Of a stretch of DNA of 64,000 nucleotides, positions 1-64,000 are shown in pieces; position 1 is the first letter of the stretch; every line of letters starts with the position of its first letter. The position numbers and the translations under genes are program-made. The stretch spans positions 176,936-240,935 of the forward strand of contig JBBHKE010001223.1 in NCBI GenBank assembly GCA_037447655.1. The letters run 5' to 3'. A model generated the notes under the pieces. That model was not told the DNA's origin. It did not search any database and saw only the letters and a program-made list of their open reading frames with translations. This stretch comes from Zygnema cylindricum. Lineage: Eukaryota; Streptophyta; Zygnematophyceae; Zygnematales; Zygnemataceae.

Positions 1-400
1 CTTTGTTTCTTTGTCTTCTTTTGTTCTGGGAGGGAGGGAGAGAAAGAGACAGAGGCCATACTCCTTTTCTCCTTTTTTCTTTGTTTCTTTGTCTTCTTCT
101 GTTCTGTAGACATCTTTTTCTCTCTTCTCTCTCTCTCCAGCCTCACTTCTCTGACAGCTGGTTTCTGACTCGTACGCCAATTTTCTCCTTTTTCCCTTCA
201 TTTTTTGTCTTTTTCCTTTTTTTCCGCTCTCCTAACTCCTGAGTCACACTTTTCTGAGCGCTCTCTTCTCTTCTCTTCCTTTTCTCTCTCTCTATCTCCC
301 TTTTTTTCACTTTTTTCTCTCCTCTTTCTCATTCTTTTCATTTTTAGCCTCTTTTTTCTTTGAAATCCTTTCACTTGCCTTCCCTTCTCAGGTTTTTCTT
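1..400. repeat. pyrimidine-rich low-complexity DNA
   Basis: Almost the whole stretch is C and T on the plus strand, with short degenerate runs of CTTTTTTCTTTG and CTCTCT. I see no coding signal; the open frames here are artefacts of base composition. It could be promoter-proximal or intronic DNA of the gene that follows. Confidence 0.7.
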
Positions 401-6263
<5,863 letters not shown>

Positions 6264-6622
6264 CACCTGGCAAATAGGGCAAGTACTACTGACCTGGCTG
6301 TAGGGAACATTTCTACTTTGTGCTTTTCGACGTTGAACTTTTGGAATTGTTGAAAGGTCAACTAGTTGCTGTCCAGACTTTAGAGAGGAAAAAGTTTACG
6401 CGCGTCAAAAAATCGTCTGTTGTGAAAATAAGGCCGGACCACCTATTGTCCCAGGGAATTTAGCGGATGAATGCTTTGTACTGTGAGATTATGCTGGTTA
6501 GTGGGAATATCCATGGGCATAAAAATTGTTGTTAAACTTTGTAATAAATGATTTTTTTTACTTTTCCAAAACTTCTCCTCTCTACACCCGTGGGCATATA
6601 TTCGATTTTTGGGGAAGGCTGA

Positions 6623-6820
6623 ACCGTGAATCGTTATTAGCCTTATGTACGCTATATCGGCACCCCAAAATTTTGACATTGATACCTTAAATATAATAAA
6701 TTACACTATTTAAAGACATGGACCATAATCTGCCACGTCTCCTGGCACTAAATTAGAATGAATGACGCTATTTTTTTCTTTACACTAATAATTTCTATAC
6801 GCTAATAACGATTCAAGGTG
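6623..6820. mobile_element. MITE-like element, CCGTGAATCGTTATTAG termini
   Basis: The left end ACCGTGAATCGTTATTAG (6623-6640) is matched in inverted orientation by CTAATAACGATTCAAGGTG (6802-6820). The same terminal word recurs near 7179, 7396, 8560, 14100, 16995 and 17168, which marks a dispersed family. No target duplication is clear, so the ends could belong to two truncated copies. Confidence 0.45.
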
Positions 6821-6823
6821 TAC
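6741..6823 (+). repeat. 83-bp dispersed repeat, copy 1
   Basis: CCTGGCACTAAATTAGAATG and the following bases, down to the MITE terminus AACGATTCAAGGTGTA, recur at 8482-8565 with few changes. The shared block is the right arm of the terminal-inverted-repeat family described here. Confidence 0.7.
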
Positions 6824-6882
6824 TGTACTGTAGTTAAGAATTAGGGTTAAAGTGAATTTAGTATTAGCTACAGTACAGTACA
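6819..6882. repeat. long hairpin made of GTACT/AGTAC units
   Basis: TGTACTGTACTGTAG (6819-6833) is the exact reverse complement of CTACAGTACAGTACA (6868-6882), with a 34-nt loop. It starts where the MITE terminus ends. Confidence 0.7.
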
Positions 6883-7178
6883 GTACATTGTTAAATGTAA
6901 CGAAGCTTGTAATAAACATTATTAACTTTTTGTCAGCTCTAATTTACGAATATCGATTTTTATCAAGGTACCAAAAAGTTTAAAAAATTGAAGTAGAGTT
7001 CGCAAATCTAATTAGCCTTGGCAGTGCGGAATTCTATTTCCAATGGCGCACATTTCTCACTTAAATTTGGATGCCCGATATTTACGGGCATCGCAAAAAT
7101 AACTTCTGTACGGAAATAGAAGTTCGACCTTTAAAGGAAACTGGTGGCAGCCAAAATTTCCCGACGTGACAACAATCT

Positions 7179-7396
7179 ACACCGTGTATCGCTTTTAGAG
7201 TCAATGATTTTTTCCCCATTAAAACATCTTTTCTCCGTACACACCTGTCCAATTTTCAATTTAAAACCGCCATTCGTAAACTAAAAATATTACTTTCCAA
7301 TCGCAACCGTCAGATCCACAATTTGACATGTGTGTACGGAGAAATGATGTTTTAAGAGACGAAAAAAACATTAACGCTAAAAGCGATTCACGGTGT
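7179..7396. mobile_element. MITE with long terminal inverted repeats (218 bp)
   Basis: The element is nearly a full palindrome. The left arm starts ACACCGTGTATCGCTTTTAG; the right arm ends CTAAAAGCGATTCACGGTGT. Inner parts also pair, for example TCTCCGTACACACCTGTC on the left with the complement of GACATGTGTGTACGGAGA on the right. Each arm is about 90 bp. It has no coding capacity and no convincing target duplication was found. Confidence 0.7.
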
Positions 7397-8481
7397 CCTG
7401 TTAGGCTGTTACAGTATTATTTAAGGTTATGTGCCCATACGCCACGTGTAAGGCTGCAATTGCGGCACCAAGAAAATCCTGAGGCGTACCAAATAAAGTA
7501 CATAAAAGAAGTACAATCTACTTCATTTTGTAACCTAGCATTATAATTAATTAATTAATTCGAATTGTCGTCTTCCCTATTTTGACCGTCCCCACGTCAT
7601 GCCAACAGATCTTGAAACGTCGACGTCAAATGACACCTGAACAACGATTGGAAGACTCCTTCACACGATTATTACCGTTTAGCACAAGGAAAAGTACATT
7701 TTTTTGTTTTAAACGTATCGCGTGCATGTACGGAATAAAATTGGTCTCGGACCTCCAATGTCACTTTGCAAAACTCTCTCTCCACTATTGGTGGAACGAA
7801 TCACGACAAATTTGTTACGTGAAAAAAACCGTAACGGAAAGTTTTTGGTTCTTGCGCGGAATTTGGTGACGTGTCGAGAGATAATCTACAAAAAAAAAAA
7901 AAAAAAAATCAAAAACAAAATCAAGACGGGTGATTGATGGTGACGTCAACAATGTCATAAATAAGCATGACGTTGGACAATGTCAAAAAATCACGTAGCG
8001 TCTACAAATGTCACGACTTCAAGTGACGACTTCGGTTTTCAAAAATTGGAGCATCCGTAAAACCCGTACGTCGAACCTTCACTAAAAGACAAATTCTGCT
8101 CGGCAAGGTACGGCTGCATCGATGCATACCCAAAATTCTGTTTCAAGCGAGAAGATAAAATATTTTTTGCAATGATTGCCGCTTGGGCAGCTCACAGAAT
8201 TTCGCGTTGATGTCCAATTCGTACGGATTTCAACTTTTTTACGAAAACTACGTAAAATTCGTCTTTTTCATACTTTTCGTAAAATTCCTGTAAATTTCGC
8301 TGTACGGCCATGTACAGAAACGTACGGAAAGCGTAATCTTAGAAAATCCTTTAAAATCTTTGAAAGTACGGAAATTTAACAGAAATGTACGAAATTGTAT
8401 GAAAGTGGACCCTAAAAAACCCAATAGTACGGAATATCTAAGGCAGTCGTATTTAAAAATAAAAGAACGTACGGTAATGTA

Positions 8482-8565
8482 CCTTGGAACTAAATGCGAA
8501 TGAATGACGCTAATTTTTTCTTTACACTTCTAATTTCTATACGCTAATAACGATTCAAGGTGTAC
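8482..8565 (+). repeat. 83-bp dispersed repeat, copy 2
   Basis: This block matches 6741-6823, ending with the MITE terminus ACGATTCAAGGTGTAC. It abuts a possible minus-strand exon that begins immediately to its right. Confidence 0.65.
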
Positions 8566-8778
8566 CTTTGGAGTCCTTGGTCTAGGCTGATGATGATGTT
8601 TTTCAATGCTTTAATTTTATGTTCTTGGGCATCGATTATCATGTCCGTGGATGACTGTCTGTTTGTGTCTTTCAATGCATTCAAAGCCCTGGTGGAGCTG
8701 CTAAATGCAACTTTTGCAGTTGACAACCATTCTACTCCATTCTCTTGCAATTTGAGAACAAAACAGTTATGGTGTTCT
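8566..8778 (-). CDS. possible exon of an unrecognised helical protein
   Basis: On the minus strand an open stretch of about 70 codons reads as an amphipathic helix rich in K, E, L and A (for example LQENGVEWLSTAKVAF and KIKALKNIIISLDQGLQ). It follows a good acceptor (TTAATTGTACCCAG, about 8778) and ends at CCAAAG|GTACACC, a donor-like site formed by the MITE terminus. I do not recognise the family. It could be an isolated pseudo-exon or a downstream exon of a minus-strand gene whose other exons I did not find. Confidence 0.3.
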
Positions 8779-8906
8779 GGGTACAATTAAGCGACGACAC
8801 GTGACATCTGCACTCGTAATTCCCATCTTGTTGTACACTGACGCCAAAATGACATGGGCCGTGTTCTCCTGTCACTGTAAGGTGTTCTTGTGTCAGCTAT
8901 TTCCCC

Positions 8907-9175
8907 CTCATTGAAGGAATAACTTTTGCCATTTGAAAACTAGAGATATTTTCATGTATTAAAATTCTAGAAGGTTCAGAGGCGACTGAAACATATGAAC
9001 ATTTGGAATATTAACGACACCTACCAGGAACTGTTCTTTGTTGTCAGCACATCTTTTTTCTAGAACTAATATCCTCTTTTTTTCAAAAACACAGGCTTCA
9101 AAGCAAAAACAGCAGATTGGTACGTAACGTTTTAATTTCGAAATGCAGTGATTTACTTACTCTCCCAAACTTCAT
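8907..9175 (+). repeat. duplicated segment, copy 1
   Basis: This stretch (from about CCCTCATTGAAGGA to TTACTTACTCTCCCAAACTT) is a diverged direct copy of 11707-11995. The plus-strand frame that is open in the other copy is broken here by indels and stops. Confidence 0.75.
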
Positions 9176-9360
9176 ACCAATGACACAGATTGTTCTTTTC
9201 ACAACTCTCGTTTTTTAGACGTTTCAGAATCAGTGATTTGAACTGAACTAGAAAGTTTAACACAAGATTACTGTAGATATTGTTATTATTCATTTTTACA
9301 TTTTAAGTATTACGTAATAACATCTCAAAATCTATCGATCGACATACTTTTTGACGCACA

Positions 9361-9430
9361 CGTCTCTCTCTCTCTCCCTCCCCCTCCCCCTCCCCCCCCC
9401 TCCCCCTCCCCCCTCCCCCTCCCCCTCTTT
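9361..9430 (+). repeat. (CT)n then (CCCCCT)n microsatellite
   Basis: A run of TCTCTC passes into TCCCCC repeats and a C-rich tract. On the other strand these are G-runs spaced by single A residues, a pattern compatible with triplex or G-quadruplex formation. Confidence 0.9.
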
Positions 9431-10245
9431 TCCTTGTTTTGTCTTTTTACTCTTTTGTCCTTTCAATGATTTGCTTTTTACTGTTGTCCTTTACCTTTTG
9501 TCCTTTCCTTATTTTGTTATTTTCTTACTTTGTCCTTTCATATTATCCTTCGCTATTTGATCTTTTCCTGTTTTTTCTTTTCCATGCTGTCGTTTTCATG
9601 GTCTTTTCCCTGCTTTGTCTTTTCCATGCTGTCTTTTCCCTGCTCTATCTTTCTCATGTTTTGTCTTTTCCTATTATCTTTTTCATGTTGTCTTGATAAT
9701 GATTTGTCGTTTTCCCGCTTTTTATTTCCAATTTTGTCTTTTTTATTGTCTTTTCATATTTTGATTTTTTCACATTTTTTCATTCCATTAATTGTCCTTT
9801 TCCTACTTTGTGTTTTACTGTTAAGCCTTTTACCTGTATTGTCCTTTTCATGTTTTGTCTTATCCTGATTTTACTTACCCTATTATACATTAGACTTCCT
9901 TTGTCTGTTCCTGCTTTGTCTTTTCTTGCTTGTCTTTCTCATGATTTGTCTTTTAGCGTTTTCTTTATTCATGTTTGTCCCTTTCCTACTTTGTCTTTTT
10001 CATATGTTGTCTTTTCCAGCTATATTCATTTCATGTTCTGTCCTTGCCCTATTATATCCTATCCCTACTATGACCTTTACCTATTATGTCTTTTCTCTAT
10101 GATGTCTTTTCTCTATTCTGTCTTTTCCCAATTACGTCCTATTGCAATTCTATCTTTTTCTTACTTTGTCCTTTTCCCAGTCTGTCTAATCCCTACTCTA
10201 TCTTTTCCTTATTCTGTTCTTCAACTATTCTATGTTTTTCCTATT
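9431..10245 (+). repeat. 815-bp degenerate pyrimidine minisatellite, unit about 15 bp
   Basis: Dozens of imperfect copies of a word like TTTGTCTTTTCCTA or TTTTCATGCTGTC follow each other with strong purine/pyrimidine strand asymmetry. All long frames across it translate to F/L/S-rich repetitive peptides in more than one frame, so I reject coding. Confidence 0.85.
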
Positions 10246-10246
10246 C

Positions 10247-10335
10247 GACTAAAAACTGTTTTCAACTTCAACTGAAAACTGTACAAGTTCGAATAAAAAC
10301 TGTACAAGTTCGAATAAAAACTGTACAACTAAGGA
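10247..10335 (+). repeat. 24-bp tandem repeat
   Basis: Units of the form AAAAACTGTACAAGTTCGAAT repeat directly about three and a half times with a more diverged first copy. No function is visible. Confidence 0.8.
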
Positions 10336-11241
10336 GGGACACTGTCAAGAGAGGGGAAGGAGGGGAGAGAGGGTGGGGAGACTCGTTCTGCTTGGGCTCT
10401 CTAAGGGAAAAGGGAAGGTATACAATCCAAATTAGCAATTGTGTACGTCTCTGTAAAAAGTTACAGTGAATGGGGGAATCGAACCAATCATACCAAATTC
10501 ATATGTCCATTGCGGTGTGGTCAAGCTAGTAATATTCGTAAGATGTTAAGATTTTTTTTTAATTTTTGACGCATTAACAGTATTCTCACTGAAAACAACA
10601 CCGATAACCCACCATCACCATCAATTGTAGTCTTAACAAAACAGAGCGCGTCCACTACAGGACAAAAATTGGCAAAAAAAAAAACAAATGAAAAGAAAGG
10701 CAAAAGAAATTTGAACGTTCTTTAAACCTTTTTACAGTTTGTACATTTCCCTTCCAATGACCAGGATCTTGCTTTCGAGGTATCCAAAGATCACAGATTT
10801 ATTTTTCATTTTCCATGTTCCAGCATAGTGAAACTTTCGTTAAAAAAGTTGTATCTGAGACCAAATTTATTGACTATACAACAGCGCCATGAAAAAGGCT
10901 TCTGTTAACATGCGAAACTCTTATAAGTTTCGCATTAGTTCCACTATCTCAGTTCCAAACACATCACTACAACATCTAAAAACTTCGCCTCCTACGACAG
11001 TTTGACTTATGTGCAAATAAAAGGACTTTTGTTAATTTTCCTAAAAGCAATTTGGCCTGGCAAAGACACAGCCAGTAAATGGCGCGAGCATTATTTACTA
11101 AAGAGCTACAAAACAAATTTATGATCCCCCATCATTGAACTTTTCGGAGGAAAAAAAAAGATCTAAATTGCCGTGAATGAAGAGTTGCAAAAAAAACCAG
11201 TGAACGGATTTTTTTTCCGAGAAAATAAGAGTACATACATG
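10336..11241. other. no gene seen
   Basis: This AT-rich DNA forms the 3' flank of the minus-strand zinc-finger gene. Polyadenylation-like AATAAA words are present on the minus side but none is decisive. Confidence 0.5.
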
Positions 11242-13884
11242 TTACGGTCTTTCATGACTTGTGTTTTCCAAATGGCGACGTTCCTGGTTGATTACCTCCG
11301 AAGGAACCGCCATTGAATGTTCAGAAAGCATGAGAGGAGCTCCATGGAGGCTCAAATGCATCTCTCCAATCGACCCCCCCGGCGTTGCCATAGTCACTTG
11401 AGAGCTCAGCAAAATATCCCCAATGGCTCCTGCAAAATCATCTTAAAATCTTCTGAACTTATCTAACCACCATCTTAACTTTCTCGGAACCCCGACCCAA
11501 ATAACTAAAGTGGGCTACCACACTTATTCATCGGAAAAAAAAGTATTCAAGTTAAAATCACTAATTTCGGTTTCACCATTTTCTGACAGAAAATCACAAG
11601 ATAGTATAAGTAACATTAAACAAAGAGTGGAAGGCAAATGCTACATTACCTCACTCCAGAATTAATTTCACTGATTCCATTTCTACTTCATACTGAAATG
11701 TCTTCCCCCATTTCCGCCTCATTGAAGGATAACTTACGCCGTTTGAATACTAGAGATGTTGGCGAGATATTTTCAGGCATAAAAATTCTAGAGGGTTCAG
11801 AGGCGACTGAAACATATCAACATTTGGAATGCTAACGACACCTACGGCGAACTGTTCTTTGTTGTCAGCACATTTTTTCTAGAACTAATATCCTTTCATT
11901 TTTAAAAAGCCAAGAGGCTTCAAAGCAGAAATGGCAGATTGGTGCATAATGTTATAATGTTCGAAATGCAATAATTTACTTACTCTATATCCCAAACTTG
12001 CAGGTTAAAATATCGGAAATGCAACAATTTAATCATCCTATATCCCTTCTAGGCTAAATACACAAAGCAAGTCAAAGCTATGTCAAGAAAAGTGGCAATT
12101 GAATTCAAACACTTAGAAAACCTTAAAAACATTAAAACCCTTAAAAGGCTCAAAACCCTTAAAACCCCCCCTAAGAGGAAAAAGGAGAACTCTCAAAAAA
12201 CCTGATGAAGGAAGAAGAAGAGTGATGTTGGAGGGAACTTCGGCAGCGGCCTTGCAAGCTCGAACATGGCGATCCAATTCATGTCTAAACAAGCAGACGT
12301 AAAAAAGCAGTTCCAAAGCCTCTCAGATACTTGGTGATCGAAATTTTATGAGGACTCTTTAGGACACTTATTATCTCGTTAACGGCTTTGAACCACTATA
12401 AGAACTTTCTAAAGTTTCCAAGAGAGAAATGAAAACGCCAACCTCTACTTGAAAGTCCCACGAGAGTGACAATAATAGACAAATATCGGAGGGGAGACCT
12501 GATATAATATGCTACCTGCGAGGAAAACGAGATCGGCAGGCGGGGCATGCGAACTTAAAATCTTCGCGTCGATTGTGGGCCAGACTATATCGCTTGTGAT
12601 TGCTCATTTTTCCAGCGTCTTGGGTATGGAAATCACAAGGCTCGCCTGTAACTTTTGGTTGATTGCAAGCATAGACCTTCGCGGTTCTATTGTGTACCTG
12701 CAATGAAGTCAGAGAAAACCACACCATGAGCGCTTTCAGCAATTAAGAATAAGGCCTCTTAACAGACAATAGTGTGATTGATGCTGGTAAGCCTTGGCAA
12801 AGCACAAATACTAAACTCTGGGAAAGAAGCTTGCCTTGGCTGCATGTTTCTGTAAATTGTCACGATTTTTGTATGCTTTCCCACACCCACGGACGTTGCA
12901 TTTGAAACGGTCTTCTTCTCCTACACCTTGAGATGCATCTCCTTGTCCAATATGAGGCTGTCTCTCAACTATTTGTCCAACTGCGACCGGTTCGGCCATG
13001 GCTGCCGCAGCGGCCTCGGCTGCCTTCTGCTCGCTCTGCCCCAACAAAGTTTCTAGTTCTTCAATACCGACAAGCACAAAATCATTAACTAAAAAAACTA
13101 AAAAAATAGGAGACGGGTAAGAAAACCTTGATCACGAAAAATAGGAGACCGTGGCCCGTGACCTAGATACTTAAAAAAACTTAATCACAAACAGTAGGAG
13201 ACTCTGACTTAGCTTGTAAGAAAACGTTAATCACCAGAAATAGGAGATTGCGGCTTAGATAGTAAGAAAACCTTAATCACCAAAAGTAGGAACATCATGA
13301 AAATTGCCCGCTCTCACAGGCATCGGCAAAATGCAGTGATGTATTTAATAAGTTTTTCTTTGGGTTTGGAAGAAGGGTAGTGGCTGGAAAGACCTGCCTT
13401 CTGTGTGAGTATAGTACCAGCTTGCATGAGAAGGGCCTCCATTTGCTTTAATACCTGCAATTTGAAACCAATCCCTATCAATCCCAAAGACTATTGGTTG
13501 TCGCAACAAATGGAAATAGGTCAACAGCCCCTGAAAGAGGGAAGTAGAAAAGACTAATCATGAGTTTTGGGTTGACAAAAGAGACATCTTCAAGGGTCTA
13601 AAAACCAGATTGCATGTTAATCATTCAGACAGAACGAAAACAAGTTAAAGCGCACAAAACGATAACCAGAAAATATGAAATACAGAAAAGTCCAGGCCGT
13701 TTCCACGGAGCAAAACCCTTAATTGCAGAAGAAAAGTTAGCGAGATTCAAAATCAGATAAATTTTAATGTCCATCCCTTTGCATATGTCATATAATTATA
13801 AAAAAAACATGTAAACTGCCAAAAAAGGATAACTACCTGTGTTGTTTGGTTGCGAACCTCTTGGACAGAAACATTCGCCATTAC
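11242..13884 (-). CDS. C2H2 zinc-finger protein, six exons
   Basis: Minus-strand exons 13884-13837, 13454-13394, 13088-12835, 12697-12516, 12284-12202 and 11429-11242 join in consistent phase to about 270 codons from ATG 13881 to TAA 11244-11242. The N-terminus is helical (MANVSVQEVRN, then an E/Q/A-rich region). Finger 1 is C-x4-C-x12-H-x4-H, with its last histidine in the next exon. A second module is C-x9-C-x12-H-x6-H, and a third is C-x2-C-x12-H-x3-C, also split by an intron. The tail after the fingers (AIGDILLSSQV to HERP) is not recognised. The third intron has a GC donor (AAG|GCAAGC); the others are GT-AG. Exon joins inside two fingers restore metal ligands, which supports the model. 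DNA or RNA binding is inferred from the fingers only. Upstream coding exons are possible. Confidence 0.75.
11707..11995 (+). repeat. duplicated segment, copy 2
   Basis: This is the counterpart of 8907-9175. Here a plus-strand frame stays open for about 65 codons (includes NLRRLNTRDVGEIFSG and ILEGSEATETYQ). It may be a relic exon or the better-preserved copy of an unclassified repeat. It overlaps no part of the minus-strand zinc-finger exons. Confidence 0.7.
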
Positions 13885-14374
13885 CTGCAGAGAACATCGC
13901 ACATCACTATTAGCCTTAAGGAATAATTAGTATGAGGACTGTTTTAGTGTTGAAATTCTATTTTTGATGCGAATGACATGGAAAATTTTGAACCACTAAA
14001 AGAATCAGCGTTAAGAGAAAAACAATTAGTATTAAGAACGCTATTTGATGGTCCGAGGGCAAAAAAAAGGGGACCGAACCAGTGTTACATAATGCAACTA
14101 GCGATTCACGGTGCACTTTCCCAGAGTTACAAGCCCCTTCAAAAGCCTTTCAAAAATTGCAAAAGTTTTAGTGAAATAGACTCAGAAAAAAACAGCACTA
14201 TAAAAGTATTATTTTTAAAAATATGTACGGAAAACCCCACCATTTTGAGTTCGACCAGGCTATCGACAGGTGAGTACCAAAACAACACACATCAACAAGC
14301 AAAGACCTGGAAAAGCCTTGAGGAGATAAAAAAATGGTCCAATAAGACGGAAAATGTCAAGCAAATCTCACAGA

Positions 14375-14412
<38 letters not shown>

Positions 14413-15340
14413 CTATTCCTTTTAAGGGAAAAAAGAGTCGAACAGTATGTTTCAATGGCTCTATGCAAGCTAAATCACCAGAATCCATCAAATGTTTCCA
14501 TAATGAATTTCAAAAACACAACAAAAGGAAGAAAAGACTCAAAAACCTGAGACTGACATGAAGATTGGGTACAGATCAACCACAATTTCTTGCATCCGAG
14601 CAATTCTTCATAGCCATTTTACTAATCCAGTTCTAGATCAAAATAAAACTAGATTCTATGGCACTTTGCACACTTCGTATGATTCACAAACAGAACTCTA
14701 TTGAATGCATTGACAACCCTTTGAAAACTGCATAAATAACAATCAATTCTGCATAAAATCTTTCATGGCTTTTGAAACTTCAACCCGACTGGGTCCGTAC
14801 GTCTTGTAATCAGGGAAGTTCATTAGGCTGCCCTTTAATATGATACTCCTAAATTCTTAGAATGAAACTGAATGATCCTTAAATTTCTCATGAAAGTAGC
14901 CATTTAAGAATAAAAATGCACGTATAACTTTTTTCCACTAAAGTAAACTTATATAATGCAAGGGGATGGGTTCACTGTAGCCAAGAAATGGATCCCGAAC
15001 TTGATTGCTTCATAGTATAACTTGACTTACATGGAACTAATGAAAGGCTGCAGAAAACGTATACACAATACATATCCTTGATGATGATATGATATTTTAC
15101 TCGTGTGTCCAAGCATCTCAACAAAAGCTTGAATGTCTCCTGATGCAAAACCTGATTATGCACAAATTTGGTGCATGAATGGTTTTTTTGAAACGTGGGA
15201 ACAAAACATCTACATGAATTCTGGTTGCAAGAATAAGTGACTATACTCACGGCTGGGTCTAAACACAAGCAACCGGAGACAAGCACAAAACCGCCAGCCG
15301 ACACCCTGTCCTCTGGTTGCATTGTCCTGCCGTCAAACAG
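13885..15340 (-). other. possible upstream exons of a minus-strand gene
   Basis: Two stretches look spliced. About 15326-15256 follows the acceptor GACGGCAG and encodes MQPEDRVSAGGFVLVSG and more, with the donor GCC|GTGAGT. About 15165-15082 follows the acceptor CATAATCAG and encodes VLHQETFKLLLRCLDTRV. Joined in phase they are protein-like, but I do not recognise them and cannot connect them safely to the zinc-finger gene. A third open stretch at about 14735-14660 (minus; ends CAKCHRI and stop) is weaker. The rest shows no gene. Confidence 0.35.
14377..14409. repeat. (AT)n microsatellite
   Basis: About 16 uninterrupted TA dinucleotides. Confidence 0.95.
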
Positions 15341-15375
15341 ATGGCATAAACTCCGTGTAAGAAAACCTTAAATAG

Positions 15376-15513
15376 AGGAAAGGGAGCGAGGGAAAAGGGA
15401 GAGAGGGAGAGAGAGAGAGAGGGAGAGAGGGAGAGAGAGAGAGAGGGAGAGAGGAAGAGGGAGAGGGAGAGAAGGAGAGAGGGGAAGAGGGAGAGAGGGG
15501 GAGGGGGGGGGAT
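15376..15513 (+). repeat. (GA)n/(GGGA)n microsatellite
   Basis: Purine-only run of GAGAGAGAGG units ending in a run of nine G. Minus-strand frames are S/L/P-rich artefacts. Confidence 0.95.
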
Positions 15514-16994
15514 AAATAACAATATAAGCCGTTCAATGTTTCTCACCTGCCTCCCAACTCCTCCATATGGGTTGCGACATCACAATCCATGGAATATTGA
15601 TGCTTAGAAATAAACAGATATGTAGCCTCCTTTTTATTTTCCTAACTCGTAAAAGAAACAATGCCCTGCGTTTCAGCAAAAAATGGTTAAAAATAAGGAA
15701 AGACAGGTAAACAAAAAAAAAACGAGAGACAAAAAAGAGAACCCACAAAAAAAAAGACAGGTTAAAGACAAGTTCACACAATAAAAGAAAGAGAGACTCC
15801 TATTCCTGTCTATAAACCATCGTCCTCTCATATGCTTAAAAAAATCACATATTGTTGAGGATTGAAGAAGCTAAGGACAACGATACTCCAAAACTACAAA
15901 ACGACAAAAGAGTGTAAACCAAGAAAAAAGAAAAGAACTAATAGAGAACTGAAAAGAAAAGCAAAAGATAGAGAAAGCAAAACAACAGGAGTTGATTATA
16001 TTTCCTTAACTAAACAGCATCCCATTAATATCAACCATTAGAATTCAAAACAAAAACGTCATTTTGAAATTTCTCATTCTTTAAATTCTCCGTTCTTAGT
16101 TATGATTTTTATCGAGAGTGCCTTTAACCGATGGAAGTGAAGGGACGCCATAACTGCACCATCCATAGATAACTATTACTCTCACTTCAGAATAAATAGC
16201 TTGCCCAAGTGTTCTCTCCACTGTCACTTCTCTATTTTCTTTCTCTCCCTCTCCCATTTTTCTGGCTGACAGCTGTCCCGGACATGGATTTTCCTTAATG
16301 TCACTTTGCATCTCCTTCTCCTCTCCCTCCAATCCTCTTTCTTCTTTCCTTTTTCCCTCTTCTTCACTCTCCTCAGACACGTCTCTACTAATCTCAAAAA
16401 ACTTTCCACTTAAATCGCAATCCCTCTTTCCCTTTCCCTCTCTCCCTCTCTCCATTCATCCTCGCATTCCTTCCCTCACTTGCCATCCTTCCCTCTTTCC
16501 TTCCATTTCAATGTGTGAGACTATCCCTCCAACACCCTCCACAATTCAAATGTCCATAACGACAAATATGACCCTGTACTCTAGTACTCCCTCCATCCCT
16601 TCAACCCTAAACTTTCTCTCCTTCTTCCTCCCACTCTCGCACTATCTGTTTACCGCGTGGGAATGACGAATTCGACAAGCCAGGAAGTGACGTATTTTGC
16701 TGTCCTCGGATCCCCAGCTGCAGGCGTTCGTTCCCTTCGGCTACAGGCTGCAGGCTCGCAGCTACAGCCACCCGCCACAGCCGAAGCTGCCCATGCCTCG
16801 TGTAAAATACGGAAACAATACAGTGCGTCTCCGTCAGATCATGTTTTTGGGAATACGGATAAATTCTTTATTTCGATACGATGCAGGATACTTTTTGAAA
16901 GGACATTCCGTATGTTCTAAAAGTGCGGAAATTTTAAGGATCATCGCACGAGATGAGCATACCAGGTGAAGTGTGCGAACATACTCCACACGGC
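15514..16994. other. no gene seen; pyrimidine-rich tract at 16205-16660
   Basis: A-rich DNA is followed by a CT-rich stretch with degenerate TCCCTCT words. A short GC-rich patch at about 16705-16800 has CAGCTGCAGG / GGCTACAGGCTGCAGG repeats. Frames here show no family features. Confidence 0.5.
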
Positions 16995-17190
16995 ACACCG
17001 TGTATCGTTATTGGCGCTCATGTTTTCTTCGCCACTTAATCAATTTCTCTCTGCGCACAAATGTCCTTCCGTTTGGAAACTGGCTTGGAAGCTTGCGTTT
17101 CCATACGCAGGGGTCCGACAATTGTGCACGGCGAAAAGATGATTACGGCCGACAAAACATTACCGCTACACCGTGAATCGTTATTAGCGT
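16995..17190. mobile_element. MITE copies of the CACCGTG-terminus family, adjacent
   Basis: ACACCGTGTATCGTTATTGG at 16995 and the inner arm GTTTTCTTCGCCACTTAATC pair imperfectly with the block just before 17168, as in the 7179-7396 element. A fresh terminus ACACCGTGAATCGTTATTAG starts at 17168, so a second copy abuts or is nested. Confidence 0.55.
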
Positions 17191-17234
17191 CTAGAAATTG
17201 TTAGTGTTAATAATTAATTAGTGTTATTAATGCT

Positions 17235-17300
17235 AAGTTGGGTTTTGCAAAATTTCAAGTTGGGTTTTGCAAAATTTCAAGTTGGGTTTTGCAAAATTTC
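17235..17300 (+). repeat. perfect 22-bp tandem repeat, three copies
   Basis: The unit starting AAGTTGGGTTTTGCAAAA repeats three times without change. It lies in otherwise featureless AT-rich DNA (17191-17831). Confidence 0.95.
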
Positions 17301-17831
17301 AAAAATAAAGTTTAATTGTAATTGATCCATAACGCTGATTTAGGTACACCAGATGCCGTAAATATATATACAGTAATATAGGTAAAGGTACAAAATTTGA
17401 CAATCCGTACAACGTCACGTCCTTTTACTATAATTAATCCATAATTCTAATTTGGGTTTCCGGGTAAAAAATTAATACGTCGTTCATACTTAGGGTGAAG
17501 TTCCATAAGGACATTCTGTAATTGTACGGCCAACATTATAGAATGCTACAATTTGAACGAAGTTCCATTGCGCAAAGTCTGTAAGCCACGTGTTAGCAAA
17601 AGAGTGGTGCCACGGAACTATAGATTTGATATTGAAAATCGTCAATGATTTTCACACCGATCAAAAATCTTCATTTGCGTACCATGTGCGTGGTTACCAC
17701 GTCATCGTTCAACACAATTGTCGTATTCATTGCAGACGCCTTGTCAGATACCACCTCATATTTTTAGGGTTCATGTTTTTAAGCGTGACGAATGAGCGTT
17801 GCCAGAAATAGAGTGAGGAATGGGCGCTAAC

Positions 17832-18378
17832 CATAGTTCAAAAGTAGGTGAAAGTAGGCCCATACAATATGCCTATTGTATGCAAAACATACAATATGCC
17901 CTTAAGACCCATATTGTATTGGTCGAAAAATGAAAAAAACTAGTTACAGGGTTGAGTTGCACATCGATCGATAGAGAATTAAACGTCATGTCTAAATATT
18001 GAAAAAAAATCGGACAAAAAAATCAATTTCTGTGAGTTTTGAGGTAAAACTTAATTAAACCGTTAGATTCAAACGATCGGACGGTCTCTGATCAAAGTAG
18101 TGATCTAAGAAGATCACATGAAAAGCCCATAGTACAACTTACGATAGGACTATCTGTCATATTACCGTCTGCAATTTTGAACGTCCGCGTGTTTTAGTTC
18201 GCTAAAAAAATTCTTCCGTCGGCGTGCGCTGAACTATGATCATACGTCAGATTCGTACGTCCGTACAAGAGTGTCCACAACAAACACCCATACAGTATGC
18301 CTACTCTACGTGAGTTTAGTGCTAAGTTTTGTGCGCCTACCAAAGGCCTACCATAAAAACGCCTACTTTTGAACTATG
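17832..18378. mobile_element. 547-bp non-autonomous hAT-like MITE with 8-bp target duplication
   Basis: Both ends carry the inverted repeat CATAGTTCAAAAGTAGG (17832-17848; complement at 18362-18378). The flanks are the perfect direct repeat GCGCTAAC (17824-17831 and 18379-18386). An 8-bp duplication and CA...TG ends fit the hAT superfamily. The interior has no coding capacity but holds internal palindromes (CCCATACAATATGCC and its complement). The transposase source is not in the window. Confidence 0.85.
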
Positions 18379-18544
18379 GCGCTAACAAAAATAGCGTGAC
18401 AAAAGTGCGTTACGAAATTTCATTTGTATTTTCTATTGTATTTTTGAATGCGTATATCGTGTGCACAATTTTTTGATTTCCGTTGGTTGCCAGTTTGACA
18501 CGTATGCTCGTTATCCAACGTGTCGAGGCTCAATTTTTTTTGTA

Positions 18545-18710
18545 ATCTATCAATCTCTCACTCTCTCACTTTCAATCTTTTAATCTCTAAATTCCTCTAG
18601 CCCGCAATCTCCAAATCTCTCATTTTCTCAATCTCTCACTCTCTCTATTACTCGATAACTTAATCTCTTTATCTCTCAATCTCTCTATCTCAATTACATT
18701 ATATTTATTT
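18545..18710 (+). repeat. degenerate CAATCTCTCA tandem repeat
   Basis: CAATCTCTCACTCTCTCA and variants repeat over 160 bp. A purine-rich tract of GAGAGGGAGAGG follows at 18815-18895. No gene is seen in 18387-19000. Confidence 0.85.
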
Positions 18711-18999
18711 TGTTATCCAGTATTTTATCCCATACGAACGCTATTTGGCTGTTGACTGGACAATGTAAATTGATGGTAGTCACATAAATGTTGTTAAAAT
18801 TGCTAACCGACATTACTTAGAGAGAGGGAGAGGGAAAGAGGAGCATGGAAAGGGAGGGAGAGGAAAGAGAGAGAGAGGAAGAGAGAGAGGACATCATACT
18901 CTATAAAAATAGTTTGGATCATTTACAGTCAATCGAACGAGGAAAAGAAGCAAAAAAAAACTTACAGAACAAATAGAATTGAAACCTTCCACAATAGCG

Positions 19000-19437
19000 G
19001 CGATCTTGAGGATCAGTGGCGGCGATCTCGCAGATCAGCGTTGTCCGTTCAAACTGACCCTTTTTTTTTCAATCACGAGAATTGACGGCATCGATCTCAA
19101 GGATTTACGGCATCGATCTCACGGATCAGTGGCGGCAATTTCGAGGATCTGCGTTGTCCGATTGAACTCACCCTTCTTTTCGATCTCAAAGATGGCAATC
19201 CCGAGGATCGGCGGCGCGGCGGCAAGCTCGAGGATCAGCAGCGCCGCGGCAATCTCGAGGATCGGCGGCGCGGCGACGAGCTCGAGGATCGGCGGCGCGG
19301 CGACGAGCTCGAGGATCTGCGACGCGGCGACGATCTCAAGGATCGGCTGCAATGCGACGAGCTCAAGGATAGGTGGCGAGGCGACATCATTGACTATGAC
19401 GCAACGACGAGCTCGGATATGGCGCGGCGGCAAGCTC
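19000..19437 (+). repeat. GC-rich 27-bp minisatellite, left part
   Basis: Units begin GAGGATCGGCGGCGCGG and continue CGACGAGCTC; the repeat is degenerate at its left end and almost perfect at 19256-19330. It stops where the LTR of element A starts and resumes at 48030, so both parts were one array. Open frames across it give 9-residue repeats in both strands and are not taken as a gene. Confidence 0.85.
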
Positions 19438-20249
19438 TATTGGTTGTGGAAACCTTTAGTCCTCTCTATATCTCGTGTGTGAGAAAGAGATTCTAGACTT
19501 AGTCGGTTTTTGTACCAACTGAGTCGACGGAGACAAGATTTCGTGTGGTATGTAACTCCAAAGGGAGTTCACAAATTCGGTACACTCCATGTACACATGT
19601 CGGTCAGTGGGGAAGTAAAGCTTAGTTGAGTTGGTTGACAAAGTATAGATTTACTTGAGGGACCAAATTTACACGTGGAGGTTCATCTTCGGTGATGAAT
19701 GAATGCGCAGATGGCGGACGGGGTTCGTCGTCATTTTTGGAAGAGAAATATTGACCGAGTCGTCATTTGACGAACTTTGACTGCCTACTTTAGCGGCTGC
19801 TAGGGTTAAAGATTGATGTAAAAACTTGTACGGTAGACGGCGGGGTTTAGTTTGATTAATGTATACCTGTACCGGCAGACCACGGTAATTGTGGTATCGT
19901 GTAGATCATCTGTAGGTTCACTTTGTATATGTTGGACTTAGAATATTTTAGAGTAAGGAATTCATTGTATGGAAAAATGCGAAGCAGTTTTTGTGCACTT
20001 TTTGAATTACAAGATTATTGTGATCTTTTGGGAGAACCTTGTGAAATTCTTCATGTGGTTTTCTTGTTAAACTATTTATATTATCGCAAATTTGCAGACC
20101 TAGTGCGTGTCTAGTTTGATTGGGGCTTCATTGTGAAGTCCGTCTTTTTCTGGTCTCTGTGAGAGTTTCCTTTTTTGTAATCTGAATATTATGGCAACTG
20201 CTGGTGCTTTTTCTTCTTCTTTTGGGTCACCATTTGCCTCAATGCAACA
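19438..20249 (+). repeat. 5' LTR of copia A
   Basis: This LTR is 812 bp, matches 47209-48029 along its full length, and runs from TATTGG (TGTTGG in the partner) to GCAACA. The Gag ATG at 20191 lies inside it. The following bases GATCACGGGCCCATC stand where the other families have the half-tRNA primer site, but with several mismatches. Confidence 0.9.
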
Positions 20250-21190
20250 GATCACGGGCCCATCCTCACGGATCCCGGTGTTTAATGGACAAAAATATTT
20301 TTATTGGGCAGATTTGACTAAGTCTTACCTTAAGCAAGTGAGATAGTATGATGTGATATCCGGTGTTCTTTCGGATACGGATCTCGATTTTGAAAAAAAA
20401 AATGACGATGCATTGCATGCTCTCAAATTACTCTTGTCCGAAGATTTGAACATGAGATATATCAATATCTCTAAAGCATCTGATATATGGAAGGTATTGC
20501 GGGAGTCTTATGTCCTAGCTAGTGAGCAGAATGAGGTTATAACTGCTGGAAAATTTGGGATTATAAGTACTCCGGGGGTGATATGAACCCCTATTGTAAT
20601 GGCTTGAGGCTTTTGTTGTCAGAAAATGCATGTTCCAGGGGGAGTTTTCCTCTTTATCATCAAGCTATGAGTATAATGAGAGGGCTTCCTCCTAAATATA
20701 AAGGAGCCGCGGAACAATTGAAAAGGTTAAACAAGGCTAGATGGAATATAGTTGTAGCTGAAGCTTACATTCTAGAGGAAGAGGCAACTCAGATAGCATT
20801 GAATGGTGGAAAATCAATGGTAGCGTATAATGCTCAGACATATAGGCTGGCTGGATTTTCCGGATATAGGAAATTCACCCCTAATCCTAATTATAGGCAA
20901 TATGATAGGTGTGTCTATTGCTTCGGTCAAAGTCATGTTTTCTGGCTGTGCCCGGCATTTATAAAAACGTGTGATACAAGAATTTACCGTGTGGGATGGA
21001 AGGTGCGATTGGAGGAACAACCTTCAAATGGGTCGGCGTCAAAACTGCCGGTGAAAAATGCGGCGTTCTTTGCATTTGATGAGATGCCACAAGATGAACC
21101 GTTGGGGGAAAAAGATGATGTGGTCAGATTTCTCCAATCGGAAGACGATGAGTTTTTTTCCCTTGCAAAAGATCTCATGGAGGGGCCTTA
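20191..21190 (+). pseudogene. Gag of copia A (broken)
   Basis: The frame starts ATGGCAACTGCTGG inside the LTR and reads through the primer site region (SSRIPVFNG motif). A TAG at 20344 and later frameshifts break it. Recognisable parts are the UBN2-type Gag core (ISKASDIWKVLRESY; GLPPKYKGAAEQLKRL) and one zinc knuckle CX2CX4HX4C (CVYCFGQSHVFWLC, 20910-20951). Gag would form the virus-like particle shell. Confidence 0.8.
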
Positions 21191-22658
21191 GGAGAATGGA
21201 TGGATTATGGGCTTCGGGTGCTCTTCCCACTTGTGCAGCAACCGGGCTTACTTTAAAACCCTTACTCCGATTCCAACTCGTCGAATGTATTACGCGGATG
21301 ACAGTAGTGTGGAGGCTACGGCAAAAGGAAGCGTGGAGTTAGCATGTGACATCAATGGTCAGATTGTAACGAGAACCTTACATGATGTTCTCTATATTCT
21401 AAAATTTAAGAAAAAATAGTTTTCCACTTCAAAGGGTAAAATGAAAGGATTTGAAATTTTGCAAAAGAATGGGAAAAAGGTAGTAAGCAAAGATGAAAGA
21501 GTAGCCTTGGTAGGAACTAGAGGCCCAAACTTGTTGTACCCGATGGACTTGGCTAATGAAATTGACTTTGCCTACTATAGTGTCCTTCTAGAAAATGTTT
21601 TGTGGCATAAGAAGCTCTGTCATGTTCATCATGAGAAACTTGATAAAATGGTGAAACAAAATATGATAGATGGTGTAAAGTTAGGAAAAAAAGAGACTCA
21701 TATATGTGATGGTTGTGCTTTGGGGAAGCTTCATAAGCTATCCCTACCTCAGACCGCAAATAACCGGGCCACGGATATGCTGCAAATTATTCATTTGGAC
21801 GTGTGGGGACCGTCAAAAGTCCCTTCCCTAAGTGGCAACCAATTTCTATTTACTTTTTACGGATGACTTCTCGCGGTACATCAGAGTTTACTTCATGAAG
21901 GAGAAGAGTGAAGTGTTCACTCACTTCAAGCATGTCCAACGTGGGTGGAAAAGCTTCACGGGAAGCCAATTATCTCTCTTCGGTCCGACAACGAGGAGGA
22001 TATATTTCGAATGCATTTTTTGGACTATTTAAGTGAACGCGACATCTCTCGTCAATTTACTGTTCCCTATACTCCGGAGCAAAACGGAGTATCCGAAAGA
22101 CTTAACCGGACTTTAAAGGAGAGTGCAAAATCTATGATGTTGGATAAAGGAATAGATTTTAAATTTTGGGGTGAGGCTTTCTCTTGTGCATCTTATATTA
22201 GGAATAGAATTGAAACAAAAGCAGTAAAAAAGAAGACACCCTATGAAATGTGGACCGGAAAAAAACCTAATGTAAGTCACTTCTGGGTTTTTGGTAGCAA
22301 ATGTTTTATTTTGGATAATCTTCCTATTTCTAAGCTTCATCCAAAATATGTTCCAGGAATTTTTATGGGCTATGATGATGAGTCAGTAGGCTATAGAGTT
22401 TACAATCCAGATAGGAAAACTCTTCAAGTTGATAGGAATATTCAGGTTAAGGAAGAAAGTCAATCGGTTGATGTTTTTGGCATGACAAATTTTGAGAAAA
22501 ATGCAATAAATCAAGAATATGTAATTTTTGAAAATATTCCTCTTTCCTCTTTCACAAGTCCTTCCTCTATTCCTACTATGGTATTTCCGGTCATTCAACT
22601 TGTACAACAAGCTCCTCCTCCTCCTCCTCCACCACCTCCTCCTCCTCCTCCTCTTTGA
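21191..22658 (+). pseudogene. protease and integrase of copia A (broken)
   Basis: The protease active site reads GFGCSSHLC, so the catalytic aspartate (normally DSG) is lost. The integrase zinc domain follows (LWHKKLCHVHHEKL to CDGCALGK, about 21600-21730; its second expected histidine region is intact). The DDE core is seen in pieces (HLDVWGP; RSDNEEDIF, where one normally sees SDNGGE; EQNGVSERLNRT). The C-terminal part has FGSKCF, and a (CTC)n run at 22610-22655 encodes polyproline. Several frameshifts are present (about 21190, 21416, 21860). Confidence 0.8.
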
Positions 22659-22739
22659 GGGCAACGTACGGATCGAACAGTTCTAGCCTCAGATTTTCCG
22701 GGGGGAAAAAGGCAAAGCATCAGGCTGCGAGGTGAACCG

Positions 22740-23328
22740 GTGGAACATGCTCTATTTTTCTGCAACCACAATGGAGCCGGTCACCATACAAGAAGCTTTT
22801 TCAGCCACGGAAAAGGATCAATGGATCTCCGCGGCGAATGATGAAATGCGATCAATAATGGAAGCTCAAACTTGGGAACTTGGGGAGCTTCTGCCGAATC
22901 GGAAGGCCATCGATTCTAAGTGGGTATTCAAAGTTAAGCTAAATCAGGATAATTTTATTTAAAGATGTAAGGCTAGGCTTGTTGCAAAGGGCTATAGTTA
23001 AAAGGTGGGAATTGACTATGAGTAGACTTTCTCTCCGGTTGTCCAGTTTCCAACTGCTAGAATTCTTTTGTCTTTAACAGCCATTGAGGATATGGAATTA
23101 CCTCAAATGGATGTTAAGACAGCTTTCTTGCATGGAGATTTAGAAGAAGTGATCTATATGAAGCAACCTCAAATGTATGCAGAGACCGGAAAAGAAAATC
23201 AAGTATGTAAACTGTTAAAATCATTGTACGGTCTGAAACAAGCTCCACGTGAGTGGAATCTGAAACTAGATGAGTTTCTCACTGGTCTCGGTTTTGTGGA
23301 AATTAGTTCAGATCAGTTAGTCTATGTT
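22740..23328 (+). pseudogene. reverse transcriptase of copia A, N-terminal piece
   Basis: The copia RVT_2 start is clear (WELGELLPNRKAIDSKWVFK, then QMDVKTAFLHGDLEE and SLYGLKQAPREWN). Stops occur at about 22960 and 23020. Homology ends at SSDQLVYV (about 23328), before the YVDD motif, which lies 5.7 kb further on at 29000. Confidence 0.85.
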
Positions 23329-23329
23329 A

Positions 23330-23656
23330 TTGATGTTGATTTTGGAAAGCTTTAAGTCTTAGTAAAATAGTGTGACGACAAAAAAGGTAGTAATTTCAAG
23401 CATAACATTCACAAGGATATGCGTCATCACTGGAGTGTAGTACAAGACAACGAAGATGCGACGCAGACAAAACAGCGCAGCTACGACGGAAAAGACAACG
23501 CAGCTGTAGTTAATTTTGGATAGGATCCGTACAAACAAACGGAGCTACAGTTATCTTGGATATGATTCAGTAAAAGACAACGCAGCCGTGGGTAAAATGA
23601 ATGTGATTCGGTACTGGACAACGCAGCTGTGACTGATATGAATCAAGTTAATAGAC
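23330..23656 (+). repeat. unexplained block with about 41-bp tandem repeats
   Basis: Between the cut reverse transcriptase of A and the LTR of E lie about 330 bp not seen elsewhere in the window. From about 23435 it consists of four to five degenerate 40-42 bp units starting GACAACGCAGC. It is either flanking DNA brought with E or an additional insertion. Confidence 0.55.
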
Positions 23657-24164
23657 GAGATACATAAGAGTATCACCAGTGACTCAGCCGACAAGTATTT
23701 GTACAATCACTTAGTATAGAAATTGGGTAATACTGACTGTACGATCATAGATTGGGTTGGCAGTATTAAGAACACGTAGATCTCTGTAGGCGAGTTGATT
23801 TTGGACGTACCTCTCAGGAACAATTGTATCGGCGGTTCAACACCGAAAGTATAAGACTTTGGACTTAGTGCATTTTATGTATCCAGACTTCCAAGTAGTA
23901 AAACTGTAGACTGTTTTTGGGAAACTTCTGAGTATTATATCTTGAGCATTGTTGGGTCAATTATACTAAAACTCTGGGAGTTATCAGTGTTTATGTTACT
24001 CTATATTGTGATAGAGTTTTGTAAAGTTTTGATGCTGTATAAGATCTAGTGAACACTTGTAAACAGTTGTTTGGTAGGATTCTTGATAACTTCTGAGAGT
24101 GTATTATGTCAACTTCTACTACTACTGCTGCTCCTCCACCTACAACGGTGGTTGTAGAACAACA
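23657..24164 (+). repeat. 5' LTR of copia E
   Basis: It pairs with 28435-28938. Its first bases are degraded (GAGATACATAAG versus TGTTTACATAAAAG). It ends GTAGAACAACA, directly followed by the primer site GGTTATGGGCCTGTG. The Gag ATG (24106) is inside. Confidence 0.85.
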
Positions 24165-25085
24165 GGTTATGGGCCTGTGATCGAGAATTCCTATTTTTTT
24201 AGGGGAGAAATATGTTTATTGGGCCAATATGGTGGAGACTCAGTTTGAGAATGTTAATCTGTTGGATAAATTCGATGGTTCCCTGGAGGAATCCGATTCG
24301 TCTTGGTCTAAAAAGAATACCCAGGCTTGTTCTATTTTATAATTTTGTATATCAGAGGACTTAGCTATGTCTCGCATAAAAATGAAAAAGGCAATTGACA
24401 TCTAGAAATCTGTTAAAAATGATTATGAAAAAGCTAATGACTAGAAAAAACTTTTGTTGGCTGGAAAAATTTGTGACTATAAGTACATTGGCGGAACGAT
24501 GGATGAGTATGCTAACAAATCTCGCATTCTTGTAGATGCCCATGCTTGTGCAGGGGCACGTTTCCTCAATTTCAACAAGCAGCATTGTTAATGAGAGGTC
24601 TCCCTAGTGATATGAAAGGAGCGTCTGATGCACTCAAACAAAAAGATAAGACTAGCTGGAACTTACAGTTAGCGATTAATATTTTGCTAGAGGAGGAAGC
24701 GACAGCTAAAATTCTCAGTTTTGAGCAAGTAGAGGCTTTCAATACAAATTTTGAGAGAAAGGGAAATTTTATTCAGCAGAGAAATCAGGTTAATTCACAA
24801 AATCAGTTTAAACAGTTAAATCAGAGTGGAATAGACTGTCCAACAATGCTTGTTTTTATTGTAGTGAGAGAGGTCATGGATATAAGTTTTGTCTTAAGCT
24901 TAAAAAGGCTAACAAAACAGGTATACACAGGCCGGGATGGCAATATAACATGTCTTACAAAGGCTTCACAAGGCGTAGACCTCGTGAAAATTCACTATTT
25001 TCGTCATCTTCGTCACAATACGATGACATTTTTGAAGAGGATGAAGCGGATCTGTTTGCCATGGCGGCAGCAATGGAGGGCCTAA
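24106..25085 (+). pseudogene. Gag of copia E (broken)
   Basis: The frame begins MSTSTTTTAAPPP in the LTR and passes through the primer site (QQVMG). A TGA follows where the related Gag proteins have PPSR, then SRIPIF, YVYWANM and further stops (two TAG at expected tryptophans, about 24404 and 24441). The later part has the Gag core (LMRGLPSDMKGASDAL) and a degraded zinc knuckle. Confidence 0.75.
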
Positions 25086-26560
25086 ATGACCCTGGATGGA
25101 TAATGGATACAGGAGTGTTACCCCACATGTGCTGGAACAAAAGTATCTTCAAAAATCTGAAATCAACACCGGAAAAGAATATTTATTATGCGTGTGGCAT
25201 GAGTGTTCAGACTCGTGCTATGGGTGATGTATCATTGATGGTTGACGTAGAGGGAAAAGAAACTGAAAGGACTATTCACAATGTACTCTTTGTCCCTGAC
25301 TTTAAGAAAAAAATGTTTTCTATGTCTTTGGTAGAAAGTAAAGGATTTGAGATCAATCTGAAAAATGGTCAGCAGGTTGTTAGCAAGAATGTCAAGGTTG
25401 TAGTTACAAGTACTAGAGATAATACCAAAATGTACCGTATGGATATGGTTGATACCAAAGAGAATGATGCTCTGTATTCCGGTGTTGTGCCCTCAGATGA
25501 GTTGTGGCATAAAAGATTAGGCCATGTAAATCATGATAGTTTGAGGAAAATGGTCATTGCTGGCAAAATAGATGGTGTCTCGGTAACAGATCAACCAGTT
25601 AAAACGTGTGATGGTTGTGATTGAGGCAAAATACAAAGACTGCCATTCCCTACGGAGTGGGAACATCGGTCAACTAGACTTTTACAACAAATTCATTTCG
25701 ACGTTTTTGGCCCTGCAAAGGTACCATCGGCCGGGGGGATGAAATATATGGTCACTTTCACAGACAATTTTTCAAGGTTTACAAAGGTTTATTTCATGAA
25801 AGAAAAGAGCAAAGTGTGCAGTCACTTCAAACTCTATAAAGCCTAGGTGGAGAAACTACATAGTCTACCAATTCTAGCGCTCAGATCAAACAATGGTGGG
25901 GAATATATATCGAAGGAATTTGATTTTTTTTTACTGAAAGAAGGTATAAGTCATCTATTGACTATTCCATATTCACCGAAACAAAATGGAGTGTAAGAGA
26001 GATTTAATAGAACACGCACAAAGAGCTTTAGGTTGATGCTTGCAGATAAAAACGTGGATCCGAAATTATGGGCTGAGGCTCTAAATTGTGCAATTTATAT
26101 TAAAAATATAATAGGGTCTAGATCAGTAAAGACTACGCCTTATGAAGTCTAGACTGGCAGGAAACTTGATGTAAGTCATTTTAAAGTTTTTGGTAGTAAA
26201 TGCTTCATTTTAGATACCTCACAAGATAGATGGAAAATGGAACCTAAAGGGTTACCGAGTATTCTACTAGGATATGATAACCACTCCAAAGGTTATAGGG
26301 TCTTTGTCTTTAAAAAACAAAAGATCATTGTGGCTCGAAATATTATTGTGAAAGATGAGCTTGATTCGGGATATTTATTAACCTTGACGGATGTACAAAG
26401 GCAACAAAAGGTGCAGGAATATATCATTCTGGACTGCAATCAGCCTATTGTCAAACCGGTACAAGATACTCCTGTTACTGAGCAGTCTACTGAGGTTCCT
26501 CCAAATTTCTCCGCAAGTTTAATTCCAACCAGAACAACAGCTGTCAATACTTGAGGATCA
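25086..26560 (+). pseudogene. protease and integrase of copia E (broken)
   Basis: The protease active site keeps DTG (WIMDTGVLPHMC, about 25098). The integrase zinc domain is LWHKRLGHVNHDSL to KTCDGCD (25500-25620), followed by a TGA. The DDE core is recognisable in pieces (IHFDVFGPAKVPS; RSNNGGEY; KQNGV) with stops at about 25845, 25995 and 26150. Confidence 0.8.
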
Positions 26561-26699
26561 ACATCAGCGACAGAAACGGAATGCAAGAGATCTACCGATC
26601 TCTGCCTCACAATTTCCGGGGGAAAAGAAACCCAGCTGCCGCCTACAAGCAAGCTCTCACTTTGCCTACTCGGCAGCCTCAAGGAGCCTCTGACCATCC

Positions 26700-28260
26700 T
26701 AGAGGCCTTCTCATCAGCGGAGCAAAATCATTGGATTTAGGCAGCAAACGATGAAATGAAGTCAATCATGGAGGCTCAGACTTGGGAGCTTGTAGATCTT
26801 CCTCCGGACTACAAAGCAATCGGCAGCAAATGGGTATTCAAGGTGAAGTTAAATCCCGATAACACCATTGAACGATATAAAAATAAGCATGTGGCAAATG
26901 GGTAAAATCAAAAAGAAGGAATTGACTTTGACGAAACATTTTCTCCGGTTGTAAGATTTCCGACAGTTAGGATTTTGTTCTCCCTGGCTGCTATAGAAGA
27001 TATGGAAATACATCACATGGATGTAAATACGGCCTTTTTGCATGGAAAGTTAGAAGAGACAATTTACCTGCAGCAGCCTAAAATGTATAGAGAACCAGGA
27101 AAGTAACACTTAGTATGCAAATTGTTAAAATCTCTATATGGTCTAAAAGGCCCCTAGGCAATGGAATGTGCAGTTTGACGAATTTGTAACTAGCCTAGGA
27201 TTTCAAAGGATAAGCTCTGATCATTCTATTTACGTTCTAAAGGGTAAGGATGGGATAGTATATATAGCATTGTATGTAGATGATCTACTGTTAATTAGCA
27301 AATCAATGGTTGAAATTAACAAAATTAAAGCTGCTATAAATTCACGGTTCGAGATGAAAGACCTCGGTGAGGCAAAATATATTTTGGGTATTCAGGAAAA
27401 AAAGGATAGAAATAAGAGATTAATATATTTGACTCAAAAAGAGGCTATTGGAAACATGTTAGATGAGTATGGAATGCGAGGGGCAAAAGGATGTGTAACT
27501 CTAATAGAGTTTCGGCAAAAGTTAGAGGGAGAAGAGATAGAACCGGGTGTTATTGTTAGTTAGTATTTCGAGTATGGAGAGGATACTCCCATGACACTAA
27601 TACCTTACAGACAAATAGTGGGAAGTTTAATATATTTCATGAACTGTACCCGCCTTGACATTGCTCCAGCAGTTGGGGTGCTGAGCAGAAGTCTAGAAAA
27701 TCCTAGAAAATCTGACCGTGATGCAACAAGGAGAGTCTTTAGATATTTGGCAGGAACCAAAGACCTCAAACTCACACTAGGCGGAGGAGAAGTAAAGCTG
27801 CAAACATGGAGTGATGCAAGCTATGGCGACATGCCAAGCCGGAAATCCACCACGGGATTCGCTCTACAAATTGGGAACAAGACTTGCTGCTGGAGCAGCA
27901 AACTTCAAAAGGTCACTGCACAATCGACAATGGAGTCAGAATACATGGCACCGAGCTCGGCCCTAAAAAAAACTCTTATGGGTGAAATCCATCTTGCAAG
28001 AATTAGGATACATGCAGGTTAGCCCACAGGTAATTTGGTGTGATAACCAGAATGCTATGGGCATTGCCTCTATCCTGAGACACCACTTCAACAGTAAACA
28101 CATGGATGTAAGATTACACATTGTAAGAGAAAAAATGTTTTCCCGGGCGATGAAATTATGTTACTTGCCAGATGCAAAATTGATTGTTGATATGCTCACT
28201 AAAGCTCTTCTTGCCCCTAAGCTGAAGTATTGTAGGGATGCAGTGGGTCTAGGTGACTAG
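26700..28260 (+). pseudogene. reverse transcriptase-RNase H of copia E (broken)
   Basis: RVT_2 motifs are in order: WELVDLPPDYKAIGSKWVFK, HHMDVNTAFLHGKLEE, SLYGLK, then YVDDLLLISKS (about 27274). RNase H has WSDASYGDMPSRKS, STMESEYMA and WCDNQNAMGIA, and ends GLGD at 28260. Frameshifts are at about 27150, 27560 and 27990. The central part, 27168-27560, is uninterrupted and served as the template for aligning the pieces of A. Confidence 0.85.
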
Positions 28261-28434
28261 CTGAGATGTTGCAATGCGATATTGCCATGCTGCGCTAGTC
28301 CAACATCGGGATACAGCGGGACTAATTGATTTGTTGCGTTGCTATGCTGCCATGCTGCGCTATTTCAACTTTGCAGCTGCGTTGCTTTGGCAACGCACCT
28401 ACGCTGATAAAATGAGTCTAAAGCTTTAGGGGAG
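28261..28434 (+). other. 3' untranslated tail and polypurine tract of copia E
   Basis: Two copies of a 37-bp word (TTGCCATGCTGCGCTA core, about 28268-28304 and 28332-28368) are followed by an imperfect palindrome of GCAACGC words. The tract TTTAGGGGAG at 28425-28434 would prime plus-strand synthesis and matches the tract of A, B and D. Confidence 0.75.
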
Positions 28435-28938
28435 TGTTTACATAAAAGTATCACCAGCAGCCGACAAGTATTTAAATAATCACTTAATATAGATCTTGAG
28501 TAATATTGACTTTACGATGGTAGATTGGGTTGACAGTATTAAGAATACGTAGATCTCAATAGGCTGGTTTATTTTGGACGTACCTTTCATGTACACTTGT
28601 ATTAGCTGTTCAACACTGAGAGTATAAGACTTAGGACTTAGAGCATTTTATATATCCAGACTTCCAAGTAGTAAAACCGTATACAGTTTTTGGGAAACTT
28701 CTGAGTATTCTATCTTGAGCATTGTTGGGTTAATTATACTGAAACTTTGGGAGTTATCAGTGTTTATTTTAATCTATATTGTGATAAAGTTTTGTGAAGT
28801 TTTGATGCCTGTATAAGATCTGGTGAACACTTGTAAACAATTGTTTGGTAGGATTCTTGATAGCTTTTGAAAGTGTATCATGTCAACTTCTTCTACTACT
28901 GCTGCTTCCTTACCTGCACCGGTGGTTGTAGAACAACA
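28435..28938 (+). repeat. 3' LTR of copia E
   Basis: TGTTTACATAAAAG to GTAGAACAACA, 504 bp. The similarity to the 5' side does not stop at the CA end but continues 17 bp through the primer site (28939-28955). Confidence 0.9.
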
Positions 28939-28960
28939 GGTTATGGGCCTGTGATAAACA

Positions 28961-29171
28961 ACAATGGAAGGGGAAGATGAGATTATTTACATTGCTATGT
29001 ATGTAGATGATTTGTTGCTACTGAGTAAGTCATTAAATGAGATTAATAAAATAAAGGCAACCTTGAATTCGAGATTTGAGATGAAAGATTTAGGGGAGGC
29101 AAAGTATATTATCGCGATTCATGTAGAAAGGGATAGAGATAAGAGAATAATCTATCTAACATATTGGGAAG
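28961..29171 (+). pseudogene. reverse transcriptase of copia A, middle piece with YVDD
   Basis: It encodes EGEDEIIYIAMYVDDLLLLS (YVDD at 29000-29011) and continues to KRIIYLT, where element G interrupts it. It joins on its left with the piece ending at 23328 and on its right with 46367 onward. Confidence 0.85.
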
Positions 29172-29400
29172 TGTCGAGCGTGCACGGTGAACGTGAGAAA
29201 AGGGCCTGCAGCTGGGAGTCGTTGGCATTGGAGTCCTGCAAATAGACCACGAATGCGAATGCTTCCCAAAATGATGATCATACCCACTTCTGCCCACATC
29301 GCTCCCATAGATAAACATGCACAATAGGAGAGAGGCATGAGCAAGGAATAAGGATGAGGGCAGAGGGAAGGCGAAAGTTATCCCCTCCTCGTTCCTCCCC
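29172..29400 (-). repeat. block outside the 3' LTR of G, duplicate of 29770-29995
   Basis: TGTCGAGCGTG and the following 220 bp recur in the same order at 29770-29995, immediately inside the LTR. The order is therefore block, LTR, block, internal region. The copies share GAATGCTTCCC and ACAATAGGAGAGAGGCATGA. Confidence 0.85.
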
Positions 29401-29404
29401 ACTT

Positions 29405-29767
29405 TGACCTAACGTAATTAATGGACAAAAAGTCAGCTGAGGCTGAACTAAATTGCTACTGACGGTTACTAGCATAATCTAAATGCAAATCCGGAAAGTT
29501 ACGTGGCAATCCACAATGTACCCCCCACGGGGGCTGGTGGCAAATGGTTCCCTATAACGGAATTGCAATCTTTGAGGCGGTAGAACTTTGTTGTCCGGCC
29601 TCCGTTTGGCGCCAAATAAAGTGCATTCCGCTCAGTTTAGGAAATACAAGGATATCATCCGGCTTGGTGCACTCACTCCTTCGTACTATTAAGACCGTAC
29701 AGAGTAAAAAGGGCCCGAAAATCCTTGGTGATGTAAAGGTATGCTTCAAAAGCACCTGAGCTTGACA
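29405..29767 (-). repeat. 3' LTR of gypsy G (363 bp)
   Basis: It runs from TGACCTAACG to GAGCTTGACA on the plus strand, so TG...CA on either strand, and is the same length as 46004-46366. Only scattered substitutions are visible. Confidence 0.9.
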
Positions 29768-29769
29768 GG

Positions 29770-30060
29770 TGTCGAGCGTGTCGGTGAACGTGAGAAAAGG
29801 GCTCGCAGCCCGCAGTCGTCGGCATTGGAGTCCTGCAAATAAACCCCAAATGCGAATGCTTCCCTAAATGATGATCACACCCAATGCTGCCCACATCCCT
29901 CCCATAGATATGCATGCACAATAGGAGAGAGGCATGAGCAGGGAATAGGGATGAGGGCAGAGGGAAGGCGAAAGTTATCCCATCCTTCTTCCTCCCCCCT
30001 TGGCCGAAGGAAGGGATTACGGTCTCGGTAATCAGGCTGATATCCCAATTTCCCCCCCTC
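29770..30060 (-). other. 3' end of the internal region of gypsy G, including the second block copy
   Basis: It holds the block copy 29770-29995, followed by a short C-rich stretch (TTTCCCCCCCTC at about 30050). No purine tract in minus orientation sits right next to the LTR, which is unusual. Confidence 0.6.
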
Positions 30061-30125
30061 TTAGTCAACCGTGACTAACATAAAAAAAAAATTACCCGCT
30101 CCATTCGCAGTTCCCACAGAACCAA

Positions 30126-30202
30126 ATGCTGGATGGTAAAGGGTGTGGCTCCCAAGAGGAGGGGAGATAGGCTGAATGCCAACACTGACCACACTGATTG
30201 CA
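30126..30202 (-). repeat. 77-bp duplication, copy 1 (copy 2 at 30334-30410)
   Basis: ATGCTGGATGGTAAAGGGTG to CACTGATTGCA is repeated almost exactly 208 bp further on. It lies at the C-terminal end of the integrase frame of G and shifts it. Confidence 0.9.
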
Positions 30203-31480
30203 GACCAATAGGTTGTGCAGCTGGGAGGACTAATTCCAAGCTGATGAACGAAGGGAGGATCGGCAAAGTAAGTTAAGTAGAAATTGGGTTCGTCTTCCAA
30301 TCCCTGAAGATGGCGGGGGGCCACATTGACCAGATGCTGGATGGTAAAGGGTGTGGCTCCCAAGAGGAGGGGAGATAGGCTGAATGCCAACACTGACCAC
30401 ACTGATTGCATCTGTTGCGTGTCTTTCTTCTGTTGCATCCGATATACAAAGTCCCCCGGCATAAATCGTCGCTGTCGAGGCACATTATTCCCGCTCCGGC
30501 GTTGACAATACCACAACTGATCTCGGTGTTGAGCCGCCTGCAAATTGCCCATGGCGAGAGGCATCTCTCGGTGGAATATCTTGGCCCTGTCTGCGATCAG
30601 TTTTTCGACTGTCCCTTCTCATCCATAATCGGTAGGACCACCGCTTGGGTCTATGCAGCTCCAAGCAAGATGGGATGCCGTCCAAATAGAATGAAATAAG
30701 GACTATAGGAATGGAGAGAAGCCTGCCTGCTAAATCTGTACAAATAGCAATCCAAGGCACTTTACTATCCCACTCCCCCAAATCTTCTTCCACGACATAT
30801 TTTCGTAGTGACCGCTTCACTGTCTGTACGCACATTTCGGCCAAACCGTCGGCTTGAGGGTGGTGATGGCTTGTCAACTGATGGTAGACCAAGAATTTTT
30901 CCAAGAGGTTGGAAAATTCTCCGGCGAATTCGGAGCCTTGGTCGGTCAAAACTTTCGCAGGCGCTCCGAAATGTGCCAAAACCCTTTGCAAAAAGGCATC
31001 TGCAATTGCCTTGGACTCCTTCTGGGGCAAAACCACCAACTCGATCCACTTGGAAAAATGTTCTATCATGACCAACACGAAGCGGTTCCAACGCCTGTTG
31101 ATCGGAAGAGGTCCCAAAAGATCCAACGACCACCGATAAAACATCCCTCGGATAGGAAGCGAATGAAGCTCAGTCTCGCCCTTCTTGTCAAAAGCTGCCT
31201 TAACTCGATCGCATGAGGAGCAAGTTTGCACAATTCGGTTGACTTGGGTCCGCAACCCATGCCACCAATAAGAGCCCGTAACCAAGGAAGGGGGCCGCTC
31301 TTGCATGAAGTGTCCACATTGCCGATGGAGATTGGAAATCAGAGTTTCTCGGTCAGAGGGGGGAGGAACCACTTTCCTCGTACCGTTTGACCATTTCCGA
31401 ATGAGAATGCCTCTGTCCCAATCATACGCAGCCATGCGGGTCTGTACCCGGGATAAAGGAACTCCAGTCAAGTGGGGAAG
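30180..31480 (-). pseudogene. integrase of gypsy G (broken)
   Basis: Reading down the minus strand: the zinc domain (HRQCGHFMQE and CSSC), then the DDE core (SLDLLGPLPINRRWN with the first D, VLTDQGSEFAGEF with the second D, QADGLAEMCVQT with the E), then WIAICTDLA. A frameshift at about 30720 separates the C-terminal part, which has a GPY/F-like segment (RQRRFMPGDFVYRMQQ) at about 30480-30420. The uninterrupted piece 31471-30720 keeps all three acidic residues. Confidence 0.85.
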
Positions 31481-31499
31481 AGGTGACCCCTGCTGGATA

Positions 31500-33170
31500 G
31501 ATTAGAGAGCATCGGGGTCGTTCCAGATGTCCTTCCGTCCGGCTTCTATGGGCGCCGGCCCCTCCATCGGCAAAGAAAGTTGACAGTTCCCCCCAAGATT
31601 GGGGAGGCTAGATGAAAACGGAGGATGCTCGAATGATTCCCAAGCTGATCTTAAGGTCCTCATCATGCCGAGCCCCGGTAGAATCCATGGTGGAGGGATC
31701 AGGATTCCGGCTAAGTCCGTCGGCATTCCCATGGATCTCTCCTGCCCTATGAAGAATGTCGAAATCAAGTTCCTGCATGACAAGAACCCATCTGGCGAGT
31801 TTGCTGGTCAACTTACTATTTTCTATGATCTATTTCAAGGGTTGGTGATCCGTAATCAATGTGAAATGGACTCCATACAAATAAGGCCGGAAATGCTGGA
31901 TGGCCGAAACCGCTGCGAATAACTCTCCGTGGTAACTGCTATAATTCCCCTCTGCCCTGTTGTTTCTCTGGCTGGCGTAAGCCACCACATATTCAGCTCC
32001 GGCATCATCGACTTGAGCCAGAACCGCTCCCAATCCAAACCTGCTCCAATCAGTATAAAGGTGGAAAGGTCCTTGGTGATCAGGCATCCGGAGCACGGGG
32101 TGCTGCTTCAAAGCATCTTTCAACAACTGGAAGGAGATCTCTTGTTTTTCGGCCCACTGCCACTCTTGGTCTTTACGCAATAGCTGGTTAAGGGGATGGG
32201 CGTGACTACTGAACTCTGGGATAAACCGCTGATAGTAATTGGCCAAACCCATAAAAGTGCGAAGGGTCGAGATGTCCTGTGGTGGGGGAAGAGCGTCAAG
32301 GGTTGCCACCTTGACCATGTGGGGACCCAAAGTCCTGGGAGTCACCTCATGTCTGAGGTAAATGATTTTCTGCACGCCAAAAATGCCTTTGCCAGGGTGA
32401 CATTTCAAGCCCGCTGCTTGGAGTGCCCGGAGAACGATCTGGATATGCTCCAGGTGTTCATCAAAAGTCCTTGAGAATATAATAACATCATCAATATAGC
32501 ACCGGGCACAATTGATTCCTCGGAGCATTTCGTCCATTGCCCGTTGGAATTTTGTTGGTGCATTCTTAAGCCTGAAAGGCATATAAATCCATTTATAAAG
32601 TATGGAACCTGCCCAAAATGCAGTTCTCTCCTGGTGTTTTGGTTCCATGGCAATCTGGTGGAAACCATTCTTCATGTCCAGAGTGGAATACATAGTGGCT
32701 CCAGCAAGAGAGTACAATATCTCTTCCGGAGTTGGCATCGGAAACCGGTCAAAGATGGTGGCCGTGTTCACCATGCGATAATCTCTACACATCCGCAAAT
32801 CTACAGTTTTCCGTGACGAGTCCTTTTTAGGAGGGAGGACTGTTGGGAAAGCGAACACATGAAGTCCGCTACTTTCCTGAACCAATCCGGCTTCCACCAA
32901 GGTCAGGACTTTAGCTGTGATGAATTCCTTTTCCTTCAAACTGATAGGATACTGCTTTTGCCAAACAGTAGCCGTCTCGTCGATCAAATCGATTCGGAAA
33001 GGTGTTCCATTGTAGATACCAACATTTGTTTTGACCATGAAAACACCTGTTTGTTTTCGGCAAACTGTTCCGAGAGTCGCGCCTTTTGTTGAGGGTCCAG
33101 CTGCTCCCCCAGGGTCCAATCCATTTTCCCCGGCTCAACGGCAGCCCTAGCTTCCGGCGGTCTACCCTAG
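31500..33170 (-). pseudogene. reverse transcriptase-RNase H of gypsy G
   Basis: A single open piece (33119-31830, 429 codons) covers most of the domain: AGLVQESSG, CRDYRMVNTATIFDRFPMP, YSTLDMKNGFHQIAM, then YIDD (32487-32498), LGLANYYQRFIPEF-type thumb and connection motifs, and RNase H with LYTDWSRFGLGAVLAQ, YHGELFAAVSAIQHF and LITDHQPLK. A stop follows; in the next frame the RNase H end reads ARWVLVMQELDFDIL and ends with NADGLSR. YIDD and the RNase H D, E, D residues are present. Confidence 0.9.
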
Positions 33171-33519
33171 AGGTTAATGTCGAATTCCAACCCTATTGGT
33201 GGATCTGCCCCTACCTCTCCGGCTAGGACACTGCTGCTGACAACTTTTGCTAAGCTGTCGCCATTTGAGCCGCCGCCCCCCCCCACTAGGAAAACTGCGG
33301 CGGTAAAATGTGAATTTATGTTTTTCTTCTCCTTTCTCTCCCCCCCTCAAGCTGCATAGTTGCCAGCTTCGCTAACAACTAAGGAGCTTGAAGGTAAATA
33401 GCCCGTGATTCCGGGGACTTGAGACTGGAAAAGGGGAGTGCATGCTTGAGTACCCATGTAACCGAATTCAAATCCATACTTTGCCCCATAAGGCTGCACC
33501 TCTTGGTGCTGCCGTTGTG

Positions 33520-34600
33520 CCTTTCTAAAATCCCATTGCCTCTTCGCGTTCAGCAATTGTCATTGTTGTCCAAAGTCCCGCTTTGTTGTCAAAAATCATC
33601 CCTGCCGCTCCTTTCTGATACGCGTCACTGTGAAGGAAAGAGACCAATGTTGGGAGGGCTTTCCTTGGGAATCCCGGTCTGTTGCATCGGAAAAAAGGGG
33701 GGCGATATGGTCGAGTCACATGGGTGGCTATTCTACCTTCCCCAAGCATTTGCTAAACTGAATTTTTCGAGTCGGGGATTTCCTTCTCCAAAAGTTGTCG
33801 GAGGACTAGAAGCGGGATCATATTGGTCCAATATGCCCTGACTCTGTGTGCCCGGGATCCCTTCTGTGCGGCGTCGAAAACTAAGGGAGCCCCTAAAATC
33901 CGGGTTACGTGATTTCAGCTGTCCGCAACCTGTTTTCGTTTATCATCTCCCGGGTGGACATTTTCCAAAACGTACCCTTTCGGCGTTTCCTGGAGCTGTT
34001 CAAGCCACGAGACTAATTTGATCAGCCGAAAAAAGGTTCCACTTCTGTGGTCTTGATGCCCTTTTCCTTGTCCTGCTAGGGAGTATCCCTGACAAGGCAA
34101 GCCCGCCAACACCAAATCCACTCTTCCCAAACTGGCCAGGTGGGTCGCCATGATGTTCTCTACATTATGGGGAAGACTACGGTGAGCTTTGGAGAAGGCG
34201 GATACTAGAAGCTGTTGAGGATATAGGTGATCAAGTTGGTGGAGGCGATGCTCGCTTACAGCCCGCGCCTCGGAGATATTTCCACGGCTGTGTATGACTC
34301 CACCAAATATCTTGTTTTTAAGACTGCTTCCAAATCAGAACTAAATCCTGAAAATAGAGATAAAATACGCAGTCCGGAATCGGGAACTGCCAATGACACC
34401 ACTTGTCGATTGAATTTTTTGTTACAACTCTTGGGGTTGGAAGCATTAGCATTTGGGGTAGGAACGTCTTCCTTCAATGTTAAGGCGGAAAATGCCTTAT
34501 CCACTCCCCGCCGGAGTTTTGCTACCTGTAATAAACTATTCTTATATTCCTCTTCCCACCGCTTGGAAATTGGGAATTGCTAGATTTCTTTGGCGATATC
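33520..34600 (-). pseudogene. C5-cytosine DNA methyltransferase domain inside gypsy G (broken)
   Basis: On the minus strand, in family order: motif I LRILSLFSGFSSDLEAVL (about 34379-34320), motif II YTAVEISP, then after one frameshift near 34260 motif III-IV VDLVLAGLPCQGYSLAG (catalytic Cys codon 34092-34094), motif VI GYVLENV (about 33957-33965), motif VIII GSRAHRVRAYWTN (about 33855-33815) and a motif IX-like stretch TLVSFLHSDAYQKG to EREEAMGF (about 33660-33530). Motif X was not found. The enzyme class methylates cytosine at C5 in DNA using AdoMet. AHRxRxYW and the small size, about 280 residues, resemble DNMT3-like enzymes more than DNMT1/CMT. Three later stops (after VADS, before QMLG, after AMGF) and the frameshift inactivate this copy. 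The frame upstream is continuous with the protease except for two in-frame stops, so the domain was part of the Pol polyprotein. Confidence 0.85.
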
Positions 34601-34789
34601 AGTGGAACTGCCAAACAGTTTTGTCGGAGATGGTGTTGTGTACACCGGGTACCATCCAGACACAGGGACATTTGTCTTTCCCCGGTTCCATAAATCCAGA
34701 GAAACCACCACTTTGGTTCTTTCCGAATTTTTGGGGTCCCGGAAGGTACATTGTTCCTTCCACAAGCTCAAACTCATATTGAACAGGGT

Positions 34790-35326
34790 CTAAGTGGCCA
34801 TTCCCAACAGAATTTCGAATTGAGTCCCTTCCACCACCAAGAAAGGGAGCTCAATTTTCACCCGTTGGCCTCCGTCATCCGAAAACTCGATATCCATGGC
34901 CTTGATTATTCCATGGACTGGTTGGCTGCTGTTGCTTACGGTGCTTAAGCAGATGTTGCTTGGGCAGATTTCGGGCCGGAGTTCCTCGGGCATCTTCTGC
35001 AAAGCCGAGGTGGTAATGAGGTTGGGGAGAGATCCGTTGTCGACCACAACGTCCTGGTATCCCCCGTATTTGTTGAGCTTGAAGTTCCCGGTTATGTTCA
35101 GTATGAGAGCCACTGATAAGGCTTTGTAGTCCCTATCCACTATAGGGGTTTTAGGATTGGTGGACAAAAAAAGTGCAGTTGGCGGAGTGGTCCTGTCTAC
35201 CCCCCCCTTTCCCGAGTGGATTTCCTCTCCCAATGCCTGAAAGAGGATTTCTTCGGGCAGGTTGTGGGACGATGCTAGAGTCTTCACGTGTGTGAGAGCA
35301 TAAGGCATGAGGTGCCGGACGAGCAT
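34790..35326 (-). pseudogene. protease region of gypsy G
   Basis: The 178-codon frame contains DVVVDNGSLPNLITTSAL, where the aspartic protease motif is normally DTG or DSG (here DNG), a central hydrophobic stretch, and FLVVEGTQFEILLGMA (the ILG motif). It is fused in frame, past a TAA, to a linker and the methyltransferase. Substitution in the active triplet may mark decay or an atypical protease. Confidence 0.75.
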
Positions 35327-36821
35327 GACAGCCGGCTTGGAGGAGGGAAGTGTTGCTTTCGGTGAAGAGGGAGATGAGTTTGGTTCCTGCAGATCCTGAT
35401 CTTGTACTTCTTGCTCACTCTCTGAGCAGGAATCTGAATAGGAGGTGTTTGGAGAGCATCATTCTAGTGACTCCTTCTCTCGCTGCTGTTTCTCGTTCTG
35501 GTAATTTTCGAAACCGGGAGGCAATTTAGGTTTGGGAGGATCAGATGGCTGGTGATTGGGCTTGATTCCTAAGCCGATGTCGTTGTTCAATATTACGGCT
35601 CGGGGAGTAAATACAAAAGCCCTGTAGATTTCCGGTTGTGATCCCTCTGACCCATTTTCTGCCGGTCCTGTCTTTGCATTAAGGTGGAGTTGCGGAGTTG
35701 GCGACGTTTGTCTCCTACCCCAACATTCCTAGCTCCGGACGGGAATCTTCGGGCATGGTGGGCATTTGGGGGTTCCAAATCCCAGCCGAATAAGTCGTCA
35801 TCGTTGGCACCCTCTGTGCTTTGAAGCTCAAGCTCCGCAAGCTTCTGTAGCAACTCCTGTCTTTGCCTTTAGAGTCGTTGGGCTGCTGTAAGAGGTGCAG
35901 GCCGAGAAGAAGATCCCAGGCGGAGGGCAACCAACTCTGCAGCCATCGCGGCCAACTGCTGACTTTGTTGCTGTATAATGATATCCGGCGTAAGCTTTGC
36001 CGGAGCAGCCGGAATTCGCTCAGGTCTCTCCGGTGTTGGCATAAGTTGGCGCCCCCACGGGTAAAAATGTTGGAGGGGTAGAGGGTTAATGGCGGTTTCT
36101 CCTTCTCCAGTAAACAAAACAAACTGCATCATCTACTTGGGTATTCTATATTTCCGGAAACATTGCCCTTCTTTGTGCCCCAGAAATCCACGTGCTTTGC
36201 ATTTGGCGCCCTCGGTAGTATATTTACTCCGGATTTCGTTGGAGATTTGGGCGTCATCAAACTTTGGAAGCTTGATTTGCCGCAACTAAGATTGGGACAT
36301 CTTCGAGGGTTCGCTCCGTGGAGTTAGACGGTAAGTTTCTTTGGATACCGGTGTCTTGTCCTCTCCCCTTCCTCCCTTGAGCCTTTCTTCCCGTTCAAGG
36401 TCCTTTCTGCCCGTTCTTTCTCCCATTCTTTAAGTTTCAAAGCCAGCTCCGGTTTAAGTTTTCTAGTGTAGTGCTTCCACCCATGACCCGGTTGTTGACA
36501 CTTCCTGCAATTATAGAGAAATACCCGCTCATCTGCTCCCATAGCTGGCTCTGACCCGCTGTCTGCCACTTGCTTCCCTTTAAGATTTCGAAAAACTTGA
36601 AGTTCAGCCTATTCCTCCTCATTCAGATTGGTTTCCCGGGTTAATCCTGCCAAATTTGCTCGGGCCTTGCCGGTCACAGCATTTTCCCTGACCTCACTGT
36701 GGACGAAGTGGTCATACAACTTCATGGCCACCAGAGAAATGTCCTTGGCTGAGGGATTACTGTCCTGAATTGCATGCCCGGCAATCCAATTGTCCAGTGC
36801 AGTCTGCCTTGTCGGCCCGAA
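35327..36821 (-). pseudogene. C-terminal Gag, zinc knuckle and linker of gypsy G
   Basis: Starting right after the solo LTR: the end of the Gag capsid (FGPTRQTALDNWIAGHAI, LVAMKLYDHFVHSEV), a zinc knuckle in which the last cysteine is replaced (CRKCQQPGHGWKHY, about 36510-36470), a charged K/E-rich stretch, then after frameshifts a Q/A-rich coiled-coil candidate (IIIQQQSQQLAAMAAELVAL) and an acidic linker (GANDDDLFGWDLEPP). Function beyond Gag packaging is not inferred. Confidence 0.7.
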
Positions 36822-36826
36822 GGAAT

Positions 36827-37883
36827 TGTAGAAATTAATGGTCCATTTTAAATATTTTCTAGGTCTAAATAGAAATATAGAAAGAAGCCGAGGCAGTCTA
36901 CCTCTAACTTCTCTCTCCAACTCTCAAACTTGTCGCAGTCACTGAGAAATTGGAGAGGGAGCTAGACCCATGGCTACCTAGGCTATTTGAGAGGTTTACG
37001 GGAAATATATATATTAGTTTGTGGTTTATTTACTAAAAGGTATATGCGGTCACAGGATTTGATCCTGGTACTTACGAGTCGACAGACAGCCGGTAGACGG
37101 TAGCCTTAGCCGTTAAGTCTGGAACTAGTGTTACGTAATAAATGGTTTGATAATTAATTAAACATTACCAAATAGAATAATTCATTTAACTATAACTGTT
37201 TACGAGATACATAGATCCGGTAATGTAAAAGTACGGATTACGGTACATATAAGAAACCAATACCGCGCATTTATTTTTTTAATGAAACCAATACCGCGCA
37301 TGTATTTACTACGGCTACGATTAAATGTGAATTTAATCGGACGGCCGAAATTAACGTCGAGATCGCGGAAGAGGATTTCGGCGGTTTGTGGTCATCGCCA
37401 CATCGAATGGCACGTGGCAGAATGACATTCGATCGCGGCATCTGTGAGGATTAAGGGAGCGAATCCGGACATACCACGTGTCGACATTTAGGCCATGTCC
37501 TACAGTGTTCGTACAGAAAGTACACCGACAGTTGTACTTTTGTGTACGGAACTATATTCTGATTGGCTCCGTACATCAGTAGATAGAGTTTGTGAGAGAG
37601 ATAGGACTTAGAAAAATTAGGAGATAGGACCCTCTCTCCCAGAGTGCTTCTATACAAAAGGTCAACTTTGACCCTCCATAACTTACTTCTCAGGGGAGCA
37701 AATTCAGAGATTCTTTTTGCTATCGACTCAGAGGAGACTTGCCTTTACAGGGGTGAAGTTGGTCAGAGTTATTGTGTGCTAGGGTGGCAGTTATTTTTGC
37801 TGAAACACAAAGGGGTCAGGGTTATCCTAGAGGCTTCTTGGAAGCTATCCACTCTGAGGACTTATGGAGGTCTCACAGTTTCA
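36827..37883 (+). repeat. solo LTR of family B inside gypsy G
   Basis: 1057 bp, TGTAGAAATTAATGG to ACAGTTTCA, matching 48496-49550. The exact 5-bp target duplication GGAAT lies at 36822-36826 and 37884-37888. Taking out the LTR and one GGAAT makes the G Gag frame continuous. It shows an intra-element LTR recombination after insertion and defines the LTR ends of family B. Confidence 0.95.
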
Positions 37884-37888
37884 GGAAT

Positions 37889-38731
37889 TACGGATGCCGA
37901 AGAAATATTTTGTGGCCATTGCCGAAAGATCAATCGTGGACAACTTTGTCTTTTGACATAGACTCGAGAGTCGGTTAAAAAGGGTCTGGGGAGTCTCGTT
38001 CTTCAAACATCGGAATTCCGTGAATTCCTTGATTGCGAACTCGTTCCTCCGTGTGTAGAGGAGTCTCTAGATATTCAGCAAGGTGGTACAAGGGTAGGGG
38101 TTAGCCACCATGCGTGTTGCTGCCTCGGCTTCATAGATCGCCTGCAGCTGGTTAACATAGGCACTTCCTTGAGCCTGTAGTTTCATGCCATGTGTGAAGG
38201 TAGCAGTCACAGGGGTCGCCGCAGCTGGTTAATATAGGCACTTCCTTGAGCCAGTAGTTTCATGCCCTGTGTGAAGGTAGTAGTTATAGGGGTCGTCGCA
38301 GCCGCGGCCAAGTCAGCCTCCGCTTGCAAAACAGTGGCATCAAGGGCTGGATCCGAGATTTTGATGCTAGAAGCCATCAAAAGAGGTTGACGCTCCTTGT
38401 AATCCGCCAACGCCCCTCCAGACAGGTAGTTGACCATCATGGGGAAGAGGGTGGTTTCAAAGTCATCCAGAATGCCCCCCCCCCGGTACTTGTTAATTTC
38501 AGATTGGGTGAAAGATTTCCACAACAACTCGAAATCTGAAAGTGCAATCCCCGAGCTATCTCTGGTAAAGATCCGGATATCCCACATCTCTTTTTATTCC
38601 TCTGCAGAGTTGGTGAAATGGGAAGAGGAATGCCCGGTGGGGCTTACAAACTGAGCTGGTGAGATGACTCTAGTATCTTCTTCCTCGGGACGCGAACCGG
38701 GTCCTTCTGTGCTAGAAGGTGCGGCCCCCTG
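37889..38731 (-). pseudogene. Gag capsid of gypsy G, middle piece
   Basis: Between the solo LTR and element D the minus strand encodes an acidic segment (RPEEEDTRVISPAQF), a stop, then the capsid (DFELLWKSFTQSEINKYRGG, FPMMVNYLSGGALADYKE). A 77-bp tandem duplication at 38144-38297 shifts the frame near its end. It continues into DLSAMATKYFFGIRNS next to the solo LTR. Confidence 0.75.
38144..38297 (-). repeat. 77-bp tandem duplication in G Gag
   Basis: The unit starting GCAGCTGGTTAA is present twice in direct contact (38144-38220 and 38221-38297). Since 77 is not a multiple of three, it breaks the reading frame. Confidence 0.9.
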
Positions 38732-38736
38732 TGGTG

Positions 38737-39912
38737 TGTTGATATTTGGGTATTTTCTAGGTCTGTATAAAGGATAGAAAAAGAGCTGAGGCGGTCTGCC
38801 TCTAACTCCCCTATCCAAGCCCCCACACTTGTTGTAGTCACTGAAGGCTGGATAGGGAGCTAGAGCCATGGCTGCCTAGGCTCTCTAGAGAAGACAGGGG
38901 GAGAATTAGACTTACCAAAAGTAGGCTGCCGGACGCAGGAATTGATCCTGGTACCTGCCGTCCGTCAATCGGCATTAGCCGTTAGCTCTAGCCGTTAAGT
39001 CTAAAAATGATATTACGATATATATGGTTTGATAAATATATAAATCTTTGTATGTAGATAAATCCGTTTAACGGCTTATAGATACTTTGTACATAGATAC
39101 AGTTTGATTTAGTACGAAGTACGGTATGGGGACAGAACGGATACCGCGCATTTGTTTCGATAGCGAAACGAATACCGCGCGTCGAATTTCAGCGGTTAGG
39201 ATTATAGCCGGTTTTGATCGGACGGCCGCGATAGGCGCCGCGATCACGGAAATGTATTTTTGGCGTTTTACGGTCTTTGCCACGTCAGATAACACGTGGC
39301 GTAATAACATTGGATTACGGGAATTCCGGAGATTACAGGAACTAATCCTGATTTGACACGTGTCGACATTTTGGCCATGTCGTACAATGGCCGTACAGAA
39401 AGTACACCGGCACCTGTACTTTTCTGTACGATACAGTAATTTGATTGGTGCCGTAATTTAGTAGATAGAGTTTTAGAGAGGGAATAGGACTTAGAAAATT
39501 TTGGGTAGGCAGCTGCCTCTCCCAGAGAGCACTCTGTATAAATGGCAAACTTTGGCCAGCCATATCTATCAATTTACTTGACCATTTTCAGTGATTATTT
39601 TTGCTGCGGACTCAGGGGAGTCTAGGCTACACAGGGGTGTAGTCGGTCAGAGTTTTTGTCTGCCAGGGTGGCTGTATTTCTAAGGGAAAGTCAAAGTGGG
39701 TGAATGTGTCCAAATCTCATATTCTAACTTTGCATTCTGTGGTGGAACTGAGCACACAGAAAGTGTTATTTCACAGGGGTGAATCTATATTGGGGTTCTG
39801 ACTGTCAAGGGGTCAGTCACTTGGGTTTATATTAACTTGGAGTCGGCACTATCTAGATTAGCTTCTTTTGGATCTGCATACTCTGAGGGCCAATGGAGGT
39901 CTCAGAGTTTCA
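38737..39912 (+). repeat. 5' LTR of D
   Basis: TGTTGATATTTGG to AGAGTTTCA. It contains an imperfect palindrome TTTGTTTCGATAGCGAAAC (about 39150-39170), a TATAAAT-like box (39537-39542) and the upstream Gag ATG (39893). Small frames on both strands recur in every D LTR only because the LTRs are copies. Confidence 0.95.
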
Positions 39913-39927
39913 GGTTATGGGCCCACC
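39913..39927 (+). other. primer-binding site of D, half-tRNA type
   Basis: GGTTATGGGCCCACC follows the LTR end without a gap. It is complementary to the anticodon arm (GGTGGGCCCATAACC) of plant initiator tRNA-Met as I recall it. Drosophila copia and yeast Ty5 prime from such an internal tRNA site. Variants: GGTTATAGGCCCACC in B (49551) and GGTTATGGGCCTGTG in E (24165). Confidence 0.8.
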
Positions 39928-41944
39928 ATCTAGGGTGCCTATGTTTGATGGAACAGGCTTCACGTATTGGGCGTTTACAATGGAGGGATTGCTTTTCGAG
40001 AAGCACTTATGGGGAATTGTTGCGGGACAAGTGAGATGTCCGCCACCTGGCTTTGGAGGAGCTTACTACGGAGAATCATCTGAGACTGCCCAGAATATCA
40101 TCCGGAGTTCAGATGTAACGGAAGGTGAAGGGAAAAACCTTTCCGTGGATGGGGAAATAGGGGAGAAGGAAAAAGGGACACCTATGGTGAGGGGAGCTAG
40201 GCTCTCAGCTATGGTACCACATGTAGGGACTAAAACTGAAGAAAATGACACAAAAATATGGGAATACAAAAACACTATAGCAAAACATCTCATACTTAGA
40301 TATGTGTCTAAGTCGATAGCTATCACTCTTTTAAGTCTAACCAAGTCTTCAGAGATATGGGAAGCACTAACTCAGATTTATAAGAGTGAGACTATTCAGA
40401 GGCAGCAATTAGTAAAACATGAAATAGATGCCTACGTTTATAAAGGCGGTAGCATGATAGAGTTTTGCAATGATATTGCTGCGTTATATGTTGAGCTTAC
40501 TAGTGCGGGATATGTAGAATCTGAGGAGAGTAAGATTAATACACTGATTATGAAACTCCCAGATGAGTACGAAAACATAATTTGTCGTATGCAGGCAATG
40601 GATGGCTCCTCATGGACTTGGAGCTTTACCATGGGGATAATTCTTGTGAAGGAAAGCACTTTGGAGCTTCGTAGGGGAAAGGACAGGGTCAATGCATTTT
40701 CAGCTGGTGGTGATTGGCGGAAGCGTGATGAGAGGAACGGCGGTGACGAGCGGAATCGTGATGAGAGGAACGGTGGTGACGAGCGGAAGCGTGATGAGAG
40801 AAAGAAAGAAAAAGGTAAACCTTATCGGAACTTTGGTGGAAAGAGAGGGAGAGGAAAAGAATGGGGAGCTTTAAAAAAGGGGGCTTGCTTCTTTTGTAGG
40901 GAACCGGGTCATTATATGGAGGAATGCCCTTCTTTGGAAAAACTTAGAAGTTGGAATGTGGATGAGGAGGAAAAAGGGGAAGAGGAGAAAAAGGATGAAG
41001 ATATTTTAGAGCTTCTCCGGATTAGTAGTATGGGGAAGAAAGAAAAGCACACAGTAATTGCACGAAGGCAACAGTGTGCTTTTGGAGGTATAAGGGAAGT
41101 AAAGAGAGAGGAGGTACTTGAGGATGTTGAGGAGTGTAGAGTGTATGACTTAGAAATGAGAAAGTCAGTTCTAGGATCCATAAGTGAAAACGGGAAAGAT
41201 AAAATTAATAAGGATAATTTTATAGATAATAGGGAACCAGAAAACTGGTCAGAAAGGGAGACTTCAACGGATTCCGAGGAAAGGGGAGAAGTGAAACTCG
41301 AAGAGGTTTCAAAGGATAGGGGAGAAGATAAATATTTGATTAAAGGTTTAGGGGAGAAGAAATATTTATTGGGAATTAAATTAGAAAGTAATAGTGGAAA
41401 GAATTCCATGGGAGAGAGTGAGGGAGGTTCAGAAAATGGGGTAATTATCATGGATAAAAATATGAGTACGAAAGATGTAGATCTTATGAGGAACTTAGTG
41501 GGGACTAGTGTTTTTTGGGAATATTTGGGGGTGGATGGATTTGACATCACTACTTGGTGTGACGTCACTTGTGAAGATGTGCCTGTAAAAGGGTTAGCAT
41601 CTGGGTGTATGTTGCAGATTGAAAATGGGGCTGGCTGTTTGGATCGCAAGAGGGAAATCGGTTTGTGTGTGGATGAAAGAGTGATGAAGTGGATAAAATC
41701 TTTGCTCGGATTTATGGAAAAAGGGATGTTAAATAAAATGTGTGATGCAATTATCATTTCAGTTCATTTAATGCACTGTGTTAAATACTTAAGTTTTATG
41801 AAAGGAAAAGAAAAAAGGAAAAAGAAAAGGAAAAAAAAAAGGAGGGGGTGTTTGTTTACTTGTTTGTGGAAGTTGAAAGAAAATAGACTAGAAAATAAGG
41901 GGAGTGTTGATATTTGGGTATTTTCTAGGTCTGTATTAGGATAG
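39917..41944 (+). CDS. Gag fused to a diverged RNase H-like C-terminus (element D)
   Basis: One open frame of 683 codons if counted from ATG 39893 in the LTR, or 675 from ATG 39917 in the primer site; the second fits the conserved MGPPSRVP start. Residue numbers here count from 39893. The Gag core includes FTYWAFTMEGLLFEKHLWG and the UBN2-like part IWEALTQIYKSE to MKLPDEYENII (up to about 240). A run of RDERNGGDER repeats follows, then a zinc knuckle CFFCREPGHYMEEC (332-345) and a charged E/K-rich stretch. At about 530-640, LVGTSVFWEYLG, FDITTWCDVTCED and WIKSLLGF align with RNase H of B (LIGTRDLWLHLG, SDASYGD, WVKSLLGE). The STMEAEY region is missing, so activity is unlikely. A lysine/arginine tail follows, and the frame ends 40 nt inside the 3' LTR. 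Role inferred: particle protein of a parasite using B enzymes. Confidence 0.85.
   Translation: MGPPSRVPMFDGTGFTYWAFTMEGLLFEKHLWGIVAGQVRCPPPGFGGAYYGESSETAQNIIRSSDVTEGEGKNLSVDGEIGEKEKGTPMVRGARLSAMVPHVGTKTEENDTKIWEYKNTIAKHLILRYVSKSIAITLLSLTKSSEIWEALTQIYKSETIQRQQLVKHEIDAYVYKGGSMIEFCNDIAALYVELTSAGYVESEESKINTLIMKLPDEYENIICRMQAMDGSSWTWSFTMGIILVKESTLELRRGKDRVNAFSAGGDWRKRDERNGGDERNRDERNGGDERKRDERKKEKGKPYRNFGGKRGRGKEWGALKKGACFFCREPGHYMEECPSLEKLRSWNVDEEEKGEEEKKDEDILELLRISSMGKKEKHTVIARRQQCAFGGIREVKREEVLEDVEECRVYDLEMRKSVLGSISENGKDKINKDNFIDNREPENWSERETSTDSEERGEVKLEEVSKDRGEDKYLIKGLGEKKYLLGIKLESNSGKNSMGESEGGSENGVIIMDKNMSTKDVDLMRNLVGTSVFWEYLGVDGFDITTWCDVTCEDVPVKGLASGCMLQIENGAGCLDRKREIGLCVDERVMKWIKSLLGFMEKGMLNKMCDAIIISVHLMHCVKYLSFMKGKEKRKKKRKKKRRGCLFTCLWKLKENRLENKGSVDIWVFSRSVLG
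41894..41904 (+). other. polypurine tract of D
   Basis: AATAAGGGGAG directly precedes the 3' LTR and is nearly the same in A, B and E. It is also translated as part of the D frame. Confidence 0.85.
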
Positions 41945-43079
41945 AAAAAGAGCTGAGGCGGTCTGCCTCTAACTCCCCTATCCAAGCCCCCACACTTGTT
42001 GTAGTCACTGAAGGCTGGATAGGGAGCTAGAGCCATGGCTGCCTAGGCTCTCTAGAGAAGACAGGGGGAGAATTAGACTTACCAAAAGTAGGCTGCCGGA
42101 CGCAGGAATTGATCCTGGTACCTGCCGTCCGTCAATCGGCATTAGCCGTTAGCTCTAGCCGTTAAGTCTAAAAATGATATTACGATATATATGGTTTGAT
42201 AAATATATAAATCTTTGTATGTAGATAAATCCGTTTAACGGCTTATAGATACTTTGTACATAGATACAGTTTGATTTAGTACGAAGTACGGTATGGGGAC
42301 AGAACGGATACCGCGCATTTGTTTCGATAGCGAAACGAATACCGCGCGTCGAATTTCAGCGGCTAGGATTATAGCCGGTTTTGATCGGACGACCGCGATA
42401 GGCGCCGCGATCACGGAAATGTACTTTTGGCGTTTTACGGTCTTTGCCACGTCAGATAACACGTGGCGTAATAACATTGGATTACGGGAATTCCGGAGAT
42501 TACAGGAACTAATCCTGATTTGACACGTGTCGACATTTTGGCCATGTCGTACAATGGCCGTACAGAAAGTACACCGGCACCTGTACTTTTCTGTACGATA
42601 CAGTAATTTGATTGGTGCCGTACTTCAGTAGATAGAGTTTTAGAGAGGGAATAGGACTTAGAAAATTTTGGGTAGGCAGCTGCCTCTCCCAGAGAGCACT
42701 CTGTATAAATGGCAAACTTTGGCCAGCCATATCTATCAATTTACTTGACCATTTTCAGTGATTCTTTTTGCTGCGGACTCAGGGGAGTCTAGGCTACACA
42801 GGGGTGTAGTCGGTCAGAGTTTTTGTTTGCCAGGGTGGCTGTATTTCTAAGGGAAAGTCAAAGTGGGTGAATGTGTCCAAATCTCATATTCTAACTTTGC
42901 ATTCTGTGGTGGAACTGAGCACACAGAAAGTGTTATTTCACAGGGGTGAATCTATATTGGGGTTCTGACTGTCAAGGGGTCAGTCACTTGGGTTTATATT
43001 AACTTGGAGTCGGCACTATCTAGATTAGCTTCTTTTGGATCTGCATACTCTGAGGGCCAATGGAGGTCTCAGAGTTTCA
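41905..43079 (+). repeat. 3' LTR of D
   Basis: Copy of 38737-39912 with about ten substitutions. It ends AGAGTTTCA and is followed by TGGTG, the target duplication. Confidence 0.95.
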
Positions 43080-43084
43080 TGGTG

Positions 43085-45066
43085 TGGATCCCCCTCCCAC
43101 TGAGGAAGTACCAGCGCCTGAAAAGATGGTTGGAGGTAGGATGTCCCCCACTACTCTTCTATGTCCAGCAGAATATGGTGGATCTCGAAGAACGGTTGCC
43201 ACCGATGGGATGTGGTGACAAGACTTGTTCACACGCCTTTGGGGAATTCCTGGTGGCGAAGACGGAGAAGGGGATGGAGACGGAGACAGCGGAGCCCTTG
43301 CGGGGAAAGGTGTCTTTCTCCCGGTTCGCCTCCTAGAGGTCTCAAGAGGGGAAATTCTAGAGCTAGAGGAAGGGGAGCGTCGGTGAGGCGGGGAATAGGC
43401 GGGTACGTCGTATTTGTAGGGTAACACCGGCGGACCAAGCGACCCACAAAAACTGCAGCAAGAGAAACGGATGGCGAAGGAGAGGAATCTCGACAGTCTC
43501 GGGGTTCTGTGGTGGGTTTTGGGGAGTGAGAGGAATAAAGTGGAGGAGCAGAAGATGGGAGCTCCAGGGATTTTCTAGGAGAAGTGAGAGGAGGTGCCGG
43601 GGCCCTCAAGGGGATGTGAATCCTTTGTCAGGTCGTAACTCCACTAAAGCCTCCACAGCAGTAGACACCTCCGCCGAGACAAAGGTAGTCTCTCTTCGAA
43701 GAGCTGAAACGTTTCCAAAAGGTAGATTTGCACCCAAACCCTCCACATTAGGTCATGTGTTTTCCTCCCCTTTGCGCTGAAAGAGAGCTTCGAAGAAGGC
43801 ATTTCAGGCAGAGTACTGGCGAGAGGAGAAGTCCCTGATGCAGGGGCTCCTGAATGCGGCACTATCTTTGGTGTAGGAGGAATCTTCCCGCTAAGAAATC
43901 CCACTTGTCCTACGCCGAGCTTCTCTATTGAGCGTCAATTCTTGTTCCCATGCCTTTCGCCTCTCTTCCTCTAAGGCCTCCCAATCTACCGTGACGGGTC
44001 GGGCCCCCGCCGTAGCCTGTCCTTGGGATTTTAGAACCTCCACTAGTTCCTTGGCTTTTTCCACTACTTTGGTAAGATCCGCTATCTCTATCCTCGGAAT
44101 TTCAGGATCATTATGTATGGTCCGCCACCATCCTTCGGACAAATCTTCTGGTCTCGTACCCGAAACCTCGAGATCAGTAGGTTTAGATCTCCGAAGCCTT
44201 TCGGTAGGGCGGACACGAATGGTGGTGGGAGCAGGTCTCTCGGTGGAGGGTGGAATAGGAGTCGGGGACGTCTCCTCCTTGGGGAAATGTGCGAATCTCC
44301 CTTTGCTATCACGGTGGTCAAACCTCTTTCCCCTCACTGAATGTCGTGTGTCCCTCTCGATACCCCCTTCTCCTCTACGAGGCAGAGAACATGTACCATC
44401 CCAGGTGGGTCGGCTGGCTGCGGTGTCTTGAAAGAAAGATGGGGGAGGGCGAGAATAGGGAGCTCTTTGGGACCGGTCCAGCATCGACTGGGAAGAGCTG
44501 CTCTCCGATGAACTACTCAAAATATCCACCACCCCCCCTACGGGTCTAACCACTCTGACTCGATCGGTCCGAGCCACTCTTTGTACCAACTCCTTCTTCA
44601 CCTTCAGCTCATGACGGTCGTGAAGAGCCAGGAGTTCCTTACGACATGGTCGGCGTGGGTCCCTCAAAACAGCGAGGTCAATCTGGATCTCGGCCCGCGG
44701 AATCTTGGATCGGGTATGAAGCCCGACCTCGGGAAGAGGACCCACATGGGACTCCCTCTGCGCGTGCCTCTTTAGCTAGGCCCTGGGAAACACTCTGTTC
44801 CTTCCCTGGGCCTGGGCCCGAGCTTCCCTCCTTTCCTCAGCATGGGCCCTGGCGGCCTCTCCCAAAGAAGGGTAATGTTCGGGAGTCAAACTTGGAGGCG
44901 GAGGAGGAGGAGAACAAGCACCAGCTGGTTACTTGGCTCGAGATTCAAAATCAGTCTCCATGGGCTCTGACTCATCGGACCTCAGAGGTTTCCCTCCCAG
45001 CATGGGCCTCTCTGGTCGACCTAGCTCTCCGGATCCGTTATCCGGAGTCTCTCCTCCCCCCATGAT
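43085..45066 (-). pseudogene. N-terminal Gag of gypsy G
   Basis: Minus-strand coding remains begin near 45066 (GGGETPDNGSGEL) and contain an A/E/R-rich helical piece (AHAEERREARAQAQ), a 284-codon open piece at 44745-43891 with serine runs (SSSSESSSSQS) and a predicted helix (EIADLTKVVEKAKELVEVL), then P/S/R-rich stretches. Two stops and a few frameshifts interrupt it. The final part joins the piece at 38731 once element D is removed. No domain is recognised beyond general Gag character. Confidence 0.6.
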
Positions 45067-46003
45067 GAAAGAGGAATCGTGGGAAAAAATGGTGATTAAA
45101 ACTAAAGCTCACTTCCAAAAAGAGGGCTTCCAAAGTGAAAGCTCTTATCCCCTCTAATCCGAGAAGAAAGGTTGATTTTCAGTACAGTGCGTTGTCTACG
45201 GGAAGTCTATCACACTTGTTCTCTCAAAACCCACTGTCCTGATCCAGGGGGTTTGAGTTTACTCCGGAACCGTAACTCTAAAGCAAAGAACTCCAGATGA
45301 AGACACAAATGCACTATCACGTAGATATATATATAAATAAAAAGGATTGGCTTTCCAAATTTAACAATATCACCTTGCCCCAGAAAAGAGTATAAAGGAT
45401 AGAAAAAGTGAAATATAGCGAAGCAAGCTTAACATACCCCAACAATCAACGATGACAATTAGAGAAAGGAGAACCCTCTCCCGAGAGTATCGTCAAAAGG
45501 TATGGTGCTCTTGCAACCTTCAGTGTCCGCAGCTCGGAACCGAGAAGACTCTTCCCGGTTCCAAACAACAAAAAGTTCAAAATCACCCAAAAAGGAAGAT
45601 AGTGCCAACTACCCGCCCGGACTGTGATTTCCACACAAGACAGATCCCAAAACCAAGATGGCTATGGAGTCGAAAACAACACAAATATTCTCCAAAAGAA
45701 GGTTTGTTGGAATTTTTGAGGGTTTTCGCAGGATACAGTACTAAATAGCAACCTGTCTCCTCGACCCCAAAAATGCCTTATACATCAAAGTTTGTCAAAT
45801 TGCAAGTCCAAAAGTCAAAGCTACGCTATTAACCAATGAGCGGCTAGCAAGTGTAATTGAACTGACACAAGACAAATTAATCCGTACTACACTTGGGGCA
45901 AAAAGTTCTTCTCCAAACTGCTGCTAGATCCGCGGCCGGAAGTAATTATTCGGTCCACAATTATAAGACAAAATCTTGAAAATGACACTACCTTGCCAGA
46001 CTT
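45067..46003 (-). other. 5' leader of gypsy G
   Basis: No coding signal. A candidate primer site TGGCAAGGTAGTG lies five bases after the LTR end (minus strand, about 45998-45986). A short (TA)n run is at about 45325. Confidence 0.55.
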
Positions 46004-46366
46004 TGACCTAACGTAATTAATGGACAAAAAGTCAGCTTAGGCTGAACTAAATTGCTACTGATGGCTACTAACATAATCTAAATGCAAATCCGGAAAGTTA
46101 CGTGGCAATCCACAATGTACCCCCCGCGGGGGCTGGTGGCAAATGGTTCCCTATAACGGAATAGCAATCTTTGAGGCGGTAGAACTTTGTCGTCCGACCT
46201 CCGTTTGGCGCCAAATAAAGTGCGTTCCGCTCAGTTTTGGAAATACAAGGGTCTCGTCCGGCTTGGTGCACTCACTCCTCCGTACTCTTAAGACCGTTAA
46301 GACTAAAAAGGGCCCGGAAATCCTTGGTGATATAAAGGTATGCCTGAAAAACACCTGAGCTTGACA
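46004..46366 (-). repeat. 5' LTR of gypsy G (363 bp)
   Basis: Same length and ends as 29405-29767. Its outer end (GCTTGACA) directly abuts the resumed reverse transcriptase of A. Confidence 0.9.
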
Positions 46367-47185
46367 AAAGCGATTGGGAATATGCTTGAGAAGTTTGGCA
46401 TGGCAGAGGCAAAGGAAACTGCCACTCACATGGAATTCAAGCAAAAGGTGGAAGGCATGGAGACCGAGGGAGGAGTCATTTTTGATGACACCTTGGAATC
46501 AAGGGAGGTAGATTTTATGGTTGCCATTCCATATCGTCAGATTGTCGGCAGTCTAATCTACTTCATGAACTGCACAGGCCCGGACATTGCGGTAGCAGTT
46601 GGTGATCTAAGCCGGAGTTTACAAAATCCGAGGAGATCTGATTGGGAGGTAGCAAAGAGGGTTCTTCGATATCTTGCAGGGACACAAAATCTACGACTTG
46701 CCCTCGGTGGAGAAGAGGTCAAGATTCAGACATGGAGCGAAGCGAGCTACGGAGACATGCCAAGCCGCTGCTCTACTACTAGATTCTTTTTCAAGATCGG
46801 AAGTGGAACATGCTGCTGGAGCAGCAAGCTTCAAAAAGTCACATCTCAGTCAACAATGGAGGTTGAATACATGATAGCCATCTCAGCTGCCAAGGAGTTA
46901 TTTCGGGTAAAGTTTCTCCTTCAAGAACTTCACTTTATGCAATTTGGGCCTCAAATAGTGTGGTGTGACAACCAGGCAGCTATATTGATTGCATCTAACC
47001 CAAGTCATCACTTCAAAAGCAAGCACATTGATATCAAGTTGCATTTTGTAAGAGAGAAGGTGGTGAACAGAATTTTAAAACTTTGTGATTTGCCAGATGA
47101 GATGATGGTAGCACATATGATAACTAAGCCTTTAGCTGCACCTAAGTTGAAGTTTTGTAGAGAGGCATGTGGACTTAGTGGCTGA
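46367..47185 (+). pseudogene. reverse transcriptase end and RNase H of copia A
   Basis: The frame is open for about 272 codons: KAIGNMLEKFGM, IPYRQIVGSLIYFMNCT, VAKRVLRYLAGTQNL, then RNase H with WSEASYGDMPSR (the first catalytic aspartate replaced by glutamate), STMEVEYM, WCDNQAAILIA and HHFKSKHIDI, ending GLSG and TGA. It is the best preserved part of A and completes the frame cut at 29171. Confidence 0.85.
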
Positions 47186-47208
47186 GAGAGTCTAAAAGTT
47201 TAGGGGAG

Positions 47209-48029
47209 TGTTGGTTTTGGAAACCTTTAGTCCTCTCTATATCTCGTGTGTGAGAAAGAGATTCTAGACTTAGTCGGTTTTGTGTACCGACTGAGTCGAC
47301 ATAGACAAGATTTGGTGTGGTATGTAACCCCAAAGGGAGTTCATAGATTCGGTACACTCCATGTACACGTGTCGGTCAGTGGGGAAGTCAAGCTTGGTTT
47401 AGTTGGTTGACAATGTATAAATTTACTTGAGGGACCAAATTTACACATGGAGGTTCATCTTCGGTGATGAATGAATGCGCAAATGGCGGACAAAGTTTGC
47501 CATCATTTTTGGAAGGGAAATATTGACCGAGTCGTCATTTTGGCAAACGAACTTTGACTGCTTACTTTAGCAGCGGCTAAGGTTAAGGATTGTTCTAAAT
47601 ACTTGTACGGTAGATGGCGGGGTTTAGTTTGATTAATGTTTAAAAGTGTACCGGCAAACCACGGTTATTGTGGTACAGTGTAGATCAGCTGTTGGTTCAG
47701 TTTGTATATGTTGGACTTAGAATATTTTAGAGTAAAGAATTCATTGTATGGAAAAACTGCGAAACAGTTTTTTTGCACTTTTTGAATTGCAATATCATTG
47801 TGATCTTTTGGCAAAACCTTGTGAAATTTTGCATGTGGTTTCTTTGTTATCTTGTTTATATTGTGGCAAATATGCATACCTAGTTTATGTTTGGTTGCCT
47901 TGGGGCTTCATTGTGAAGTCGGTCTTTTTGTGGTCTCCGTGAGAGTTTCCTCTTTTGAAATCTGAATATTATGGCAACTTTTGGTGCTTCTTCTTTTTCT
48001 TCTGGGTCACCAGTTGCCTCAATGCAACA
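47209..48029 (+). repeat. 3' LTR of copia A
   Basis: TGTTGGTTTTGG to AATGCAACA, 821 bp, preceded by the polypurine tract TTTAGGGGAG. It carries an untranslated copy of the Gag start (ATG at about 47971). Confidence 0.9.
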
Positions 48030-48495
48030 AGCTTTAGGATTAGCGGAGCGGCTACGAGCTCGAGGATCGGCGCCAATCTAGAGGATAGGCAGCGCAGCGA
48101 CGAGCTAAAGGATCGGCGGCGTTGCGACAAGTTTGACTATGACGCGGCCGCAAGCTTGAGTATGGCGCAGCGGCAAGCTCGAGGATTGGCGGTGCGGCTG
48201 CGAGCTCAAGGATCGGCGGCGAGCTCGAGGATTGGCGCCGATCTCGAAAATAGGCGGCGCGGCGGCAAGCTCAAGGATCGGTTGCACGACGACGAGTTGA
48301 AAGATCGGCGCCGCGACGACGAGTTCGAATATAGCCCGGCGGCGAACTCGAGTGTGGCGCGGCAACAAGCTAGAGGATCAGCGGCGCGACAACGAGCTCA
48401 AGGATCGGCAGCTCGGCGACGAGCTCGAGGATCAACGACGCGGCGGCGAGCTCGAGGATCGGCGGCGAGGCGACGAGTTTCAGTATAGAGCGGCG
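48030..48495 (+). repeat. GC-rich 27-bp minisatellite, right part
   Basis: The array resumes after the LTR of A (GAGCTCGAGGATCGGCG units) and ends where the LTR of B begins, so a second element also entered this array. Confidence 0.85.
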
Positions 48496-49550
48496 TGTAG
48501 AAATTAATGGTCTTTTAAAGTACTTTCTAGGTTTGAATAGAAATAAGAAAGAAGCCGAGGCAGTCTACCTCTAACTTCTCTCTCCAACTCTCAAACTTGT
48601 CGCAGTCACTGAGAAATTGGAGAGGGAGCTAGAGCCATGGCTACCTAGGCTATCCAGAGGTTTACGGGAAAATATATTTTAGTTAGGGGTTTAATTTACT
48701 AGAAGATATGTGTCGGCCACAGGATTTGATCCTGGTACCTACCGGCCGGCAGACAGCCGGTAGCCGATACCCTTAGCCGTTAAGTCTAGAAGTAGTGTTA
48801 CGTATTGTAGGGTTTGATAATTATTTAAACATTTATACGTAGAAAAGTTCATTTAACTATAACTGATTACGGGAGACATATATCCTGTAAATGAAAAAGT
48901 ACGGATTCCGGTACGGATAAGAAACCAATACCGCGCATTTATTTCTTTAGTGAAACGAATACCGCTCATGTATTTATTACGGCTACGATTAAATGTGAAT
49001 TTAATCGGACGGCCGGAATTAACGCCAAGATCGCGGAAGAGGATTTCGGCGGTTTGTGGTCATCGCCACATCGGATGACACGTGGCGGAATGACATTGGA
49101 TCGCGGCATCTCCGAGGATTAAGAGAGTGAATCCGGACATACCACGTGTCAACATTTAGGCCATGTCGTCCAATGGCCGTACATAAAGTACACCGACAGC
49201 TGTACTTTTGTGTACGAAATTGAAATCTGATTGGCTCCGTACATCAAAATATAGGGTATGTGAGAGAGATAGGACTTGGAAAAATTAGAAGATAGGACCC
49301 TCTCTCCCAGAGAGCTTCTGTACAAAAGGTCAACTTTGACCCTCCATAACTTACTGCTCAGGGGAGCAAATTCAGAGATTCTTTTTGCTATCGACTCAGG
49401 GGAGTCTTGTCTTCACATGGGTAAAGTTGGTGAGAGTTTTTGTCTGCTAGGGTGGCAGTTATTTTTGCTGAAACACAAAGGGGTCAGGGTTATCCTAGAG
49501 GCTTCTTGGAAGCTGTCCACTCTGTGGACTTATGGAGGTTTAGAGTTTCA
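48496..49550 (+). repeat. 5' LTR of B
   Basis: 1055 bp, TGTAGAAATT to AGAGTTTCA. Ends are confirmed by the solo LTR at 36827-37883. Gene-like elements: ATAAAA-type box region and CACGTGTC words shared with D LTRs. Confidence 0.95.
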
Positions 49551-50480
49551 GGTTATAGGCCCACCCTCTAGGGTACCAATCTTTAATGGAACTGGCTTCA
49601 TTTACTATGAAAGTATGATGATAGGAGCTCTATGCGAAAAAAGGTTTTGGGGGATGGTGAGTGGACGGCTGGGGCGTCCATCAAGTCTTGGAATTCCTCC
49701 AGGGTTTAGAGGAAGCAGATTCACCAGAAAAGAGGATCCACCTTCAACGGAGGAAACAAAAGAAGGAGAGGTGGTGGACAAAAGAAAGGAGAAGGAGGCG
49801 ACCACACGTATAACAACTGGTTCGGCATTCATGTCACCTATTCCGAGGAACGACTAGAATGATACTGAAACCTGAGACTTCAACAATATAGCGGCAAAGC
49901 ACTTCATCCTAGGCCATCTCACTCAAGGACTTGCATCTCCTCATTTGCAGGTAGAAAGGGCATTCGATCTTTGGATGGCTCTCATAGAGATGTACCGAAG
50001 TGGTACGATTCAACAACAACAGTTGGCAGATCAGAAAGTTAAGGAGTATGTATAGAAAGGGGGGAAGATGTTGGATTTTTGCAATGAGCTTGCTACACTC
50101 TTCATGGAGCTAGAGAGTGCGGGAAAAGATTTTAGTGAAAAAGAAAAGGTTAACTGTTTACTGATGAAGTTACCCGATGAGTTCGCGAACATAGTCAACC
50201 GTGTGCAGGACTTGCCGGACTCAAGGTGGATATGGAACTCAGTGGTAGGGATGATTCTTGTTCGGCAGAATACGATAAAGATCCGAAGGGGAGGAAAGAG
50301 TGGCCAAGCCTTGGCAACTGCGACCGATTGGAGGAACAAGGATTCCCGGAAACCGGTTGGAAACTATAGGGGGGGGGGAGCAGAAAAATCAGACCAAAGA
50401 GTTCGGAACAAAGGCTCCCAAAGGTTTATGTCATTTTTGTAAGAAACCTGGGCACTATATGGTAGAGTGCACTAAGCTAA
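49551..50480 (+). pseudogene. Gag of B (broken)
   Basis: GPPSRVPIFNGTGFIYYESM, then KRFWGMVSG, a stop at 49857, QRAFDLWMALIEMYRSGTIQ-type core, MLDFCNELATLFMELESAG, MKLPDEFANIVNRVQ and the zinc knuckle CHFCKKPGHYMVEC (about 50430-50472). The start region has lost one base relative to D, which puts TAG after the LTR-encoded ATGGAGGTT. A G8 run at 50371 adds a frameshift. Confidence 0.8.
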
Positions 50481-51860
50481 CCGAGCTTCGATTAAAGGAG
50501 GGGCAGACCGGTGGTATCCCGAGAGGAAAGAAAAAGGCCCTTGTGACACAGGTACATGAGACGGAATCCGAGGACGAGGACGATGAGCTCCTTTTGGATG
50601 AGGAGTTGGAGACGAAAAACGAGGTCGAAATACCACGAAGGCGAAAATGTGCTTACGGTGGATTGAAAGGTGAAGCAGGCTGGATTGTAGATTCATGTGC
50701 CTCCATGCACATGTGTAAGGATAGGCACCTGTTCCCTAAGATAAGATATATTCCCACCGTAAAGATAGAGTACGGGGATGGGAGGATAGTCACCACTACT
50801 TTTGTAGGATCGTTAGATTTGAAAGTGTTAGTAGAAGGAAAGACATCTATAGTAACATTCTCCGATGTATTGTTTATCCCGGAGCTAAACAAAAACCTCA
50901 TCTCTACATCAGTATTAGATGATAAGGGTTTTTTTACCAGCACTAGGGAAGGAGTCATTACTGCTAGTTTTGAGGAGGATGTCTATTTCATTGCTGAGAA
51001 AGGTAGCCATGGGATATTTAGGCTGGTTTTAAGTAATGAAAAGAAGAAACTTTATTATGCTGGTGTTCATGATATTATGATGTGGCATAAGAGGCTTGGG
51101 CATGTGAATCTAGACAAGTTAAGAGAGATGAAAAATATGGGAGTGGTGGAAGGGATTAAGTTTAGTGAGAATGATAATATAAGTGATTGTAGTGGATGTG
51201 CTCAAGGTAAAGCACACATATTACCCTTTCCTAAAACAACCACCTATAAGGGGGAAAAAGTTATAGATCTAGTACACACAGATATTTGGGGACCAGCTAA
51301 AGTGCCCTCACCGGGGGAAGAGATTTATGATGACTATCACTGATGATTGGTCTCGGTATTCCCGAGTGTTTTTTTTTGAAAAACAAGTCCGAAGCTCAGG
51401 ATTGTTTTAGACAATATAAAGCATGGAGCGAAAAACTCCATGAAACTCCAATCAAGAGAGTAAGTAGTGACAATGGTGGAGAGTATACTTCTAACCAGTT
51501 TGAGGATTTTGTGAGGGGAAGATGGGGTCCAACACCAAAAGACAGTTCCAGAAAACCCGGAACAGAATGGGGTAGCGAAAAGGTTAAATAGAACACTAAG
51601 TGATAGTGCTAGAAGTATGTTGTCAGATAAGAAGATAGGAAAAAGGTTTTGGGCAGAAGCAATGAACTGTGCTAATTACCTCAAAAATAGAGTTCTTACT
51701 TTAGCTATAAAAGATCAAACACCTTATGAGAGATTGACAGGCCGGAAACCAGACTTATCTCACTTAAAGGTTTTCGGCAGTCAAGTATTTAGTCTAGATA
51801 CAGATCGGTCTAATTGGAAGCTAGATCCTAAAGAAAAACCGGGATACTTATTAGGATAGG
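50481..51860 (+). pseudogene. protease and integrase of B (broken)
   Basis: The 347-codon piece 50300-51343 ends the knuckle and holds the protease motif DSCAS (WIVDSCASMHMC; DSGAS is usual) and the integrase zinc domain (MWHKRLGHVNLDKL, CSGCAQGKAH). DDE core: HTDIWGPAKVPS, then frameshifts at about 51340 and 51520, SSDNGGEYTSNQFEDF and NGV..RLNRT, followed by FWAEAMNCANYLKNR and PDLSHLKVFG. Confidence 0.85.
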
Positions 51861-53889
51861 ATGAGGATGTTAAAGGAAATAGAGTTTATGATTTAAAAAG
51901 AGAAGATATAATCTTAGTAAAGCATCTACTAGTTATAGATGAAGGAAAATCCGTGGATCCTTTCAAATATACAAAGTCAGTAAAAATTAGATTTTAGTCA
52001 GAAAATTCCGATGACTTTGAGCTCCCTAACTATACAGGTTTTAGAGAAGATGACATTCTTGCAGATACAAATCAGACCGAAAAAGACTCGGCTGTGGAAA
52101 CTCCAGTGACAACTCTACCCGAAGCGGAAGACGTGGTGGAAATTGATGCGAAATCAAGGGATAGGGGAGAAGCCGGGTTTGTTCGAAAGAATCCACGACA
52201 ACCATCTATTTCGGCCTCAGATTTTGAGGGGGGAAGGAGAAGTAGCAAAAAACTACAAGAAAAACAGGTTAATAACAAGGTAACTAAATTATCTCATCAA
52301 GATGAACCTCAAACTTATGGAGAGGCGATGACTTGTCCAGAAAAAAACTGGTGGAAGACAACCATCAATGAGGAGATGGCCTCAATTATGGCAGCCAATA
52401 CTTGGGAGCTGGTGGATTGTCCACCTCATCGAAAACCAATCGGTTGTAAGTGGGTTTTCAAATTAAAACTGAACCCAGATAACACAATCGAGCGCTACAA
52501 GGCCCGATTAGTGGCAAAGGGATTTACATAAAAAGAGGGAATTGACAACGAGGAAACCTTTGCCCCGGTGGTCAGATTTCTCTTCGTCGCATACTTCTCA
52601 GCCTGGCAGCAACGGAAGACATAGAAGTGCACCAGATGGACATCAAGACAGCCTTTTTGCATGGAGAATTGGAAGAGGAGATCTTGATGCGACAACCCGA
52701 AGGGTTTGTGGAGGAAGGAGAGGAGAGTAAGGTATGCCGGCTGATTAAATCTCTTTATGGTTTGAAACAAGCGCCTCGACACTGGAATAAAAAGCTTGAT
52801 GAGTTTCTTACCGGTCTGGGATATACCCGGATCAGCTCAGATCACTCAATCTATGTTTTCGAAGATGAGGAAGGTTTTATATTTATTGCAATTTATGTTG
52901 ACGATTTGCTTGTCTTAAGTAAATCAATGGAAAAAATTAATAAACTAAAAACCGATCTTAAGGGGAGATTTGAAATGAAGGATATGGGGAAAGCAAAATA
53001 TATTTTGGGAATTCAAGTAGAGAGAGACCGAAAAAGAAAAATTATAAGATTGACTAAAAAGGAAGCAATAGGGAACATGCTTGAAAAATTTCAAATCGAT
53101 AAAGCTAATAGTTGTACAACTCCAATGGAGTTGAAGAAGGGAAGTGAGGGGAATGAGGAAGAAGGAGTCATAGTCTTAGATGAGGAATTATCTCCTGAAG
53201 AACAGAAGTTCATGCAGAATATTCCTTACAAGCAAGTAGTGGGAAGTCTAATCTATTTTATGAATTATACCCGGCCGGATTTAGCTGCAGCTGTAGGAGT
53301 GCTGAGTAGAAGTCTAAATGCTCCCACTAAGAGGGATTGGGAGGCAGCTTAGAGAGTCCTTAGATATTTGATAGGAACTAGGGATCTATGGTTGCATTTG
53401 GGTGGGGAGAATACTGACATCACTACTTAGAGTGATGCCAGTTATGGTGATGCTCCGATGAGGAGATGCACTTCTGGATATGTATTATATGTAGGTGATG
53501 GGGCTTGCTGTTGGAGTAGCAAACAGCAAAAGGTTATTGCTCAGTCCACCATGGAGGCTGAGTATATGGCCTCTTGCTCTGCTGTAAAAGAATTGATGTG
53601 GGTGAAGTCTTTGCTTGGTGAGCTTGGTCACCTTAAGAGTGGTGTGCAGAAAATATTTTGTGATAATCAAGCAGCAATCGCTATTTCTGCCAATCCTAAA
53701 CACCATTTTAAAGATAAACACATGGACATTAGACTCAGCTTTGTTAGAGAGAAAGTAGAAAACATAATAATCAGTTTGGAGTACCCACCAGATAGTGAGA
53801 TGGTAGCAGATATGATGACCAAACTTGTGCCTTCCCCTAAGCTAATTTTATGCAGGGAAAAGTGTGGTCTGAAATTAAAGATTGACTAG
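51861..53889 (+). pseudogene. reverse transcriptase-RNase H of B (broken)
   Basis: Motifs in order: WELVDCPPHRKPIGCKWVFK, RLVAKGFT then TAA, HQMDIKTAFLHGELEE, SLYGLKQAPRHWNKKLDEF, YVDDLLVLSKS (52894-52905), IPYKQVVGSLIYFMNYTRPD, then TAG at 53350, RNase H with SDASYGDAPMRRC after a TGG-to-TAG stop, STMEAEYMASCSA, FCDNQAAIAISANPKHHFKD, and the end at 53889. All catalytic residues are present. Only a few point lesions separate it from a complete frame. Confidence 0.9.
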
Positions 53890-53901
53890 AAATAAGGGGA
53901 G

Positions 53902-54909
53902 TATAGAAATTAATGGTCTTTTAAAGTATTTTATAGGTCTGAATAGAAATAAGAAAGAAGCCGAGGCAGTCTACCTCTAACTTCTCTCTCCAACTCTCAA
54001 ACTTGTCACAATCACTGAGAAATTGGAGAGGGAGCTAGAGCCATGGCTACCTAGGTTATCCAGAGGTTTACGGGAAAATATATATTAGTTAGGGGTTTAA
54101 TTTATTAAAAGATATGTGCCGGCCACAGGATTTGATCCTGGTACCTACCGGCCGGCAGACAGCCGGTGGTCGGTAGCCTTAGCCGTTAAGTCTAGAAGTA
54201 GTGTTACGTATTGTAGGGTTTGATAATTATTTAAACATTTATACGTAGAAAAGTTTATTTAACTATAACTGATTACGGGAGACATATATACACTAAATGT
54301 AAAAGTACGGATTCTGGTACGGATAAAAAACCAATACCGCGCATTTATTTCTTTAGTGTAACGAATACCGCGCATGTATTTATTACGGCTACGATTAAAT
54401 GTGAATTTAATCGGACGGTCGGAATTAATGTCGAGATCGCGGAAGAGGATTTGGCGGTTTGTGGTCATCGCCACATCGGATGACACGTGGCGGAATGACA
54501 TTGGATCGCGGCATCTCTGAGGATTAAGGGAGCAAATCCGGACATACCACGTGTCGACATTTAGGCCAAGTCGTACAATGGCTGTACATAAAGTACACCG
54601 ACAGCTATACTTTTGTGTACGAAACTGAAATCTGATTGGCTCCGTACATCAGTGGATAGAGTCTGTGAGAGGGATAGGACTTAGAAAAATTAGAAGATAG
54701 GACCCTCTCTCCTAGAGAGCTTCGGTACAAAAGGTCAACTTTGACCCTCCATAACGTACTGCTCAGAGGAGCAAATTTAGAGATTCTTTTTGCTATCGAC
54801 TCAGGGGAGTCTTGTCTTCACAGGGTTGAAGTTGGTCAGAGTTTTTGTCTGCCAGGGTGGCAGTTATATTTGCTGAAACATAAAAGGGTCAGGGTTATCC
54901 TAGAGGCTT
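53902..54909 (+). repeat. 3' LTR of B, first 1008 bp
   Basis: Follows AATAAGGGGAG. It stops at TAGAGGCTT, 47 bp short of the LTR end, where C begins. GGCTT (54905-54909) should be the target duplication of C. Confidence 0.9.
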
Positions 54910-55479
54910 TGTCATGCTGCATCTCGTCGGACACTTTTCTTGTTTAGATTTAGGGTTTAAGACGGGCAGTCGCCACACTAATTGGTATTCGTGCGTTATT
55001 TGGGTATTGCAGGACTGTACTTATTTACATCGCCGTACGTGTCGATCGTACATATTTATTTTTCATGTAATTTCTGCCGATGAAGTTGACTGTATATACT
55101 TACATTCCACGCAATTCTCGCGACAACGTCCGTACTTAAATTTTCTGTCGCGGATTTTGGCGCGACGCGACAAATGATTGGAAGCACGTAATCCATGACA
55201 TATGATTTCGGAATGTCGGTGACTCAACCTACGATTTCGAACATTAATGATGCGACGTACGTTTTCAAATGTTGGTGACGCGACGTACGATTTCGAAACA
55301 TTGGCGACGAAGCGTGCGATTTCGTAATGTTGGCGGCGCACGCTGATTGGTGTATTTTAAGTCGTGAACCCATGTAGGTTCACGCATTCATATGTAGTTA
55401 GGAAGGGTTTTAATCCGCGGATTGTGAATTGTGTAACGTAGGCATATGGTTCTGGTCGCTTATTGGCTAGGACCCAAAC
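54910..55479 (+). repeat. 5' LTR of C, the part that can be aligned
   Basis: Matches 60731-61300 with about a dozen differences, mostly C/T and G/A. The right end of the LTR cannot be fixed because the partner is truncated. A 92-codon minus-strand frame is present in both copies (CGTACG-rich sequence) but is attributed to LTR copying. Confidence 0.85.
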
Positions 55480-57813
55480 TAGGCGCAGATTGTACAGTAA
55501 AATACTCTCACGCTATTGGTTAGTTAGAAATGTCAGAAATTAGTACTTTGGCTGTTTCGTTTGTACTTAGGCTATTGCTTTAGGTTTTCTACTCTTATAA
55601 TTTGAGAGTACAGGAATTGGTCGAAGAGGACTTAGATCTTTCTGTCTTTTTCCCTTGTCTTTTTCCTTAGTCAAATTGTCAGTTTTTTCCCTGCAAGGCT
55701 TTTTCTGCCTTAGTTTTTTCAGCGCTTAGTTTTTCTCTTTCCTTATTATACTTTTATTGTAAGCCCTACAAGTTAATTCACTCGGTTTCGGTCGGAGTCC
55801 GCACGGTTTCCCTTCAACAACCTCTTCTAGTTTGGATCCCGCCTACTTTCTTAGGCTGTTTCTAAACCTTTGTGGATGCCTTCTCTGAATTAGTGTTTGA
55901 CATTTTGTTGTCTAATTTCTGTGGCTTTTGTTGGAGTTCGCTGGTTGTTTGTTATAATCTGGTTATCTCGGATTCTCTACCATTTTCCATTGCTTGCTTC
56001 CCGTTATCATTTTCTGCAATTGGTTATTAGTGTGTCAAAATCTGGTTTTCTCGGATTTCGTGCAAATTTTTAACGTTGTTTTCTTGTATTTTCTTGTTAC
56101 TATTTTTACTCGTTTGTTAGAATTCGGTAATCTCGGATTCTTTACGTATTTTCAGTGCTTGTTTTCTTGTTGTAATTTTCTGCAATCAGCGTGCCAAGAT
56201 CCGGTTATCTCGGATTCACTGCAGATTTTTATTGTTGGTTTCTTGCATTTTTTTGGTTTTGTTTTCTTTATTTAAAATCCTAGATCTAACTCCTGTAAGG
56301 AATACGCCCAGACCGTGGAGCCTAGTGGCTACCCATCGGCTTAGTATTCTTGTACTCTCAAATTATCATTTTCCTCTCTCTTGTTTTGTGTTTGAAAAAA
56401 ATCAAAAAAAAATTGTAATATTTCATTTTCAGTTTATGTTGAAAAGAAAAAAAAAAATATCTTCCATTTTCAGTTTTTATTCTTGGTTTTGTCTTTTCCA
56501 TTTCCAATCCAATTTACCTTTTATTTTCAGTTTTCATTCTCAGTTTGGCGTGAGAAATTTAAAAAGAAAAATATATAAATACATTTTTTACCATATAAAA
56601 TCTATCTTTCCATTTCTAAATTTTCTTTCACGTATTTTTAATCCGGTTTCTTCCTTTTGATCCGGTTTTATCTTTCCATCGGTTTTAATCCCATCTCTTC
56701 TCCACTTGTAGTTTCTCTTTCAGTTTTTCTTTTGAAAGAAAAATTATAAAAATTGATATATATCTAAAATTTGTACCTTGAAAATACTTTTGTTTGTTTT
56801 TTCAAATTTGTTCTTTGGTGTTTTCCCTCTATCTTATTTCTGTCCCCCACCTTGTTGCCACTCTATTTTAGGTTTTTTTAGGTCTAGATTTGTGGCAGAT
56901 TTTAGGGTTTGGTTGCAGATTTTAGGGTTTGGTTGCAGATTTTAGGGTTAGTCTGCCGAATTCGGGTTTGGGATGCCGCTAACCTGATTCTAACTTGCTT
57001 TGTGACTTATAATATCTTTTCCGATACTTTTAGTCTTCCTTTCCCGGTCTCGAACCATACAGAGATCTCCGTGGCTTCACATTTTGGATTCGCTTTCAGT
57101 TTTGTTTCGTAATTTGCATTGTTAAGCCGTGGTGTTTCACACGATTATTTGGAAATTGTGTGGAGGCCCACGCGGTCCTGAGGACATTTGGAGAAGACTC
57201 TTTTTGGAGGAAACTTTAGGAGCGGATTGTGGAGCGGATTCATAGTTTGGCGCTCTGCAAAGCCCCAGCTGCGGCGACCAGCTGCTGCTCACCTTTGATA
57301 ATCACCAGATTGTTAAAGGTATTCTGTAAGTATTACGATGCCCTGTGGGCGCAGGAGCGTGTTAAGATAGTTGGTTGACCATTTAGAGGGTTCGTGCGTG
57401 GATTGGGTTTCGTTGGACCCAATTGTATTGAGCACTTGCATTTCCCAGCTTTCTTTGTTTGTAATCTGGCCGTGAGTGGCCTTCCGTTTGTCGTGATTGC
57501 CTGGAGTGGATTTTACAGCTTAGATTTGGCCGTTGGTGGCCTTGGATAGTTGTCTCTCTGTTTGTGTTGCTGTAGATCTGCACCTGTGGGTGCTTGGATA
57601 GCAATTTTTCTGCCTTTATAGATCTGGCCCTCCGCCCTTGCCCACTTGTTTGCAGGGTAGAAGGTTTCGGTAACACGACTTTTTGGCAGATCTGGTCATC
57701 GTGGCCTTGATAGTGACTTATTGGTTTGATTGTTGTGTGTGGCTTGGTTGCTCATTTGTTGCATTTCGTATAGATCGTATTCATTATCTCGTCGTTGTTT
57801 CCCTCTTTGTTTT
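55480..57813 (+). other. rest of LTR and leader of C, with tandem repeats
   Basis: No coding signal. It contains four degenerate copies of an about 80-bp unit with GGTTATCTCGGATTC (55961, 56043, 56126, 56203), three copies of a 20-bp unit GCAGATTTTAGGGTTTGG (about 56895-56950) and repeated ATCTGGCC..GTGGCC words (57465-57620). The primer site was not identified. Confidence 0.7.
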
Positions 57814-60501
57814 ATGCCCACCGATTGGAACAATTTTAATTTCCGTTCCGGGTCTACTCGTAGTGGTGTAGCTTTTCGCCCATCACATGTAGACCAAATC
57901 GATCTAGCAAGTATATCTAATTTTCCTATAACTTCGGTTCCGGTATCGAGAACATCCTCGGTCCGTTCCGGACTCACGTCAGTCTCTTCTTTGTCCTCCG
58001 TCTCCTCTACGCTATCTGTAGAGGAAACCAAAGACGAGGGTCTCGAGGGATTCGACACAGGTTCCCTCTCCTTTTGGTCTTCTCCTGATCTAATTTTTGT
58101 CCCACCGCCATACACACCGGTCAGTGACATGGCTTCCTCCTCGGAGGGCCCCATGAGCAAAATGCAATTCTGCTTTTCAGGGATGAAGGATACAATGTCT
58201 TTATCTCATTTCTGCATGTTGTATGATACCGAAATGCGCGATTTGGCATTTCGCTATCAAGATCGATTTGATCTGCGTGTAGCATTCTCTCTCCTTGGTC
58301 GGTACCTTAGAGGTTCCGCTCTCACCCTATATTCCCGCAAGTATAATAGTATACTCGCGATGACAGAATTTTCCCCTCCTTTCGCTGGCACACCAGAGGT
58401 CATAGGACAAGTGGATATCCCGTTTCAAGCCGCTTTTCCCGAGGTCTTAGATGCCCAAGGTCATGTCCTAGTTCCCGCTGTCCCGGAAATTCCTCGGCAA
58501 TATGCTGTGGCTGCACGTGCTGCTGTCCCAGCACGATTAGGGATGACGATTCCGTTGCGAGATCCCCTTTTGGTCATGTTTGATCTGCTAGAAGGAGAGT
58601 ATCCAATGCAAAATCGAGATCAAGTGAAGGAACTGATGAACTTCGAACGTAAACCGGGTGAAACCGCCCCCGCTCTACGTGCCCGTATGGAGACGTTATG
58701 GGAAGCCTTACCGGACTTAATGTCCGATGCGGAAGCTGTCCAAAAATTTGTTGGACAGTTTCCTGATCACTCAAAACGATTTATCCAAAGTCATCTTACG
58801 CAGACATACGGCTTGAAATTTACCTTTGACCAGGCCGCCCAATATGCGGTTGAATATGAGATGCAGTCGTGTTGGTGGGAAGCTCATGACCGATCGGAAG
58901 TTGCTTTCCCACTTCCCCCACCAAGCAACCCATGGCCCAACAATAGGCCTCCGAAAGTGCCTGCCATGGGAGCTCCACCGTTTAACCCTGGAAACAGATT
59001 ATGTTTTCGTTGCGGGGAAACAAGGCATGAGGCTCGTATGTGTCCAGATAAGACGGCCACATGCACTCACTGTCAGCAGATGGGACATTATGCACATCGA
59101 TGCCATATTAAAAATCCAGAGTTCTCATATCAGAATCAAATCAAGAATGGGGGTATCCCCGCACGTTCCGCCAAGCCGGTCGCTCCGCCTAAGGAGACCG
59201 AGAAAGAATCTCCTCCTCCCAAAATTTCCCGTAGAGAGAGAGAAAAGTTAGAGCTGCAAGCTACTATGGCGGCTATGATGAAAGAACTGTTCGCAGCCTT
59301 CATGGCGGAAATGAAGCCGCAGTTTACAGGAATGACCCGAACGGTCGTTCATATGCCGACGTTGGCCAGTCGAACACTTTGGGATTCTACCGTCCAACAA
59401 CGAGCAGCCACGTTTGACCAAGGCTCGGCAGATCATAATCGAGTTGGAAAAGTAACAAATTCTCGAATTCTACTATCTTTCGAGAAAGAAACTCTCTCCC
59501 CTCTTCCGGAAACGACTTCGGCTATTGTAGCGGAAGCACTTACAATCTTGGATAGTACAATCCAAGATGCTCATCGCGTCAAGGAACGGTTGAGCATCCT
59601 ATCTTCTATGATCGAGGACATGCCTCAGGTCTCTCCTACTTTGGCTGAGGTAACTGCAGCCGCCGCTTTACGCGCGTTGCAGTTGAATCGCAATCTGTCA
59701 ACAGTCCAGTCAATTTCGGCAAACGAACGCCGTACATTGGATCCCCACATTAGTTTTCTTGATAACAACCGACACTCATTCACAGTCAATGGTGTCGCAC
59801 CTTCCCTCCCTCTCATGGACACCGGAGCAAAACCCGTGATCCTAGGATCCAGATTTGCGTTGAAGCTTGGCCTCACGGACGACAAGCTGCAACCCACAAC
59901 CACACGGTTACTAACTTCAGCTGGTACCACGGAGCCGGTCCTTGGAATCACCAAGGACCCCCTCGTGTTTCGGTTTCAAATAGAAACCGAAACTGAATTT
60001 TCTGAAATTTCTTCACGTGCGCTCGTTACTAAGTGTAGCGATTACGAATGTTTGGTTGGCCAGGACGTTATATTTCGGGTTGGTGGCGGTGTAGATATGC
60101 ATGACCAAACATTCTCTTACAAATCCAATCACTTTCCTGAGCGGAAGATTTGCCTTCCACTTATTTCGGCACGGAAGCCCTTACCTACCATGGCTCATTC
60201 AGCGACAACACTTCCTGCTTATGCTGGTATCGACACATTAGCTACTGACATCTCTCCATGTATCTCACCATGTATATCTCCATGTATTCTCCCGATCAAC
60301 ATGAAAACTTCTAATGGGACTTTGAGTTCTCAGGGTGCAGATTTCATGCCTATTAGGAAGCATGCCAAGCTTGGTGCTTCGCGTTATTTGCAGGATTTTT
60401 CACTGGAGTTGGATTCCCAGAGGATACTCACTACTGAGGAGACTCTCGATGAGCGTCTTCGGGGTCTTCCGATTTTGTTTGCCAGCTCCACCGCAGGCTA
60501 A
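57814..60501 (+). CDS. Gag-protease of element C (intact, 895 aa)
   Basis: ATG 57814 opens MPTDWNNFNFRSG; the frame stays open upstream to 57730, but this ATG is preferred because what precedes is hydrophobic and leader-like. The N-terminal 100 residues are S/T-rich. The Gag capsid-like domain (about 130-370) includes FRYQDRFDLR-type text, LVMFDLLEGEYPMQN and RMETLWEALPDLMSDAE. Two zinc knuckles, CFRCGETRHEARMC and CTHCQQMGHYAHRC, lie at about 397-430. A basic and glutamate-rich linker follows. The retropepsin motif is PLMDTGAKPVILGSRF (Asp about 669), with LVGQDVIF as the closing ILG-like part. The frame ends FASSTAG and TAA. There is no polymerase downstream, so movement would need enzymes from another element. 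The N-terminal start remains uncertain. Confidence 0.85.
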   Translation: MPTDWNNFNFRSGSTRSGVAFRPSHVDQIDLASISNFPITSVPVSRTSSVRSGLTSVSSLSSVSSTLSVEETKDEGLEGFDTGSLSFWSSPDLIFVPPPYTPVSDMASSSEGPMSKMQFCFSGMKDTMSLSHFCMLYDTEMRDLAFRYQDRFDLRVAFSLLGRYLRGSALTLYSRKYNSILAMTEFSPPFAGTPEVIGQVDIPFQAAFPEVLDAQGHVLVPAVPEIPRQYAVAARAAVPARLGMTIPLRDPLLVMFDLLEGEYPMQNRDQVKELMNFERKPGETAPALRARMETLWEALPDLMSDAEAVQKFVGQFPDHSKRFIQSHLTQTYGLKFTFDQAAQYAVEYEMQSCWWEAHDRSEVAFPLPPPSNPWPNNRPPKVPAMGAPPFNPGNRLCFRCGETRHEARMCPDKTATCTHCQQMGHYAHRCHIKNPEFSYQNQIKNGGIPARSAKPVAPPKETEKESPPPKISRREREKLELQATMAAMMKELFAAFMAEMKPQFTGMTRTVVHMPTLASRTLWDSTVQQRAATFDQGSADHNRVGKVTNSRILLSFEKETLSPLPETTSAIVAEALTILDSTIQDAHRVKERLSILSSMIEDMPQVSPTLAEVTAAAALRALQLNRNLSTVQSISANERRTLDPHISFLDNNRHSFTVNGVAPSLPLMDTGAKPVILGSRFALKLGLTDDKLQPTTTRLLTSAGTTEPVLGITKDPLVFRFQIETETEFSEISSRALVTKCSDYECLVGQDVIFRVGGGVDMHDQTFSYKSNHFPERKICLPLISARKPLPTMAHSATTLPAYAGIDTLATDISPCISPCISPCILPINMKTSNGTLSSQGADFMPIRKHAKLGASRYLQDFSLELDSQRILTTEETLDERLRGLPILFASSTAG

Positions 60502-60730
60502 GGAGCTGGGGGGGGGAATAAATGGATCTCTCTCTCGGCTTCCCACTCACCTTTCACCTTTTATCCTTTCCACTTGTTATCTCATTTTTACATTGTCATA
60601 TTCATTTTAGCTTTGTATTATAATTATTTTTGCTTCGGGATGTGCTTTGCTGTTGTCTATTCCACGTTTTCTATTAGCCAGCTGGTTGGGTTGCATGATT
60701 TTTGGTTCGATTGGACACATGCACGACAGC
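60502..60730 (+). other. 3' untranslated part of C
   Basis: A purine tract GGAGCTGGGGGGGGGAATAA (60502-60522) follows the stop codon; usually it would touch the LTR, but 210 bp separate them. Nothing else is seen. Confidence 0.6.
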
Positions 60731-61300
60731 TGTCATGCCGCATCTTGTCAGACACTTTTCTTGTTTAGATTTAGGGTTTAAGACAGGCAGTCGCCACACT
60801 AATTTGTATTCGTGCGTTATTTGGGTATTGCAGGACCGTACTTATTTACATCGCCGTACGTGTCGATCGTACATATTTATTTTTCACGTAATTTCTGCCG
60901 ACGAAGTTGACCGTACATACTTACATTCCACGCAATTCTCGCGACAACGTCCGTACTTAAATTTTCTGTCGCGGATTTTGGCGCGACGCGACAAATGATT
61001 CGAAGCACGTAATCCATGACATATGATTTCGGAATGTCGGTGACTCAACGTACGATTTCGAACATTAATGATGCGACGTACGTTTTCAAATGTTGGTGAC
61101 GCGACGTACGATTTCGAAACATTGGCGACGCAGCGTGCGATTTCGTAATGTTGGCGGCGCACGCTGATTGGTGTATTTTAAGTCGTGAACCCATGTAGGT
61201 TCACGCATTCACATGTAGTTAGGAAGGGTTTTAATCCGCGGATTGTGAATTGTGTAACGTAGGCATATGGTTCTGGTCGCTTATTGGCCAGGACCCAAAC
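60731..61300 (+). repeat. 3' LTR of C, first 570 bp
   Basis: TGTCATGCCGCATCTTG to GGACCCAAAC, then D' begins. CAAAC or a neighbouring 5-mer should be the target duplication of D'. Confidence 0.9.
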
Positions 61301-62541
61301 TGAAACTCTGAGACCTCCATTGGCCCTCAGAGTATGCAGATCCAAAAGAAGCTAATCTAGATAGTGCCGACTCCAAGTTAATATAAACCCAAGTGACTGA
61401 CCCCTTGACAGTCAGAACCCCAATATAGATTCACCCCTGTGAAATAACACTTTCTGTGTGCTCAGTTCCACCACAGAATGCAAAGTTAGAATATGAGATT
61501 TGGACACATTCACCCACTTTGACTTTCCCTTAGAAATACAGCCACCCTGGCAGACAAAAACTCTCACCGACTACACCCCTGTGTAGCCTAGACTCCCCTG
61601 AGTCCGCAGCAAAAAGAATCACTGAAAATGGTCAAGTAAATTGATAGTTATGGCTGGCCAAAGTTTGCCATTTATACAGAGTGCTCTCTGGGAGAGGCAG
61701 CTGCCTACCCAAAATTTTCTAAGTCCTATACCCTCTCTAAAACTCTATCTACTGAAGTACGGCACCAATCAAATTACTGTGTCGTACAGAAAAGTACAGG
61801 TGCCGGTGTACTTTATGTACGGCCATTGTACGACATGGCAAAAATGTCGACACGTGTCATATCTGGATTTGTTCCCGTAATCTCCGGAATTCCCGTAATC
61901 CAATGTTATTACGCCACGTGTTATCTGACGTGGCAAAGACCGTAAAACGCCAAAAGTACATTTCCGTGATCGCGGCGCCTATCGCGGTCGTCCGATCAAA
62001 ACCGGCTATAATCCTAGCCGCTGAAATTCGACGCGCGGTATTTGTTTCGCTATCGAAACAAATGCGCGGTATTTGTTTCGCTGTCGAAACAAATGCGCGG
62101 TATTTGTTTCGCTATCGAAACAAATGCGCGGTATCCGTTCTGCCCCCATTCCGTACTTCGTACTAAATTAAACTGTATCTATGTACTAAGTATCTATTAG
62201 CCGTTAAACGGATTAATCTACATATAAAGATTTATATATTTGTCAAACCCTATATATCGTAATATCTGTTCTAGACATAACGGCTAGAGCTAACGGCTAA
62301 CGCGGATTGACGGGCGGTAGGTACCAGGATCAATTCCTGGGTCCGTCATCTAACTTTTGGTAAGACTACATAATTTACCCCCTGTCTTCTCTAGAGAGCC
62401 TAGGCAGCCATGGCTCTAGCTCCCTATCCAGCCTTCAGTGACTACGACAAGTATGGGGGCTTGGAAAGGGGAGTTAGAGGCAGACCGCCTCAGCTCTTTT
62501 TCTATCCTAATACAGACCTATAAAATACTCAAATATCAACA
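61301..62541 (-). repeat. 3' LTR of D' with a triplicated palindromic unit
   Basis: 1241 bp, about 65 bp longer than the LTRs of D. The extra length is a tandem array of a 32-bp unit GCGCGGTATTTGTTTCGCTA (62035-62135), three copies against one in D. Each unit contains the near-palindrome TTTGTTTCGCTATCGAAACAAA core. Confidence 0.9.
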
Positions 62542-62579
62542 CTCCCCTTATTTTCTAGTCTATTTTTCTTTTAACTTCC

Positions 62580-64000
62580 TCAAACAAGTAAACAAACACC
62601 CCCTCCCCTTTTTCTTTTCTTTTTCCTTTTTCCTTTTCCTTTCATAAAACTTAAGTATTTAACACAGTGGATAAAATGAACTGAAATGATAATTGTATCA
62701 CATATTTTATTTAACATCCCATTTTTCTTAAACCTGAGCAAAGATTTTATCCACCTCTTCCCTTTTCCATCCACACTAAATCCACTTTCCCTCTTGAAAT
62801 TCAAACAACCAGCCCCATCCCCAACCTTCAACACATACCCGGATGATAACCCTTTTACAGGCACATCTTCACAAGAGACATCACACCAAGTAGTGATGTC
62901 AAATCCATCCACCTCCAAATATTCCCAAAAACCACTAGTCCCCACTAAGTTCCTCATAAGATCTACATCTTCCGTAATCATATTTTTATCCATGATAATT
63001 ACCCCATTTTCTGAACTTCCCTCACTGTCTCCCATGGAATTCTTTCCACTATCACTCTCTATTTTAATTCCCAATAAATATTTCTCTTCTCCCCTATCTT
63101 TTAAAACCCCCTCTAGAATTAATTTTCCCCTTTCCTCGGAATCCGTTGAAGTCTCCCTTTCCGACCAGTTTTCTGTTTCCAAAATATTTATGAAACTATC
63201 CTCAATATTTTGAACTTCTTCAAGTATCTCCTCTCTCTTTACTTCCCTTATACCTCCAAAAGCACACTGTTGCCTTCGTCCTATTTCTGTGTACTTTTCT
63301 CTCTTCCCCATTCTACCGATGTGAAGAAGCTCCAATTTTTCTTCATCCTCTTTCTCCTCTTCCTCTTCGTCTTCCTCATCCACATTCCAACTTCTAAATT
63401 TTTCCAAACAAGGGCATTCCTCCATATAATGACCCGGTTCCCTACAAAAGAAGCAAACCCCTTTTTTCAAAGCTCCCGTGCCTTTTCCTCTCCCTCTCTT
63501 TCCACCAAAGTTCCGATAAGGTTTACCTTTGTCTTTCTTTCTCTCATCACGCTTCCGCTCGTCACCACCGTTCTTCTCATCACGCTTCCGCTCGTCACCG
63601 CCGTTCCTCTCATCACGATTCCGCCAATCACCACCAGCTGAAAATGCATTGACCCTGTCCTTTCCCCTACGAAGCTCCAAAGTGCTTTCCCTCACAAGAA
63701 TTATCCCCATGGTAAAGCTCCAAGTCCATGAGGAGCCATCCATTGCCTGCATACGACAAATTATGTTTTCGTACTCATCTGGGAGTTTCATAATTAGTGT
63801 ATTAATCTTACTCTCCTCAGATTCTACATATCCCGCACTAGTAAGCTCAACATATAACGCAGCAATATCATTACAAAACTCTATCATGCTACCGCCTTTA
63901 TAAACGTAGGCATCTATTTCTTGTTTTACTAATTGCTGCCTCTGAATAGTCTCACTCTTATAAATCTGAGTTAGTGCTTCCCATATCTCCGAAGACTTGG
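62580..64000 (-). CDS. Gag-RNase H-like frame of D' (partial, open)
   Basis: The minus-strand frame is open from the window edge to 62580. Visible parts: IWEALTQIYKSET, MKLPDEYENIICRMQAM, one additional RDERNGGDER-type repeat compared with D, the zinc knuckle CFFCREPGHYMEEC, the acidic stretch with an in-frame deletion relative to D, and the RNase H-like part (LVGTSGFWEYLEVDGFDITT, CDVSCED, WIKSLLRF). It ends about 38 nt before the LTR, so unlike D it does not enter the 3' LTR. D and D' differ by several indels, and those visible are in frame. Confidence 0.85.
   Translation of the reverse strand, partial: KSSEIWEALTQIYKSETIQRQQLVKQEIDAYVYKGGSMIEFCNDIAALYVELTSAGYVESEESKINTLIMKLPDEYENIICRMQAMDGSSWTWSFTMGIILVRESTLELRRGKDRVNAFSAGGDWRNRDERNGGDERKRDEKNGGDERKRDERKKDKGKPYRNFGGKRGRGKGTGALKKGVCFFCREPGHYMEECPCLEKFRSWNVDEEDEEEEEKEDEEKLELLHIGRMGKREKYTEIGRRQQCAFGGIREVKREEILEEVQNIEDSFINILETENWSERETSTDSEERGKLILEGVLKDRGEEKYLLGIKIESDSGKNSMGDSEGSSENGVIIMDKNMITEDVDLMRNLVGTSGFWEYLEVDGFDITTWCDVSCEDVPVKGLSSGYVLKVGDGAGCLNFKRESGFSVDGKGKRWIKSLLRFKKNGMLNKICDTIIISVHFIHCVKYLSFMKGKGKRKKKRKRGGGVCLLV

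Follow-up and report, generated by a model that had tools for sequence, protein, structure and literature searches.

Retroelements that carry a Dnmt3-type methyltransferase have been known since de Mendoza et al. (2018), who described KnitGypsy-Dnmt3 of the charophyte Klebsormidium nitens, in which gypsy domains are combined with repeats built like those of DIRS elements, and SymbioDIRS-Dnmt3 of Symbiodinium, whose repeats follow the order A-coding-B-A-B (PMC5890265). The preliminary description of the locus studied here had pointed to such reports from charophytes and dinoflagellates, correctly so (PMC5890265). Expressed in yeast, the SymbioDIRS enzymes methylate CG, while the gypsy enzyme of K. 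nitens gave no methylation, a result that the authors call inconclusive (PMC5890265). Why a retrotransposon should profit from an enzyme of host silencing was left unanswered there (PMC5890265). According to a statement in a 2019 review, land plants such as tracheophytes lack transposons that bear a methylase (PMC6338049).

The window, that is, the whole stretch of 64,000 nucleotides analysed, contains a decayed minus-strand Ty3/gypsy relic (hereafter G). Its protease and reverse transcriptase are separated by a C5-cytosine methyltransferase (MTase), which confirms the gypsy-type element with an MTase inside Pol that had been proposed from the letters. Pfam, a family HMM and the domain order all support this arrangement. 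The features of G are as follows.

29171..46366, minus strand: whole element G, two later insertions included (copia flanks and end repeats)
45187..46366, minus strand: A1, left (5') terminal repeat, 1180 bp (full-length 76% match to the A repeat of L040)
36324..36923, minus strand: remains of Gag in two ORFs, one of which matches a CCHC zinc knuckle weakly (zf-CCHC, E 0.078, under the cut-off)
34790..35458, minus strand: aspartic protease ORF in the frame of MTase motifs I-II (weak: Pfam E 0.15, family HMM 12.8 bits)
34256..34579, minus strand: MTase part a, holding motifs I-II (19.7 bits with the family HMM at 34226-34438)
33492..34334, minus strand: MTase part b, motifs III-IX, with internal stops (Pfam 9.2e-11 at 33915-34334; family HMM 286.7 bits at 33492-34292)
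31830..33134, minus strand: reverse transcriptase and RNase H (Pfam 2.7e-22 and 8.8e-32)
30485..31501, minus strand: DDE integrase with H2C2 zinc finger (Pfam rve 1.4e-12, Integrase_H2C2 1.1e-11)
30104..30241, minus strand: PHD finger remnant (family HMM 14.0 bits, E 2e-4; aligns with the PHD fingers of other copies)
29769..30001, minus strand: B1, inner repeat (89.7% to B2)
29401..29767, minus strand: A2, right A repeat, 367 of about 1180 bp left (window self-comparison)
29171..29404, minus strand: B2, outer end of G (89.7% to B1; borders copia sequence)

The Pfam DNA_methylase profile matches the minus-strand ORF 33915-34334 significantly (9.2e-11, 42.2 bits, cut-off 22), and the MTase motifs lie where they had been placed before. 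The catalytic Cys is residue 81 in the frame of this ORF, and its codon at 34092-34094 is the one originally named. A family HMM built without the window sequence and without P0002, P0050, P0055 and P0056 gives 286.7 bits (9.8e-88) at 33492-34292, and its single match elsewhere in the window (58591-58833, E 0.6) is noise. With this score and at least 151 matches in the genome, a chance match to an MTase is rejected. Gypsy reverse transcriptase, RNase H and DDE integrase are all present in the Pol of G by Pfam and the family HMM.

Motifs I-II of the MTase share the frame of the protease, and motifs III-IX share that of the reverse transcriptase, with one frameshift between them. Exactly two in-frame stops (34790-34792 and 34580-34582) intervene between protease and MTase, the number given in the earlier claim of a fused frame. 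The shared frames indicate that Pol read through protease, MTase and reverse transcriptase before it broke. Further stops interrupt the MTase part in the reverse transcriptase frame, and the window copy is broken, as first described. Within the PHD region, an 82-bp stretch is duplicated (30121-30202 and 30329-30410, 99% identity, 208 bp apart).

The ends of G, its split repeats, the PHD finger and the nested insertions go beyond the first reading. Plus-strand copia coding sequence runs up to about 29161, where it is broken, and picks up again at 46367, indicating that G landed in a copia element. G in turn holds two younger insertions: a solo LTR (36827-37883) of the copia family found at 48489-54909, and an element with 98.9% identical ends (38733-43087). 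The latter is an LTR element with ends of ~1.19 kb and a single plus-strand ORF of 685 aa (39887-41944), in which a CCHC-like motif can be seen by eye; related ends also occur at 61291-62545. A further element at 54910-61301 has 571-bp end repeats (97.4% identical) and one ORF of 923 aa (57730-60501), whose protease matches the gypsy protease profile at 88 bits; no reverse transcriptase for it lies within the window. The base composition shows mild CpG depletion, which is not decisive.

The ends of G are split repeats, and ordinary LTRs are rejected. In all three copies of the family with both ends (L034/35, L040/41 and L042/43), the order is A1-coding-B1-A2-B2, and no B repeat adjoins A1. The right end of L046 also reads B1-A2-B2, as does the window, where A2 is shortened. 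A1 and A2 are 97.8, 97.8 and 91.8% identical in the three copies and 93.7% identical over 367 bp in the window. L034/35 carries, ahead of B1, a third B repeat together with 3.7 kb of other sequence. These structures show that the repeat order of the family is that of DIRS-type split direct repeats, though the integrase is of the DDE type. DIRS/PAT elements have a tyrosine recombinase; scans of ten ORFs of the window and of a set of relatives revealed none. Of these two DIRS/PAT traits, the family thus has the split direct repeats and, with its DDE integrase, departs from the other.

A search of the assembly (352.8 Mb in 2689 contigs) with the MTase as query gave at least 151 matches at E≤1e-3, a lower bound because 150 of 1134 candidates were scored. 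Among 30 loci cut out around such matches, the window being one of them, reverse transcriptase directly follows the MTase in 25, and a detectable protease precedes it in 18. The MTase stands before the reverse transcriptase in all 10 larger copies, which were selected for long open frames, and a PHD finger follows the integrase in 7 of them. The expectation that other copies carry the MTase in the same place is thereby borne out, and sister copies with open frames exist: in C1374:26333-31366, protease, MTase, reverse transcriptase, RNase H, integrase and PHD finger are encoded in one frame, within an open frame of 1520 aa. Reverse transcriptase and MTase are in different frames in 5 of the 10 larger copies, indicating that many copies are decayed.

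With the reverse transcriptase as query, for which 97 of 4271 candidates were scored, an MTase was listed upstream in 39 of the 97 matches (median distance 853 nt); eight of the remaining 58 were inspected, and each has a whole or partial MTase. Among open copies, dN/dS is 0.147 for the MTase and 0.115 for the reverse transcriptase, values from non-independent pairs of open copies of sufficient length, which favours intact ones. Together with the catalytic residues, these ratios show that the MTase is kept by selection in transposing copies. For one reverse transcriptase match, at G000:C961:71362-72606, the surrounding open frame is given as 5743 aa, which exceeds every Pol here by far. A pattern search of a collection of genome contigs matched 23 stretches, none of them confirmed as a relative, and among viral contigs three loci encode MTases of weak similarity.

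In a degenerate rDNA copy (L063), a group I intron is matched at 35 bits (E 1.6e-6, under the Rfam cut-off of 50) immediately after AACAAGGTTT, close to the 3' end of the SSU, and retroelement-like sequence takes the place of the 5' part of the SSU. Another rDNA copy, L054, is truncated and breaks off within the start of this intron. By our own count, we take the intron position in L063 to be S1506. An intron at S1506 is a hallmark of the Zygnematophyceae (conjugating green algae), though not exclusive to them, and we regard a member of this class as the probable host.

The family profile and the model of a relative, on which the class assignment rests, show the predicted MTase to be of DNMT3 type and unrearranged, and the best match in both profile and predicted fold is DNMT3A/B. 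The window fragment alone matches HhaI best, with DNMT1 at E 0.76; in two further comparisons, no DNMT1 or CMT chain is among the matches listed at E≤1, which describes these lists only, and DNMT2 matches the family profile weakly (1e-6). Affinity to DRM, bacterial or phage enzymes is rejected, every such match being weaker than DNMT3. DRM moreover needs a rearranged order with motifs VI-X before I-V, and motif I precedes IV, VI, VIII and IX in the window and in the aligned relatives. Motif IV is PCN in the DNMT3 family. The window reads PCQ instead of the PCN seen in DNMT3A, and Q occupies this position in 57 of 63 public domains. The MTase resembles animal DNMT3A/3B in profile, fold and unrearranged motif order; it is 22-27% identical to them and differs in PCQ versus PCN and in being part of a retroelement polyprotein.

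Behind the integrase, 32 of 37 integrase-bearing relatives have a PHD match, some cut or weak, and Pfam PHD scores above cut-off in all three copies tested from the same genome. In P0006, residues 923-962 behind the PHD finger weakly resemble a Tudor domain (PTM_DIR17_Tudor, E 0.009, under the cut-off). Chromoviruses are gypsy elements with a chromodomain, a histone-reading module, behind the integrase. The present family likewise has a putative histone-reading module in this position, which is a PHD finger instead; no chromodomain was found in the five relatives scanned with Pfam.

Three protein searches, the second and third of which scored about 8000 candidates each, yielded at least 68 distinct relatives (P0003-P0070), and in 62 of the 68 the protein that bears the MTase also has a retroelement domain. 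No K. nitens sequence is among the named matches. Pol occurs in two sister layouts, PR-MT-RT and RH-MT-IN. Among P0003-P0055, the MTase lies on the reverse transcriptase-proximal side of the protease in 20 of 53 (11 with reverse transcriptase behind, 9 with only the protease before) and on the integrase side in 33. The layouts are one branch apart both in an MTase tree of 54 rows, which leaves out P0056 (support 100/100), and in a reverse transcriptase tree of 39 rows (90/84), as expected if the MTase stayed with the element and moved once. In a further tree, which leaves out P0001, P0056, P0069 and P0070, the window family groups with P0003, P0007 and P0004 (98/98). The fragment P0067 was set to layout A by default there, so that layout B needs two changes; the branch with P0067 inside has 98/99. 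The close relatives P0003 and P0007 are 92% identical in reverse transcriptase and only 74% in MTase; the MTase changes faster.

In the tree that includes the window family, Marchantia polymorpha (P0015 and P0019) and Calypogeia fissa (P0057), also a liverwort, form one clade (100/100). Since the liverwort proteins are encoded on contigs of 0.17, 1.9 and 8.8 Mb, contamination is unlikely. These proteins speak against a wider reading of the review's statement on land plants (PMC6338049). A limited literature search of titles and abstracts found no methyltransferase gypsy of a liverwort or zygnematophyte, nor any description of the PHD finger, the sister Pol layouts, a gypsy family this large, or a writer and a reader in one Pol.

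The benefit of the MTase is not obvious, because gypsy elements without one thrive elsewhere. G is a decayed member of a numerous gypsy family with split repeats and a Pol of protease, MTase, reverse transcriptase, RNase H, DDE integrase and PHD finger, and we consider it likely that the selected MTase would methylate the element's own cDNA. The MTase would travel in Pol alongside the reverse transcriptase and would methylate CG sites of the new cDNA, so that new copies would carry the host's mark from the moment of insertion. Such a mark would mask or shield the cDNA, or else silence new copies and thereby spare the host. Insertion may be steered by the PHD finger behind the integrase, through recognition of histone H3. 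The window copy is no longer able to act in this way. We count against this proposal the yeast result of KnitGypsy-Dnmt3, the PCQ of motif IV in place of PCN, and the decayed frames in 5 of 10 copies.

Alternatively, the MTase could act in trans on host chromatin, where it would add or disturb methylation at host loci or rival elements, instead of on its own cDNA. High copy number (at least 151 matches) and the PHD finger in the same Pol are consistent with such action, and possible consequences of element DNMTs for the methylome of Symbiodinium are discussed in the 2018 paper (PMC5890265). However, an enzyme placed in Pol between protease and reverse transcriptase would be expected to work together with reverse transcription, and we regard action in trans as unlikely. 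A role other than on DNA, either modifying RNA (the transcript or a primer tRNA) or as a structural part of the particle, has in our view a slim chance. It would accord with the weak profile match (1e-6) of DNMT2, which belongs to the same superfamily and methylates tRNA, with the RNA methylation that the 2018 authors raise for LINE-type elements, and with the K. nitens gypsy enzyme, which did not methylate yeast DNA in the test they call inconclusive (PMC5890265). That the MTase is a chance host-gene fragment in this one copy, meaningless for the element, would be allowed by the broken window copy taken alone, but this is refuted by the at least 151 matches and the constant position in other copies (25 of 30 loci, 10 of 10 larger copies), with the retroelement domains of 62 of 68 public relatives and the purifying selection on the MTase (dN/dS 0.147) further against it.

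Beyond methylation of the element's own cDNA, we tentatively entertain a wider history, which we hold to be somewhat doubtful: one old gypsy clade may extend across green plants, liverworts included, with a selected DNMT3-type writer and a PHD reader, the writer having changed its place in Pol once. Self-marking would then be a stable strategy, and the elements may, by their number, shape the host methylome. If this is true, capture in the K. nitens lineage alone is the wrong history. The family is large, has near-identical end repeats in some copies (97.8%) and lives in an alga that is apparently close to the land plants. Many of its MTase sequences are open, its PHD domain points to chromatin targeting, and it has relatives in liverworts. 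The question of what the element gains is now approachable in algae and Marchantia.

Among known systems, the family resembles KnitGypsy-Dnmt3, as described, in domains, repeats and selection. Both have gypsy domains, an unrearranged Dnmt3-type MTase inside the Pol ORF, and DIRS-style repeats, and in both purifying selection acts on several copies (Ka/Ks <0.2 in K. nitens versus about 0.15 in the present family). They differ in host and in number, with at least 151 matches here versus fewer copies in K. nitens than in Symbiodinium, and in the PHD finger found here, the word PHD being absent from the main text of PMC5890265. With SymbioDIRS-Dnmt3, the family shares a Dnmt3-type MTase in Pol and the order A-coding-B-A-B, and the two SymbioDIRS families described also differ in the order of Pol domains. 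However, SymbioDIRS-Dnmt3 is a DIRS element with a tyrosine recombinase, whereas the present family has a DDE integrase.
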